A DNA stretch of 46,439 nucleotides from a virus. The DNA is taken from IMG/VR virus record IMGVR_UViG_3300001282_000991, positions 1 to 46,439 of that record; one strand, given 5' to 3'. Below the pieces are notes generated by a model that was not told the DNA's origin, ran no database searches, and saw only the letters and a program-made list of their open reading frames with translations. Below, piece after piece: positions 1 through 46,439 of this stretch (positions are counted from its first letter, which is position 1; every line of letters starts with the position of its first letter). The translations under genes and the position numbers were made by a program.

Positions 1-1
1 T

Positions 2-145
2 GCAAAGCAATTTCAACTTTTACTAAATAGTCCAGGAATTGGTGTAACTGTCACACAAAATAACTTGACTGTCGCTGACTCTGCGAAAATGGAAATAACA
101 TGCACGACTGGACCATGTAATGGATACTCTTACACAAAGAACTAA
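2..145 (+). CDS. C-terminal end of an unidentified protein (5' truncated)
   Basis: An open frame enters from the left edge and runs 47 codons to a TAA at 143-145. The visible end is beta-prone (Val/Thr-rich) and carries two cysteines close to the C terminus (TCTTGPCNGY), which suggests a secreted or extracytoplasmic domain, but this is a weak inference. It overlaps the start of the following cyclase gene by 26 bases in another frame, which points to translational coupling and possibly a shared function. In bacteria, CHASE2 cyclases often sit next to FecR-domain proteins; nothing visible here proves that identity. The family is not recognised. Confidence 0.5.
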   Translation, partial: AKQFQLLLNSPGIGVTVTQNNLTVADSAKMEITCTTGPCNGYSYTKN

Positions 146-2171
146 AAAAGTTTTACTCTCGCCTTGGTTGGCACTATTTACTTTTAGTATTCTTCTTTGG
201 GTAAAACTATCAGACCCATACATGGTCGAATCCACGAGATTGAAGTTTTATGATTATTTGATGCTCGGTTCGCCGACGCAATCTGAACAAATTGTAACCG
301 TCAATATCGGGGAGAAAGCAATTGAGAAATACGGACAGTGGCCTTTCCCGAGGGAAGTCCATGCTAAAATTGTTGGGGACATTTATGGCAGAGGGGCTGC
401 TCTTGTTGGTAGCACTATACTTATGCCTGAGTCTGATCGGATGGGGACTGATCGAGTTCTTGCGGATACCCTAAATCAGTATCCAGTAGTCCTGAGTCAG
501 ACAACAATCGATTCATGTAAGGGGGTGCAGAATATTGCTCGGACTGGAGTTGCCGTAATCGGCGACGGACAACCGTCTGAATTTCTTCCTCAATACCCAT
601 GCGTTCTAAGTAATATCCCAGTTCTGCAAGAAGCAGCCGTCGGTGTTGGTATAACGTCGACTCTACCCGAGACTGACGGGGTTGTAAGGCGAGTTCCTCT
701 TCTATCTCAATCAAAAGGCGAATATTACCCTGCATTTGCGATAGAGATGCTGCGTGTAGCTGCAGGAGACTCTTCGTATCAAGCAAAGATAAATCAGACT
801 GGTGTTGAAGCATTACGTGTTCCTCAATTTGATACCATAAAAACAGATGAATATGGTCGTGTGTTCATTAATCCTAATTACCAATTTCAGTCATACGAAA
901 TTGGATCGGATCCTTTACCTGACCTGAGTGGTAAAATCGTCGTAGTTGGTGTAACTGCTGCTGGTATTGCGAATCCAGTAGCGACTCCCGCAGGTGCGCA
1001 ACATCCCCACGTCCTTCAGGCGAGTATTCTTGAAACTCTGATAAATGGAGACTCTGCGTCGATTCCGCTTTGGGGTCAACTAGCAGATCTTGCTGCTTTT
1101 CTGGGTCTTGCGCTGGCATTGATCATTCTTTCTAGATTCAGATTCTCAATCATATTTATTGCAGTTCTGCTAGGTGGTTATTTCTATTTGCCAGTATATC
1201 TGTTTGCGTCTCAAGGCATTCTTCTGGATGTTACGTTTAACGTATTCGCGATTGCTCTAATCTATATTCATCTCTACACTGCCAAGTTCATCAGCGAGTA
1301 TCTACAGAAGCAACAAATTAAGAAGCAGTTCGGCACTTACCTGTCACCAGATCTTGTTGCACAACTACAACGTCAACCAGAACTTCTGGCGCTTGGTGGT
1401 GATTCGAGAGAACTATCAATTATGTTCACCGACGTTCGAGGATTTACTACAATCTCTGAACACTACGGTGAAGACGTTCAAGGTCTCACTAAGATTATGA
1501 ATCGTTACATGACAGTCATGACAAGAGCAATTCTTGAAAATAAAGGTACGCTAGACAAGTATATCGGTGATGCGCAGATGGCATTCTGGAATGCACCTTT
1601 GGATAATACACAACATGCACTGGACGCAGTTCGAACTTCCTTTCAGATGCTAAAAGATTTGGAGACTTTCAATGAAGACATTAAAGAAGAAGGCGTTCCA
1701 CCTTTTGGAATGGGTCTTGGTATTAACACTGCCACTGTGGTTGTTGGTAATATGGGCAGTGATCAGCGTTTCGATTATACTTGCTTGGGTGATGGCGTTA
1801 ATCTGGCTGCTCGTCTTGAGGGTCAATCCAAACCTTATGGAGTCAAACTCGTCGTCGGACCACAAACGGCTGAATCGGTGGGGGATGTATACCAAGTAGT
1901 AGAACTTGACCTGATTGCTGTTAAGGGTAAGACCAAACCAGTTTCAATCTATACAGTTCTGCCATTCTTTGAAGCAGCATCAGAGTTACAGCATAAGAAA
2001 TTTATGGAACTTTATCGTCAAGGTGACTGGGAAGTTGCTAAAAAATACGCCAGCGATCTTAAAGGCTGCTGGCGTGGAGAGTTAAACAATTACTATGATA
2101 TGATGCTCGAGCGCATGCGCGAGAAACCACCTACTAACTTTGACGGGGTTTATAGAGCCCTGACCAAGTAA
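120..2171 (+). CDS. CHASE2-domain class III adenylate/guanylate cyclase
   Basis: Membrane-bound nucleotidyl cyclase of 683 residues. An N-terminal hydrophobic segment (about 12-30) leads into a periplasmic CHASE2-like sensor (about 35-320), then hydrophobic stretches at about 325-345, 350-365 and 370-395, a linker with the QFGTYLSPDLV sequence typical of this architecture, and a class III catalytic domain (about 425-625). Catalytic features are present: metal-binding Asp438 in FTDVRGF, Asp484 in IGDAQMAFW, the transition-state pair Asn561/Arg565 in NLAARLEG, and Lys480 plus the DYT motif at 552-554, which favour ATP and hence cAMP. The enzyme would sense an extracytoplasmic signal and make cyclic nucleotide in the infected cell. 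The ATG at 120 lies inside the end of the upstream gene and has only a weak ribosome binding site, so coupling is likely. It is unusual as phage cargo. Confidence 0.93.
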   Translation: MDTLTQRTKKVLLSPWLALFTFSILLWVKLSDPYMVESTRLKFYDYLMLGSPTQSEQIVTVNIGEKAIEKYGQWPFPREVHAKIVGDIYGRGAALVGSTILMPESDRMGTDRVLADTLNQYPVVLSQTTIDSCKGVQNIARTGVAVIGDGQPSEFLPQYPCVLSNIPVLQEAAVGVGITSTLPETDGVVRRVPLLSQSKGEYYPAFAIEMLRVAAGDSSYQAKINQTGVEALRVPQFDTIKTDEYGRVFINPNYQFQSYEIGSDPLPDLSGKIVVVGVTAAGIANPVATPAGAQHPHVLQASILETLINGDSASIPLWGQLADLAAFLGLALALIILSRFRFSIIFIAVLLGGYFYLPVYLFASQGILLDVTFNVFAIALIYIHLYTAKFISEYLQKQQIKKQFGTYLSPDLVAQLQRQPELLALGGDSRELSIMFTDVRGFTTISEHYGEDVQGLTKIMNRYMTVMTRAILENKGTLDKYIGDAQMAFWNAPLDNTQHALDAVRTSFQMLKDLETFNEDIKEEGVPPFGMGLGINTATVVVGNMGSDQRFDYTCLGDGVNLAARLEGQSKPYGVKLVVGPQTAESVGDVYQVVELDLIAVKGKTKPVSIYTVLPFFEAASELQHKKFMELYRQGDWEVAKKYASDLKGCWRGELNNYYDMMLERMREKPPTNFDGVYRALTK

Positions 2172-2298
2172 GCAGTGGATTATCCTCACCGAAACGAAAA
2201 AACACAATAGGAGTTTCTGTTACTTCTTGTGTATTCAGTTCGGTTTCGACTCGGTCGAAATGTTGATCAAGTTCCTGATCGTGGATTGATGTGCTCAT
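2134..2298 (-). CDS. Small hypothetical protein (54 aa)
   Basis: Last gene of the minus-strand cluster. Its ATG (2296-2298) overlaps the TGA of the gene before it as ATGA, the standard arrangement of translationally coupled genes, which is the main reason to believe this short frame. The product starts MSTSIHDQELDQHFDRVET and is acidic in its first half. Its 3' end runs 38 bases into the 3' end of the cyclase gene (convergent overlap). No domain is recognised. Confidence 0.6.
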   Translation of the reverse strand: MSTSIHDQELDQHFDRVETELNTQEVTETPIVFFRFGEDNPLLTWSGLYKPRQS

Positions 2299-2465
2299 TG
2301 TTTTTCCAGTTCTATCTTATTTACTAATTTCCACATAATCTGTTCTATGATGTTTGCTTCTTCGTCCAGGTCTGCATCAAACAATGCATTCTGTAATGCG
2401 CCAACGCTACCATCGACCAATTCGTCGAAATATGGTGCATCTTTTTCAAAAATAGAAACGGTCAT
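2295..2465 (-). CDS. Small acidic hypothetical protein (56 aa)
   Basis: The frame is open from 2495, but the ATG at 2463-2465 is preferred because it overlaps the upstream TAA as TAATG. The product (MTVSIFEKDAPYFDELVDG at the start) is acidic and looks like one or two helices. It sits in a four-gene overlapping chain whose members are joined by TAATG, TAATG and ATGA junctions, so they are almost surely co-translated. Function unknown. Confidence 0.65.
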   Translation of the reverse strand: MTVSIFEKDAPYFDELVDGSVGALQNALFDADLDEEANIIEQIMWKLVNKIELEKQ

Positions 2466-2680
2466 TAAAAACTTCTCCCAATTGTTGCTTGGCAATATCG
2501 CCGAAATAGATCTTCATAATCACCAGTCTTATAGACCCATGCATCATAAAGATTTTGAAGTTCAGGAACATCGCTACTTGACTTGCTAACGTAGTAACCT
2601 CGATCTTTCAGTTCCTCGATCAAATCTTCATCATCAAAATCGTCAAGATAAACGTCAACTTCTGTAGTAATACTAACCAT
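2465..2680 (-). CDS. Small acidic hypothetical protein (71 aa)
   Basis: 71 residues. The first part, with the sequence VYLDDFDDEDLIEELKDRG, looks like a beta strand followed by an acidic helix, a short-protein pattern common in tailed phages of unknown function. The start ATG overlaps the TAA of the upstream gene (TAATG). It is probably made from the promoter at 2902-2930. Confidence 0.7.
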   Translation of the reverse strand: MVSITTEVDVYLDDFDDEDLIEELKDRGYYVSKSSSDVPELQNLYDAWVYKTGDYEDLFRRYCQATIGRSF

Positions 2681-2877
2681 TATGCTGCCATCCTTTTCTT
2701 ATATTCGAGACGTCCTTCAAGGTATTCCTCGAATGATTTATAAGCGGGAACACCGTTCGCTTCGAGTTCGAAGTTTATTTGAGCGAACTCTTCAAGTTCG
2801 TATCCCCAACCATTCCACGGAATTCCGAGGAGTTCTAGGAGTTCTTCTTCACGACTCACAATATTGTCAATAACCAT
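2680..2877 (-). CDS. Small acidic hypothetical protein (65 aa)
   Basis: The frame is open to 2982, but the promoter at 2902-2930 lies inside that extension, so a downstream start is needed. The ATG at 2875-2877 has a well-spaced GGAG six bases upstream and gives a 65-residue product beginning MVIDNIVSREEELLELLG. It is acidic and rich in aromatic residues in the middle, and no family is recognised. First gene of the four-gene unit ending at 2134. Confidence 0.65.
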   Translation of the reverse strand: MVIDNIVSREEELLELLGIPWNGWGYELEEFAQINFELEANGVPAYKSFEEYLEGRLEYKKRMAA

Positions 2878-2901
2878 CACATTCTCCATTTCAATATAAT
2901 C

Positions 2902-2930
2902 ACTATACCCCGAAACAGGGGAAAAGTCAA
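2902..2930 (-). promoter_or_regulatory. sigma70-type promoter for the small-gene cluster
   Basis: On the minus strand TTGACT (2925-2930) and TATAGT (2902-2907) are separated by exactly 17 bases. The -35 box is preceded by GGGGC, giving the GGCTTGAC context seen at several promoters in this window. It drives the gene starting at 2877. Confidence 0.75.
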
Positions 2931-2938
2931 GCCCCAAA

Positions 2939-3211
2939 TTACATTCGGTAATATTTTTTTCGATAAAATTCAGCGATCTCAAGGTCGAAATTACGATGAC
3001 GTTCCCAGAAGGTCATTTTCCGTTCAGCGATTTCAATTTCCTTTCCGGCTTGAATTTTTTCCCGAGGGTCAGACGAATTGTGAAAAATATGACGTAAAAC
3101 AAAATGATTATAGGAATGATTCGCCCACGCACTATTCGGATTCATTCTATGAATAACGAATGGATCGAAATCGCTATTTTTCGCATTACCAGTTTCATAA
3201 AAAATATTCAT
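2939..3211 (-). CDS. Hypothetical protein (90 aa)
   Basis: 90-residue protein rich in His, Asn and aromatic residues, with a basic C terminus (FYRKKYYRM). The ATG at 3209-3211 follows a GGAGAAG ribosome binding site and a consensus promoter, so start and expression are well supported. No domain recognised. It ends just upstream of the next minus-strand promoter, so it forms its own unit with possible read-through. Confidence 0.75.
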   Translation of the reverse strand: MNIFYETGNAKNSDFDPFVIHRMNPNSAWANHSYNHFVLRHIFHNSSDPREKIQAGKEIEIAERKMTFWERHRNFDLEIAEFYRKKYYRM

Positions 3212-3237
3212 TTTTTCTTCTCCTCAAACAAACCACC

Positions 3238-3266
3238 ATTATACTAAAAACACGTTAATTTGTCAA
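3238..3266 (-). promoter_or_regulatory. Perfect-consensus sigma70 promoter (leftward)
   Basis: On the minus strand TTGACA (3261-3266), a 17-base spacer and TATAAT (3238-3243) match the sigma70 consensus at all twelve positions. It reads toward the 90-residue gene ending at 2939. Such strength suggests immediate-early expression by unmodified host RNA polymerase. Confidence 0.88.
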
Positions 3267-3297
3267 GCCCCTATTTTTCATGTTTTATGGCTTGACA
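3261..3297. repeat. Inverted repeat spanning both divergent -35 boxes
   Basis: TGTCAAGCC (3261-3269) and GGCTTGACA (3289-3297) are perfect 9-base inverted copies separated by 19 bases. Each arm contains the -35 hexamer of one of the two divergent promoters. This could simply reflect the shared GGCTTGACA promoter element, or be a binding site for a regulator acting on both promoters. Confidence 0.6.
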
Positions 3298-3320
3298 ATT
3301 TCGTTCGAATAGGGTATAAA
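3292..3320 (+). promoter_or_regulatory. Strong sigma70 promoter of the radical SAM operon
   Basis: TTGACA (3292-3297), 17-base spacer, TATAAA (3315-3320). It reads into the gene at 3346, whose ATG is preceded by AGGAGAA, and from there into the long overlapping operon. No other clear promoter or terminator is seen before the end of that operon. Confidence 0.85.
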
Positions 3321-3345
3321 GGTATGTTGATCTAGGAGAACTTTT

Positions 3346-3747
3346 ATGACTATGCACCTCATGTCTCATGCGTACACCACCACTAATACGAAGAAGCGCA
3401 AGACCACGAACAAGGGCGTAACTGCCAAGTATGCACAGGACTGGGTTGATTACAACAAGCAGATGAAACGGATTGGTTGTAAAACTAAGACCTTCGACGA
3501 GTATGTCCAATATCGCCACGGCAATTATAAACCCAAGTTGCGTGGTACACCCTTCCCCGATTACCAAGTGAGCGACCATCGTCAAAAGTATCCTTCTGGT
3601 GATGGTCTTGGCGTAACCTTTGCTCGCAAGGAGAATACATATACAGGTACGCTGATTAAGGGAATCGCAACTATGCATAAATCAAATGCAGTTCCCATCA
3701 TGAATGATGAGCAAGCAATTGAAGTAGCAAGGATGCGGCGAGGTTGA
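3346..3747 (+). CDS. Conserved phage protein of unknown function (133 aa)
   Basis: 133-residue basic protein. The first 35 residues are Thr/Lys-rich and probably disordered. The C-terminal segment TMHKSNAVPIMNDEQAIEV resembles a short motif I associate with hypothetical proteins of marine T4-like phages. A good ribosome binding site (AGGAGAA) and a near-consensus promoter lie upstream. Its TGA overlaps the TTG start of the first radical SAM gene (TTGA), so it leads that operon. It lacks the features of a peptide precursor for the radical SAM enzymes and looks more like an ordinary phage protein that happens to be first in the unit. Confidence 0.85.
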   Translation: MTMHLMSHAYTTTNTKKRKTTNKGVTAKYAQDWVDYNKQMKRIGCKTKTFDEYVQYRHGNYKPKLRGTPFPDYQVSDHRQKYPSGDGLGVTFARKENTYTGTLIKGIATMHKSNAVPIMNDEQAIEVARMRRG

Positions 3748-5060
3748 ATGTAAAACAAAAGTTAGATTCAGTAGGACATGGATTCTGCCCGCAGAAGTGG
3801 AGATGGTTAGCACTATATCTTCACTCTGGGCACAAGCACAGTTGTCATCATCCACCACCTCTGCATATTGCTCTAGAAGAGATCGCTAAAGATCCCGCAG
3901 CATTACATAACACCTCACACGAGAAGCAGCAACGCAAGACGATGTTGGAAGGTGGTAGACCAGATGAGTGCTCTTACTGCTGGAGTATTGAGGACATCAA
4001 TAAAGTCAGCGATCGTTTCATTAAAAATGCTGTTGGTCCTAATAACCTATTTGATCTCGATGAAGAGATAGAAATTCTTAGGAATACTCCATGGGCTGAA
4101 AATGTTAATCCATACAATATGGAAGTCAGTTTTAGTAATGCGTGTAACTTCAAGTGTGGTTACTGTTGCCCATCATTCTCTTCTCTCTGGGAAGATGATA
4201 TTAAACAGAACGGAGATTATGATTTAAATTATAATCCATATGAATTGCGAAATAAGATTTACTCTGAGAAAGAATATAATCCCTACGTTGAGGCATTCTG
4301 GAAATGGTGGCCTAATTTAAAAAATGACTTAAAGGTCTTTCGCATAACTGGTGGCGAACCATTAATGACTGCCAATACTTTCAAATTGCTTGATATGCTA
4401 AGAGAGGATGGCAACCCAGAGTTATTGCTTCAGATCAATACTAATCTTGGAGTCACGAATCGTAAGGTCTTGGATTTTTGTTCGCGAGCACAAGAATTGA
4501 TCGAGAAGAAACATGTCAAAAATATTAGAGTCTTTACCAGTTTAGAATGCACAGGTAAACAGGCAGAATACATTCGTCGTGGTATTAACTACGAATTGTT
4601 TCTGCAAAATATTAATACTGTATTAGAAACCGTACCTACTGCATATCTAAGTTTCATGACAACGTATAATGTATTAACTGTTCCATATTTCAAAGATTTT
4701 TTGCAGTTAATTGTAGAACTTCGTGAAAAATGGGGAGAACGAATACTCATTGATATTCCTCACCTCAAAGAACCTCCTTACTGGACAATGAACATTCTAC
4801 CTAAAGAATTTGGTAGATATATAGACAGTGATGTTGAATACATGAAGCAAAATGGATTTCGTGATTTCGAGATTAAAAAGATGGAACGAATACAAGAATA
4901 TTTCTATAATGATGCGCATAATATAACAGAAGAATATAGATTAAGTGCTAGAAAAGATTTTGCTAAATTCTTTCCGGAATATGATCGCAGAAATAAAAGT
5001 AATTTAATTGACATTTTTCCTGAGTTTGCTGAATTTTTAGAATGGTGTAAGGAATTATAA
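3744..5060 (+). CDS. Radical SAM enzyme 1 (twitch/SPASM-like N-terminal module)
   Basis: 438 residues. The radical SAM 4Fe-4S motif CNFKCGYC gives Cys134, Cys138 and Cys141, and the SAM-contacting GGEP is at 203-206. Before the core lies a cysteine module of the type usually found after the core in SPASM/twitch enzymes: CPQKW, then SCHHPPP, then ECSYCW, likely to bind a second iron-sulfur cluster. The conserved KQAEYIRRG segment follows the core. The start is TTG at 3744, overlapping the upstream stop; the nearby ATG at 3748 is followed at once by a stop, and a later start would remove the first cysteines. Substrate unknown. It shares a 36-base identical patch with radical SAM gene 2. Confidence 0.92.
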   Translation: MNVKQKLDSVGHGFCPQKWRWLALYLHSGHKHSCHHPPPLHIALEEIAKDPAALHNTSHEKQQRKTMLEGGRPDECSYCWSIEDINKVSDRFIKNAVGPNNLFDLDEEIEILRNTPWAENVNPYNMEVSFSNACNFKCGYCCPSFSSLWEDDIKQNGDYDLNYNPYELRNKIYSEKEYNPYVEAFWKWWPNLKNDLKVFRITGGEPLMTANTFKLLDMLREDGNPELLLQINTNLGVTNRKVLDFCSRAQELIEKKHVKNIRVFTSLECTGKQAEYIRRGINYELFLQNINTVLETVPTAYLSFMTTYNVLTVPYFKDFLQLIVELREKWGERILIDIPHLKEPPYWTMNILPKEFGRYIDSDVEYMKQNGFRDFEIKKMERIQEYFYNDAHNITEEYRLSARKDFAKFFPEYDRRNKSNLIDIFPEFAEFLEWCKEL

Positions 5061-5063
5061 GAC

Positions 5064-5645
5064 ATGGTTAATTTTGATATTGTAATGAATTGGATGGAAT
5101 ACATCCGCAATAATCCAGAGAATGCGTATAGATTCTCGGAGAACTTCTGGCCAAGTCAAATCGAGAGCAAGAAATGGTTACTTGAACACATATCTCATAC
5201 TGATAAATCTATTGTAATTTTCGGTGGATGGTATGGAGTTCTTGCACAGTTTATTGCGCATAAGTTTCCTGATGTTCAAATTGTAACTACTGATGTGGAC
5301 CATGGTTGTAAAAAAGTATTCGATGCTATCGATGGTTATTATCAAGATATCCGTTTTCGGCAACATGACATGCAAAAAGGCATGCCAATCAATTTACATC
5401 CCGATCTCGTGATCAACACTAGCAGCGAACATATAACACAAGAAGTTTATGATGCGTGGTGGAACTCTATTCCCAGGGGGACTAAATACATCGTCCAAGG
5501 AAATAATCTAGAAAATCATGAGCATGTTCGATCTGCCAGTAATCTAGAGGAATTCTTACAAATCAACAGATTTAACGAACCAGAATACGCTGGTATGTTG
5601 AAGTGCGGGCATTTCTATAGATACATGGCAGTTGGTTATAAATGA
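5064..5645 (+). CDS. Class I SAM-dependent methyltransferase-like protein
   Basis: 193 residues with a Rossmann-type SAM-binding pattern: glycine motif I in IVIFGGWYGVLAQF (about 50-63), acidic residues closing strand beta2 in VTTDVD, and a VINTSSEH segment in the motif IV region where catalytic residues usually lie. The family is seen in marine phages, with unknown methyl acceptor. It lies three bases after radical SAM gene 1 and its stop overlaps the start of radical SAM gene 2 (ATGA), so it belongs to the same pathway operon. It is the only conventional methyltransferase among the eight radical SAM genes. Confidence 0.8.
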   Translation: MVNFDIVMNWMEYIRNNPENAYRFSENFWPSQIESKKWLLEHISHTDKSIVIFGGWYGVLAQFIAHKFPDVQIVTTDVDHGCKKVFDAIDGYYQDIRFRQHDMQKGMPINLHPDLVINTSSEHITQEVYDAWWNSIPRGTKYIVQGNNLENHEHVRSASNLEEFLQINRFNEPEYAGMLKCGHFYRYMAVGYK

Positions 5646-7174
5646 GCAATGAATATCATGATGTGACAGAAAAGATGAAAGAGCGACTGAAGTCTGCTAG
5701 TTCGTCGATGTGTCTTGCAAAATGGAATATGGTCAGTATGCACTTGACCAATGGCAAGACGCACAGTTGCTATCATCCTCCTACTCATGACATTCCGCTA
5801 GAGGGTCTTTCTGAAAATCCAGGATTGCTCCACAATACTCCTCAGAAAATCGAAGAACGTGCTATGATGCGCAAGGGCGAGCGACCAAAGGGTTGTTCGT
5901 ATTGTTGGCGTATTGAAGATGCAGGTCATACGAGCGATCGACACTATCGCAGCAGCGAATGGTGGAACTCTCCTGATTTCGAAAAGATTACTCTTGGAGA
6001 TTCTCAACTTGATGCTTCGTGGACTCCCGCATACGTGGAAGTAAATTTCAATCAGGCATGCAATTTTAAATGTTTGTATTGTAGTCCACATCTAAGTTCT
6101 GCTTGGGAAGAAGAAATCGTAAAGCATGGACCGATTCAGATAACTGACGCAAGACATAACGACATTGATGCACTCGCTCGTATGAATCTGATGCCTAGGA
6201 AGGTTGCGAACCGAGAAAATCCCTACGTTGAGGCATTCTGGAAATGGTGGCCTGACCTGTATAAGAATCTAAAGATTTTCCGAATGACAGGCGGCGAACC
6301 TCTAATTGATCATAATACGTGGAAAGTTCTAGACTATGTCGACGAACATCCCAACTCTCTGCTCGAGGTAAGTATAACCAGCAATCTATGTCCCCCGAAA
6401 CCTGACATTTTTGATAAGTTTATTTCGAAGGTCCAGAAACTAGAAGAAGTCAGAGTATGGGAAAATCCAGAGCGTCTTAATCCAGATAGTGGCAATCATT
6501 GGTATGTTGCTCCAGCAATTAAGCACTTCTCTCTTTTTGTAAGTTGTGACAGTGTCGGTAAGCAAGCAGAATATATTCGGACTGGTATGGAATATGATGT
6601 ATTGCGTTCGAATGTATCCAAATTCCTACAATCAACGGATGGGTCAAGCGTTACTTTTATTAATACTTTTAATATTCTAAGTGTTCCTGGGTTGCGAGGG
6701 TTTTTGGAATTAATCTTAGAACTTCGTGAAGAATTTGCCTTCGATAAACAAGAACGAAAAATAATTCAACCACCTGATCACAATGGATTCAAGCATCCTC
6801 CGTTTGTTCGTAACGCTGCGCAACGAGTTTGGTTTGACATACCAATGCTCCACAGTCCTTCGTGGTTGAATATGAAATTACTTCATGAAGAAACTGAGAT
6901 TATTGAACAGTTCGAAGACTGCTTACAATTCATGCGCGATAACGTTCAGAAAGAAGATTATAACAGAAGTCTGCGTGGATTTAAACCGTATGAAATTGAC
7001 AAGGTTCAACGTGACCTAGATATATTGAAGGCAGGAATGGATCCTGCCCAGAAGCAACTAGACATGAAACGTTTTGCTGAGTATGTAGACGAGATGGACA
7101 AAAGAAGAAACACTGATTTTATGATGACCTTCCCTCAATTAATTAATTTCTACAATAAGTGTAAGGATCTGTAA
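5642..7174 (+). CDS. Radical SAM enzyme 2 (HPP subgroup)
   Basis: 510 residues. Cluster cysteines 140, 144 and 147 in CNFKCLYC; GGEP at 217-220. The N-terminal module reads CLAKW, then SCYHPP, then GCSYCW. It is longer than its neighbours because of insertions between the cluster motif and GGEP and a Pro-rich segment at about 375-410 (IIQPPDHNGFKHPP). KQAEYIRTG is conserved as in gene 1. Start ATG overlaps the methyltransferase stop; the gene ends in a TAATG junction with radical SAM gene 3. The block of residues 193-204 is encoded by DNA identical to gene 1, indicating recent duplication or gene conversion. Confidence 0.93.
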   Translation: MSNEYHDVTEKMKERLKSASSSMCLAKWNMVSMHLTNGKTHSCYHPPTHDIPLEGLSENPGLLHNTPQKIEERAMMRKGERPKGCSYCWRIEDAGHTSDRHYRSSEWWNSPDFEKITLGDSQLDASWTPAYVEVNFNQACNFKCLYCSPHLSSAWEEEIVKHGPIQITDARHNDIDALARMNLMPRKVANRENPYVEAFWKWWPDLYKNLKIFRMTGGEPLIDHNTWKVLDYVDEHPNSLLEVSITSNLCPPKPDIFDKFISKVQKLEEVRVWENPERLNPDSGNHWYVAPAIKHFSLFVSCDSVGKQAEYIRTGMEYDVLRSNVSKFLQSTDGSSVTFINTFNILSVPGLRGFLELILELREEFAFDKQERKIIQPPDHNGFKHPPFVRNAAQRVWFDIPMLHSPSWLNMKLLHEETEIIEQFEDCLQFMRDNVQKEDYNRSLRGFKPYEIDKVQRDLDILKAGMDPAQKQLDMKRFAEYVDEMDKRRNTDFMMTFPQLINFYNKCKDL

Positions 7175-8730
7175 TGGGTAGAAAACAAACTGAAGATTTT
7201 CTCGAATTCAAACAGAGAATGATTGATCCGATATCTGAAACATTTTGCGCCGCAAAATGGTATAATGCTACCATTTGGTTGGGTCATGGTCAAACAACAT
7301 CATGCCATCACCCTCCTGGTCATTATATTGACCCGAAAGAATTAGAAGCAAATCCCTCAGCGATTCATAATACACAGCATAAGAAATTAATGCGTAAGAT
7401 GATGCAAGAAGGTAAGAGACCAAACGAGTGTGAGTATTGTTGGAAGGTCGAGGACATTGGTCGCAACAACGTTTCTGATCGAGTATACAAGACAGAAATC
7501 TTTACAGACGCAGACATTCAAAAGGCAGCGACTATGCCTTGGGAAGAAGATGTAACTCTCAGAACTCTCGAGATTAGTTTTGACCGCACCTGCAATTTTG
7601 CCTGTTCATATTGTAATCCAGGATTTTCTACAACGTGGGTTAAGGACATTAGGACACATGGTCCATATCGCAACATTCAAAGTGATGGTCGAGGACATTT
7701 TATCGACGATTCTCCTTGGGCAAAACCCGCAGCAGACAAGGAAGAAAATAATCCATATATTCAAGCGTTTTGGAAATGGTGGGAATCAGATCTTCAAGAT
7801 AATTTACAGGAAATCCGCATCACAGGTGGCGAACCTTTGATGGCAAACAGCGTTTGGAAATTGTTTGACTGGTTTAAGAACAATCCAGAGAAGGGCAAGA
7901 AACTTAGGTTTGCTATGAATTCTAATCTTGTTCCAAAGAAAGCATTACTCGATAAACTAATTGAGATGTCGCAACACGTCCCAGATTTTGAAGTCTATAC
8001 TAGTAATGAATCCTATGGTAAACACTCAGAGTATATTCGCGATGGTATGATATATGATCAATGGAAGGACAACATTCATCGATTGATTACTGAAGGTAAT
8101 CTGAAAAGATTGCATGTGATGATGACTATTAACAGTCTATGTTTGTCATCTATTACTGAATTTATGGACGATATGCTTGACCTAAAGCGAACATATGGTT
8201 ATCAGTATCCAACCATGACCTTGAATCTTCTGCGATTTCCTAGTTTCCAGAGTCCTGCTATTCTTCCAATTCATATCAAGGAATTCTACAAAAAGAAGTT
8301 GGAAAACTGGTTAGCAGATATCGTAAGCAAGGAAGAACAAGACCAGAACGGTAGGTTGCTCTTCACCCACATGGAACGTGCGCATGTCCAGCGGTTGATC
8401 GATTACCTTGATGTAATTAAAACTCCGCACATGAATACCAGTGAAGAAGCAAAACTCTGGAACGATTTTAAGAACTTCTACCTACAGTATGACGTTCGTC
8501 GTGGTAAGGACTTCCGCGAAACCTTCCCTCCAATTTTTGTTGATTTTATCAATAGTGTCGATGTCCCTGTTCCAACAAAGGAAGAAATTCTCGGTAAAAA
8601 TTATCGAGAAGATACTGGATTGAAAGAACGAGCAGGTAATCCTGCTACTGCTGAAGAAGGATATATCAGCGACGAACTCGCGCATGGATGGAATACCAAG
8701 ACAGATAGTTTAGGCGCAAATGAGCGATAA
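7174..8730 (+). CDS. Radical SAM enzyme 3 (HPP subgroup)
   Basis: 518 residues, the longest of the eight. Cysteines 140, 144 and 147 in CNFACSYC; GGEP at 218-221. N-terminal module CAAKW, TSCHHPPG and ECEYCW. NPYIQAFWKWW aligns with the duplicated block of genes 1 and 2 but its DNA has diverged, so it was not part of the recent conversion. A C-terminal tail of about 50 residues beyond the family core is Glu/Asn/Gly-rich and probably disordered. It overlaps the next gene by 11 bases. Confidence 0.93.
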   Translation: MGRKQTEDFLEFKQRMIDPISETFCAAKWYNATIWLGHGQTTSCHHPPGHYIDPKELEANPSAIHNTQHKKLMRKMMQEGKRPNECEYCWKVEDIGRNNVSDRVYKTEIFTDADIQKAATMPWEEDVTLRTLEISFDRTCNFACSYCNPGFSTTWVKDIRTHGPYRNIQSDGRGHFIDDSPWAKPAADKEENNPYIQAFWKWWESDLQDNLQEIRITGGEPLMANSVWKLFDWFKNNPEKGKKLRFAMNSNLVPKKALLDKLIEMSQHVPDFEVYTSNESYGKHSEYIRDGMIYDQWKDNIHRLITEGNLKRLHVMMTINSLCLSSITEFMDDMLDLKRTYGYQYPTMTLNLLRFPSFQSPAILPIHIKEFYKKKLENWLADIVSKEEQDQNGRLLFTHMERAHVQRLIDYLDVIKTPHMNTSEEAKLWNDFKNFYLQYDVRRGKDFRETFPPIFVDFINSVDVPVPTKEEILGKNYREDTGLKERAGNPATAEEGYISDELAHGWNTKTDSLGANER

Positions 8731-10111
8731 GATTCTTCCTAAATGGGAAAGGGGAAGAGTGCTTCCCGATAGTCCCAACAAGGTGTTTTGTACTGCTCCA
8801 TGGACGCACACATACATTAGTCCACAGGCGGAAAGAAGACTGTGTTGTGCAAGTAGAGAGCAACACAGTTTTCAGAAACAGTACATCGATGCGAGCAATG
8901 ACTCCAAGTATGGAGAAGTTACTGAGAGCAAAACAGAAGTAGATGACTTTAATCCAGTTTCTTTGAAGGAACACTGGAACAGCGAATACATGAAAGACAT
9001 TCGTCGCAAATTAATGGCAGGTGAACGCATCTCACAGTGTGATGTTTGCAACGACGATATTCTCAGTGTGAGCAATTATAGAAGTTGGTTTACTGGAGCA
9101 TTGTTTAATGATAAAATTCAAGAATGCTTTGACTCAACTGACGAAACTGGGTACACTACAATGGAACCCATATCATTTGATTATCGCTTTAGTAATCTAT
9201 GCAATTTTAAATGTAGAATGTGCGGTGAGCAACTAAGTTCTACGTGGGAAACTGAAAAGCGTAAGTATAATCTTTGGACTCCAGAGAGTCAACCATTTAT
9301 GGTTCCTGAGATTAAGAAAAAAATGCAGCAGTTTCAGAAAGAAGTAATAGAAGAAGAATTTCGGGATGCTATTACACGAGGAATTGTTGAAGAATGTTAT
9401 TGGGTCGGTGGTGAACCCTTGATGTATGATATACATTGGTGGGCGCTGCAAGAAATGGTAGACAATGGATCTTCTAAGAACTGTCATCTTCGATATAATA
9501 CAAATCTAAGCAGAGTTGATTACTTCGGTAAGAATCTTTATGATTATCTTCCTCAGTTTAAGAACTGGTTGATATGTGCTAGTATAGATGGAACTGAAGA
9601 GATCGTAGAGTTTATTCGTAAAGGAATAGTTTGGAAAGAGTGGTTAGAGAACTTTAAGAAAGGTCTTGAGTTACCACACGGCAAGGATCGGATGGTTCTT
9701 GACCTGACTATTACTGGACCTGGAATGTTTAGTCTTAAAAATCTATTCGACCTCAGCAAAGAACTAGATGTTCGTATTGAAACTAAAATTATGTTTGCGT
9801 TTCATCCAGATATTGTTTTAAGTCCGTTCGCTTGGCCTAGACATATTCTTGATCGCCACATCGACTCGCTATTGGAGTACATGATTCCACGTGGGACTAA
9901 TAAGCAAATTACGTTGATTAAAACATTACAAGAAATGAAAAATAGACCGACATTCCAAGAACAATGGCCTGATCAGGCAGAACAAGCATTTAAAAATGGA
10001 TCAAATTATCAAAAGATTCTTGATCACATTAGAAAAGATTCCAATGTAAATTTGAGAACTATATACTCTGAAGACCCAGAATTATACGATTGGTGGACAC
10101 GATATGACTAA
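8720..10111 (+). CDS. Radical SAM enzyme 4 (CC subgroup)
   Basis: 463 residues. Cysteines 161, 165 and 168 in CNFKCRMC; GGEP at 230-233. Its N-terminal module differs from the first three enzymes: CTAPWTHTYISP, then LCCAS with adjacent cysteines, then QCDVCNDD. That is the classical SPASM/twitch pattern, placed ahead of the core. The core includes VEFIRKG where the others have AEYIRRG. It differs enough to act on a different substrate or step. It ends by overlapping radical SAM gene 5 by 8 bases. Confidence 0.92.
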   Translation: MSDKILPKWERGRVLPDSPNKVFCTAPWTHTYISPQAERRLCCASREQHSFQKQYIDASNDSKYGEVTESKTEVDDFNPVSLKEHWNSEYMKDIRRKLMAGERISQCDVCNDDILSVSNYRSWFTGALFNDKIQECFDSTDETGYTTMEPISFDYRFSNLCNFKCRMCGEQLSSTWETEKRKYNLWTPESQPFMVPEIKKKMQQFQKEVIEEEFRDAITRGIVEECYWVGGEPLMYDIHWWALQEMVDNGSSKNCHLRYNTNLSRVDYFGKNLYDYLPQFKNWLICASIDGTEEIVEFIRKGIVWKEWLENFKKGLELPHGKDRMVLDLTITGPGMFSLKNLFDLSKELDVRIETKIMFAFHPDIVLSPFAWPRHILDRHIDSLLEYMIPRGTNKQITLIKTLQEMKNRPTFQEQWPDQAEQAFKNGSNYQKILDHIRKDSNVNLRTIYSEDPELYDWWTRYD

Positions 10112-11336
10112 GTTTCCGATTAAAACTGATACTGCTTGTCAATTTAAGTGGACTTGGAGCACGATTTTCCTTTCGAAAGGAACAACATCTAGTTGTCACA
10201 GATGTAAAAACTGGGAGTTAAATGAGATCGATTTTAAAGATTTCCACAACCACCCAGGAAAGGTTCAAGATCGAGAAAAGATGCTTGATGGACAATGGCC
10301 TGGTAATGGTTGTGAATATTGTAAACGAATTGAAGACGCAGGTGGTAACAGCGAACGAACAGCATATATCAATGATGCTGATTATTGCCCACCAGAACTT
10401 GAAGATAACCCATTCGCTACTAAAGTAACACCAAGAATCCTTGAAGTATATTTTACTAATCTATGCAATCAAGCGTGTGTTTATTGCAGTCCATTGTTCA
10501 GTTCGGTAATCGAACAGGAAATAAAGAAGTATGGACCTCTTGAAACTGAATACGATCTAGAGGGTTCATTTAAACCAAAAGAAAATTACCTTGAACTCAA
10601 AGATAAATTTTGGGAATGGATGGAAGAACACTCAACTGAATTATACGACTTTCAAATTCTCGGCGGAGAACCTCTGTATCAACCTGAATTTGAAGAGTGT
10701 CTTGCGTATTTCGAGAGAACGAGTCATCCAAATTTAAATTGGAAGATCTTTTCGAATCTGAAACATCCCTCCGATAAATTTCTAGAAAAGATTCAAAAAA
10801 TAGATAAACTGGTTGAATCGGGTAAATTGAAATCCTTTGGTATTGTGTGTAGCATGGATTGCTGGGGGGATGAGGCAGAATTTGCTCGCCATGGAATGAG
10901 TTTGCAAAATTGGGAAGAAAATTTTAATACTCTATTGAAAAGTAAGAATGTTCGAATTAATATACAGGCAACACTGTCCTCTGTGACTTTACCAACAGCA
11001 TATGTTTTTGTTGACAAACTCGTAGAATGGTCCAAGATCAAAAATATTAATTATGGTGCAAATGTTGTTGCGGTACCATCATTCATGGATCCTGCTATTT
11101 TCGGTTCTGAATTAAAACCGTTTATAGATAAATTAAATGATTCTCTCGCCAAAAGTCCTTGGAAAGATGCGGCAGCATATATTGCTGGTTTTGGTAATAT
11201 GATCATTTCAACAGAACCTGATTCTGAAAAATTACAGCGACTAAAAAACTACTTAAACAGACTAGACCAGCGAAGGGGACAAAGTTGGAGAAGAGTATAT
11301 CCATGGATGGAGAAAAGTTTTGACAAATTTATCTAA
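10104..11336 (+). CDS. Radical SAM enzyme 5 (divergent HPP-like)
   Basis: 410 residues. Cysteines 121, 125 and 128 in CNQACVYC, where Gln replaces the usual Phe or Leu; GGEP at 187-190. The N-terminal module is CQFKW, then SCHRCKN in place of SCHHPP, then GCEYCKR. It therefore belongs near genes 1-3 but has lost the His-Pro-Pro signature, which could change the ligands of a second cluster. It has the AEFARHG equivalent of the conserved AEYIRxG segment. Start and stop both overlap neighbours. Confidence 0.9.
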   Translation: MTKFPIKTDTACQFKWTWSTIFLSKGTTSSCHRCKNWELNEIDFKDFHNHPGKVQDREKMLDGQWPGNGCEYCKRIEDAGGNSERTAYINDADYCPPELEDNPFATKVTPRILEVYFTNLCNQACVYCSPLFSSVIEQEIKKYGPLETEYDLEGSFKPKENYLELKDKFWEWMEEHSTELYDFQILGGEPLYQPEFEECLAYFERTSHPNLNWKIFSNLKHPSDKFLEKIQKIDKLVESGKLKSFGIVCSMDCWGDEAEFARHGMSLQNWEENFNTLLKSKNVRINIQATLSSVTLPTAYVFVDKLVEWSKIKNINYGANVVAVPSFMDPAIFGSELKPFIDKLNDSLAKSPWKDAAAYIAGFGNMIISTEPDSEKLQRLKNYLNRLDQRRGQSWRRVYPWMEKSFDKFI

Positions 11337-12516
11337 GGTTTGTTCGTTACCATTTACGCATCTAGCGACTCATCCCAACGGACACACTAGTTTTTGTTGC
11401 ATCAGCGACCATACAAATTGTGCAAGTCATGCCAAGCGAGGGGGTAAATCTATCTCATTGAATGATGTTTCAATTCGCGAAATGCACAATAGCGAAACAT
11501 ATACACAAGTCAGATTGGATATGCTTGCTGGCAAAGAACCTGATGCATGTAAACGCTGCTACGACGAAGAGCGATCTGGTATAAAAAGTAAGAGACTCGA
11601 AGAAAACGAGAGATATCTAGCATCTTCCATGGAGGTGATAAATTCCATGAACCCAGACGGTCACATTGATAATATGGATTTTCAGTTTATCGAGTTGCGC
11701 CTTGGTAATGTTTGTAATTTAAAATGCAGAACTTGTAATCCAGTTTCTAGTAGTAAATGGGTCGTAGAACATGCAGAACTTAGCAAAGAACTTGATTTCG
11801 TTACAGACTATTCTAACGTAGAATCTGGAGTTTGGTTTGAACTGGATAGATTCTGGGGAGAATTATTAAATAATTCTCCAAACCTGAAACGAATTTATGT
11901 CAATGGCGGTGAACCGACTTTAGTAGAAAAACATTTTGCGTTTCTTCATAATCTAATTGATTCTGGTCGTGCGAGCAATATTGACCTGTGGTATAATATA
12001 AATGTTACTAATCTTCCGCACGAGTTGATTAATATATGGGGCAAATTTAAATCAATTACTGTTACTGCCAGTATCGATGACCTGTTTAAAAGAAACGATT
12101 ATATTCGTTCAGGCAGTCAATGGGCAGATATTGTATTCAATTTATCAAAACTTAAACTCACAGAAACAATTGATCTGAGTATTTGTCAAACATTGAGTAT
12201 TTACAATATTTTCTATGTTGATAAATTTTATAATTTCTTTAAAGATTATCGTATTCACCATAACTGGTGTTACGATCCCGCATTCTTAAGTCCTTGGAAT
12301 TTACCAGATGATGTGAAGAAAACAATTATTGATAATTGTAAGTCTATGCCAGATTATGAACGAAATAATATTGAACAAACTCTCATGAAACCAAGAAACG
12401 AAACTCAATTTAAGCAATTTATTGCATACAACAGAAAACTTGATCTTATGCGCAAAACAAAATTTTCGGACATATTCCCAGAACTAGCAGCGGCGATTAA
12501 CTATGATGGACAATAA
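11320..12516 (+). CDS. Radical SAM enzyme 6 (CC subgroup, TTG start)
   Basis: 398 residues. Cysteines 132, 136 and 139 in CNLKCRTC; GGEP at 196-199. N-terminal module CSLPFTHLATHPNG, then FCCIS, then ACKRCYDEE. The start is TTG at 11320, inside the previous gene, with GGAG about eight bases upstream; no ATG lies before the first module cysteine, and the paralogues begin at the same place relative to it. The KSKRLEENERY segment after the module is shared with genes 7 and 8. Confidence 0.9.
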   Translation: MTNLSKVCSLPFTHLATHPNGHTSFCCISDHTNCASHAKRGGKSISLNDVSIREMHNSETYTQVRLDMLAGKEPDACKRCYDEERSGIKSKRLEENERYLASSMEVINSMNPDGHIDNMDFQFIELRLGNVCNLKCRTCNPVSSSKWVVEHAELSKELDFVTDYSNVESGVWFELDRFWGELLNNSPNLKRIYVNGGEPTLVEKHFAFLHNLIDSGRASNIDLWYNINVTNLPHELINIWGKFKSITVTASIDDLFKRNDYIRSGSQWADIVFNLSKLKLTETIDLSICQTLSIYNIFYVDKFYNFFKDYRIHHNWCYDPAFLSPWNLPDDVKKTIIDNCKSMPDYERNNIEQTLMKPRNETQFKQFIAYNRKLDLMRKTKFSDIFPELAAAINYDGQ

Positions 12517-13720
12517 ACATTTTTGTTTAATACCTTGGACGCACATGCATACGTGGCCGAACGGCAATGCGTATATGTGTTGTGGCGCAGATCCAGACAA
12601 ACCCATAGGAGTTCTGTCAGACGAGACAACTCTCAAAGATCTGTGGAATTCAGAACAAATGAAAAGAAACAGACTATTAATGCTTGAAAACAAGCATGTT
12701 CCTGAATGTGTTCGTTGTTATGAGATCGAAGCAAATGGTGGACGCAGTTTACGAATTGATCATAACATTACTTTCAAACATCACATGGACATATTAGAAG
12801 AAACGAATCCAGATGGAAGTTTGGATCGTCTAAACATGCCATATGTTGACTTTCGTTTTAGCAATTTCTGCAACTTGCGCTGTAGAACATGTGGTCCAGA
12901 TCTTAGTAGTAAATGGGCATCTGATCATGCGAAACTAAATCCGTCCACTGTTGAAAAATATTCGAAGGTTATTAAACCAGACATTAATCCAACAATTTTC
13001 TGGGACCAGATTGATGAAATTTTCCCTACAATCGAACGAATCTATTTCGCTGGTGGCGAACCTCTTATTATGGAAGAACACTACAGACTATTAGATATGC
13101 TAATAGAAAACGGAAGAACAGATGTTGTTTTATTATACAACACCAATTTTACTTCTCTGAAATATAAAGATAAAAATGTATTAGATTACTGGAAACAGTT
13201 TAGGAATGTGACTGTTTGCGCTTCGTTGGATTCTTGGGGGTCTCGAGCAGAATATATGCGCAAAGATTTGCGATGGGATATTGTTGAACAGAACTTTAGA
13301 GAGGTTAAACAACGCTGCCCGCATGTTCGTCTCGACATTGGATTAACATTGAGCATATTCAATTTTTCTACACTGGTCGAGTACTATGAATATATGGTTG
13401 ATAATAAATTCATTCATCCTGATGGATTGAATATTAATATTTTAACAAACCCTGTCTGGTATAAACCATCCTGCATTCCGATCGAGTATAGATTACAAAT
13501 TGCTGAGAAATATAAACAGAAATTAGATTATCTTATATCAAATAAATTGTGCGGAAGTATTATGCGAGATAGATGGCAACTTGCAATCAATTATATCACA
13601 AACGAGGAAGAACCGAAAAATCTTTCGGCATTTAAAAATTTGACTCGCACTATGGATAGACTTAGATCTGAATCTTTTGTGGAAATCTTTCCAGAATTGA
13701 AGTTTTTGTTCGATGAGTGA
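12503..13720 (+). CDS. Radical SAM enzyme 7 (CC subgroup)
   Basis: 405 residues. Cysteines 123, 127 and 130 in CNLRCRTC; GGEP at 184-187. Module CLIPWTHMHTWPNG, MCCGAD and ECVRCYEIE is almost a textbook SPASM half. It shares TCGPDLSSKW with the CNPVSSSKW block of gene 6, so genes 6 and 7 are close paralogues. Overlaps gene 6 by 14 bases and gene 8 by 8 bases. Confidence 0.92.
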   Translation: MMDNKHFCLIPWTHMHTWPNGNAYMCCGADPDKPIGVLSDETTLKDLWNSEQMKRNRLLMLENKHVPECVRCYEIEANGGRSLRIDHNITFKHHMDILEETNPDGSLDRLNMPYVDFRFSNFCNLRCRTCGPDLSSKWASDHAKLNPSTVEKYSKVIKPDINPTIFWDQIDEIFPTIERIYFAGGEPLIMEEHYRLLDMLIENGRTDVVLLYNTNFTSLKYKDKNVLDYWKQFRNVTVCASLDSWGSRAEYMRKDLRWDIVEQNFREVKQRCPHVRLDIGLTLSIFNFSTLVEYYEYMVDNKFIHPDGLNINILTNPVWYKPSCIPIEYRLQIAEKYKQKLDYLISNKLCGSIMRDRWQLAINYITNEEEPKNLSAFKNLTRTMDRLRSESFVEIFPELKFLFDE

Positions 13721-14873
13721 AACCTTTTGTATCTTGCCATTTATTCATCTTGAAGCAAGATCAGATAGTTTCATTGCGCCTTGTTGTATGAGTCAAGAAT
13801 TCTATCGCAAAGAAGATGGCACATATTATACTCTAAGTAAAGACACATTAAGTGAAGTTTGGAATTCTAAATCTATTGAAACGCTGCGCGAGAATTTGAT
13901 TGGTGGCAAAAAACCTACTGCGTGTGAATCTTGCTGGAAAGAGGAAGATCTTGGGAAAGAGAGCAAGAGAATCCGAGAGAATCGTCGGTGGGGCGTAGAT
14001 ACTACACCATCTTTGAAATTTCTTGACTTAAAACTGGGCAATACTTGTAATTTGAAGTGTAGGATTTGTAGTCCAGGAAGTTCGAGCAATTGGTTGAAAG
14101 AACATAAAGATCTCTATGGATCAGATGTAGTAAGTAGTATTGCTCGTATGGTCAACTCAGATAAACGAAGTGTGATGCAGTGGCCTGAAAACAATCCTGC
14201 CTTTTGGGATGATCTTGATTCTCATCTCGAAAAAGTAGAATTATTTGAAATTTATGGTGGCGAACCATTTTTAATATCAAATCACTTTTCAGTATTGAAG
14301 AAAAGTATTGACAAGGGTTATAGTAAAAACCAGAGAATCCACTACAACACAAATGGAACTATTTTTCCGGAAGATGCGGTAAATAATATTTGGCCGCATT
14401 TCAAAGAAGTTGATATTATGATCAGTATTGATGGAATCGAAGAGCAATTTGAATATCAACGATATCCTGCGCAATGGGAAGCAGTACTTGCAAATATTCA
14501 TAAATTTCGAGAGAGTTTTTCAGGTGACTTGCAAATTTGTATGACAGTTAGTTCGTTGAATGTTTACTATCTTCCAGAGTACTTAGAATATTTCAACAAT
14601 ATTGGAATTAATGTTTGGTTGAATATATTATATCATCCATCTGTATATTCTGTGTGCCATTTAAGTCAAAGAGTAAAAGAACACGTTATAGAAAAACTAA
14701 ACAACAATCTTTCGCTAAATCAAGATATGCAAGCAATAATAAATTATATGAGTAGTTCTACTGACGATATGCAAACAAAATTTATAGAAAAGGTAATACT
14801 ACATGATAAGTATCGTAAACAGAATTATTTTTCTACGTTTAAAGAGTTCGGGGAACTATTATGCGAAATTTAA
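13713..14873 (+). CDS. Radical SAM enzyme 8 (CC subgroup, shortest)
   Basis: 386 residues, the shortest member. Cysteines 112, 116 and 119 in CNLKCRIC; GGEP at 182-185. Module CILPFIHLEA, PCCMS and ACESCWKEED. The segment corresponding to AEYIRxG is altered to EQFEYQRYP, so this enzyme departs most from the common core after the GGEP motif. Last radical SAM gene of the run; its end overlaps a 33-codon gene. Confidence 0.9.
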   Translation: MSETFCILPFIHLEARSDSFIAPCCMSQEFYRKEDGTYYTLSKDTLSEVWNSKSIETLRENLIGGKKPTACESCWKEEDLGKESKRIRENRRWGVDTTPSLKFLDLKLGNTCNLKCRICSPGSSSNWLKEHKDLYGSDVVSSIARMVNSDKRSVMQWPENNPAFWDDLDSHLEKVELFEIYGGEPFLISNHFSVLKKSIDKGYSKNQRIHYNTNGTIFPEDAVNNIWPHFKEVDIMISIDGIEEQFEYQRYPAQWEAVLANIHKFRESFSGDLQICMTVSSLNVYYLPEYLEYFNNIGINVWLNILYHPSVYSVCHLSQRVKEHVIEKLNNNLSLNQDMQAIINYMSSSTDDMQTKFIEKVILHDKYRKQNYFSTFKEFGELLCEI

Positions 14874-14962
14874 TTGATAAAATCTATAACTGGTGGCATC
14901 GTCGGAAATTGAAGAAAAGATTTAAAGAATTGTCAAAGAGAGACCCGTTCATCTATGATTAG
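14861..14962 (+). CDS. 33-residue conserved-looking microprotein
   Basis: The frame ATG 14861 to TAG 14962 encodes a 33-residue, strongly basic peptide ending in KRDPFIYD, with a Trp pair (NWWHRRKLKKR). It overlaps the radical SAM gene before it by 13 bases and the SGNH gene after it by 8, as expected for a coupled operon gene and not for chance. Short proteins ending in a similar DPFIY motif are, to my recollection, common in marine T4-like phages. It could be an amphipathic membrane- or nucleic-acid-binding peptide, or less likely a substrate peptide for the radical SAM enzymes. No function is established. Confidence 0.65.
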   Translation: MRNLIDKIYNWWHRRKLKKRFKELSKRDPFIYD

Positions 14963-15764
14963 GGGAAAATATAAACGTCTTGTTGCTTACGGGTGTAGTT
15001 TTACTGCTGGTGATGAATTGGCAGATTCGCAGGTTCTAGGTATTCCTGAGGAAGAAGTTGATGCTCTTAAACGGGCAGGAATTTCAAGGGAAGATTTATA
15101 TGGAAACTTGCGCTCAAGAACAGATGAAGTCCTAGAAATAAATAAAACTCTTGCTTGGCCGCGATGGTTCGCAGATTATTATGGAGTTCCATACTCAAAT
15201 CGTGCCAGACCTGGTGGATCAATTCAACAGATGCTATATCGCGTCGAACGAGACTTGGCAAATAATCTTATAGACCCTGATGACCTAGTAATTATTGGAT
15301 TGTCTAGTATGTACCGTTGGTTTCAATTTGACGAGAAGGGGAATGAATTATCTTGGGTTTTTACAAAGGCCTTTGGAGCTAAGGGCAGATTTCTAAAATT
15401 TAATGAATCATTGGTCGAGAATTACGTTCATGAATATAACATTATTTGGCAATATTATCTTTGTTTGAATTACCTACAAATGCTTGCTGATAGACATCCA
15501 AATATTAAACTGATACATGCAATTAGTCCATTTTCACACGAAAAAGATTTTGTTGCAGGAAATAATAAATTGAGAAAAGAGTTTATGAAAACCATAGAAT
15601 CTATGAAATTTCCTGCTTTGCTGAACGAAAAATATGGAATGGGTCAACTCTATAGTCACATACATCCAGAAAAAAGTACTCATGGATATGGACATCCAAA
15701 GATACAATTCCAAAAACAATTTGCTTGGTTGGTTGTTAATTGGATTGAAATGTTAGATGATTGA
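14955..15764 (+). CDS. SGNH/GDSL-type hydrolase-like protein
   Basis: 269 residues with SGNH blocks: Ser15 in YGCSFTAGDEL (block I), RPGGSIQQM at about 82-90 (block II glycine region), GLSSMYRW at about 115-122 (block III, with Ser in place of the usual Asn) and a C-terminal HGYGHP at about 241-246 supplying the histidine of block V. Members act as esterases, lipases or acetyl-transfer enzymes on glycans and lipids. No signal peptide, so it acts inside the infected cell. It overlaps the carbamoyltransferase start and follows the microprotein, placing it in the radical SAM operon. Confidence 0.8.
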   Translation: MIRGKYKRLVAYGCSFTAGDELADSQVLGIPEEEVDALKRAGISREDLYGNLRSRTDEVLEINKTLAWPRWFADYYGVPYSNRARPGGSIQQMLYRVERDLANNLIDPDDLVIIGLSSMYRWFQFDEKGNELSWVFTKAFGAKGRFLKFNESLVENYVHEYNIIWQYYLCLNYLQMLADRHPNIKLIHAISPFSHEKDFVAGNNKLRKEFMKTIESMKFPALLNEKYGMGQLYSHIHPEKSTHGYGHPKIQFQKQFAWLVVNWIEMLDD

Positions 15765-17181
15765 ATGGGGAATATCTGCCGCAGCACATGATGCTGCTCT
15801 TACTGTAGTGCATGGTGAACGAATTTTATTTGCTTCGCACGCAGAACGGTATAGCGGAATCAAAAATGACAAGCATCTAAATGACGATCTGATCAATGCA
15901 GCATTGAAGTTCGGCAAACCAGAAAAGATTCATTGGTATGAAAAACCAAAACTTCGAGGAATGCGCAGACTACTATCAGGACAAGGAATTGTTCGCTTTA
16001 GTGTGAGGCAATATCTCAAAGAATTCGGCCTCGAAGTTCCAGTCGAATTTGCTTCACACCACGAGTCGCATGCTGCTGCAGGTTTCTATACTTCTACTTT
16101 CGATTCGGCAACTGCTCTTGTGATCGATGCTATCGGTGAATTTGACACAGCATCTATTTGGTTGTGTGATGGGGAGAAGATGAAGAAGAGGTGGAGTATG
16201 GATTATCCGAAATCTCTTGGATTATTTTATTCTGCTATAACAGACAGAGTTGGATTGAAACCAAACGAAGATGAATATATCCTCATGGGTATGGCGGCGT
16301 ATGGTAATCCTGACAAGCACTATTGGGATATGCGCGAACTCTATGAGCGAGTAAATCTACATCGTGGTTGTAAGTGGTGGTTGAAAAAAGAAGATCCTGA
16401 TCACTACGATCTTGCCGCATCGGCGCAAAAGATATATGAAGAAGAATTTGATAAACTTCTATATCGCGCAAAGAAAAATGATCCAGCACAAAATAATCTA
16501 GTATTATCAGGGGGTTGCGCACTTAATTGCTCTGCAAATCATATTGCGAAAAAATATTTCGATAATGTCTGGATTATTCCTAACCCAGGAGACGCTGGTA
16601 GTTCTCTTGGTGCTATTGCTGCAAACAACCGCAGAAAACTAAACTGGCAAGGTCCATATCTCGGCGAGAATATTGAAACCGAATATCCCGTAGAAAATCT
16701 ATTGACTTCTTTGCGTAAAGAGGGTATAGTTGGAGTTGCTAGTGGGAGAGCAGAGTTTGGTCCGAGAGCATTTGGTAATCGAAGTCTGCTCGCTGATCCT
16801 ACTAGAAAAGATATTAAGGATAAAGTAAATGCCATCAAACGCAGACAAAAGTTTAGACCCTTTGCCCCAGTCATCCTTGAGCAATATGCAGCAGAGTATT
16901 TTGACATGCCAGTTGAAGTATCCCCTTACATGCAGTTTACTGCAAGATGCAAATTTCCTACAAAGTTCCCTGCTATCATTCACACTGATGGCACATCTCG
17001 CGTCCAAACTGTAAACAAGCAGCAACATCCAGGATTGTTTGAGTTGTTGACACGGTGGCACGAAGAAACAGGTTGCCCGATGTTACTGAATACTAGTCTC
17101 AACATCAAGGGATTTCCCATGGTAAATGACGAGAAAGATGCTGCTATGTTTCAGGGCATTTATAAAGTGAAGGTCTTTTAA
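15757..17181 (+). CDS. NodU/CmcH/TobZ-type O-carbamoyltransferase
   Basis: 474 residues. The N-terminal part is an ASKHA/Kae1-like domain: WGISAAAHDAALT, then HHESHAAAG at about 100-108 with the metal-binding His-x3-His, VIDAIGEFDTAS, and LSGGCALNC at about 249-257. The C-terminal domain carries EFGPRAFGNRS, RPFAPV, DGTSRVQTV and LLNTSLNIKG. These enzymes make carbamoyl-adenylate from carbamoyl phosphate and ATP and transfer the carbamoyl group to a hydroxyl on a sugar, antibiotic or nucleoside. Known marine phages carry relatives. It closes the radical SAM operon, so a hydroxyl on the operon's final product is the likely acceptor (inference). The protein ends slightly early after FQGIYKVKVF. 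Confidence 0.92.
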   Translation: MIEWGISAAAHDAALTVVHGERILFASHAERYSGIKNDKHLNDDLINAALKFGKPEKIHWYEKPKLRGMRRLLSGQGIVRFSVRQYLKEFGLEVPVEFASHHESHAAAGFYTSTFDSATALVIDAIGEFDTASIWLCDGEKMKKRWSMDYPKSLGLFYSAITDRVGLKPNEDEYILMGMAAYGNPDKHYWDMRELYERVNLHRGCKWWLKKEDPDHYDLAASAQKIYEEEFDKLLYRAKKNDPAQNNLVLSGGCALNCSANHIAKKYFDNVWIIPNPGDAGSSLGAIAANNRRKLNWQGPYLGENIETEYPVENLLTSLRKEGIVGVASGRAEFGPRAFGNRSLLADPTRKDIKDKVNAIKRRQKFRPFAPVILEQYAAEYFDMPVEVSPYMQFTARCKFPTKFPAIIHTDGTSRVQTVNKQQHPGLFELLTRWHEETGCPMLLNTSLNIKGFPMVNDEKDAAMFQGIYKVKVF

Positions 17182-17187
17182 TAAATA
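17180..17187 (+). promoter_or_regulatory. T4-late-promoter-like box (AATAAATA)
   Basis: AATAAATA lies exactly five bases before the ATG at 17193. The T4 late consensus is TATAAATA at about -13 to -6, which would put the transcript start on or next to the ATG. One mismatch to consensus. Confidence 0.4.
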
Positions 17188-17192
17188 GTCAT

Positions 17193-17480
17193 ATGGCGGA
17201 TATTCTAAAATTCCCTGATAAGTTTGTTAACGGAAAGCGGTTATACCGAATACCATTATATTCGGATATGGACATTGATGTTGTTTTATTCTGCGTAAAC
17301 GCATTCGGCGAAACAGATAATCGTGTAATTATTGACGATCTGATCAAAATGGATCCCGTCGATGTCATAAAATGTATTGACTTTTCGCTTGAATCAGAGT
17401 ATATTTCTAATACTACGAAAGCACATATCGAATGCATTCGAAAGTCAATCGAGGAAATTCCCTTTACAATTGAGAACTAA
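17193..17480 (+). CDS. Hypothetical protein (95 aa)
   Basis: 95-residue acidic protein, starting MADILKFPDKFVNGKRLYR, with no recognised domain and no membrane segment. It has little leader sequence after the AATAAATA box. The next gene follows after six bases, so the two are co-expressed. Confidence 0.75.
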   Translation: MADILKFPDKFVNGKRLYRIPLYSDMDIDVVLFCVNAFGETDNRVIIDDLIKMDPVDVIKCIDFSLESEYISNTTKAHIECIRKSIEEIPFTIEN

Positions 17481-17486
17481 TATATT

Positions 17487-18029
17487 ATGAATATTTTTTA
17501 CCTTGACAGTAATGTCACCAAATGCGCAGAGTACCATAACGACAAGCATGTTGTCAAGATGATTCTAGAGTATGCCCAATTACTTTCAACAGCACATCGT
17601 GTTCTTGATGGTAAAGAATATATTGATTCTTCCAGTGGACGAAAAATCAAACGTTGGCGATTAGAGGATACTTCTCTTGAGGCACAATTATACAAGGCAA
17701 CACACATCAATCATCCGAGTGCTGTCTGGGTTCGCCAGTCTAACAATAATTATACTTGGCTTATGTGTCTATTCCAGTCCCTTCTTATGGAATACACTCA
17801 TCGATACGGCAAGATGCATTCTTGCAATCGTCTAGTCTATTGGTTACGTAAACCTCCTGTTAATATTCCTGTTGATTATTTGACGCAACCTACTCCTGCT
17901 ATGCCAGACGAATACAAGGTATCAGGCGATTCCTTGCAGTCTTATCGTAACTATTATCTCGGTGCAAAAAATAATATGGCAAAATGGAAAAATCGTCCTA
18001 TTCCAGAGTGGTGGAGCGACGCAGTTTAA
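17487..18029 (+). CDS. Conserved phage protein (180 aa), possible DNA glycosylase-like
   Basis: 180 residues. The N terminus has the pattern MNIFYLDSNVTKCAEYHNDK followed by HVVKMILEYAQLLSTAH, which I associate with a family common in marine T4-like phages. The family vaguely recalls proteins labelled pyrimidine dimer DNA glycosylase, but that link is weak and no catalytic residue can be assigned. Conserved HP (INHPSAVWVRQS) and Trp-rich C terminus (WKNRPIPEWW). Its stop TAA overlaps an AATAAATA box and a strong terminator follows, so it ends this transcription unit. Confidence 0.7.
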   Translation: MNIFYLDSNVTKCAEYHNDKHVVKMILEYAQLLSTAHRVLDGKEYIDSSSGRKIKRWRLEDTSLEAQLYKATHINHPSAVWVRQSNNNYTWLMCLFQSLLMEYTHRYGKMHSCNRLVYWLRKPPVNIPVDYLTQPTPAMPDEYKVSGDSLQSYRNYYLGAKNNMAKWKNRPIPEWWSDAV

Positions 18030-18035
18030 TAAATA
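18028..18035 (+). promoter_or_regulatory. T4-late-promoter-like box (AATAAATA)
   Basis: AATAAATA followed after five bases by ATG (18041), the same geometry as at 17180, 21333 and 38168. It sits over the stop codon of the preceding gene. Confidence 0.35.
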
Positions 18036-18040
18036 CCTGT

Positions 18041-18097
18041 ATGAGATTAAAAAATAGTATCCCCATTCCAATTTCAGATACCGAACTTCTTCGGTAA
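18041..18097 (+). CDS. Possible 18-residue peptide before a terminator
   Basis: ATG 18041 to TAA 18097 encodes MRLKNSIPIPISDTELLR. It begins five bases after a late-promoter-like box, its last codons lie in a 6-base-pair hairpin (18080-18095), and it stops just before the terminator at 18102. Translation through it could affect the terminator. Short and unsupported by homology. Confidence 0.25.
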   Translation: MRLKNSIPIPISDTELLR

Positions 18098-18101
18098 CAA
18101 A

Positions 18102-18135
18102 GGGCGACCCCACTTTTCGTGGAGTCGCCTTTTTT
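18102..18135 (+). terminator. Rho-independent terminator
   Basis: Stem 18103-18113 pairs with 18119-18129 (11 pairs, one C-A mismatch), loop TTTTC, then six T. It separates the accessory genes from phoH. Confidence 0.88.
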
Positions 18136-18167
18136 GTATTCACTCTAGATAAGAATAAGGACTGTTC

Positions 18168-18920
18168 ATGACAAGAAGAAAAAACAATCTCCAAGTTGTA
18201 ACGAATTCTGAACCAAAGGTAACTATTGAAAAGAGTAAACTGTGCAAAGTTAAATACGAAGATCTAAAACACATTCAACCAAAAACACAGAATCAACGAC
18301 TCTTCTTCGATCTTTACAATCAACAGTCCACTGCAATGCTACTACATGGTGTAGCAGGAACAGGAAAAACTTTTATTTCCATGTATAAAGCACTTGAAGA
18401 AGTTCTGGACCCAACAACAGATTATGAACGTCTTGTTGTTGTTCGTTCAGCAGTACCATCAAGAGATATCGGACACCTTCCAGGTGACGAGAAGGAAAAA
18501 ACAGAGGTCTATACTTTACCTTATGTTGAGATATGTGATGACTTACTTAATCACATCCAACCATTCCTGCGTCTGCAGGAGCAAAAGACCGTTCATTTCC
18601 TAATCACCTCGTTCGTGCGTGGTATCACACTTGATAATTCAGTGATCATCGTTGACGAATGTCAGAACATGACTGACATGGAACTCAACTCTATTATGAC
18701 TCGTATCGGTAAGAACTCCAAGATTATCTTCTGTGGAGACTTCCGTCAAACCGACCTAAATAAAAAGAACGATATGTCAGGATTGCAAAAGTTTATTGCA
18801 ATCGCTAATATGATGCCCTCGTTTAAGACGGTCGAGTTTTCCGTGAATGATATTGTCAGATCGAAACTTGTCAAGGAATATATCCTTGCTCGGTTAGATT
18901 ATGAAGAAAAACATAATTAA
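18168..18920 (+). CDS. phoH: PhoH-like P-loop ATPase
   Basis: 250 residues. Walker A GVAGTGKT at 61-68, Walker B VIIVDECQN with Asp163 and Glu164, sensor-like IIFCGDFRQTD, and the family block VVVRSAVPSRDIGHLPGD. PhoH ATPases are widespread in marine phages and are linked in bacteria to RNA processing; their phage role is unsettled. The gene follows a terminator and has a candidate AAGGA in the leader (AATAAGGACTGTTC before ATG), so it is probably transcribed from a promoter or read-through not clearly visible. The exonuclease gene comes next with its own promoter. Confidence 0.93.
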   Translation: MTRRKNNLQVVTNSEPKVTIEKSKLCKVKYEDLKHIQPKTQNQRLFFDLYNQQSTAMLLHGVAGTGKTFISMYKALEEVLDPTTDYERLVVVRSAVPSRDIGHLPGDEKEKTEVYTLPYVEICDDLLNHIQPFLRLQEQKTVHFLITSFVRGITLDNSVIIVDECQNMTDMELNSIMTRIGKNSKIIFCGDFRQTDLNKKNDMSGLQKFIAIANMMPSFKTVEFSVNDIVRSKLVKEYILARLDYEEKHN

Positions 18921-18924
18921 GGGC

Positions 18925-18952
18925 TTGACTTTTCTGTAAAATGTAGTATAAT
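18925..18952 (+). promoter_or_regulatory. sigma70-type promoter before the exonuclease gene
   Basis: TTGACT (18925-18930), 16-base spacer, TATAAT (18947-18952), with the -35 again in a GGGCTTGAC context. The ATG at 18959 is only six bases after the -10 box, so the expected transcript start falls on the start codon. Confidence 0.8.
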
Positions 18953-18958
18953 GGATAT

Positions 18959-19642
18959 ATGATGTTTGAAACGATATATGAATATGAAGATTTTGCCCAA
19001 TCAACTACGAGCGAAGATGGTGGTAGAGTTTATGTAAATGCCAGTGGCACTGCATATCCCTCTGCCACCACCGTTCTAGGAGTTCTCTCTCGCGACTCTA
19101 TCGCTGCTTGGCGAAAGCGTGTTGGCGAAGAAGAAGCAAACAAGATCTCAAACAAAGCATCGACTCGTGGAACTAAGATTCACACACTAACCGAAACGTA
19201 TCTCAAGAACGAAAACGTTAGTGACAAGATTGATGAAGTTAAAGCATCGATGCTTGATGTTGAGATGTTTAACAAGTTTAAACCTATCTTAGATCCAATC
19301 AGCAACATTCATTGTCAGGAACTTGCACTCTATAGTGATCACCTGCGCATGGCAGGTCGTGTCGACTGTATTGCTGAGTATAATGGTAAACGTGCTGTTA
19401 TTGATTTCAAGACTTCCAACAAAGCGAAATCTAAATCTTACATTGAAAGTTACTTCATGCAGACAGCAGCATATGCTATCATGTATGAAGAACGCACTGG
19501 TATTCCTGTTCCATGGTTGGTAATTCTAATCGCAGTCGAGGACGATGCTCCACAAGTGTTCATTGAAAAGCGTGATGACTGGGTGAAGAAACTTCTTCGC
19601 ACTCGCGACTATTATGAAAATGGGTATTATACCAGTGAGTGA
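18959..19642 (+). CDS. PD-(D/E)XK exonuclease-like protein
   Basis: 227 residues. Nuclease core: GRVDCIAEYNGKRAVIDFKT, with Asp136, Asp149 and Lys151 forming the D-Xn-D-X-K signature; earlier block YPSATTVLG and RGTKIHTLTETYL supply the usual N-terminal helices. Similar to RecB/Cas4-fold and MGME1-like exonucleases of T4-like marine phages, probably used in recombination or host DNA breakdown. The start is ATG-ATG directly after the -10 box, with no room for a ribosome binding site; a leaderless transcript or a more distant promoter must be assumed. Overlaps the next gene by 29 bases. Confidence 0.85.
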   Translation: MMFETIYEYEDFAQSTTSEDGGRVYVNASGTAYPSATTVLGVLSRDSIAAWRKRVGEEEANKISNKASTRGTKIHTLTETYLKNENVSDKIDEVKASMLDVEMFNKFKPILDPISNIHCQELALYSDHLRMAGRVDCIAEYNGKRAVIDFKTSNKAKSKSYIESYFMQTAAYAIMYEERTGIPVPWLVILIAVEDDAPQVFIEKRDDWVKKLLRTRDYYENGYYTSE

Positions 19643-19811
19643 ACTGTCCGAACAAAGGATGAAAATTTGTTTGGAATGCGAGCATTTAATGCATAAACGC
19701 ATATGCAGTCAATGCGGATGTTTGATGCCTGTAAAAACAAAACTTAATCGTGCATCCTGTCCCAAGGGTAAATGGGGTTCGGTTGGAAAAAAACTTCCTT
19801 GGGAAGCATAA
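19614..19811 (+). CDS. Small zinc-ribbon protein (65 aa or slightly shorter)
   Basis: Four cysteines in CLECEHL and CSQCG form a zinc ribbon, followed by a fifth in ASCPKGKW. This CxxC / CxxCGC / CPxGKW pattern is a common small phage and bacterial protein type of unknown function, perhaps nucleic-acid binding. The start is uncertain: ATG 19614, ATG 19620 or a GTG near 19635 all precede the cysteines. Overlaps the exonuclease gene. Confidence 0.75.
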   Translation: MKMGIIPVSELSEQRMKICLECEHLMHKRICSQCGCLMPVKTKLNRASCPKGKWGSVGKKLPWEA

Positions 19812-19828
19812 AATTTGAAGGTGATAAT

Positions 19829-20743
19829 ATGCAAGTTAACAAACTAGATTATGGCGCAGTAGAAGTTTTGGGATTTGATATTACAAACTTCACGCAAGAA
19901 GATAGTAACTATATCCGAGAGTTGTTGTTGAAGGAACTCATCGTCGTATTCAGAGAGCAGGATACTGGCACCATAAATTATGCAAGACTGATCCACGAGA
20001 TTGGTGGTATTTCTAATTGGAACCAATTGAGTTCTGATTTTGATGGAAATATGCGTCCGATGTTTACGGAATATCCTGACATAGATAATTGGGATAAATC
20101 AGAATTTTTCCCCATACAGGCAGTAACTGGCAAGAAATCGAAGGATGGGAAATACAATGGTATTTTCCCTCTTGGGAAACTAGATTGGCATTGTAATCTT
20201 AATGGTCCAGATCGCGCCGATGGTGTTGCATTGCAAGGCATTAAGGGTGTTGAAGGAACCAGAACATCTTGGATGAATACTGCTATCGCATTGGCAGAAA
20301 TGCCACCTGAGTTGTATGCGCGAGTAAAAGGTAAGTATGCAAACTTTCGGTATAACTTCTTAAAATGGTCTGACGTAATGGATGACCGTCAACGAGAATA
20401 CATGCTTAAGAATCAGCATGAATATAAAATGTGGTTAGAGCAAGAAAATGCAGGTGGTGTCAAGGGTATCTATCTCTACACGAATAACGATTGTGAGATC
20501 GATGGCGACGACGGATCGTTATTCCAAGATTTACAAGATTACTTCTTCCAAGAAAAGTTTATGTATCATCATGATTGGAAAGTTGGTGACATTGTTTTGA
20601 GTGATCAGTTGTTAACACTGCATAAACGTCGTCAAGAAACTGATCAGATTTTCGAGAACAGATTGTTAAATCGTTTGACATTTAAACTCTCTAATACAGG
20701 CGATCCTCCGTATATCGTGGAAAGGAATCAAATTGATGTTTGA
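19829..20743 (+). CDS. TauD/TfdA-like 2-oxoglutarate oxygenase-fold protein
   Basis: 304 residues from the ATG at 19829, which has GAAGG upstream; the open frame extends to 19772 but overlaps the zinc-ribbon gene. TauD-like features: an N-terminal ITNFTQEDSNYIRELLLKE helix and FREQD strand, the central LDWHCNLNG carrying the presumed iron ligand His121, and WKVGDIVLSDQLLTLHKRR with the distal His265 and candidate 2-oxoglutarate Arg278. The usual HxD motif reads His-Cys-Asn, so the acidic ligand is missing. It may bind iron differently, be a halogenase-like or inactive variant, or have another role. Substrate unknown. Confidence 0.78.
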   Translation: MQVNKLDYGAVEVLGFDITNFTQEDSNYIRELLLKELIVVFREQDTGTINYARLIHEIGGISNWNQLSSDFDGNMRPMFTEYPDIDNWDKSEFFPIQAVTGKKSKDGKYNGIFPLGKLDWHCNLNGPDRADGVALQGIKGVEGTRTSWMNTAIALAEMPPELYARVKGKYANFRYNFLKWSDVMDDRQREYMLKNQHEYKMWLEQENAGGVKGIYLYTNNDCEIDGDDGSLFQDLQDYFFQEKFMYHHDWKVGDIVLSDQLLTLHKRRQETDQIFENRLLNRLTFKLSNTGDPPYIVERNQIDV

Positions 20744-20951
20744 AACAAAAACACGCACGTTAGTTCGAGGTATTTCATACAGAGTATCTGCATGGTTGTT
20801 CACGATTCTTTGGACATACCTGTTTACTGGAAATATCGGTGAAGCGACAGGTTTTTCAACTGTCTTACATTTAATGCTGAGTGTAGACTACTACGTTCAT
20901 GAAAGAATTTGGTTGAAAATAAAATGGGGAACCATGGTAAAAAATACTTGA
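20736..20951 (+). CDS. DUF2061-like small membrane protein (71 aa)
   Basis: 71 residues with two hydrophobic segments (VSAWLFTILWTYLFTG and FSTVLHLMLSVDYY) and the RGISYRVSAW opening and HERIW ending typical of DUF2061 membrane proteins. ATG at 20736 follows AAGGA and overlaps the preceding stop. A TTG three bases upstream could also start it. Function unknown; phage copies are common near TauD-like or sulfur genes. Confidence 0.75.
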   Translation: MFETKTRTLVRGISYRVSAWLFTILWTYLFTGNIGEATGFSTVLHLMLSVDYYVHERIWLKIKWGTMVKNT

Positions 20952-20978
20952 CTTCCTACGTCATGTATAGTATAAATA
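20948..20978 (+). promoter_or_regulatory. Promoter of the tmRNA gene (sigma70, with an overlapping late box)
   Basis: TTGACT (20948-20953), 17-base spacer, TATAAA (20971-20976). The -10 box extends to TATAAATA (20971-20978), a full match to the T4 late consensus, so the same site could serve early and late RNA polymerase. Start expected near 20983. Confidence 0.75.
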
Positions 20979-21191
20979 GATTATCAGTTGTTGATACAAA
21001 CTGAATGCTGCGTAGGACAGGGGTGCAACTCCCCTCACCTCCACCATCTATACATTGGGGAGAGGGCGTAAGATGCCTGATAATACTCAATGATCCAGTG
21101 TATAGTTGATGGGGGTGTACTTAGGATTCGACTGCGAGTTGAAGGCGAGAGTAGACTGATTGACTGGGTAAAGCGCCCACTAAAAGTAAAT

Positions 21192-21236
21192 GCAAACGAT
21201 AACGTTGCCTTTGCAGGATATGCGCTAGCCGCATAA
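21192..21236 (+). other. tmRNA tag-peptide reading frame
   Basis: Frame GCA to TAA encodes ANDNVAFAGYALAA. It opens with the AND and ends with the ALAA typical of proteobacterial degradation tags recognised by ClpXP. Preceded by AGTAAAT as expected for the resume site. Confidence 0.93.
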
Positions 21237-21332
21237 TCTCATTGGGTTTTTGATAGTTTTTCCTCGAAACAGAATAAAACTATCAACCGTTCTAAGAAGA
21301 AGGTGGACCGAGTTCCACTACGGTTCTGCACT

Positions 21333-21340
21333 TATAAATA
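21333..21340 (+). promoter_or_regulatory. TATAAATA box at the tmRNA 3' end
   Basis: Full TATAAATA, followed after exactly five bases by ATG (21346) and a seven-codon frame ending at 21369 within the terminator. It could be a late promoter for the downstream genes or part of the tmRNA precursor trailer. Confidence 0.35.
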
Positions 21341-21348
21341 TTTGCATG

Positions 21349-21394
21349 ACCTACTACGCCTCTACTTGAAAAAGCACGCATAGTAGGTTTTTTT
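21349..21394 (+). terminator. Terminator after tmRNA
   Basis: ACCTACTA (21349-21356) pairs with TAGTAGGT (21381-21388), loop of 24 bases, T-run through 21394. Closes the tmRNA unit. A second short hairpin (21406-21411 with 21420-21425) lies in the leader of the next gene. Confidence 0.8.
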
Positions 21395-21464
21395 GTCTTC
21401 GGACACCAGTGTGGGGAGTCACTGGATAATACCCTCTCAAGTTTAACAAGTATTAGGAAATAAG

Positions 21465-22070
21465 ATGACTTCCTTTAACAAGAAGTTTTTCAAGTTTCTT
21501 TCGATTTTTACAGTATTAGTATATAGTTTATATGGAATCAATTCATATGCTGAAGATGCTATCGAGAGAGATACGAGGGAATATTCCCTCGGCTTTGTAG
21601 AAGTAATCCAAGAGATTAAAGAAGATGCGGCAGAAGAAAAGAAGAAAACCGCACTAAGAAAAATTGAAACCCAAAACATACATTTAGCAAATAATCGCGA
21701 ATTGAAGTGTCTAGCAGACAATATTTACTTTGAAGCAGGAAACCAGTCGACTCAAGGAAAGTTGGCGGTTGCTGCAGTAACTATCAATCGCGTAAAAAGT
21801 CCCAAGTTCCCGAAGTCTGTATGCTCAGTCGTGTATCAGAGAACAAAGCGTGTCTGCCAGTTCTCATGGGTATGCGAAGGAAAGAAGACTGTGCGTAGTG
21901 CCCAGCAATATTCAGAATCTAAAAAAATTGCTGAAAAAGTATTGCTTTCTGGGGCAAATCAGGGTATACTTGGACGTAACGTTTTATTCTACCATGCGGA
22001 TTATGTTAATCCAAGATGGAATTTAAAGCGTGTTACAAAAATCGGCGATCACATTTTTTATGCAGGATAA
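21465..22070 (+). CDS. SleB/CwlJ-type cell-wall hydrolase, exported
   Basis: 201 residues. A basic N terminus and hydrophobic core (FFKFLSIFTVLVYSLYG) end in a likely signal peptidase site after SYA. The hydrolase domain (about 78-200) holds LADNIYFEAGNQ, with the catalytic-type Glu, LAVAAVTINRV, CSVVYQ, CQFSWVCEGK and VLFYHADYVNPRW. Hydrolase_2 enzymes act on peptidoglycan as lytic transglycosylases or amidases. A signal peptide instead of holin-dependent release suggests export by the host Sec system as an endolysin or to remodel the wall. Start ATG follows AGGAAATAAG. Confidence 0.88.
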   Translation: MTSFNKKFFKFLSIFTVLVYSLYGINSYAEDAIERDTREYSLGFVEVIQEIKEDAAEEKKKTALRKIETQNIHLANNRELKCLADNIYFEAGNQSTQGKLAVAAVTINRVKSPKFPKSVCSVVYQRTKRVCQFSWVCEGKKTVRSAQQYSESKKIAEKVLLSGANQGILGRNVLFYHADYVNPRWNLKRVTKIGDHIFYAG

Positions 22071-22081
22071 TAACTTTGAAT

Positions 22082-22351
22082 ATGGTAATGGATGGTTCTG
22101 AAGTAACCAATGAATTTTTAATTACAAAAGAGTATAATTCAGCAACTGAGTTCTCTCAATTCATAGAGAAACAATCATTCGAGAATGGTATTCCTTGTTT
22201 GGATATTCTTCTTGACTATTGTGTCAAAAAAGATATTGAGATGGAGTCAGTTGCTGTTTTACTCACCACTTCTCTTAAAGAAAAGATTAGAGCAGAAGCA
22301 GAAGAACTAAATATGCTGAAGCGTAAATCTGGCGGGAAATTACCACTTTAA
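22082..22351 (+). CDS. gp33: gp33-like late transcription coactivator
   Basis: 89 residues. The helical C-terminal half (NGIPCLDILLDYCVKKDI, then LKEKIRAEAEELNML) lines up in spacing with T4 gp33, which bridges RNA polymerase and the sliding clamp at late promoters. Gene order 33-59-32 is the same as in T4, the strongest support. Start ATG 22082 (MVMDGSEV) follows the SleB stop; an upstream extension of the frame overlaps that gene and is unlikely. Ends in a TAATG junction with gene 59. Confidence 0.8.
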   Translation: MVMDGSEVTNEFLITKEYNSATEFSQFIEKQSFENGIPCLDILLDYCVKKDIEMESVAVLLTTSLKEKIRAEAEELNMLKRKSGGKLPL

Positions 22352-22953
22352 TGGAAGCATATGAAGTTTATCGCCTCTATATGGCACTTAAACTACATTT
22401 CACTACTGCGTCTTATGACATCACCGTTACTAAAGGTGCTGTCAAGTCGTCAGAGTCTGCCTTCTTAAAAAGAAGAGATGTTTTCCTATTCAGGAAACTG
22501 GCGAAGAAGTTCGTCGCTCGTCAAGAAATTATCAACTACTTTGTTGCAAACTTTGCAGCAGGAGATAAGAACGGCGGCATCTTTAGTGCAGATTCTGACG
22601 ATATCTATGAGAAGTGGAAAGGTAGACACGATCGGTTGTCATACATGTTCGCTGACGATATTAGTCGCTTACTCTTAGAAGCAGACAAGTCAGAGCAAGA
22701 TCCTTTTGTATCTTACGACAATCAACATCCAATAGTAATTAAGATGCTGTTGGGTAAAAAAATTTCACTAGAAACAGTTATTATACTTGACAAACTACTA
22801 GATTTCAGGTATAATCTAAATACTGAATTGTTGAATGATTTTATCTGGAATGATTTAAATCTTTTGATAATTAAGTATCGTCCGTTCGTTCGAATCGATC
22901 GGTCGAAATTCTCTCAACTATGGATCAAGGAGAAAGGCCAAGTGGTCTGTTAA
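22351..22953 (+). CDS. gp59: gp59-like replicative helicase loader
   Basis: 200 residues, close to the 217 of T4 gp59. Shared features: YEVYRLYMALKLHF at the start, KRRDVFLFRKLAKKF, FVANFAAGD, DISRLLLE, a KMLLGKKISLETVIILDKLL block and WNDLNLLIIKYRPF. gp59 loads the gp41 helicase onto forked DNA coated with gp32. Coupled to gene 33 by TAATG and one base before the next gene. Confidence 0.9.
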   Translation: MEAYEVYRLYMALKLHFTTASYDITVTKGAVKSSESAFLKRRDVFLFRKLAKKFVARQEIINYFVANFAAGDKNGGIFSADSDDIYEKWKGRHDRLSYMFADDISRLLLEADKSEQDPFVSYDNQHPIVIKMLLGKKISLETVIILDKLLDFRYNLNTELLNDFIWNDLNLLIIKYRPFVRIDRSKFSQLWIKEKGQVVC

Positions 22954-23130
22954 ATGGGTAATTCAAGAAGCAGGGACTATTGGGGCAATGATGAACCAAA
23001 AGTAAGAGAAGTACGTAAAGGTGTTGATAAATCAAATAAACACCGTAAGAACCTGTATAAATACTCAGGTAGTAATGATGCTGAAGAGTATGATGACTAC
23101 GATGATTATAATACAAACCGCAAATATTAA
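22954..23130 (+). CDS. Small hydrophilic protein (58 aa) between gp59 and gp32
   Basis: ATG 22954 to TAA 23130. Starts MGNSRSRDYWGNDEPKVREV; the middle is basic and the end is an Asp/Tyr-rich acidic tail (EEYDDYDDYN). Begins one base after the gp59 stop, so co-translated. It may interact with DNA or with gp32/gp59, but nothing proves it. Confidence 0.7.
   Translation: MGNSRSRDYWGNDEPKVREVRKGVDKSNKHRKNLYKYSGSNDAEEYDDYDDYNTNRKY
23056..23063 (+). promoter_or_regulatory. Late promoter candidate upstream of gp32
   Basis: TATAAATA, full consensus, inside the 58-residue gene and 97 bases before the gp32 ATG. It would give a leader of about 90 bases, which could hold autoregulatory structure as in T4 gene 32 (inference). 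Confidence 0.45.
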
Positions 23131-23160
23131 ACATACATCGCAATATAAGGAAATACAAAT

Positions 23161-24087
23161 ATGTCTATTAATTCACTATCCGAACTTCGTAAGAATCGCG
23201 GAAACTTCGACTCACTCATGAAGGCAGTTGAGTCAATCGCAAATCCATCAAATGAAAAGCGTGGCGACGACGATCGCTTCTGGAAACCAACTGTCGATAA
23301 GGCAGGTAATGGTCAGGCAGTCCTGCGTTTTCTCCCTGCTCCAGCAGGTGAGGAACTTCCTTGGGTTCGCGTTTTTGATCATGGTTTCCAGGGTCCAACT
23401 GGTAAGTGGTATATCGAAAACTCGTTGACCACAATCAACAAACCAGATCCCGTCGGCGAACTGAATTCCGAACTTTGGAACTCAGGTATCGAAGCGAATA
23501 AGGAAATCGCTCGTAAGCAAAAGCGTCGTCTTTCTTACATCTCCAACGTTCTGGTAATTCGCGATCCCGCAAATCCAGAGAATGAAGGTAAGGTATTCCT
23601 CTACAAGTATGGTAAGAAAATCTTTGACAAGATCAAGGATGTAATGCAACCAACGTTTGAAGATGAGAAACCAGTTAACCCATTCGACCTTTGGGAAGGT
23701 GCTAACTTCAAGTTGCGCATTCGTCAGGTCGAAGGTTATCGCAACTACGATAAGTCAGAATTCGACGGTCCAACTCCTCTTGATGATGATGAGGATAAGT
23801 TGGAGCAGGTCTGGAAGGGTGCGCATTCGCTTGCTACCTTCCTCGATCCTTCGAACTTCAAGTCATATGATGAACTGAAGGCGAAGATGAATGCTGTTCT
23901 AACAGGTGGTGGTTCGCGTATGGCAACTGCGGAGAAGGTTAATCCGCTTGATGCTGAAGACGAACTGTTCGTTGAAACCAAGATGCGAAATGCACCTGCT
24001 GCTAAGACAACAGATGACAGTCCACCTTGGAAGGAAGACAGTGACGATGACACGATGAGTTACTTCTCGAGTCTCGCTGATGACTAA
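23161..24087 (+). CDS. gp32: gp32 single-stranded DNA-binding protein
   Basis: 308 residues, near the 301 of T4 gp32. Basic N-terminal cooperativity domain (SLSELRKNRGNFDSLMKAVE), OB-fold core with FLPAPAGEELPWVRVFDHGF, GKWYIENSLTTIN and the LSYISNVLVIRDP strand, then an acidic C-terminal tail ending in DDDTMSYFSSLADD that should recruit partner proteins. T4 gp32 holds zinc through one His and three Cys; this protein has no cysteine at all, so the fold must be stable without zinc. Preceded by TAAGGA and the small acidic gene, followed by a strong terminator. Confidence 0.93.
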   Translation: MSINSLSELRKNRGNFDSLMKAVESIANPSNEKRGDDDRFWKPTVDKAGNGQAVLRFLPAPAGEELPWVRVFDHGFQGPTGKWYIENSLTTINKPDPVGELNSELWNSGIEANKEIARKQKRRLSYISNVLVIRDPANPENEGKVFLYKYGKKIFDKIKDVMQPTFEDEKPVNPFDLWEGANFKLRIRQVEGYRNYDKSEFDGPTPLDDDEDKLEQVWKGAHSLATFLDPSNFKSYDELKAKMNAVLTGGGSRMATAEKVNPLDAEDELFVETKMRNAPAAKTTDDSPPWKEDSDDDTMSYFSSLADD

Positions 24088-24093
24088 AAACTT

Positions 24094-24114
24094 GGGGGAG
24101 CGTTTCGCTCCCCC
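24094..24114. terminator. Bidirectional terminator between convergent genes
   Basis: GGGGGAGCG (24094-24102) and CGCTCCCCC (24106-24114) form a 9-pair stem with a TTT loop. On the plus strand ATTTCATT follows; on the minus strand the stem is followed by AAGTTTTT. It separates gp32 from the convergent baseplate genes. Confidence 0.85.
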
Positions 24115-24120
24115 ATTTCA

Positions 24121-26646
24121 TTATGCCACTGCTCTTTTTTCTTGGAATCTTAACCACGTGCTATCAGTTGGTCTTGCGTTGATATAATCTCTACCAGAAC
24201 CGAACACAGGGGATTGCTGTGTATTGGCAGGTGCTTGAATTACTGTTGGCGGTGGTACGTTTATAACTGGCGCAGCAGATTTAGCAGTCATATCAGTTCC
24301 ACGTTCAATTACTGCACCATCTAGATTTCTTCCAGTTTCCAATCCTGCAGTCTTACCAACTGGTTTAATTTGTGAACCAGAATATTCACCAGATGCCATT
24401 TTTTCTTCAGTACTATCGACCAACCCAAAGGTCAACCCACTAGCAATATTTCTTCCTGCGTTGAGGAATTTTTGCCCTGTTGTTGCCTTTTCATCTGCAT
24501 TAAAACCTTTGTATGCGTCGTATGCTGCCATACCTGCTGCGAGCGGTAAAGCAACTTTACCCAATACTCTACCAGCAAATCTTCCTGCAGTTCCTAATTT
24601 TCTTCCAGCGGAACCAAGGAACGAAGATGCTTTAGCAGGCATGTTTTTCGCAGAACCCATAACTCTATTCACAGCTCTATTGAACATGCTCGGTTTTTTC
24701 GTGGCACCAGCAGCACCTGTTGCCACTTTAACACCAGCAGCACCAGCAGCACCTGTTGCCACTTTAACACCAGCAGCACCAGCAGCACCTGTTGCTGCAG
24801 TAGATGCTAAGGAAGAAGTAGGAGCAGAATTTGCTGCAGTTGTAGGTGTGTTGTCAGGAAGCGCATTGAGATCTCTCGCTGCCAATCCAGCATCAATTCC
24901 TATTGAAGCTGCTGTTCCCCAAAACGGAACAGTTCCTGCTGCTCCTGACGCGACTTCTAATCCTGCGCCAACAAAATCCCCTTGCAATGCTCTTTGTGCA
25001 CCAAACCCAAGACCAGCAAGTATACTTACGCCTGGAATTTTTTTCAATAGCGACTTACCTGCTGCCTTTGCACCGAGTTTACCTGCACCAGATTTACCTA
25101 TTCCAGTAGCACCCTTTACTTTATCCCATGCTCTGGACCAGAAACCACCTTTGGGTTTTGCTGCTGGACCATCATTTGCAGCAGTAGGAACATTTGGTCT
25201 TGTTCTTGTAGAAGGTTCTGCAGTTCCTGGTTTTTTTGGTGGAGTTTTTTCGTCGTTCGATGGACCTTCGTATGAAGGACGTTCGTTTACTCTCTTTTTT
25301 TGCTCCTCGACCATTCTGTCATCATCATTGGCAGCCGGAGGAATTTTTACTCCTGGGTCATTCGCAGGAGTTGGTAAGGTTCTGCTTGGTTGTTGACCTG
25401 GAACAATTTTGGGTGTTTGACCTGGAACAGCTTTTGGTGTTTGACCTGGAACTCGAGTTACGTCGTTCGCAGGAGCGCTCGGTGTAGTTCTTGATGCTGG
25501 CATAGATTCGGGTGCACCGACGGTTGACTCGCCGAACCCAAGTTTACCCTTTGCCCAATCCCATGCACCAACTGCACCTGCTGCCAACCCAGCGGCCGCA
25601 GCAGCACCAGCAGCAAGAATACCAGTTCCTCTGCCTCTTACTCTTGCTCTTTGTCTTTGCGCAGGTCTTCTTCGTGGGTCAGGAAGATCTATATCTGGAC
25701 CAACATCATTATTCCCTGTGCATTGGCATGTGCAAACACAGTCTTTGATTTTGTTTAAGGTGTCCATGAGTTCTGCCCAACGAGTTTCCCATGGATCAAT
25801 ACCATCAGTAGCACTTCTGCTAAATGCAGGATCAGTGTCGCGTATTCCTGCTCTTAATTCTTGATCATCGCTTCTCGAAGATGTATCAGGTTTGCTGTCT
25901 GGATTCGATAAACTTGTTGTTTGCTCTCCACCACCTGTTTCAAATTTATCTTGGTCGGGTGAGTTTACGGAATCTAATATTTTTCCAAAATCACTGGCGC
26001 TGGACTCAGCGAGAGCAACTTTTTTGTTCTCGTAATCTGCCTTTGCTCGTATTCTTTCTCTTCTCTCTTCATCCTTGACAAAACTGTCACCAAGACCTTT
26101 TCTGAATCCATATGAAAAGTCTTTCAAGACGGATCCAAATATGCTAGTCCCTTGCACCTTTGCTTCAGCAGGAGTCTTTCCTGTGACATTACGCATAAAG
26201 CGATTTTTGAATGTATCCTGATCACCCGTAAGTGTGGCGTTTGCGTCCTTAAATTTTTCTTGCAGAACAGATTCTTTTAATCGTTCGCCGACACCCTTTA
26301 GTTTCTCGTTGCCAGATTTATCTGCAGAAAGCAGTATCTTTTCGGCAAGTTCTCCAAGTCTTTTTAAATCTTCAGAATTTTTACCTTGAAGTTTGCTGAT
26401 TTCTTTTACTACATCCTTCAATAATGTTTTGTCTTCATCAACAAGATTTTCTACTAGATCTTTGTTTGCAAGTTCTATTGATTTTGCAAAATCAGTTACG
26501 ATTCTTGCAACTGATGTATCAGAAACAGACTTCATTGACTCCGTGCTAACAGATTCAAGAACTTTAACGAGAATTTCGTCTCGTTGTTCGGGTGTCAGTT
26601 TCTGCGCACCCTTCTTAGTATTTTCTTGTTCAATATTTGGCAACAT
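24121..26646 (-). CDS. Large virion protein, probable tape-measure/hub protein
   Basis: 841 residues. Residues 1-230 are charged and helical (coiled-coil-like). From about 330 the protein alternates Gly/Ala-rich hydrophobic stretches (GILAAGAAAAAGLAAGAVGAW, about 345-365; also near 560-600 and 705-725) with Pro/Thr-rich linkers, and it has a CTCQC cluster at about 308-312. Short tandem repeats occur: VPGQTPK near 400-420 and a 12-residue unit near 615-645. It follows the gp26 and gp51 homologues, where T4 has genes 27-29, and its size and hydrophobic segments suit a tape measure that also reaches the host membrane. No direct homology is recognised, so the role is positional inference. Confidence 0.55.
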   Translation of the reverse strand: MLPNIEQENTKKGAQKLTPEQRDEILVKVLESVSTESMKSVSDTSVARIVTDFAKSIELANKDLVENLVDEDKTLLKDVVKEISKLQGKNSEDLKRLGELAEKILLSADKSGNEKLKGVGERLKESVLQEKFKDANATLTGDQDTFKNRFMRNVTGKTPAEAKVQGTSIFGSVLKDFSYGFRKGLGDSFVKDEERRERIRAKADYENKKVALAESSASDFGKILDSVNSPDQDKFETGGGEQTTSLSNPDSKPDTSSRSDDQELRAGIRDTDPAFSRSATDGIDPWETRWAELMDTLNKIKDCVCTCQCTGNNDVGPDIDLPDPRRRPAQRQRARVRGRGTGILAAGAAAAAGLAAGAVGAWDWAKGKLGFGESTVGAPESMPASRTTPSAPANDVTRVPGQTPKAVPGQTPKIVPGQQPSRTLPTPANDPGVKIPPAANDDDRMVEEQKKRVNERPSYEGPSNDEKTPPKKPGTAEPSTRTRPNVPTAANDGPAAKPKGGFWSRAWDKVKGATGIGKSGAGKLGAKAAGKSLLKKIPGVSILAGLGFGAQRALQGDFVGAGLEVASGAAGTVPFWGTAASIGIDAGLAARDLNALPDNTPTTAANSAPTSSLASTAATGAAGAAGVKVATGAAGAAGVKVATGAAGATKKPSMFNRAVNRVMGSAKNMPAKASSFLGSAGRKLGTAGRFAGRVLGKVALPLAAGMAAYDAYKGFNADEKATTGQKFLNAGRNIASGLTFGLVDSTEEKMASGEYSGSQIKPVGKTAGLETGRNLDGAVIERGTDMTAKSAAPVINVPPPTVIQAPANTQQSPVFGSGRDYINARPTDSTWLRFQEKRAVA
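24711..24800 (-). repeat. 36-base tandem repeat inside the large virion gene
   Basis: A 36-base unit starts at 24711, 24747 and (partial) 24783, near-identical in DNA, encoding the 12-residue unit AAGVKVATGAAG. Identity at the DNA level suggests recent slippage expansion and probable length variation. Confidence 0.8.
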
Positions 26647-26655
26647 GGAGTTTAA

Positions 26656-26808
26656 TTATCCTTGATTCTGTTCTTCTTGTTTTTTCTTCAAGTGGGTCAG
26701 CAATAAACCAATATACACTTCCCTTTCCCAAGGTATCATATTCTCTAATTCGGTTAAACTATATTTATGCTCGTGCATCAATATGAAATTAGTTTTATAG
26801 AAATTCAT
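26656..26808 (-). CDS. gp51: gp51-like baseplate hub assembly protein (50 aa)
   Basis: ATG 26806-26808 to TAA 26656-26658, 50 residues. Opens MNFYKTNFILMHEHKYSLTE, continues LENMIPWEREVYIGLLL and ends in a basic Gln-rich tail. The MHxHKxxLxxLENMIPWER signature recurs in small genes directly after gene 26 in T4-like phages; T4 gene 51 holds the matching position and is needed for hub assembly. Lies between gp26 and the large virion gene. Identification rests on motif memory and synteny. Confidence 0.68.
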   Translation of the reverse strand: MNFYKTNFILMHEHKYSLTELENMIPWEREVYIGLLLTHLKKKQEEQNQG

Positions 26809-26828
26809 CAAATTGTCATGGGAAAGGG

Positions 26829-27512
26829 TTACCCGAAAAAACTTTCTAGTCCATCAATTACCACGACATTTTCAGTCTCGCATTTCGGGCATTTGTATTC
26901 AATAACCTTCTCGACTCTTGGTGCAGTTTTGAAGAATTCTGAAATCTTTTCAAACTGCTCAGAGGTCAGACCGTCAACAAATTTAATCACTTCTTCGATT
27001 GGTTCATCGTTTGTTGAGAAAATTTCTTCTTTAGTATAAATCGCATCAATCGCCGCGACCATGATGTCGAATACTTTTAAGTCATCCTGGATTAATGTCT
27101 CAGCGGCAGGATACTTCATGATCACACCAATATCATCGGTTAATTGGATCTTGTTGCTATGATTTTCTGTTATCTGTAGTTCTATGGTTGATAGATCGAG
27201 TTCGAATGGAGTTCTGTGACTACATTCGCCACAAATTAAATTGAATTCAGAACTACCACCAATCGATTGCGAGCGCAATTTTACAAATATGTTTTGTAAA
27301 TCAAAGAATGGAAGTTCTTTACCATTAACTGCTCCTTTGCTACAAGCAGTAATCACATCTTGCATTGCTTTAAGAATATCTGATTTATTACCAGATTCTT
27401 GCGCCATTATTAGAAGTTTTTCTTCTTTGACGAGGAATGGTCGAAATTCGACCTTTAGATTTTTTGAATAAATTTCAATTTCAAAAGTAGGTGTTTCTAA
27501 CACGGGAATCAT
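26829..27512 (-). CDS. gp26: gp26-type baseplate hub assembly protein
   Basis: 227 residues from the ATG at 27510-27512, which has GGAG nine bases upstream (the frame extends a few codons to a TTG). Matches the T4 baseplate protein family: FEIEIYSKNLKVEFRPFLVKEEKLLIMA, LKAMQDVITAC, FDLQNIFVKLRSQSIG, FVDGLTSEQFEKISEFF. Two CxxC pairs (CGEC and CPKC) suggest a zinc ribbon joining the two halves. In T4 the family is needed for the central hub. Confidence 0.85.
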   Translation of the reverse strand: MIPVLETPTFEIEIYSKNLKVEFRPFLVKEEKLLIMAQESGNKSDILKAMQDVITACSKGAVNGKELPFFDLQNIFVKLRSQSIGGSSEFNLICGECSHRTPFELDLSTIELQITENHSNKIQLTDDIGVIMKYPAAETLIQDDLKVFDIMVAAIDAIYTKEEIFSTNDEPIEEVIKFVDGLTSEQFEKISEFFKTAPRVEKVIEYKCPKCETENVVVIDGLESFFG

Positions 27513-27540
27513 TATTATATTCTCCAAATAATTATATTGT

Positions 27541-28188
27541 TTAAATTACGACGTCGTCTTCTTCAGTTATATCTTCCGGAAATCCATCTGGTTGACCTTC
27601 CGCTGAAAATTGCATTGGATTACCTTCTGGGTCATATCCGCCAATTGCTCTCCAATTTTTATATGTGAAAGTTACAGGCATGCGTAAAACTTGTGCATTT
27701 GTTCCAGATGCTTGAATTGGTGCTAATGATCTCGGGAATGCACCCTCAATTCTCCATTGAACAACAACTTCATCTTTGTTGTTCAATGCCACCAAGTCGA
27801 TATCAGCAACATAATCGTCTGGATATTCGACATATCTTGTTACTGGGTTAACAATTTGCCGCATCCAGTCTCCAAAAAAGTCTTTAACAGTCCACGATGC
27901 ATCAACCAAAAATGTCATTGAGATCGAATCTCCACCGAAGTCAATAGACGTTGCACGTGGATAATTTAAATTGTTCAATCTATATGCTCTCGTTCCGATA
28001 AGCAATCCAGGAAAAATTATATCTTCCACCATCATGGAGATTATTTTTGGAGATTCTCCCTGTGAAGTATAATGACTTTGCATAATTTGTGGATAATTGA
28101 ACATTACCTCAAATCTATTAGATCTTGCTAAGTCAGTTTTCTTGACTTGTGAGATGAAATCTGATATACTGTGGAATGCCTGCACCAT
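27541..28188 (-). CDS. Tail-tube-like baseplate protein (gp54/gp19 type)
   Basis: 215 residues with the tail-tube fold pattern: an N-terminal ARSNRFEVMFNYP strand, a loop with MMVEDIIFPGLLIGTRAYRL, the SISMTFLVDASWTVKDFFGDW strand-helix and a late RMPVTFTYKNW strand. T4 gp54 (tube initiator) and gp19 (tube) share this fold; the position next to gp26 in a baseplate block favours the initiator. Acidic C-terminal tail. Coupled to the next upstream gene by a shared base at the stop/start. Confidence 0.65.
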   Translation of the reverse strand: MVQAFHSISDFISQVKKTDLARSNRFEVMFNYPQIMQSHYTSQGESPKIISMMVEDIIFPGLLIGTRAYRLNNLNYPRATSIDFGGDSISMTFLVDASWTVKDFFGDWMRQIVNPVTRYVEYPDDYVADIDLVALNNKDEVVVQWRIEGAFPRSLAPIQASGTNAQVLRMPVTFTYKNWRAIGGYDPEGNPMQFSAEGQPDGFPEDITEEDDVVI

Positions 28189-28760
28189 TAAAATTTGCTC
28201 CTAGAATCTCTGAATACCTGTTCTTTTGTGGCACCCACAAAGTTCTCGATCGGCAAGAATATTGCTGCTTGCCAATCTTCAGGGTTGACTTTCATGAATT
28301 GTGAATTAACGTGGTTGGTCAAGTAATGTTTGATACACGGTTTGACCTCATTCGCATTCTTCAAGTTGTTTAATAGATTGTATGACATACGTAACTTGGT
28401 TGTTTCAGAATATGTCTTGGTTGTCTTGTAATCTAACAATTCACCAAGAACTTGTGCTCGTAGCAGGTAAGGTAGGTAATGTAAATTGATTCCATAGAAT
28501 CCACCTTTTGCTGGACCGAATGGTAACACCAACGGAAAGGTATCATAGAAAGGAAGTTCTTCCTTCAACTTTGGATCATAGAAATACAGATACATTGAAC
28601 CAATCTCGATATTGGTTTTCAATTCACCGATATCTGATTTCATTACGCTGCTCTGAGACAACCTCGCGCCAACGAGGTTTTTCACATTGTTCATATACCA
28701 ATCCATGGACTTTTGTCCATCACCTGCCTTGGCACGAAGTCTCTGAAACGGATTTGCCAA
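28188..28760 (-). CDS. Conserved T4-like phage protein (190 aa), role unassigned
   Basis: 190 residues, starting with TTG directly after the upstream TAA (TAATTG). Blocks MYLYFYDPKLKEELPFYDTF, GFYGINLHYLPYLLRAQ, KLRMSYNLLNNL and PEDWQAAIFLPIENF form a signature I associate with a protein conserved among T4-like phages. I am unsure of the accepted function; a DNA-end-protector label is possible but not supported by visible features. Sits between gp4 and tail-tube genes, so probably a virion or assembly factor. Confidence 0.7.
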   Translation of the reverse strand: MANPFQRLRAKAGDGQKSMDWYMNNVKNLVGARLSQSSVMKSDIGELKTNIEIGSMYLYFYDPKLKEELPFYDTFPLVLPFGPAKGGFYGINLHYLPYLLRAQVLGELLDYKTTKTYSETTKLRMSYNLLNNLKNANEVKPCIKHYLTNHVNSQFMKVNPEDWQAAIFLPIENFVGATKEQVFRDSRSKF

Positions 28761-28922
28761 TTACCTACCTTGTCCTCTGTATGCTTTATAATTTGCACGT
28801 TTACGTTTATTCATGGTTGAAAACTTTATCGAAGAGGAACTACCACCGATTGTGGTTTTGCCCTTTTTCTGATTAGTAAAGGAAATTTTAGTATTTCCGC
28901 CACCAGATTTTGCTTTTGCCAT
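28761..28922 (-). CDS. Small basic protein (53 aa)
   Basis: ATG 28920-28922 with AAGGAG at ideal spacing, TAA 28761-28763. Basic throughout; a Gly/Ser/Thr-rich first part and the ending NKRKRANYKAYRGQGR. The KxxRGQGR ending is one I recall from small proteins near head-completion genes in marine T4-like phages. Likely binds nucleic acid or packs in the virion; unproven. Confidence 0.72.
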   Translation of the reverse strand: MAKAKSGGGNTKISFTNQKKGKTTIGGSSSSIKFSTMNKRKRANYKAYRGQGR

Positions 28923-28936
28923 AGATATTCTCCTTC

Positions 28937-29395
28937 TTATTTATTACGGATTCCCAACTCTTTTTCAGTTAGGATGATGAATTTCCATCCTCTATCTTCA
29001 CAAAACTCAGTAGCAAATTTCCACTTTGCTTGGTTTACACCCCATTGCATAACTTCCTGTAGAAACTTCTTTGTTTTCCTAGCAGGAACTTTGGGTTCTT
29101 TAGTAAACTTCTGCGGTTTTACCTCAACCAGATACTTCTTTGTAACACCACTTTTTTCTTGAACCTTGATATAAAAATCCACGAAATATCTATGTACTCG
29201 ATTATCTAAAGGAGAGATATACGGTATGGGCAACTCTTCAGATCCCCATTCCAATATGTTGTCGTTGTTATCGCACCACTTCATGAATTTCAGTTCCCAA
29301 CTGGAGCGATAAACAATATTGTTTGGATTGCCAATATATTTCTTTGGATTCTGTATTTTATACAGACCTTTCAAAGTTTCCTTGCCATAACTCAT
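28937..29395 (-). CDS. gp4: gp4-like head completion protein
   Basis: 152 residues from ATG 29393-29395 (MSYGKETLKG); the longer frame to 29473 overlaps the divergent gene's start region and is rejected. Family blocks: NPKKYIGNPNNIVYRSSWEL, FMKWCDNNDNILEWGSEELP, IPYISPLDNRVHRYFVDFYI and YLVEVKPQ. The EW...EE, DFY and EVKP elements resemble a nuclease-type fold. T4 gp4 completes filled heads before tail joining. Expressed leftward, with an AATAAATA box 32 bases upstream. Confidence 0.88.
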   Translation of the reverse strand: MSYGKETLKGLYKIQNPKKYIGNPNNIVYRSSWELKFMKWCDNNDNILEWGSEELPIPYISPLDNRVHRYFVDFYIKVQEKSGVTKKYLVEVKPQKFTKEPKVPARKTKKFLQEVMQWGVNQAKWKFATEFCEDRGWKFIILTEKELGIRNK

Positions 29396-29402
29396 ATAAA
29401 TA
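29395..29402 (+). promoter_or_regulatory. Late promoter for the rightward baseplate genes
   Basis: Full TATAAATA, 37 bases before the ATG at 29440. Drives gp48 and probably the following genes through 38156. Confidence 0.6.
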
Positions 29403-29426
29403 TTCCAAACTCTATACTTAATAGGA

Positions 29427-29434
29427 TATTTATT
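29427..29434 (-). promoter_or_regulatory. Late promoter for the leftward head/baseplate genes
   Basis: AATAAATA on the minus strand, 31 bases from the gp4 start. With the plus-strand box at 29395 it forms a face-to-face late promoter pair whose transcripts overlap briefly. Confidence 0.5.
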
Positions 29435-29439
29435 CGAAC

Positions 29440-30651
29440 ATGGCTGACACTCCTGCTTCATCGCCAGCAACACAAACTCAGCAAACTAGCGGAGCAGTGA
29501 AACCACAAGCACCAGCAAGTTCTGAACCACCAAAAAGCAGATTTAACAGAGATACTCTGCTTACCGAAATTGGAAATCCTCTTAATGAGGGACTTGTTCC
29601 AAACAGTAGATCATACAAATATCCTCTCGACGTTGGTGTCAATCCGGAATTTCCGCACTATGTTGTGTTTTATCCACTTGTCAGAGAATCTTCACCATAT
29701 GGAAAACGAATGGGATCCTCTGGGATTATCTTTGATCAATCTGATCAAAATAGAGCGGATCCGCAAAATAATCTTACCGCAACTGCTGCTGCTGGTGCCT
29801 TGGCTGGTGCAGCAATTGGCATCGGCAAAGCATTAAGTAATGCGGGTGGTAGAGGATCATCTGGCGCAGACGGTGCAGAACAGATGTCTGCAGTAACAAG
29901 CGTCGCAACACAATTGGGTTCTGCATTTAAAGGTGGTGCTCTCGGTGGTGGTGCTGGTGCACTTTTTGGATTGGCGCAAGCAGGATTGGCAGGTGAACAA
30001 CGTCTTGTATTTGGTGACAATGAAATTATACTGCATGTATCCGAGAAAGTTTCTGCCGCATATACTGCCAACTGGGATCAGGGAGATCTCGGTGGTATAG
30101 TTGGTGCATTGGCAGCAGGTCAAATGAATTTCTCTGCAGGCGAACTCTCAGATTATGCAATGAGAAAGGCATCCAAACTTGCAGGATTGACTGGATTCCA
30201 GGGGTTGCAAAATGTGGTTGAGGCAACTTCCAAGAAAGTTGAAAACCCATATAAAGAACAATTGTTCCGTTCCATGGGATTCAGAAAATTCCTATTTGAT
30301 TATAGATTTTCTCCGAGAAACAGAGACGAGGCAGTGCAGATTTTTGGCGAACCAAATTCACCAAAAGAAGGCATTATCCCAACGTTTCTTAGACATATGC
30401 ATCCAACAAAAAGTAAATCTGGATTATTTTTATCATACCCATCAGAATTTTTGATTATTTACTATCACAATGGTGAAGAAAATAAATTTGTGAGAAAAAT
30501 ATCAAACTGCGCATTGACTAACATGGCAATTGATTATGGCGCAGAAGGATATACTACATTTTCCGATGGTATGCCAACCGAAGCGACAATTCGTTTAGAG
30601 TTTACAGAACTCGAAACTCTGACTGCCGATAGAATTGAGAAAGGATTCTAA
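29440..30651 (+). CDS. gp48: gp48-like baseplate tail-tube cap
   Basis: 403 residues. The N-terminal 35 residues are Pro/Ser/Thr/Gln-rich and probably disordered. A Gly/Ala-rich hydrophobic insert (about 105-190) interrupts the fold. The C-terminal half carries the family blocks NPYKEQLFRSMGFRKFLFDY, FSPRNRDEAVQIF, FLRHMHPTKS, GLFLSYPSEFLIIYY and the tube-like end IRLEFTELETLTADRIEKGF. T4 gp48 caps the hub and starts the tail tube. It shares one base with gene 53 (stop/start overlap). Confidence 0.85.
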   Translation: MADTPASSPATQTQQTSGAVKPQAPASSEPPKSRFNRDTLLTEIGNPLNEGLVPNSRSYKYPLDVGVNPEFPHYVVFYPLVRESSPYGKRMGSSGIIFDQSDQNRADPQNNLTATAAAGALAGAAIGIGKALSNAGGRGSSGADGAEQMSAVTSVATQLGSAFKGGALGGGAGALFGLAQAGLAGEQRLVFGDNEIILHVSEKVSAAYTANWDQGDLGGIVGALAAGQMNFSAGELSDYAMRKASKLAGLTGFQGLQNVVEATSKKVENPYKEQLFRSMGFRKFLFDYRFSPRNRDEAVQIFGEPNSPKEGIIPTFLRHMHPTKSKSGLFLSYPSEFLIIYYHNGEENKFVRKISNCALTNMAIDYGAEGYTTFSDGMPTEATIRLEFTELETLTADRIEKGF

Positions 30652-31157
30652 TGTTATTTACATTATATCCATCGTTGCTAGTAACTTTGCCAAATGGCGA
30701 AACGAAAACAATAACTGACATCTTCAGAAGAGTTTCTGTTGATATGTTCTCCAACAACTATGCTATTCTGCAGGAAGTTACCATTCCTGATGGGTTTACT
30801 CCTGAGCACGTTGCAGATAAATTTTATGGACGAGCAGACTATCATTGGATCATTCTAGTTATGAATGAGATTGTTGATGTGAGAAAAGAATGGCCTATGT
30901 TTGATGCCGACCTCATTGAATATGCAAAAAAGAAATATGGACCAACGGGAATCTACGAGGTACACCATTACAGAACTACAGATGGCGATAAATTAATTGT
31001 AGATTATGACGCAGCAGATTTGGCAAATGGTGTCATTGAGGCAATAACAAATCTCCAACATGAAGAAGAACTGAATTATGCAAAGAGAGAAATTAAAATT
31101 CTTAGACCTGAATTTTTGGCAGAATTTATATCATCATACACAAATCTTGTTAGATAA
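30651..31157 (+). CDS. gp53: gp53 baseplate wedge protein
   Basis: 168 residues (T4 gp53: 196). Signature FADKFYGRxxYHW is visible as VADKFYGRADYHWIILVMNE, followed by WPMFDADLIEYAKKKYG and HHYRTTDGDKL. It closes the wedge and links to the hub. Overlaps the gp48 stop. Confidence 0.93.
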   Translation: MLFTLYPSLLVTLPNGETKTITDIFRRVSVDMFSNNYAILQEVTIPDGFTPEHVADKFYGRADYHWIILVMNEIVDVRKEWPMFDADLIEYAKKKYGPTGIYEVHHYRTTDGDKLIVDYDAADLANGVIEAITNLQHEEELNYAKREIKILRPEFLAEFISSYTNLVR

Positions 31158-31159
31158 AA

Positions 31160-33175
31160 ATGACTGAAACAACTACACCTAAAGATAATAAACCAAGAGA
31201 TCTAAAAGACCTCGTTCGTCCAGGAGATGTCTTAATACACAAAGTTGAAATGACAACTTTGTCGAACGAAACACTTGACTTAAAACCGTTCGTTGTGGAG
31301 ATTAACGTTTTTGAAGATATGTTTTCGCCTTCTCTTACTGGAAATATTGTCATAAGAGATTCCTTGAATCTTATTGGGCAATTACCATTAGTCGGTGATG
31401 AAGTCGTAACTCTAGATATCGTAACTCCTGGATTCGCAGAACCAGATGCTAAAGATGCAATAAACAAGATTCAAAAATCGTTTTCTGTTTACGCGATTAA
31501 AAATCGCCAACTAAATGCAGACAGAGAACAATTCTATACGATACATTTTTGTTCGATGGAAGCATCATTAGACAATGTTGCCAAAGTATCTAGAAAATTC
31601 GAAGGGTCGACAGATGAAATCGCCCTGCAAGTTTATGAAGAATTTTTTCAGATTCCCAGAATTTTTAGTTCGAAGACTTCTATGGATTCGCCAGAAGGCG
31701 ATAAATCTGAAAACCCTAATACAACTAGCGAAGATACAAATAAAAAGTATACCCCACTATTTATTTCAGACACTCCCCACACTTCTCGCATTGCATTTGT
31801 TTCGCCAATGTGGAGTCCAATGAAAATTCTAAATTGGTTGGCTAAACGATCGCTTGGTTCGAAGCACGACTCGCCGACTTTCTTGTTCTACGAAACAACT
31901 AAGGCATTTTATTTCGCATCGATCGAAGCATTGATTGACGTGCAAATGACAAATAATTTGATTTATTCCGATTTTATCTATAACACACAATTGAATGATA
32001 CAAGGCAATCAAATTCACTGAGTCAAGGATACGCTACAGTCAAGGATATGAAATTCTTGTCACAATTAGATGTTCTTAAATCCCAAGATTTGGGACATTT
32101 TGTGAACAGCGTATATACTTTTGATTTAATCAAAAAAGAACACAAACATTGGGTTTATGATCATGGGTTTCAATTCGATGAGTATAAGCACTTAGAAACA
32201 TACAAATATGCTCCAGGTAAAGAAAATAAATATATTGAAGACGAGACTAAGAAGTATCATTCGCTGTTCCCGATCAATGTGATGCGGTCATATAACACCA
32301 AGAATTTTCTAGCAACTGTTAATCCTGGAGTGTTGGATAGCACTCAAACTTCAGTCGATCTTGCTCCTGAAGATTTTATTGGGCAGAGAAATAGTGCGTT
32401 AATGGACATGTCAACTATGAAAATTTCAATTGACGTTCCTGGTAGAACAGATTGTGAGGCAGGAAAAATTGTGAGATTTTTTTATCCATCCGTAACTCCT
32501 AAGTCTGAAGACACGGCAGAAACATCCAGAGTATTGTGGGATCCTCTTGTCAGCGGATTCTTTATGATAACAGCAATTCACCATCATATTACTCCTTTCC
32601 ACCATAATATGATTTTGGAACTTTCAAAAGATTCTTATGCGAATGCGCTTCTCGATATTACCGAAACGGAAACAACAGGAGAAGACGCAGGATCGAAACC
32701 TCAAACTTCATCCCCAACAAACACCCAAGATCCCAATGCTACACCTCCTACCAACAAACCAGTTGGTAAGGGATCGTTTATTGGTGACAGTATTGCAGTT
32801 GGACTTGGTGGATCTGCAAAAGATGCAACAACAAACGCAACTGTTGGGTGGAATACGGATAAGATTAAACAGAATTATTCTTCAAAGGGTGGTTCTGATT
32901 ATACTGTTATCTCAATGGGATCAAATGATAAGGGTTACCCGAATGCTAAAACCACAGATAATGCAACAGCGTTGAGAGAGTCAATCAAGGCACAATCTAA
33001 GAAAGTTGTTTGGATTCTTCCATATGATAGAACCTTGGCACAAAAGATTCAAAGTGTTGCATCTAAATATGGTGATAAGACAGTCGATTTAAAAGAATTC
33101 CCGAGCGGCGATGGACTTCATCCTAAGAGTTATCCTGCAGTCTTGAAACGTGTTAATCAAATAGTGGCGAGTTAA
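31160..33175 (+). CDS. gp27-like baseplate hub protein fused to an SGNH hydrolase domain
   Basis: 671 residues. Residues 1-500 look like a contractile-tail hub: MFSPSLTGNIVIRDSLNLIG, DEVVTLDIVTPG, IHFCSMEASLDNVAKVSRKF, FVSPMWSPMKILNWLAKRS and SGFFMITAIHHHITPF. A Thr/Pro/Asn linker (about 505-535) leads to a complete SGNH domain: Ser544 in IGDSIAVGLG, Asn589 in SMGSNDKG, Asp651 and His654 in DGLHP. The hub would sit at the tube tip; the esterase could deacetylate peptidoglycan or surface glycans during entry. The fusion is unlike T4 gp27, which has no enzyme. The next gene starts three bases on. Confidence 0.83.
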   Translation: MTETTTPKDNKPRDLKDLVRPGDVLIHKVEMTTLSNETLDLKPFVVEINVFEDMFSPSLTGNIVIRDSLNLIGQLPLVGDEVVTLDIVTPGFAEPDAKDAINKIQKSFSVYAIKNRQLNADREQFYTIHFCSMEASLDNVAKVSRKFEGSTDEIALQVYEEFFQIPRIFSSKTSMDSPEGDKSENPNTTSEDTNKKYTPLFISDTPHTSRIAFVSPMWSPMKILNWLAKRSLGSKHDSPTFLFYETTKAFYFASIEALIDVQMTNNLIYSDFIYNTQLNDTRQSNSLSQGYATVKDMKFLSQLDVLKSQDLGHFVNSVYTFDLIKKEHKHWVYDHGFQFDEYKHLETYKYAPGKENKYIEDETKKYHSLFPINVMRSYNTKNFLATVNPGVLDSTQTSVDLAPEDFIGQRNSALMDMSTMKISIDVPGRTDCEAGKIVRFFYPSVTPKSEDTAETSRVLWDPLVSGFFMITAIHHHITPFHHNMILELSKDSYANALLDITETETTGEDAGSKPQTSSPTNTQDPNATPPTNKPVGKGSFIGDSIAVGLGGSAKDATTNATVGWNTDKIKQNYSSKGGSDYTVISMGSNDKGYPNAKTTDNATALRESIKAQSKKVVWILPYDRTLAQKIQSVASKYGDKTVDLKEFPSGDGLHPKSYPAVLKRVNQIVAS

Positions 33176-33177
33176 TT

Positions 33178-34137
33178 ATGGACAATTTTACTTCTAACAA
33201 CAATGCAAATTTTTATTGGTGGTTCGGCGTAGTCGAAGATCGTGACGATCCGCTTCGACTCGGTCGGTGTAAAATAAGAATTCTTGGATATCATACAGAT
33301 GACAAAGAAGAACTACCTTCCGAGGATTTACCTTGGGCGATTCCAGTTATGCCTGCCAATTCAGCAGGAACTTCTGGTGTTGGTTGGTCTCCAACTGGTG
33401 CAGTTGAAGGATCTTGGTGCGTAGGTTTCTTCGCTGATGGTGAAGATGGGCAGCATCCCATGTTCTTTGGAACCGTCGGTGCAATTCCTGGAGGTCTTCG
33501 CGGAACTGGATGTGATGATGGTGGAACAGGTGATGGATCTGGACAATCTGGTGATAGTGCAACATCAAGTCCAGGAGATATTCAAGAACCTGCTGGTAAT
33601 GCCAAAGACGCTGAAGAATATCTGGAGAACTTACTGGAAGCGAATAAAGGTAACTTCAAAAATTGGAGCATGACTGCAAAGGCAGCAATCATGGCACAAT
33701 GTTATGTCGAAACTGGTGGGTTTAAATGGTTTACCGAAATTGGGAAAAATGCAGGACAGCAATACGAGGGTCGCAAGGATCTTGGTAACACGCAACCTGG
33801 AGATGGTCAAAAGTATAAGGGTAGGGGTTATATACAGTTGACTGGAAGAGCTAACTATGCGGGATTTGGTGCATTCATGGGCGTTGGTAACAAGTATGTA
33901 GATAATCCAGATTTAGTTGCACCAAAAGAATTGGGAGGGAAAGTCGTTCTCTATTGGTTTACTGCTTATGGTAAGTTACCTAAAGGTGCATATGCTGGAG
34001 GTATCGCGCATAGAATTGATAAGGGTAATAAATGGCATGATTGTGCCAAAGTTACATTGTCTGTTAACGGCGGAGACAATGGACTGTCCAAACGAAAAGA
34101 AGCATTTGAAAAATATAAAAAGAAATACGGGGCATAA
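33178..34137 (+). CDS. gp5-like hub protein: OB domain plus GH19 cell-wall hydrolase
   Basis: 319 residues. Residues 10-105 form the gp5 N-terminal OB domain (WWFGVVEDRDDPLRLGRCKI, LPWAIPVMPANSAGTSGVG, GSWCVGFFADGEDGQHPMFF). After a Gly/Asp/Ser linker, residues 140-319 are a GH19 chitinase/endolysin domain with putative catalytic Glu178 in CYVETGGF, KYKGRGYIQLTGRANY at 212-227, and YVDNPDLV. In T4 the enzyme is a T4-type lysozyme and the same chain continues into a beta-helix; here the enzyme class differs and the helix is on the next gene. Confidence 0.9.
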   Translation: MDNFTSNNNANFYWWFGVVEDRDDPLRLGRCKIRILGYHTDDKEELPSEDLPWAIPVMPANSAGTSGVGWSPTGAVEGSWCVGFFADGEDGQHPMFFGTVGAIPGGLRGTGCDDGGTGDGSGQSGDSATSSPGDIQEPAGNAKDAEEYLENLLEANKGNFKNWSMTAKAAIMAQCYVETGGFKWFTEIGKNAGQQYEGRKDLGNTQPGDGQKYKGRGYIQLTGRANYAGFGAFMGVGNKYVDNPDLVAPKELGGKVVLYWFTAYGKLPKGAYAGGIAHRIDKGNKWHDCAKVTLSVNGGDNGLSKRKEAFEKYKKKYGA

Positions 34138-34139
34138 AA

Positions 34140-37100
34140 ATGGCATATCTAGTTACTGAACAAGATATTGAACAAGCAATTACCAAAATTGGTAAAGAAC
34201 TTGCGAGTGAGACTAATCCGAAGTCCGAATACAATTATCTTATTGTAAGAAAACAAATCGGTCCACTTTCTAGGAAAGAGATTGCCCAAATTCTAACAGA
34301 GTCTGCGATCGCGTTAGATAAAATCTATCCAGTTCCAGGCAGCAAACCACTACCAAATAAAGTGGATTCTCGTGGTAGATACGGTGCGTATCGCTTAACA
34401 ATTCAGCAACTTGTAGATTCTGCATATATTGACAAAGAAGTCATTGCTTGGGCACAGGGCGGACTCAAACTTCACGGTGATGGTCCATATGAATCTGAGA
34501 GAAGATCTTCGTATGCAGATGAATCAATAAAGAAAAATGATACAGAATTAGATTTTGCTGCTCCAAGAACTGAGGAAAGAAATAATGTTCAGTATTATCT
34601 TCTGAACAATGAACCTCCGAGTTATATCAGACACCATAACGTCAGTAATCCGATTAGCAATTTCGTTCGAAATTCAATTGTTGATCAGAATACTTGGGCG
34701 TATAATTATCTAGAATTCGCATACAAACTTTTCCTCACAGCAAGAATTCTTGATGAAGACGATTTGATCTACGAGGAAGATGAAGAAAAGAGAAGAGAAT
34801 CTGTTCGGTCATTAGCAGGTCTCTTAACAGTTGCATTGTGTGAAAGTTATGATGCTGCGACCAGTCTAGCAGCAGGCAGAGAAAAGATTAATACTGATGG
34901 AATTTCATCAAAGTATTGGTATTCTATTGGTTATAATGCGATTGCTGCAACGGCAAACGAGAAGAAACCGTTCCCAGAACCTGAACCAGTAAAGAGTCCA
35001 GATGTTACAGCAGTAACAAACGTTTCAAGTGAAGCAACATCAGAAACTCCAACCCCAGAAACTGCCTCTGCTCCTGCGAGCACAACAACAGATAACGGAA
35101 CTCCAAACGCAGTTCCACAGAAGAGCGACACACCACCACCTGCTGCTTCACCAGAGCAAGTGGCAACTGCTGCACCACCAGAAAAACCCAAGGCATCTTC
35201 TGCTTCCTCGAGCGGTACTGGATATAAAATTGACTATCTCCTTGAAGGGACGACCTTTAGTGCCAGAGGTGTATTAGTTGGGACCAACAAACTTGTTTGT
35301 TCTGGGGCAGAATCAGATAGAAATTCTTTAAAAACTTCTCTGATTGATCAACTCGACAGACAACTTTCTAAAGCATCTTCTAAAACTAAATTAGAGAATC
35401 CATTAGAAGTCATAAAATCGGTTGGATCCATCAATTTATATTGGAGTGGAAACACTGGATCTGTTACAGTCAAAATTAATGGATTAAATATAAAGTCTAT
35501 TACTGTTACAAACACAGATGGTTATCTTTCGAGCACAACAATCAGCAACTTAGTAGATGACCTTGCAGCATTAAAAGTTAGTATAACCGATCCCAAGGTT
35601 GCATTAACATACACTCAAATTATTAATTACTTTACTGGTGCCAGTGGATATAAAAAGGATATTGAATCCGTCAAAGAAGCGTATTCTACACAACAGCAAG
35701 GCGCAACTGAAGCAGAAGCATTAGAAGCACTGAAAAATGATATTAATAATAATTTCTTAGTAGTTACCGAACCACTAGAAAATCAAAAAAATATACCATC
35801 AACAGAAGCACAAGAAACTTCGAATGCTGATGGTACATCTTCAACCACTGTTACCACAGTGTATGAAGATGGAAGCAAAACAGTTGTTACAACAACCACA
35901 ACAGCGGATGGAACGCTGACAACTGAAAAGACGGTTGTTCCTGTTGCACCTGCTGCCAATGTATCGCCACCAAAAGCAGGCGAAGATCTTGATCAAGTTC
36001 GCGATCCAGATAAAGGATCTCCTGCAATTGCTGCTGGTAGAAACAGTGAAGCGACTTTTAATGCTACAAATCAACCATCTAATTCGGATGTGATACCATC
36101 AGATCCATCTAAAGGATTCCAAGATCCAAACAATCAGTATCCAAAAAAAGAAAGCGTAAATAAACCTGACACAAATACATTAGCAGTTGGGATTAACTCT
36201 CCGAGTATAAATGCTGATCCAAGATCCCCTGCAGGTGATAGAAAATCAACCTCTCCAGGTGCTTCTCCTGCTGCAAGAAATGCATCTAGAAAACGTGAAG
36301 TAAAAACTGCGGGAAGAAACGGAACAACTTGGTCACAACCTGAATCACCGTACGCAGCGCAATACCCATACAATAAAGTATTTGGTGGAGAATCTGGGCA
36401 CGCATTAGAAATCGACGATACTCCTGGCGCCGAGCGTTTAAACTTTGCGCATAGATCTGGAACATTCGATGAGATTGGACCAGACGGGACGAAAGTTACA
36501 AAGATTGTAGGAGATGGATATACTATCTACGACAATGATGGTTATATTCTTATCGAAGGTTCTGCAAACGTGCATCTTGCTGGAGCATGCAATGTCTATA
36601 TTGCAGGCGACACAAATCTTACTATGCACGGTAAAGCATCAATTGATGTCCATAATGACTTAGATTTGAACGTTGGTGGACATATCGCTGTTTCAGCAGG
36701 TAAGGGCATATTTGTTCGCAACCAAGGTATTTTCTCTCTCGACAATGTCGGTGATATTGAGATGAGGAGCAAAGGTAAACTAACGCAAGAAGTTGTTGGT
36801 ACTTATAATATTACAACAACTGGTGGATATAACATGACCTCAAAGGCAAATTCTAATGTCAAAATTTCAGGTATAAGTTATACGACATCCACTGGTGATA
36901 TGAATTTCTGCACAGACGGTGTCTTCAAGGCAAAATCTGCAGGCGACATGAATATGTTGACTGCTGCTGTTATGAACCAAGAATCTGTGGGAGCATTCAA
37001 TAACAAATCTGGCGCTGCTGTTAATGTTGAAGGTGCAGGAAATATCAATCTTAAGGCACCTCTTGTTGCGTCTTCACCTATTGATACACCAACTCTTGAT

Positions 37101-38156
37101 GTTACAACTGCAAATGTCTCCACGCTGAATGCTGGTAGCACAAATCTTCGAGCAACTGGAACTGATACTGGTACCAATGGCGGAAGCACTCACGATCTTC
37201 CTATATCTGGTCCGACATCTGCTTCTGTAACTGCTCCTGCTTCCGCCACTTCTGCTGTTGAGGCAGATTGTGCATCGGTTGCTCCACTCTCGAAACCAGT
37301 TCCTCTCGAACTTCCAGTTTCTGTATCAAAGGGATCTGCACCAGCAAGTTCTGCAGGAGTAGGTGCTAGTAATACAAGTAATCGCGGTGGAGGCGGAGGG
37401 GGTGACTCGAACGTCGCAACAGACGGTGGTGAACTTGATTCAGAAGGTACAAACAGTGACCACAGTTCTGCTGATTGTGCTCAAGGAGAAGGTAATCAAT
37501 CAACGGATGGTTCGACCGAAAATGGAGTAGATCCGTCAAATTCATCTGGTGGTTCCGAGGCCGCAGGTCCATTCCAATCTAAACCTCCTGCTGCATGTGG
37601 AGGCGCGAATAGTGGGTTGCCTGCAATTCCAGCAATGAATCCGAAACGTCCTGACATGTCGTTTAAGTTGTCGCCAAACTATACATTAAAAGAGTTTATG
37701 CAAACAGTGGAATCCAAATCTAGCAGCATTGTTCCATTTGGTAGGTGGGGAACTGTTGACATTCTGGCAAATATGAGATGCATTTTGGTCAACGTTGTTG
37801 AACCTGCTAGAAAACAATTTCCTGGTCTCATCATAAATTCAGGATATAGACAATACAGCGGCAATACTTCTGCGCATCCGATTGGAGCAGCAGTAGATCT
37901 TAGAATTCCAGGTAAAAAGGCTGATGGTCGAGCGCATATGCAATTAGCAGAATGGATTGCGCGAAACTGCCCAGGAATGGACCAAATCATATTTGAAAAC
38001 GGTGGGCAGCCTAATTATTGGGTTCACGTTGGAGTTGTCAATCAACAAGGTGCAGTAAGAGGGCAAAAGTTTAGCATGGTGGGAAGTAACAGCAGCAAAC
38101 CCAAAAGAGTAAATAAAGGGTTAAGTGCCTCTATGACTGGGTTTGTTATGACATGA
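34140..38156 (+). CDS. Beta-helix tail spike with C-terminal M15 peptidase
   Basis: 1338 residues. Residues 1-280: helical head domain (ITKIGKELASE, GRYGAYRLTIQQLVD, AYIDKEVIAWAQGG). 280-370: Pro/Thr/Ala linker. 370-640: a beta/alpha region ending in TTVTTTTTADG. 740-1010: VgrG/gp5-type beta-helix with repeating strands (GYTIYDNDGYILIEGSANVH, DLNVGGHIAVSAG, GDIEMRSKGKLT). 1010-1180: Ser/Gly-rich. 1190-1330: peptidase M15 domain with zinc ligands His1246 and Asp1253 in SAHPIGAAVDLRI and His1296 in YWVHVGV. It should be the needle that pierces the envelope and cuts peptide crosslinks. Confidence 0.87.
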   Translation: MAYLVTEQDIEQAITKIGKELASETNPKSEYNYLIVRKQIGPLSRKEIAQILTESAIALDKIYPVPGSKPLPNKVDSRGRYGAYRLTIQQLVDSAYIDKEVIAWAQGGLKLHGDGPYESERRSSYADESIKKNDTELDFAAPRTEERNNVQYYLLNNEPPSYIRHHNVSNPISNFVRNSIVDQNTWAYNYLEFAYKLFLTARILDEDDLIYEEDEEKRRESVRSLAGLLTVALCESYDAATSLAAGREKINTDGISSKYWYSIGYNAIAATANEKKPFPEPEPVKSPDVTAVTNVSSEATSETPTPETASAPASTTTDNGTPNAVPQKSDTPPPAASPEQVATAAPPEKPKASSASSSGTGYKIDYLLEGTTFSARGVLVGTNKLVCSGAESDRNSLKTSLIDQLDRQLSKASSKTKLENPLEVIKSVGSINLYWSGNTGSVTVKINGLNIKSITVTNTDGYLSSTTISNLVDDLAALKVSITDPKVALTYTQIINYFTGASGYKKDIESVKEAYSTQQQGATEAEALEALKNDINNNFLVVTEPLENQKNIPSTEAQETSNADGTSSTTVTTVYEDGSKTVVTTTTTADGTLTTEKTVVPVAPAANVSPPKAGEDLDQVRDPDKGSPAIAAGRNSEATFNATNQPSNSDVIPSDPSKGFQDPNNQYPKKESVNKPDTNTLAVGINSPSINADPRSPAGDRKSTSPGASPAARNASRKREVKTAGRNGTTWSQPESPYAAQYPYNKVFGGESGHALEIDDTPGAERLNFAHRSGTFDEIGPDGTKVTKIVGDGYTIYDNDGYILIEGSANVHLAGACNVYIAGDTNLTMHGKASIDVHNDLDLNVGGHIAVSAGKGIFVRNQGIFSLDNVGDIEMRSKGKLTQEVVGTYNITTTGGYNMTSKANSNVKISGISYTTSTGDMNFCTDGVFKAKSAGDMNMLTAAVMNQESVGAFNNKSGAAVNVEGAGNINLKAPLVASSPIDTPTLDVTTANVSTLNAGSTNLRATGTDTGTNGGSTHDLPISGPTSASVTAPASATSAVEADCASVAPLSKPVPLELPVSVSKGSAPASSAGVGASNTSNRGGGGGGDSNVATDGGELDSEGTNSDHSSADCAQGEGNQSTDGSTENGVDPSNSSGGSEAAGPFQSKPPAACGGANSGLPAIPAMNPKRPDMSFKLSPNYTLKEFMQTVESKSSSIVPFGRWGTVDILANMRCILVNVVEPARKQFPGLIINSGYRQYSGNTSAHPIGAAVDLRIPGKKADGRAHMQLAEWIARNCPGMDQIIFENGGQPNYWVHVGVVNQQGAVRGQKFSMVGSNSSKPKRVNKGLSASMTGFVMT

Positions 38157-38167
38157 TCAAAAAACAT

Positions 38168-38175
38168 TATAAATA
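38168..38175 (+). promoter_or_regulatory. Late promoter before gp25
   Basis: Full TATAAATA, five bases before the ATG of gene 25 (38181). The predicted start site coincides with the ATG, so this transcript would be leaderless. Confidence 0.55.
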
Positions 38176-38180
38176 GAATT

Positions 38181-38579
38181 ATGACCACGAAAGCAATAAA
38201 CAGAATCTATTCGGATATTGACCTAAACTTTTTGGCGCATCCAAATACGGGTGACGTTTCCAAGAAGTATGATGTTGATGCTGTCAAACAGGCATTAAAA
38301 ACTTTGATCCTGACAAATTTTTATGAACGACCGTTTCAACCAAAATTGGGTTCTCCTGTTTATGGTATGTTGTTTGAGAATATAGATGTACCATCTGCCA
38401 ATTCTTTAAAACTCAGACTAGAATTGCTGATCAGTCAGTATGAACCTCGAGTGAGAGCACAAGAAGTTACTGTGGTTCCTTTATATGATGAAAACTCATT
38501 CAGAGTATCAATATATTTCTATGTGGTGGGTGTTAGAGACCCAGTGACATTTTCAACAATATTAAAGAGAACTCGATAA
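38181..38579 (+). CDS. gp25: gp25 baseplate wedge protein
   Basis: 132 residues (T4 gp25: 132). Family blocks: IYSDIDLNFLAHPNTGDV, AVKQALKTLILTNFYERPF, GSPVYGMLFENID and PRVRAQEVTV. It is the sheath-initiator-like wedge subunit. Its stop shares a base with the gp6 start. Confidence 0.95.
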   Translation: MTTKAINRIYSDIDLNFLAHPNTGDVSKKYDVDAVKQALKTLILTNFYERPFQPKLGSPVYGMLFENIDVPSANSLKLRLELLISQYEPRVRAQEVTVVPLYDENSFRVSIYFYVVGVRDPVTFSTILKRTR

Positions 38580-40474
38580 TGGCGCAATTAGAAGTAACAG
38601 AATTAGATTTTGAAACGATTAAACAAAATCTAAAAACCTTTCTTTCTTCGCAAGAAGAATTTGCAGACTACAACTTCGAGGCATCAGGTCTTTCTGTTCT
38701 TGTAGACATTCTCGCATATAACACTCACTATAACGGAACTCTTGCACACTTTCTTGCAAACGAAATGTTTCTTGATAGTGCAGTCAAACGAAATTCAGTT
38801 GTATCTATTGCAAAGACTCTTGGTTATACTCCAACCTCTAGAAGAGCAGCAGTTGCAAACGTAACATTTGAAATAGATCCACCAGATTCTTACACCAATA
38901 CAGGGTTGACTATTTCAAGGGACTCACCATTTACCGCAAAAATTGGAAATAAAACATATACGTTTTATCCAAGAGAAGATTATTATTCAGGATTGGTAAC
39001 TCTGGAAACGGGGCAAACAGGGTTTAGTTATACTATGGATCTGATTGAAGGAAAGAGAGTTTCCAATAGATTCGTAGTTGATCTTTCTAATAAATCTGGA
39101 CCATTCGTTCTTCCTAATCAGAATATTGACACAACAACTATTCGCGTCAGAGTGCAAGAATCTTCAACAAACATCACTACAAGTTCTTGGAATTTTTATG
39201 ATGAGATTCTTGATGTCACTTCAACAACTAGAGGGTTCTTTGTTGAAGAAGGTCCAGCTGGTCTATATGAAGTAAGATTCGGAGACGATATTATTGGCGC
39301 ATCACTTGCGGTTGGTAATATTGTTAACATTGACTACATCGTAACTAATGGTTTATCGGCAAACAATATTTCTTCATTCACTGCATCTGGTAATTTTACT
39401 GGATCGGGGGAAATAAAGAACATCTATCCCATCAATTCATCAACTGGCGGACAGGAAAAGCAATCAATTGACAGCGTTCGTTTTAATGCGCCAAAGTTTA
39501 ATGCAACTAAAAATCGTGCTGTCACCTCTAATGATTACGAAGCACTTATTAAATCCAGATTTAGTAATATCAATTCACTAACAGTTTGGGGTGGTGAAGA
39601 AAATATTCCGCCAATTTATGGTAAAGTGTTTATTTCAATTCAACCTCAACCAGGATCTATTGTATCACAAGCAGATAAAGATATTATTAGTAGAGATATT
39701 ATTCGTCCGAGAAGCGTGGTTTCAATCCAACCAGAATATGTTGATCCAATAACAACGTATATTGGATTGAACATCACTGCAAATTACGATAAGAATATAA
39801 CTACGTTGACCTCATCGAGAATCGAATCGGAAATTAGAACGGTCGTAAATAATTTCTTTTCTAGTAACTTGAATAAACTCCAAAAGAATTTTTATTATTC
39901 TAAGTTGAGTTCTGCGGTGACGAGCACAACAAAGTCAATCTATTCCAATAACATACAACTTAGTGTGCACAGAAGACTTCCTGTGATCATTGGTGTCGCT
40001 GAGCAATATGAAGTATATTTCAATTTCGAACTTGAAAATGGAGCGTTCAGAACAACAAACTTTACAACAACAATTACTGGAGCGCCGTACGAAGTTTATA
40101 TAACTGACGGAAATGTGGGTACGAGGGAAGAACTTGGATCACTAGTAATGAGACGGGTTTCTGATGATGCCATAATACTGTCAGATGTTGGATCTATTGA
40201 CTATATCAACGGCGTGGTAACAATTCCACAGTTAGCAATTGATACACTAAGTGGCACTGAAAACGAATTAAGGTTTTATGTCGAACCTTATGGATACTCT
40301 CCCGATATTTTGACTTCAGGATTTATTTCTACAACTGCACTGTCGACGGGACCAGTCTTTCCATTTGCTGCAAGAAACACTGTGTTGGCGCTGGATGATA
40401 CAAGTGCCGCCAATGCTGCTGCTAATATTCCACAAGGATTAACAATAACTGCAATTGCTAATGTGCAAGACTGA
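38579..40474 (+). CDS. gp6: gp6 baseplate wedge protein (baseplate J-like)
   Basis: 631 residues (T4 gp6: 660). N-terminal EFADYNFEASGLSVLVDILA and THYNGTLAHFLANEMFLDSA, central ATKNRAVTSNDYEALIKSRF, SLTVWGGEENIPPIYGKVFI and IRPRSVVSIQPEYVDP are typical gp6 blocks. It forms the inner ring of the wedge with gp7 and gp53. Directly after gp25 as in T4-like baseplate operons. Confidence 0.93.
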   Translation: MAQLEVTELDFETIKQNLKTFLSSQEEFADYNFEASGLSVLVDILAYNTHYNGTLAHFLANEMFLDSAVKRNSVVSIAKTLGYTPTSRRAAVANVTFEIDPPDSYTNTGLTISRDSPFTAKIGNKTYTFYPREDYYSGLVTLETGQTGFSYTMDLIEGKRVSNRFVVDLSNKSGPFVLPNQNIDTTTIRVRVQESSTNITTSSWNFYDEILDVTSTTRGFFVEEGPAGLYEVRFGDDIIGASLAVGNIVNIDYIVTNGLSANNISSFTASGNFTGSGEIKNIYPINSSTGGQEKQSIDSVRFNAPKFNATKNRAVTSNDYEALIKSRFSNINSLTVWGGEENIPPIYGKVFISIQPQPGSIVSQADKDIISRDIIRPRSVVSIQPEYVDPITTYIGLNITANYDKNITTLTSSRIESEIRTVVNNFFSSNLNKLQKNFYYSKLSSAVTSTTKSIYSNNIQLSVHRRLPVIIGVAEQYEVYFNFELENGAFRTTNFTTTITGAPYEVYITDGNVGTREELGSLVMRRVSDDAIILSDVGSIDYINGVVTIPQLAIDTLSGTENELRFYVEPYGYSPDILTSGFISTTALSTGPVFPFAARNTVLALDDTSAANAAANIPQGLTITAIANVQD

Positions 40475-40477
40475 TAG

Positions 40478-43474
40478 ATGACTATACCTTCATACTATAA
40501 GAAAGTCGCGAGTATATCGGTAACTGAGGGTGGTTCAGGATATACATCTGCGCCTACAGTAGTTATTGGCGGTAATGCCACTGCAACAGCGACTATTTCT
40601 AATGGTAAAGTTACTGCTGTAACTGTAACTAATTCAGGTTATGATTATACCAGTCCCCCAGCAATAACATTTTCAGGTGGTAGTGGATCTGGTGCCGCAG
40701 CGACTGCGAACATGGTATACATTGATAATGAATATAATGGATTTAAAGAATCATTAAGTCACTTAATTTCAAATCAATTACCAGATTTCGTTCGTAACGA
40801 ATATCCAGTATTTGTATCCTTTCTTCAAAAATACTATGAGTTTTTGGACGAAGATAATCAAGTAAACAATATCCTTCTTAACCATGATAATAATTTTGAT
40901 ATCAACAGAACACTTGATACATTCATTCCAAAGTTTAAGAATCAATATGCACAGAACTTTCCGATTACTGCGCAAATAGATGATAGACGATTAATTAAAT
41001 TCATCAAGCAGTTCTATGAATCAAAGGGTTCAGAGAAAGCAATAGAACTTCTCTTTAGAGTCTTATACAACGAACGCACAGAAATTTTCTATCCATCTGA
41101 ACAGATTCTTCGTGCGTCTGATGGTATTTGGATTGAAGATGTAACATTAAAATTGGCAGTCGATTCATCGATCACAGCAAATCCGTTCGATCTAAGTAGT
41201 AAAACAGTTAGAATTACATACTATGAGAATGTCTCATCAGTAACATATGAAAGAACCGTGCAGACAAACATCAGCAACGTAACTAAATTTGCTTATGTTT
41301 TTCCTGCTGTGTATGAGTTGGTAACAAGTCTACCTAAAACTGCAACGATTCGAGTTCCAGGCGCTGGTGCGGTTGCCTCTGCACTTGTCGCAGGTGGACA
41401 GGTTCGGGCAATTGTTGGTGAGGCGTATACGCAATTCAATTCATCAACAGGCGTAAATGACTCCACGAATATAATTACAATAAACAGTCACGGTTATTCT
41501 ACTGGTGATATTGTAATATATACTAGAGGCACAGGTCATGTTCTCGGTGGGTTGACAGAGTATACCACATATTATGTAATTGTTGTAAGTCCTAACCAAA
41601 TAAAATTAGCATTAACTGCAAACAACGCAGCGCTCGGCACGGCGATTAATATTGCACCTGCTGATCCAGGAAATAACAGACTTTATGCTCCTGTTACTGA
41701 CGGTGGTAATGGATACTTTGCAACACCAACTATCGAATTTACTTCACAAACGGGTGCTGGTGCAGCTGCAAGAGCAGTATTAACTGATACTGGGGAAATA
41801 TCAAATATCATAGTTACTAATGGCGGTTCTGGGTATGCCACAGCACCTGCTGTTACGTTTTCCACAGAAGCAATAAGAACTAAAGTTGAGATTGTTTCTG
41901 GGACGACTGTCACACAATATGGTTATATTGTTCGCCAATTAGCAACGGTTGATGTCATTGACTGTGACGGAACACCACCATGTGGGTTTACAGTCGGCGA
42001 CATTTTCTCTATTGATGAATCTGGTTCAGTAGGTTCATATACTATAGAATTTGAAAATGAAACTCTAGAATATTTTCTTAACAAATATAATGAAACTGAC
42101 ACTGGGTTAAATCCGTATACTCTCGTAGGTAGAGACAACAAGGCGTCTATTAGAATAGATGCAGTTGATGGTGATGGTTGCCCAACTGCAGTTAGTATTT
42201 TCGATACAGGTTTTGACTTTGAGCGCGAAACATTCACTGCGATAATTGAATCGGCACTAGGGTGTACTGCCACGTTGCAATTTACTACTGGTGCAGTTAA
42301 TACCAAGACGGGCAGATTTAGAGACTCCCGTGGTATGCTGTCGAATGTCAACAGACTACAAGACAACTTCTACTACCAGAACTATTCATATGTGATTCGC
42401 TCAAATGTTCCATCCAATAAATGGTTGGATATTGTAAAGAATACTACACACCCAGCAGGTACTGCTATCTTCGGTGAACTTACCATCGAGCAGACAGTTG
42501 ACTTCAGTCAATTCATTACAACGCCAATACAACCTCTGCATATCTATGAGTTTGTTCTCGAAGAACTTTCTGCCTCAGGTGGTATTAATCGCAATAATGA
42601 ATTCTATTTCGAAGTTGAGTTTATTAAGATTCTTACTGACTCTGCAACAGTAGCAGATGTAAATAGCAGTCATGTCTTCAAGGTATTGTCTGATGCTGCT
42701 ACAGTAGCAGACATAACATCTCTTGACTTTACTGTTGGTATCTATGAAGACGAAGGCGATACAACAGAAACAACAGATGTATTCGATCGTGTTGTTCAAT
42801 ATGTCAGAGAAGTAAACGAAACAACAATTACTGCTGAAAATGCAATCACTGATTTCGATAAGATTCTACAAGAAACAATTTTCCTTCAAGATCCATATGC
42901 TGAAGATTTCTTCGACGAAAATTATGTTGCAGCAGATAGTACTGAATTTGATTTTGCAAAGGTTATTGCTGACGCAGCAAATACCTCAGAATCGCAAGCG
43001 TTTGTGATGAGCAAACCTCTTACAGATACGGCAACTAACTCAGATACATTCGCCAGAACTGTCGAGTATTATAGAACGTTTACAGAATCTGTGATCACAC
43101 ATGAATATACCGCTGCTGGTATAGAACGTCCATCGGGTGCTGACGAGTTTGATGTAGATGAGGCAAATGCAACTGAAACATCATTCAATCATCTGTATAA
43201 ATATTTGGTTGATTCTGTTACGTCAACCGATACAGTTGGTGTAATTCCATATCTGGTTAAAACTGACAATGCAGGTGCCACTGAATTATTAATTGTGGCG
43301 AATGACTCTGCAACGATAGATTCTATCACTATTGCTGAACAATCGCTTATAAATACACTTAAAGGACTATTCGAAACAGTAACAGTCACCGAAGACGGTA
43401 TTGTAAATACGCAAGACTATGTTGATGGCGACTTCGGTTCGGATTATGTTGGTCAAGTAACTTATTTTAACTAA
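40478..43474 (+). CDS. gp7-like baseplate wedge / large structural protein
   Basis: 998 residues. Residues 10-75 and 400-465 are copies of a beta module with GSGYTSAPTVVI-type motifs, also found in the gp8 gene. Residues 90-260 hold a conserved structural part (LPDFVRNEYPVFVSFLQKYY, FIKQFYESKGSEKAIELLFR). From about 710 the chain is made of repeated Asp/Thr/Ala segments (SDAATVADITS, DTATNSDTFAR, DSATIDSITI) like those of tail fibre shafts, ending in QDYVDGDFGSDYVGQVTYF. Position between gp6 and gp8 implies gp7; the sequence itself was not matched to T4 gp7. Confidence 0.72.
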   Translation: MTIPSYYKKVASISVTEGGSGYTSAPTVVIGGNATATATISNGKVTAVTVTNSGYDYTSPPAITFSGGSGSGAAATANMVYIDNEYNGFKESLSHLISNQLPDFVRNEYPVFVSFLQKYYEFLDEDNQVNNILLNHDNNFDINRTLDTFIPKFKNQYAQNFPITAQIDDRRLIKFIKQFYESKGSEKAIELLFRVLYNERTEIFYPSEQILRASDGIWIEDVTLKLAVDSSITANPFDLSSKTVRITYYENVSSVTYERTVQTNISNVTKFAYVFPAVYELVTSLPKTATIRVPGAGAVASALVAGGQVRAIVGEAYTQFNSSTGVNDSTNIITINSHGYSTGDIVIYTRGTGHVLGGLTEYTTYYVIVVSPNQIKLALTANNAALGTAINIAPADPGNNRLYAPVTDGGNGYFATPTIEFTSQTGAGAAARAVLTDTGEISNIIVTNGGSGYATAPAVTFSTEAIRTKVEIVSGTTVTQYGYIVRQLATVDVIDCDGTPPCGFTVGDIFSIDESGSVGSYTIEFENETLEYFLNKYNETDTGLNPYTLVGRDNKASIRIDAVDGDGCPTAVSIFDTGFDFERETFTAIIESALGCTATLQFTTGAVNTKTGRFRDSRGMLSNVNRLQDNFYYQNYSYVIRSNVPSNKWLDIVKNTTHPAGTAIFGELTIEQTVDFSQFITTPIQPLHIYEFVLEELSASGGINRNNEFYFEVEFIKILTDSATVADVNSSHVFKVLSDAATVADITSLDFTVGIYEDEGDTTETTDVFDRVVQYVREVNETTITAENAITDFDKILQETIFLQDPYAEDFFDENYVAADSTEFDFAKVIADAANTSESQAFVMSKPLTDTATNSDTFARTVEYYRTFTESVITHEYTAAGIERPSGADEFDVDEANATETSFNHLYKYLVDSVTSTDTVGVIPYLVKTDNAGATELLIVANDSATIDSITIAEQSLINTLKGLFETVTVTEDGIVNTQDYVDGDFGSDYVGQVTYFN

Positions 43475-43491
43475 GAAGAAGGTAAACTCAA

Positions 43492-43941
43492 ATGAAACTA
43501 ATCGAAAACGTAAAGGGTACTAAGGGCGAACTAAATATCGTTCTTCGCGACGCAGCAGGGAATGTTACACAAGAAGTAACTGTTCCTAACCTTGTTGTTA
43601 ACACTGGTCTTGCTTATATTGCTTCGCGCATGAAGGATACTACTCTTTCTGCCATGTCACACATGGGTGTTGGCGAAGGCACAACAAACCCAGCAGCAGG
43701 TGATACTGCTCTTGAAACGCCACTCGGTGCACGTGTTGCTCTAACCTCAACAACTGTAACAGCAAACGCAATTGAATATGTCGCAACTTTTGGTGCTGGC
43801 GTAGGTACTGGTGCAGTTACTGAAGCAGGTATCTTCAATGCTCTGACCAGCGGAACAATGCTTTGCCGCACTGAATTTGCTGTCATCAACAAGGGTGCGT
43901 CAGACAGCATGACAATCACTTGGACGGTAACGATCTCGTAA
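43492..43941 (+). CDS. Small tail structural protein (149 aa)
   Basis: 149 residues, beta-rich: ELNIVLRDAAGNVTQEVTVP, NLVVNTGLAYIASRM, MSHMGVGEGTTNPAAGDTAL, YVATFGAGVGTGAVTEAGIF and a SMTITWTVTIS end. This pattern (MGVGxGTTxPxxxDTxLE, then VTEAGIFN) is shared by many phage fibre or baseplate decoration proteins. AAGAAGG before the ATG. Between gp7-like and gp8 genes, so a virion component. Confidence 0.75.
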   Translation: MKLIENVKGTKGELNIVLRDAAGNVTQEVTVPNLVVNTGLAYIASRMKDTTLSAMSHMGVGEGTTNPAAGDTALETPLGARVALTSTTVTANAIEYVATFGAGVGTGAVTEAGIFNALTSGTMLCRTEFAVINKGASDSMTITWTVTIS

Positions 43942-43947
43942 TATAAA

Positions 43948-45585
43948 ATGGCACTTCTTCTACGATCAGCAGGTCGCACAGAAATAGCAAGAAGTCTGTA
44001 TCGTGATATTTACAACGAGAACGACTTCTTCTATTTCTTTGTAGGCAGAACAACTGAGTGGGATGATGAAGAATCACCCGAACTTCCAGTTGATTCACCA
44101 CGTTATGCAAACACCTCAAGTAGGAATATGCTGTTCGTAAAACGTATTCAGTCAAGTGATGCAGTTCTTATGATCCCAAGAATTAATTGGGTATCTGGGA
44201 CTGTGTATGATCAGTATGACGACAAATATGGCGAACTGGATTCAACTGATACTGTAATTACTGCAAACAGTGGTGCGGCATCTCTAAAGGATTCATTATT
44301 TTATGTGTTGACTGATGATGATCATGTTTATAAATGTATCTTCAACAATGACAACGCCGACAGCACCGTAAAACCAACAGGGACTTCTACCTCTGCCATT
44401 GAAACTGCGGATGGATATATCTGGAAATTTATGTTTAAGGTTGAGGCGTCGGATAAAATTAAATTCTTGACACCTGAATATATTCCAGTAAGAAAAATTG
44501 CAGGATCTGGTGATCCTGAGTTTGATGTCAATGGTAGAATCGATACTATTACTATCACTAATACTGGTTCGTCATATGAAACTGCACCAACAGTTATCAT
44601 AAATGGTGATGGTACTGGTGCAGTTGCAACTGCATCTGTTTCTGGGGGAGTTCTTACTTCTATTTCGCTAACTGCTCCTGGAGAAGGATATAGTTTTGCG
44701 TATATTACATTCTCTGGTGGCGGTGGTTCTGGTGCTGCAGCATCTGTTTCTTTGGGCGCCACGGAATCCGGAACTGTCCAAGAAGATGTAGAAAACGCAG
44801 CAATTCCAGGAACAATTGACAGACTAGAAATTATTTCTGGTGGTATCGATTATGTTGATGGAGATGCAGCAGTAGCAATTGTTGGTGATGGTTCTGGCGC
44901 AGAAGCAATTCTAGATATTGATCCAGATGATGGATCTATTCTGTCAGTTACAATAACCAACCGAGGATCGGGTTATACTTTTGCAGATGTTACTATTACT
45001 GGTGCTGAAGGTGCTGGCGCAGAACTTATTGCAGTAATCTCACCAAGAGCAGGTCACGGTGCAAATGCACAGAAAGAATTGTTTGCAACGAATGTCGGAT
45101 TTTCAGTAAACCTTACTAATGATAATGCCGACTTGTTCTTGAATAACGATTTCAGACAAATCGGCGTAATAAAAAATCCATTAATTTTTAATAGTAATAA
45201 TAATTTTGATGATACCACTGGAACCTGTTGCTACGTTATTCAAGTTTTAGATCCACAGAACTATGCTCTGGATGACGTTATTACTACTGATAGTGGTGGT
45301 AGGTTTATTGTAATACAAAAAGTTGATGCTGATGGAGATGGTACAGATGATAGCATTTATCTCTTACCGATAATTCCTATCATTACTACATCAAGTGTAT
45401 TAACCAATACTACACAATCGATCCCAAATTTGGTAATAAATACAGATGTAAGTGGTGAAACTGTGGCACTAGCAACTCCAGAAATAGATAATACGACTGG
45501 TGAAATTATCTATCTGGACAATAGAGAATTTATCGTGCGCCAACAAGACCAAGTAGAAAAAATTAGAGCAATTCTAAAATTTTAA
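43948..45585 (+). CDS. gp8: gp8 baseplate wedge protein with inserted beta modules
   Basis: 545 residues (T4 gp8: 334). N-terminal family part: AGRTEIARSLYRDIYNENDF, FFYFFVGRTTEWDDE, DSLFYVLTDDDHVYKCIFNN, GYIWKFMFKV. Residues about 200-370 are three to four copies of the GSGY-type beta module, absent from T4 gp8 and accounting for the extra length. The end (FIVRQQDQVEKIRAILKF) matches the family. Confidence 0.88.
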   Translation: MALLLRSAGRTEIARSLYRDIYNENDFFYFFVGRTTEWDDEESPELPVDSPRYANTSSRNMLFVKRIQSSDAVLMIPRINWVSGTVYDQYDDKYGELDSTDTVITANSGAASLKDSLFYVLTDDDHVYKCIFNNDNADSTVKPTGTSTSAIETADGYIWKFMFKVEASDKIKFLTPEYIPVRKIAGSGDPEFDVNGRIDTITITNTGSSYETAPTVIINGDGTGAVATASVSGGVLTSISLTAPGEGYSFAYITFSGGGGSGAAASVSLGATESGTVQEDVENAAIPGTIDRLEIISGGIDYVDGDAAVAIVGDGSGAEAILDIDPDDGSILSVTITNRGSGYTFADVTITGAEGAGAELIAVISPRAGHGANAQKELFATNVGFSVNLTNDNADLFLNNDFRQIGVIKNPLIFNSNNNFDDTTGTCCYVIQVLDPQNYALDDVITTDSGGRFIVIQKVDADGDGTDDSIYLLPIIPIITTSSVLTNTTQSIPNLVINTDVSGETVALATPEIDNTTGEIIYLDNREFIVRQQDQVEKIRAILKF

Positions 45586-45599
45586 GAGAGACATAAAAT

Positions 45600-46439
45600 A
45601 TGGCACTGAATTTAAATGTATCTCCATACTATGATGACTTTGATGATACTAAAAATTTCAATCGAGTTCTGTTTAGACCTGGATATGCAGTACAGGCACG
45701 CGAACTAACACAACTTCAAACTCTGTTGCAATCGCAAATCGGTAAGTTTGGTGACCATATTTTCAAGAATGGTTCGGTTGTCAAAGGTTGTGAATTTAAA
45801 CTAGATTCTGAGAGAGCATTTGTTAAAATCGCAGATGCAGGTGTAGAAAATAATCTATTAGTAAATTATGTTGGAGACACTGTAACTGGTGCAACAACAG
45901 GAATTACTGCGGTAATCATAGACACTGCGACTGGTACTGAAGCAGAATCTCCAAATCTAAAAACATTGTATCTTCGCTATACTGGTGGTGATGGTGAATC
46001 TACCGCAGTCCACTTTTCTGGAGGTGAAACTCTTACTGTAACTTCTACGAATACAGGCAGAAACGGCGATACATTTGTTGTTGATAGCACATATGATGAA
46101 GCAGAACCAATCAACAGTTACTGGGGTCTTTCTTCTGCCTTAACCGTTGAAGATGGTATTGTCTATCTTGATGGTAAATTCGTAAACCATACAACACAAA
46201 CAATCATACTTTCTAAATACTCAAAATATCCGACATTAAAAGTTGGGTTTGAAATTGTAGAAAGCACAATTTCTCCAGAAGATGATCAAACTCTTCTCGA
46301 TCCAGCACAAGGATCCTTCAACTATGCTGCTCCTGGAGCAGATAGATACCAAGTCTCAACTACACTCGTTGCGTATGAACCAACTGACACCATACCATCT
46401 ACGTTCAATCAACTAGTTGATATTGTCTCAGGTAGCGTT
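45600..46439 (+). CDS. DUF4815-like structural protein (3' truncated by window)
   Basis: ATG at 45600-45602, open for 280 codons to the right edge. Opens MALNLNVSPYYDDFDDTKNF and continues VLFRPGYAVQARELTQLQTL, a signature of large baseplate/fibre-attachment proteins (DUF4815) of T4-like marine phages. In gene order it takes the place of T4 gp9/gp10, which anchor tail fibres. AAGAGAG lies upstream. Confidence 0.85.
   Translation, partial: MALNLNVSPYYDDFDDTKNFNRVLFRPGYAVQARELTQLQTLLQSQIGKFGDHIFKNGSVVKGCEFKLDSERAFVKIADAGVENNLLVNYVGDTVTGATTGITAVIIDTATGTEAESPNLKTLYLRYTGGDGESTAVHFSGGETLTVTSTNTGRNGDTFVVDSTYDEAEPINSYWGLSSALTVEDGIVYLDGKFVNHTTQTIILSKYSKYPTLKVGFEIVESTISPEDDQTLLDPAQGSFNYAAPGADRYQVSTTLVAYEPTDTIPSTFNQLVDIVSGSV

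Follow-up and report, generated by a model that had tools for sequence, protein, structure and literature searches.

Related marine T4-like phages exchange, as a single block between fixed flanking genes, a cassette that here comprises seven radical-SAM genes and a gene for an SGNH-fold protein. Together with an eighth radical-SAM gene, a putative methyltransferase gene and a carbamoyltransferase gene, this cassette lies in one run of closely packed genes. The block exchange, and the membership of the radical-SAM enzymes in separate subfamilies, are observed directly and leave almost no room for doubt. We read the locus as a swappable tailoring locus that most likely modifies a sugar or glycan displayed at the surface of the virion or of the infected cell, and assign this reading a probability of roughly 0.4.

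The operon and its enzymes

The stretch of DNA analysed (the window) is a 46.4-kb piece of a myovirus recorded in IMG/VR, with genes for gp59, gp32, baseplate and tail proteins, and PhoH. The virus is marine, T4-like and pelagimyophage-like, and a search for near-identical DNA among phage records returned no match for the window. Its tmRNA is of the permuted, alphaproteobacterial type, with a tag pattern that was seen in none of 385 genomes sampled from the taxonomic class to which a Pelagibacter MAG belongs. The features of the locus are as follows.

120 to 2171, + strand: CHASE2 and adenylate/guanylate cyclase protein (PF05226, PF00211); left landmark of the fixed frame, kept upstream of the cassette in relatives
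3238 to 3266, − strand: perfect sigma70-type promoter sequence, TTGACA-17-TATAAT, pointing left, back to back with the operon promoter
3292 to 3320, + strand: promoter-like sequence of the operon, TTGACA-17-TATAAA
3346 to 3747, + strand: phage protein of 133 aa, conserved in relatives; first operon gene, part of the fixed frame, overlapping R1 by 4 bases
3744 to 5060, + strand: R1, N-twitch radical SAM (NF033640, 305 bits), before the putative methyltransferase
5064 to 5645, + strand: putative class I SAM methyltransferase, 193 aa (FGGWYGxLAQF motif region, conservation); left frame gene, fixed
5642 to 7174, + strand: R2, N-twitch radical SAM (NF033640, 296 bits)
7174 to 8730, + strand: R3, N-twitch radical SAM (NF033640, 309 bits)
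8720 to 10111, + strand: R4, N-twitch radical SAM (NF033640, 309 bits)
10104 to 11336, + strand: R5, N-twitch radical SAM (NF033640, 238 bits)
11320 to 12516, + strand: R6, N-twitch radical SAM (NF033640, 359 bits)
12503 to 13720, + strand: R7, N-twitch radical SAM (NF033640, 398 bits)
13713 to 14873, + strand: R8, N-twitch radical SAM (NF033640, 351 bits)
14955 to 15764, + strand: SGNH-fold esterase/acyltransferase-like protein (predicted fold, Ser/His)
15757 to 17181, + strand: TobZ/NolO-type carbamoyltransferase, CarT (PF02543, PF16861); right frame gene, fixed
17193 to 18029, + strand: two small genes of 95 aa and 180 aa (the latter h180), conserved in relatives; right frame
18168 to 18920, + strand: PhoH-like ATPase (family match), conserved in relatives; right landmark

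From the 133-aa gene to the carbamoyltransferase gene, successive gaps measure −4, +3, −4, −1, −11, −8, −17, −14, −8, +81 and −8 bases. The near-universal overlap of genes described in the initial annotation is thus borne out, the widest and sole real gap being the 81 bases just before the SGNH gene, and overlaps at nearly every junction make co-translation plausible. The same annotation had proposed a promoter at position 3292. The promoter-like sequence is present there, but the operon starts one gene earlier than had been supposed, at 3346 with the 133-aa gene. It is likely that all of the genes are transcribed from this promoter as one operon.

All eight radical-SAM ORFs were found at 3744 to 14873. 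Each exceeds the curated cutoff of 170 bits (range 238 to 398) for NF033640, the NCBI subfamily of twitch domain-containing radical-SAM proteins in which that domain is N-terminal. The CxxxCxxC and GGEP motifs are invariant in all eight, as first noted. Four cysteines near the N terminus, not mentioned in the initial annotation, are likewise invariant (C15, C34, C76 and C79 in R1 numbering), a pattern that fits the N-terminal twitch cluster of this family. A literature search found no reaction assigned to the N-twitch family, and the radical-SAM neighbourhoods of Vibrio phages K566 and KVP40 were uninformative.

A FastTree phylogeny of 149 proteins places the eight enzymes at eight positions, at least seven of which are forced by supported branches, with the deep branches weak. 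Each enzyme is nearer to phage or bacterial proteins than to its operon mates. This tree shows distinct subfamilies and rules out recent tandem duplication as the origin of the eight genes. Because the subfamilies are separate, each enzyme probably performs a different C-H or redox step. The bacterial relatives belong mostly to Bdellovibrionota; in two of the bacterial genomes there are 26 and 31 matches, many of which sit in tandem islands. Comparison of R1 to R7 with relatives gives dN/dS values of 0.02 to 0.14, which indicates purifying selection. The operon also recurs in many independent contigs and is thus more than a chance arrangement. The earlier proposal that the genes form a co-transcribed tailoring pathway and are strongly selected gains support from this linkage, this selection and the distinctness of the enzymes, and neither of the results named in advance as contrary to it, scattered genes or loss of motifs, was found.

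The three remaining enzymes differ in how well they can be assigned. The carbamoyltransferase assignment is secure from sequence comparison: the protein matches both Carbam_trans domains (N, E = 5e-39; C, E = 1e-51), has NovN, GdmN and TobZ as relatives in the PDB, and was correctly named at the outset. Its identity is 76 to 100% in nearly all of 52 loci and 52% in one outlier (L093). The protein initially called a methyltransferase can be retained only as a putative Rossmann-type enzyme. It has no Pfam, PHROG or NCBIfam match, its best hit in a PDB profile search is a weak one to a methyltransferase (E = 0.37), and a single-sequence structure model reached a pLDDT of 36, i.e. no confident model. 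Nonetheless, its homologues are 68 to 85% identical across 32 loci, and the FGGWYGxLAQF motif region is kept in 13 sequences.

The proposed SGNH hydrolase also lacks a Pfam or NCBIfam match, but its fold is recovered by an AlphaFold model (pLDDT 84.5). A Foldseek search with this model gave 32 PDB matches at E < 0.001, and those listed are mainly SGNH/GDSL enzymes. The CE2 carbohydrate esterase 2w9x and other GDSL esterases rank at the top, with acetylxylan esterases and the O-acetyltransferase PatB lower down. Matches to carbohydrate esterases are typical of the SGNH fold generally. In an alignment of ten homologues, the catalytic-type Ser15 and His247 are invariant and there is no invariant Asn at the expected block III. 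The modelled assignment therefore holds for the fold and the catalytic Ser/His, not for a curated family. SGNH is the most divergent gene within the commonest cassette type, with a mean identity of 57% versus 76 to 95% for the radical-SAM genes. Saturation of synonymous sites precludes any claim of positive selection on it.

A fixed frame around an exchanged cassette

We compared about 70 loci from IMG/VR, 32 found via the putative methyltransferase and 52 via the carbamoyltransferase. The common order begins with curli genes, the CHASE2 cyclase, the 133-aa gene, sometimes R1, and the putative methyltransferase. The variable cassette follows, and then the carbamoyltransferase, the 95-aa and 180-aa genes, PhoH, an exonuclease, gp59 and gp32. 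The fixed frame thus consists of the cyclase, the 133-aa gene and the putative methyltransferase on the left, and the carbamoyltransferase, the two small genes and PhoH on the right. Two related contigs (L069 and L071) have no recognisable putative methyltransferase. Between putative methyltransferase and carbamoyltransferase, the block is exchanged whole, with at least 14 arrangements on one frame. The initial annotation spoke of the same operon with fixed partners in related phages; linkage and frame do recur, but the middle block is exchanged, and the set is not fixed.

In the window, the cassette consists of R2 to R8 and the SGNH-fold protein. R1 lies outside it, occurring before the putative methyltransferase also in L013, L025 and L017 and missing from most other relatives. 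Cassettes in relatives range from two radical-SAM genes with one SGNH gene up to seven radical-SAM genes. Some include an NDP-sugar epimerase (an epimerase/dehydratase in L040), an Asp/Asn hydroxylase (a beta-hydroxylase in L018), radical-SAM proteins of another type, or proteins that have no family. From motifs alone, a 430-aa protein of L040 and a 225-aa protein of L018 might be read as glycosyltransferase-like and sulfotransferase-like, respectively; PDB searches with both gave no matches, and we do not count these readings as evidence.

Frames that are 92 to 100% identical can bracket unrelated cassettes, and near-identical cassettes also occur in distant phages. For example, most frame genes of L018 and L013 share 96 to 100% identity, versus 27 to 33% for their radical-SAM genes. 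Conversely, L018 and L022 have cassettes that are 79 to 96% identical, but their gp59 proteins are only 59% and their carbamoyltransferases 74% identical. Similarly, the window and L038 share R3 to R5 at 85 to 93% and R2 at 92%, versus 42% for gp59 and 57% for h180. Over 315 locus pairs, frame and cassette identity correlate at 0.29; among the 29 pairs whose frames are at least 90% identical, 10 have unrelated cassettes, and among the 213 with frames below 80%, 22 have a common cassette, counts that are descriptive because some pairs are near-duplicate contigs. Frame and cassette have separate histories. With the whole middle block exchanged, the original idea of one pathway and one product becomes a family of alternative products. 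An open-access literature search found no report of a fixed frame with a swapped cassette.

Candidate substrates of the proposed tailoring locus

A carbohydrate-type substrate in general, either a surface glycan or a sugar linked to DNA, is moderately favoured. This lean draws on the SGNH fold matches, the epimerase in L040, the antibiotic-acting relatives of the carbamoyltransferase, the radical-SAM cassettes of pelagimyophages, and the sugar genes beside multi-radical-SAM loci, none of which is decisive. The carbamoyltransferase family works on hydroxyl groups, those of antibiotics (aminoglycosides among them), of sugars and, for one phage enzyme, of 5-hydroxymethylcytosine (5hmC). In bacterial or MAG contigs, such loci adjoin genes for epimerases, DegT, RmlC/RmlD, UDPGP and a group 7 glycosyltransferase, in a sample of few contigs, some of them possibly viral. 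The large radical-SAM arrays of Bdellovibrionota have few sugar genes nearby.

A surface glycan in particular is a tentative choice. Family searches found no glycosyltransferase, flippase or sugar-nucleotide gene in the window cassette, which counts against it, as does the DNA-modification module found in relatives some 10 kb upstream. Nevertheless, the high variability of the SGNH gene is as expected if an acyl decoration were under pressure to vary. One can picture, with some reserve, a serotype locus that varies by swapped radical-SAM sets rather than by glycosyltransferases, and so leaves a signature on surface glycans or on the sugars of phage DNA that differs between phages otherwise near-identical. 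The cassette, replaced as a block presumably by recombination in the frame, would be expressed from the promoter at 3292. The methyltransferase and carbamoyltransferase would add common caps, and the SGNH protein would put on or take off an acyl group. A cassette swap might then change the serotype, which could help, for instance, to keep out competing phages or to evade recognition.

The next reading, in which the cassette serves to decorate the DNA of the phage itself, is less probable but a strong rival. Here TET/JBP or some other route would create hydroxymethylated bases, a TET-associated glycosyltransferase (TAGT) would add a sugar, and the radical-SAM enzymes with the methyl-, acyl- and carbamoyltransferases would tailor sugar or base against restriction. 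Some of the required genes are present: TET/JBP (PF12851) was found in 4 of 12 relatives and TAGT (PF20691) in 6, in a module beyond the curli operon whose region also encodes a DruA-like protein, and all seven relatives matching either family have the cassette. TAGT homologues in Aeromonas phages are annotated as HMC glucosyltransferases, and one phage member of the carbamoyltransferase family, 26% identical to the enzyme of the window, has been proven to carbamoylate 5hmC in DNA (PMC8670742). However, the carbamoyltransferases tied to modified DNA in that study co-occurred with thymidylate synthase, unlike those here: no thymidylate synthase/hydroxymethylase (PF00303) was recognised in the contigs of 14 relatives and no C5-methyltransferase (PF00145) in 9, by fixed-family searches that are blind to novel base-modifying enzymes. 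The modified-base option raised in the initial annotation therefore keeps its TET/JBP and TAGT genes and loses these two hydroxymethylation and methylation partners. In addition, a 171.6-kb contig (G021), apparently complete because its 167-bp ends are near-identical, has the cassette and two TAGTs, but neither a recognised thymidylate-synthase-type gene nor a C5-methyltransferase gene; profile and tblastn searches also gave no TET in it, which shows that the cassette can do without TET. Another relative (G018) has TET and no TAGT, and bacterial chromosomes contain homologous radical-SAM arrays.

Modification of a peptide or protein, be it a RiPP-like product or part of the virion, is improbable. 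Radical-SAM enzymes of the SPASM/twitch type often have peptide substrates, R8 is weakly similar to peptide maturases such as PapB, and the beta-hydroxylase in L018 would suit such a role. However, with overlapping genes and no gap wider than 81 bases, a precursor gene does not fit in; R1 to R8 have their twitch domain at the N terminus; and none of the known maturase families is matched at its cutoff. Still less probable is a diffusible small molecule, such as an antibiotic-like or anti-defence metabolite, since the cassette is without a scaffold-forming enzyme or exporter and an economical lytic phage would gain little from such a product, even though relatives of the carbamoyltransferase act on tobramycin, novobiocin and ansamycins and the N-twitch profile weakly matches the aminoglycoside dehydrogenase BtrN.

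A phage operon with eight radical-SAM enzymes would in itself be a rich source of new chemistry, and the locus offers a concrete handle on the N-twitch family. Because alternative enzyme sets occupy the same backbone, natural allele swaps allow their products to be compared. The exchange pattern suggests that marine phages are engaged in a diversifying arms race over some molecule.

Relation to known systems

T4-like marine environmental viral genomes with many radical-SAM genes have been described before, including one of 183 kb with twelve (Nishimura et al. 2017, PMC5332604), and in this respect they resemble the window. There, the radical-SAM proteins were counted as Fe-S proteins beside Fe-S assembly genes, whereas here they form one swapped operon, and the A-type carrier (PF01521), an Fe-S assembly partner, was found in 0 of 12 relatives. 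Radical-SAM gene cassettes were also reported in 2020 for pelagimyophage group PMP-B, within a glycosyltransferase-rich host recognition cluster (PMC7029224). Like the window locus, that cluster is hypervariable, and phages of its class also have curli genes. However, it occupies the structural region from VrlC to gp14, whereas the window locus extends from the curli and cyclase genes to PhoH, gp59 and gp32, with the block swapped between fixed genes.

Pelagibacter phage HTVC008M likewise has a carbamoyltransferase near gp59, gp32, 2OG oxygenases and a curli operon, but no radical-SAM genes are annotated in the region and its carbamoyltransferase is only 27% identical. The phage 5hmC carbamoyltransferase belongs to the same enzyme family as that of the window, but it is paired with a thymidylate-synthase-type hydroxymethylase, the partner that is absent from the 14 relatives. 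Bacterial O-antigen and capsule loci, as well as phage serotype conversion, share the plan of fixed flanks, an exchanged middle and many alleles, although by gene content the window cassette, which has neither glycosyltransferases nor a flippase, is not an O-antigen or capsule locus. A hypervariable module in T4-like phages is thus of an already known kind; this one is built of radical-SAM genes, and the open-access literature searched contained no account of its fixed putative methyltransferase/carbamoyltransferase frame or of the exchange of whole blocks within it.

Phage cyclase and DNA-modification genes

120-2171, CHASE2 receptor-type adenylate/guanylate cyclase, phage-encoded

This cyclase gene is kept across the phage group of the window and corresponds to PHROG 35576, for which PHROG gives no function. 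It is possible that the enzyme produces a cyclic-nucleotide signal in the infected cell. In relatives, a DNA-modification module with a TET/JBP oxygenase, TET-associated glycosyltransferases and a DruA-like protein is located upstream of the curli operon, and its make-up differs from phage to phage.

Modules in three relative loci:
L164, 9535-10872
L166, 11231-15688
L168, 11971-13760

tmRNA and variable slots of the window

19772-20743, TauD-family dioxygenase
20954-21327, tmRNA gene, permuted/alphaproteobacterial type
24121-26646, minus strand, 841-aa protein

The tmRNA encodes the tag ANDNVAFAGYALAA. A search with a loosened form of this pattern, covering 385 genomes from the class to which a Pelagibacter MAG belongs, found no match. 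The dioxygenase, present in the window and the phage locus L045 and absent from many relatives, marks a further presence/absence slot. The 841-aa protein gene occupies a variable slot flanked by gp32 and tail genes, and mostly shares only 27-61% identity with relatives.

Bacterial radical-SAM islands

N-twitch radical-SAM matches number 31 in G033, a Bdellovibrionota MAG, and 26 in a second bacterial MAG (G027), many of them forming tandem islands.

G033, contig 192 (L155-L157)
G027, contigs 7 and 12 (L158-L160)
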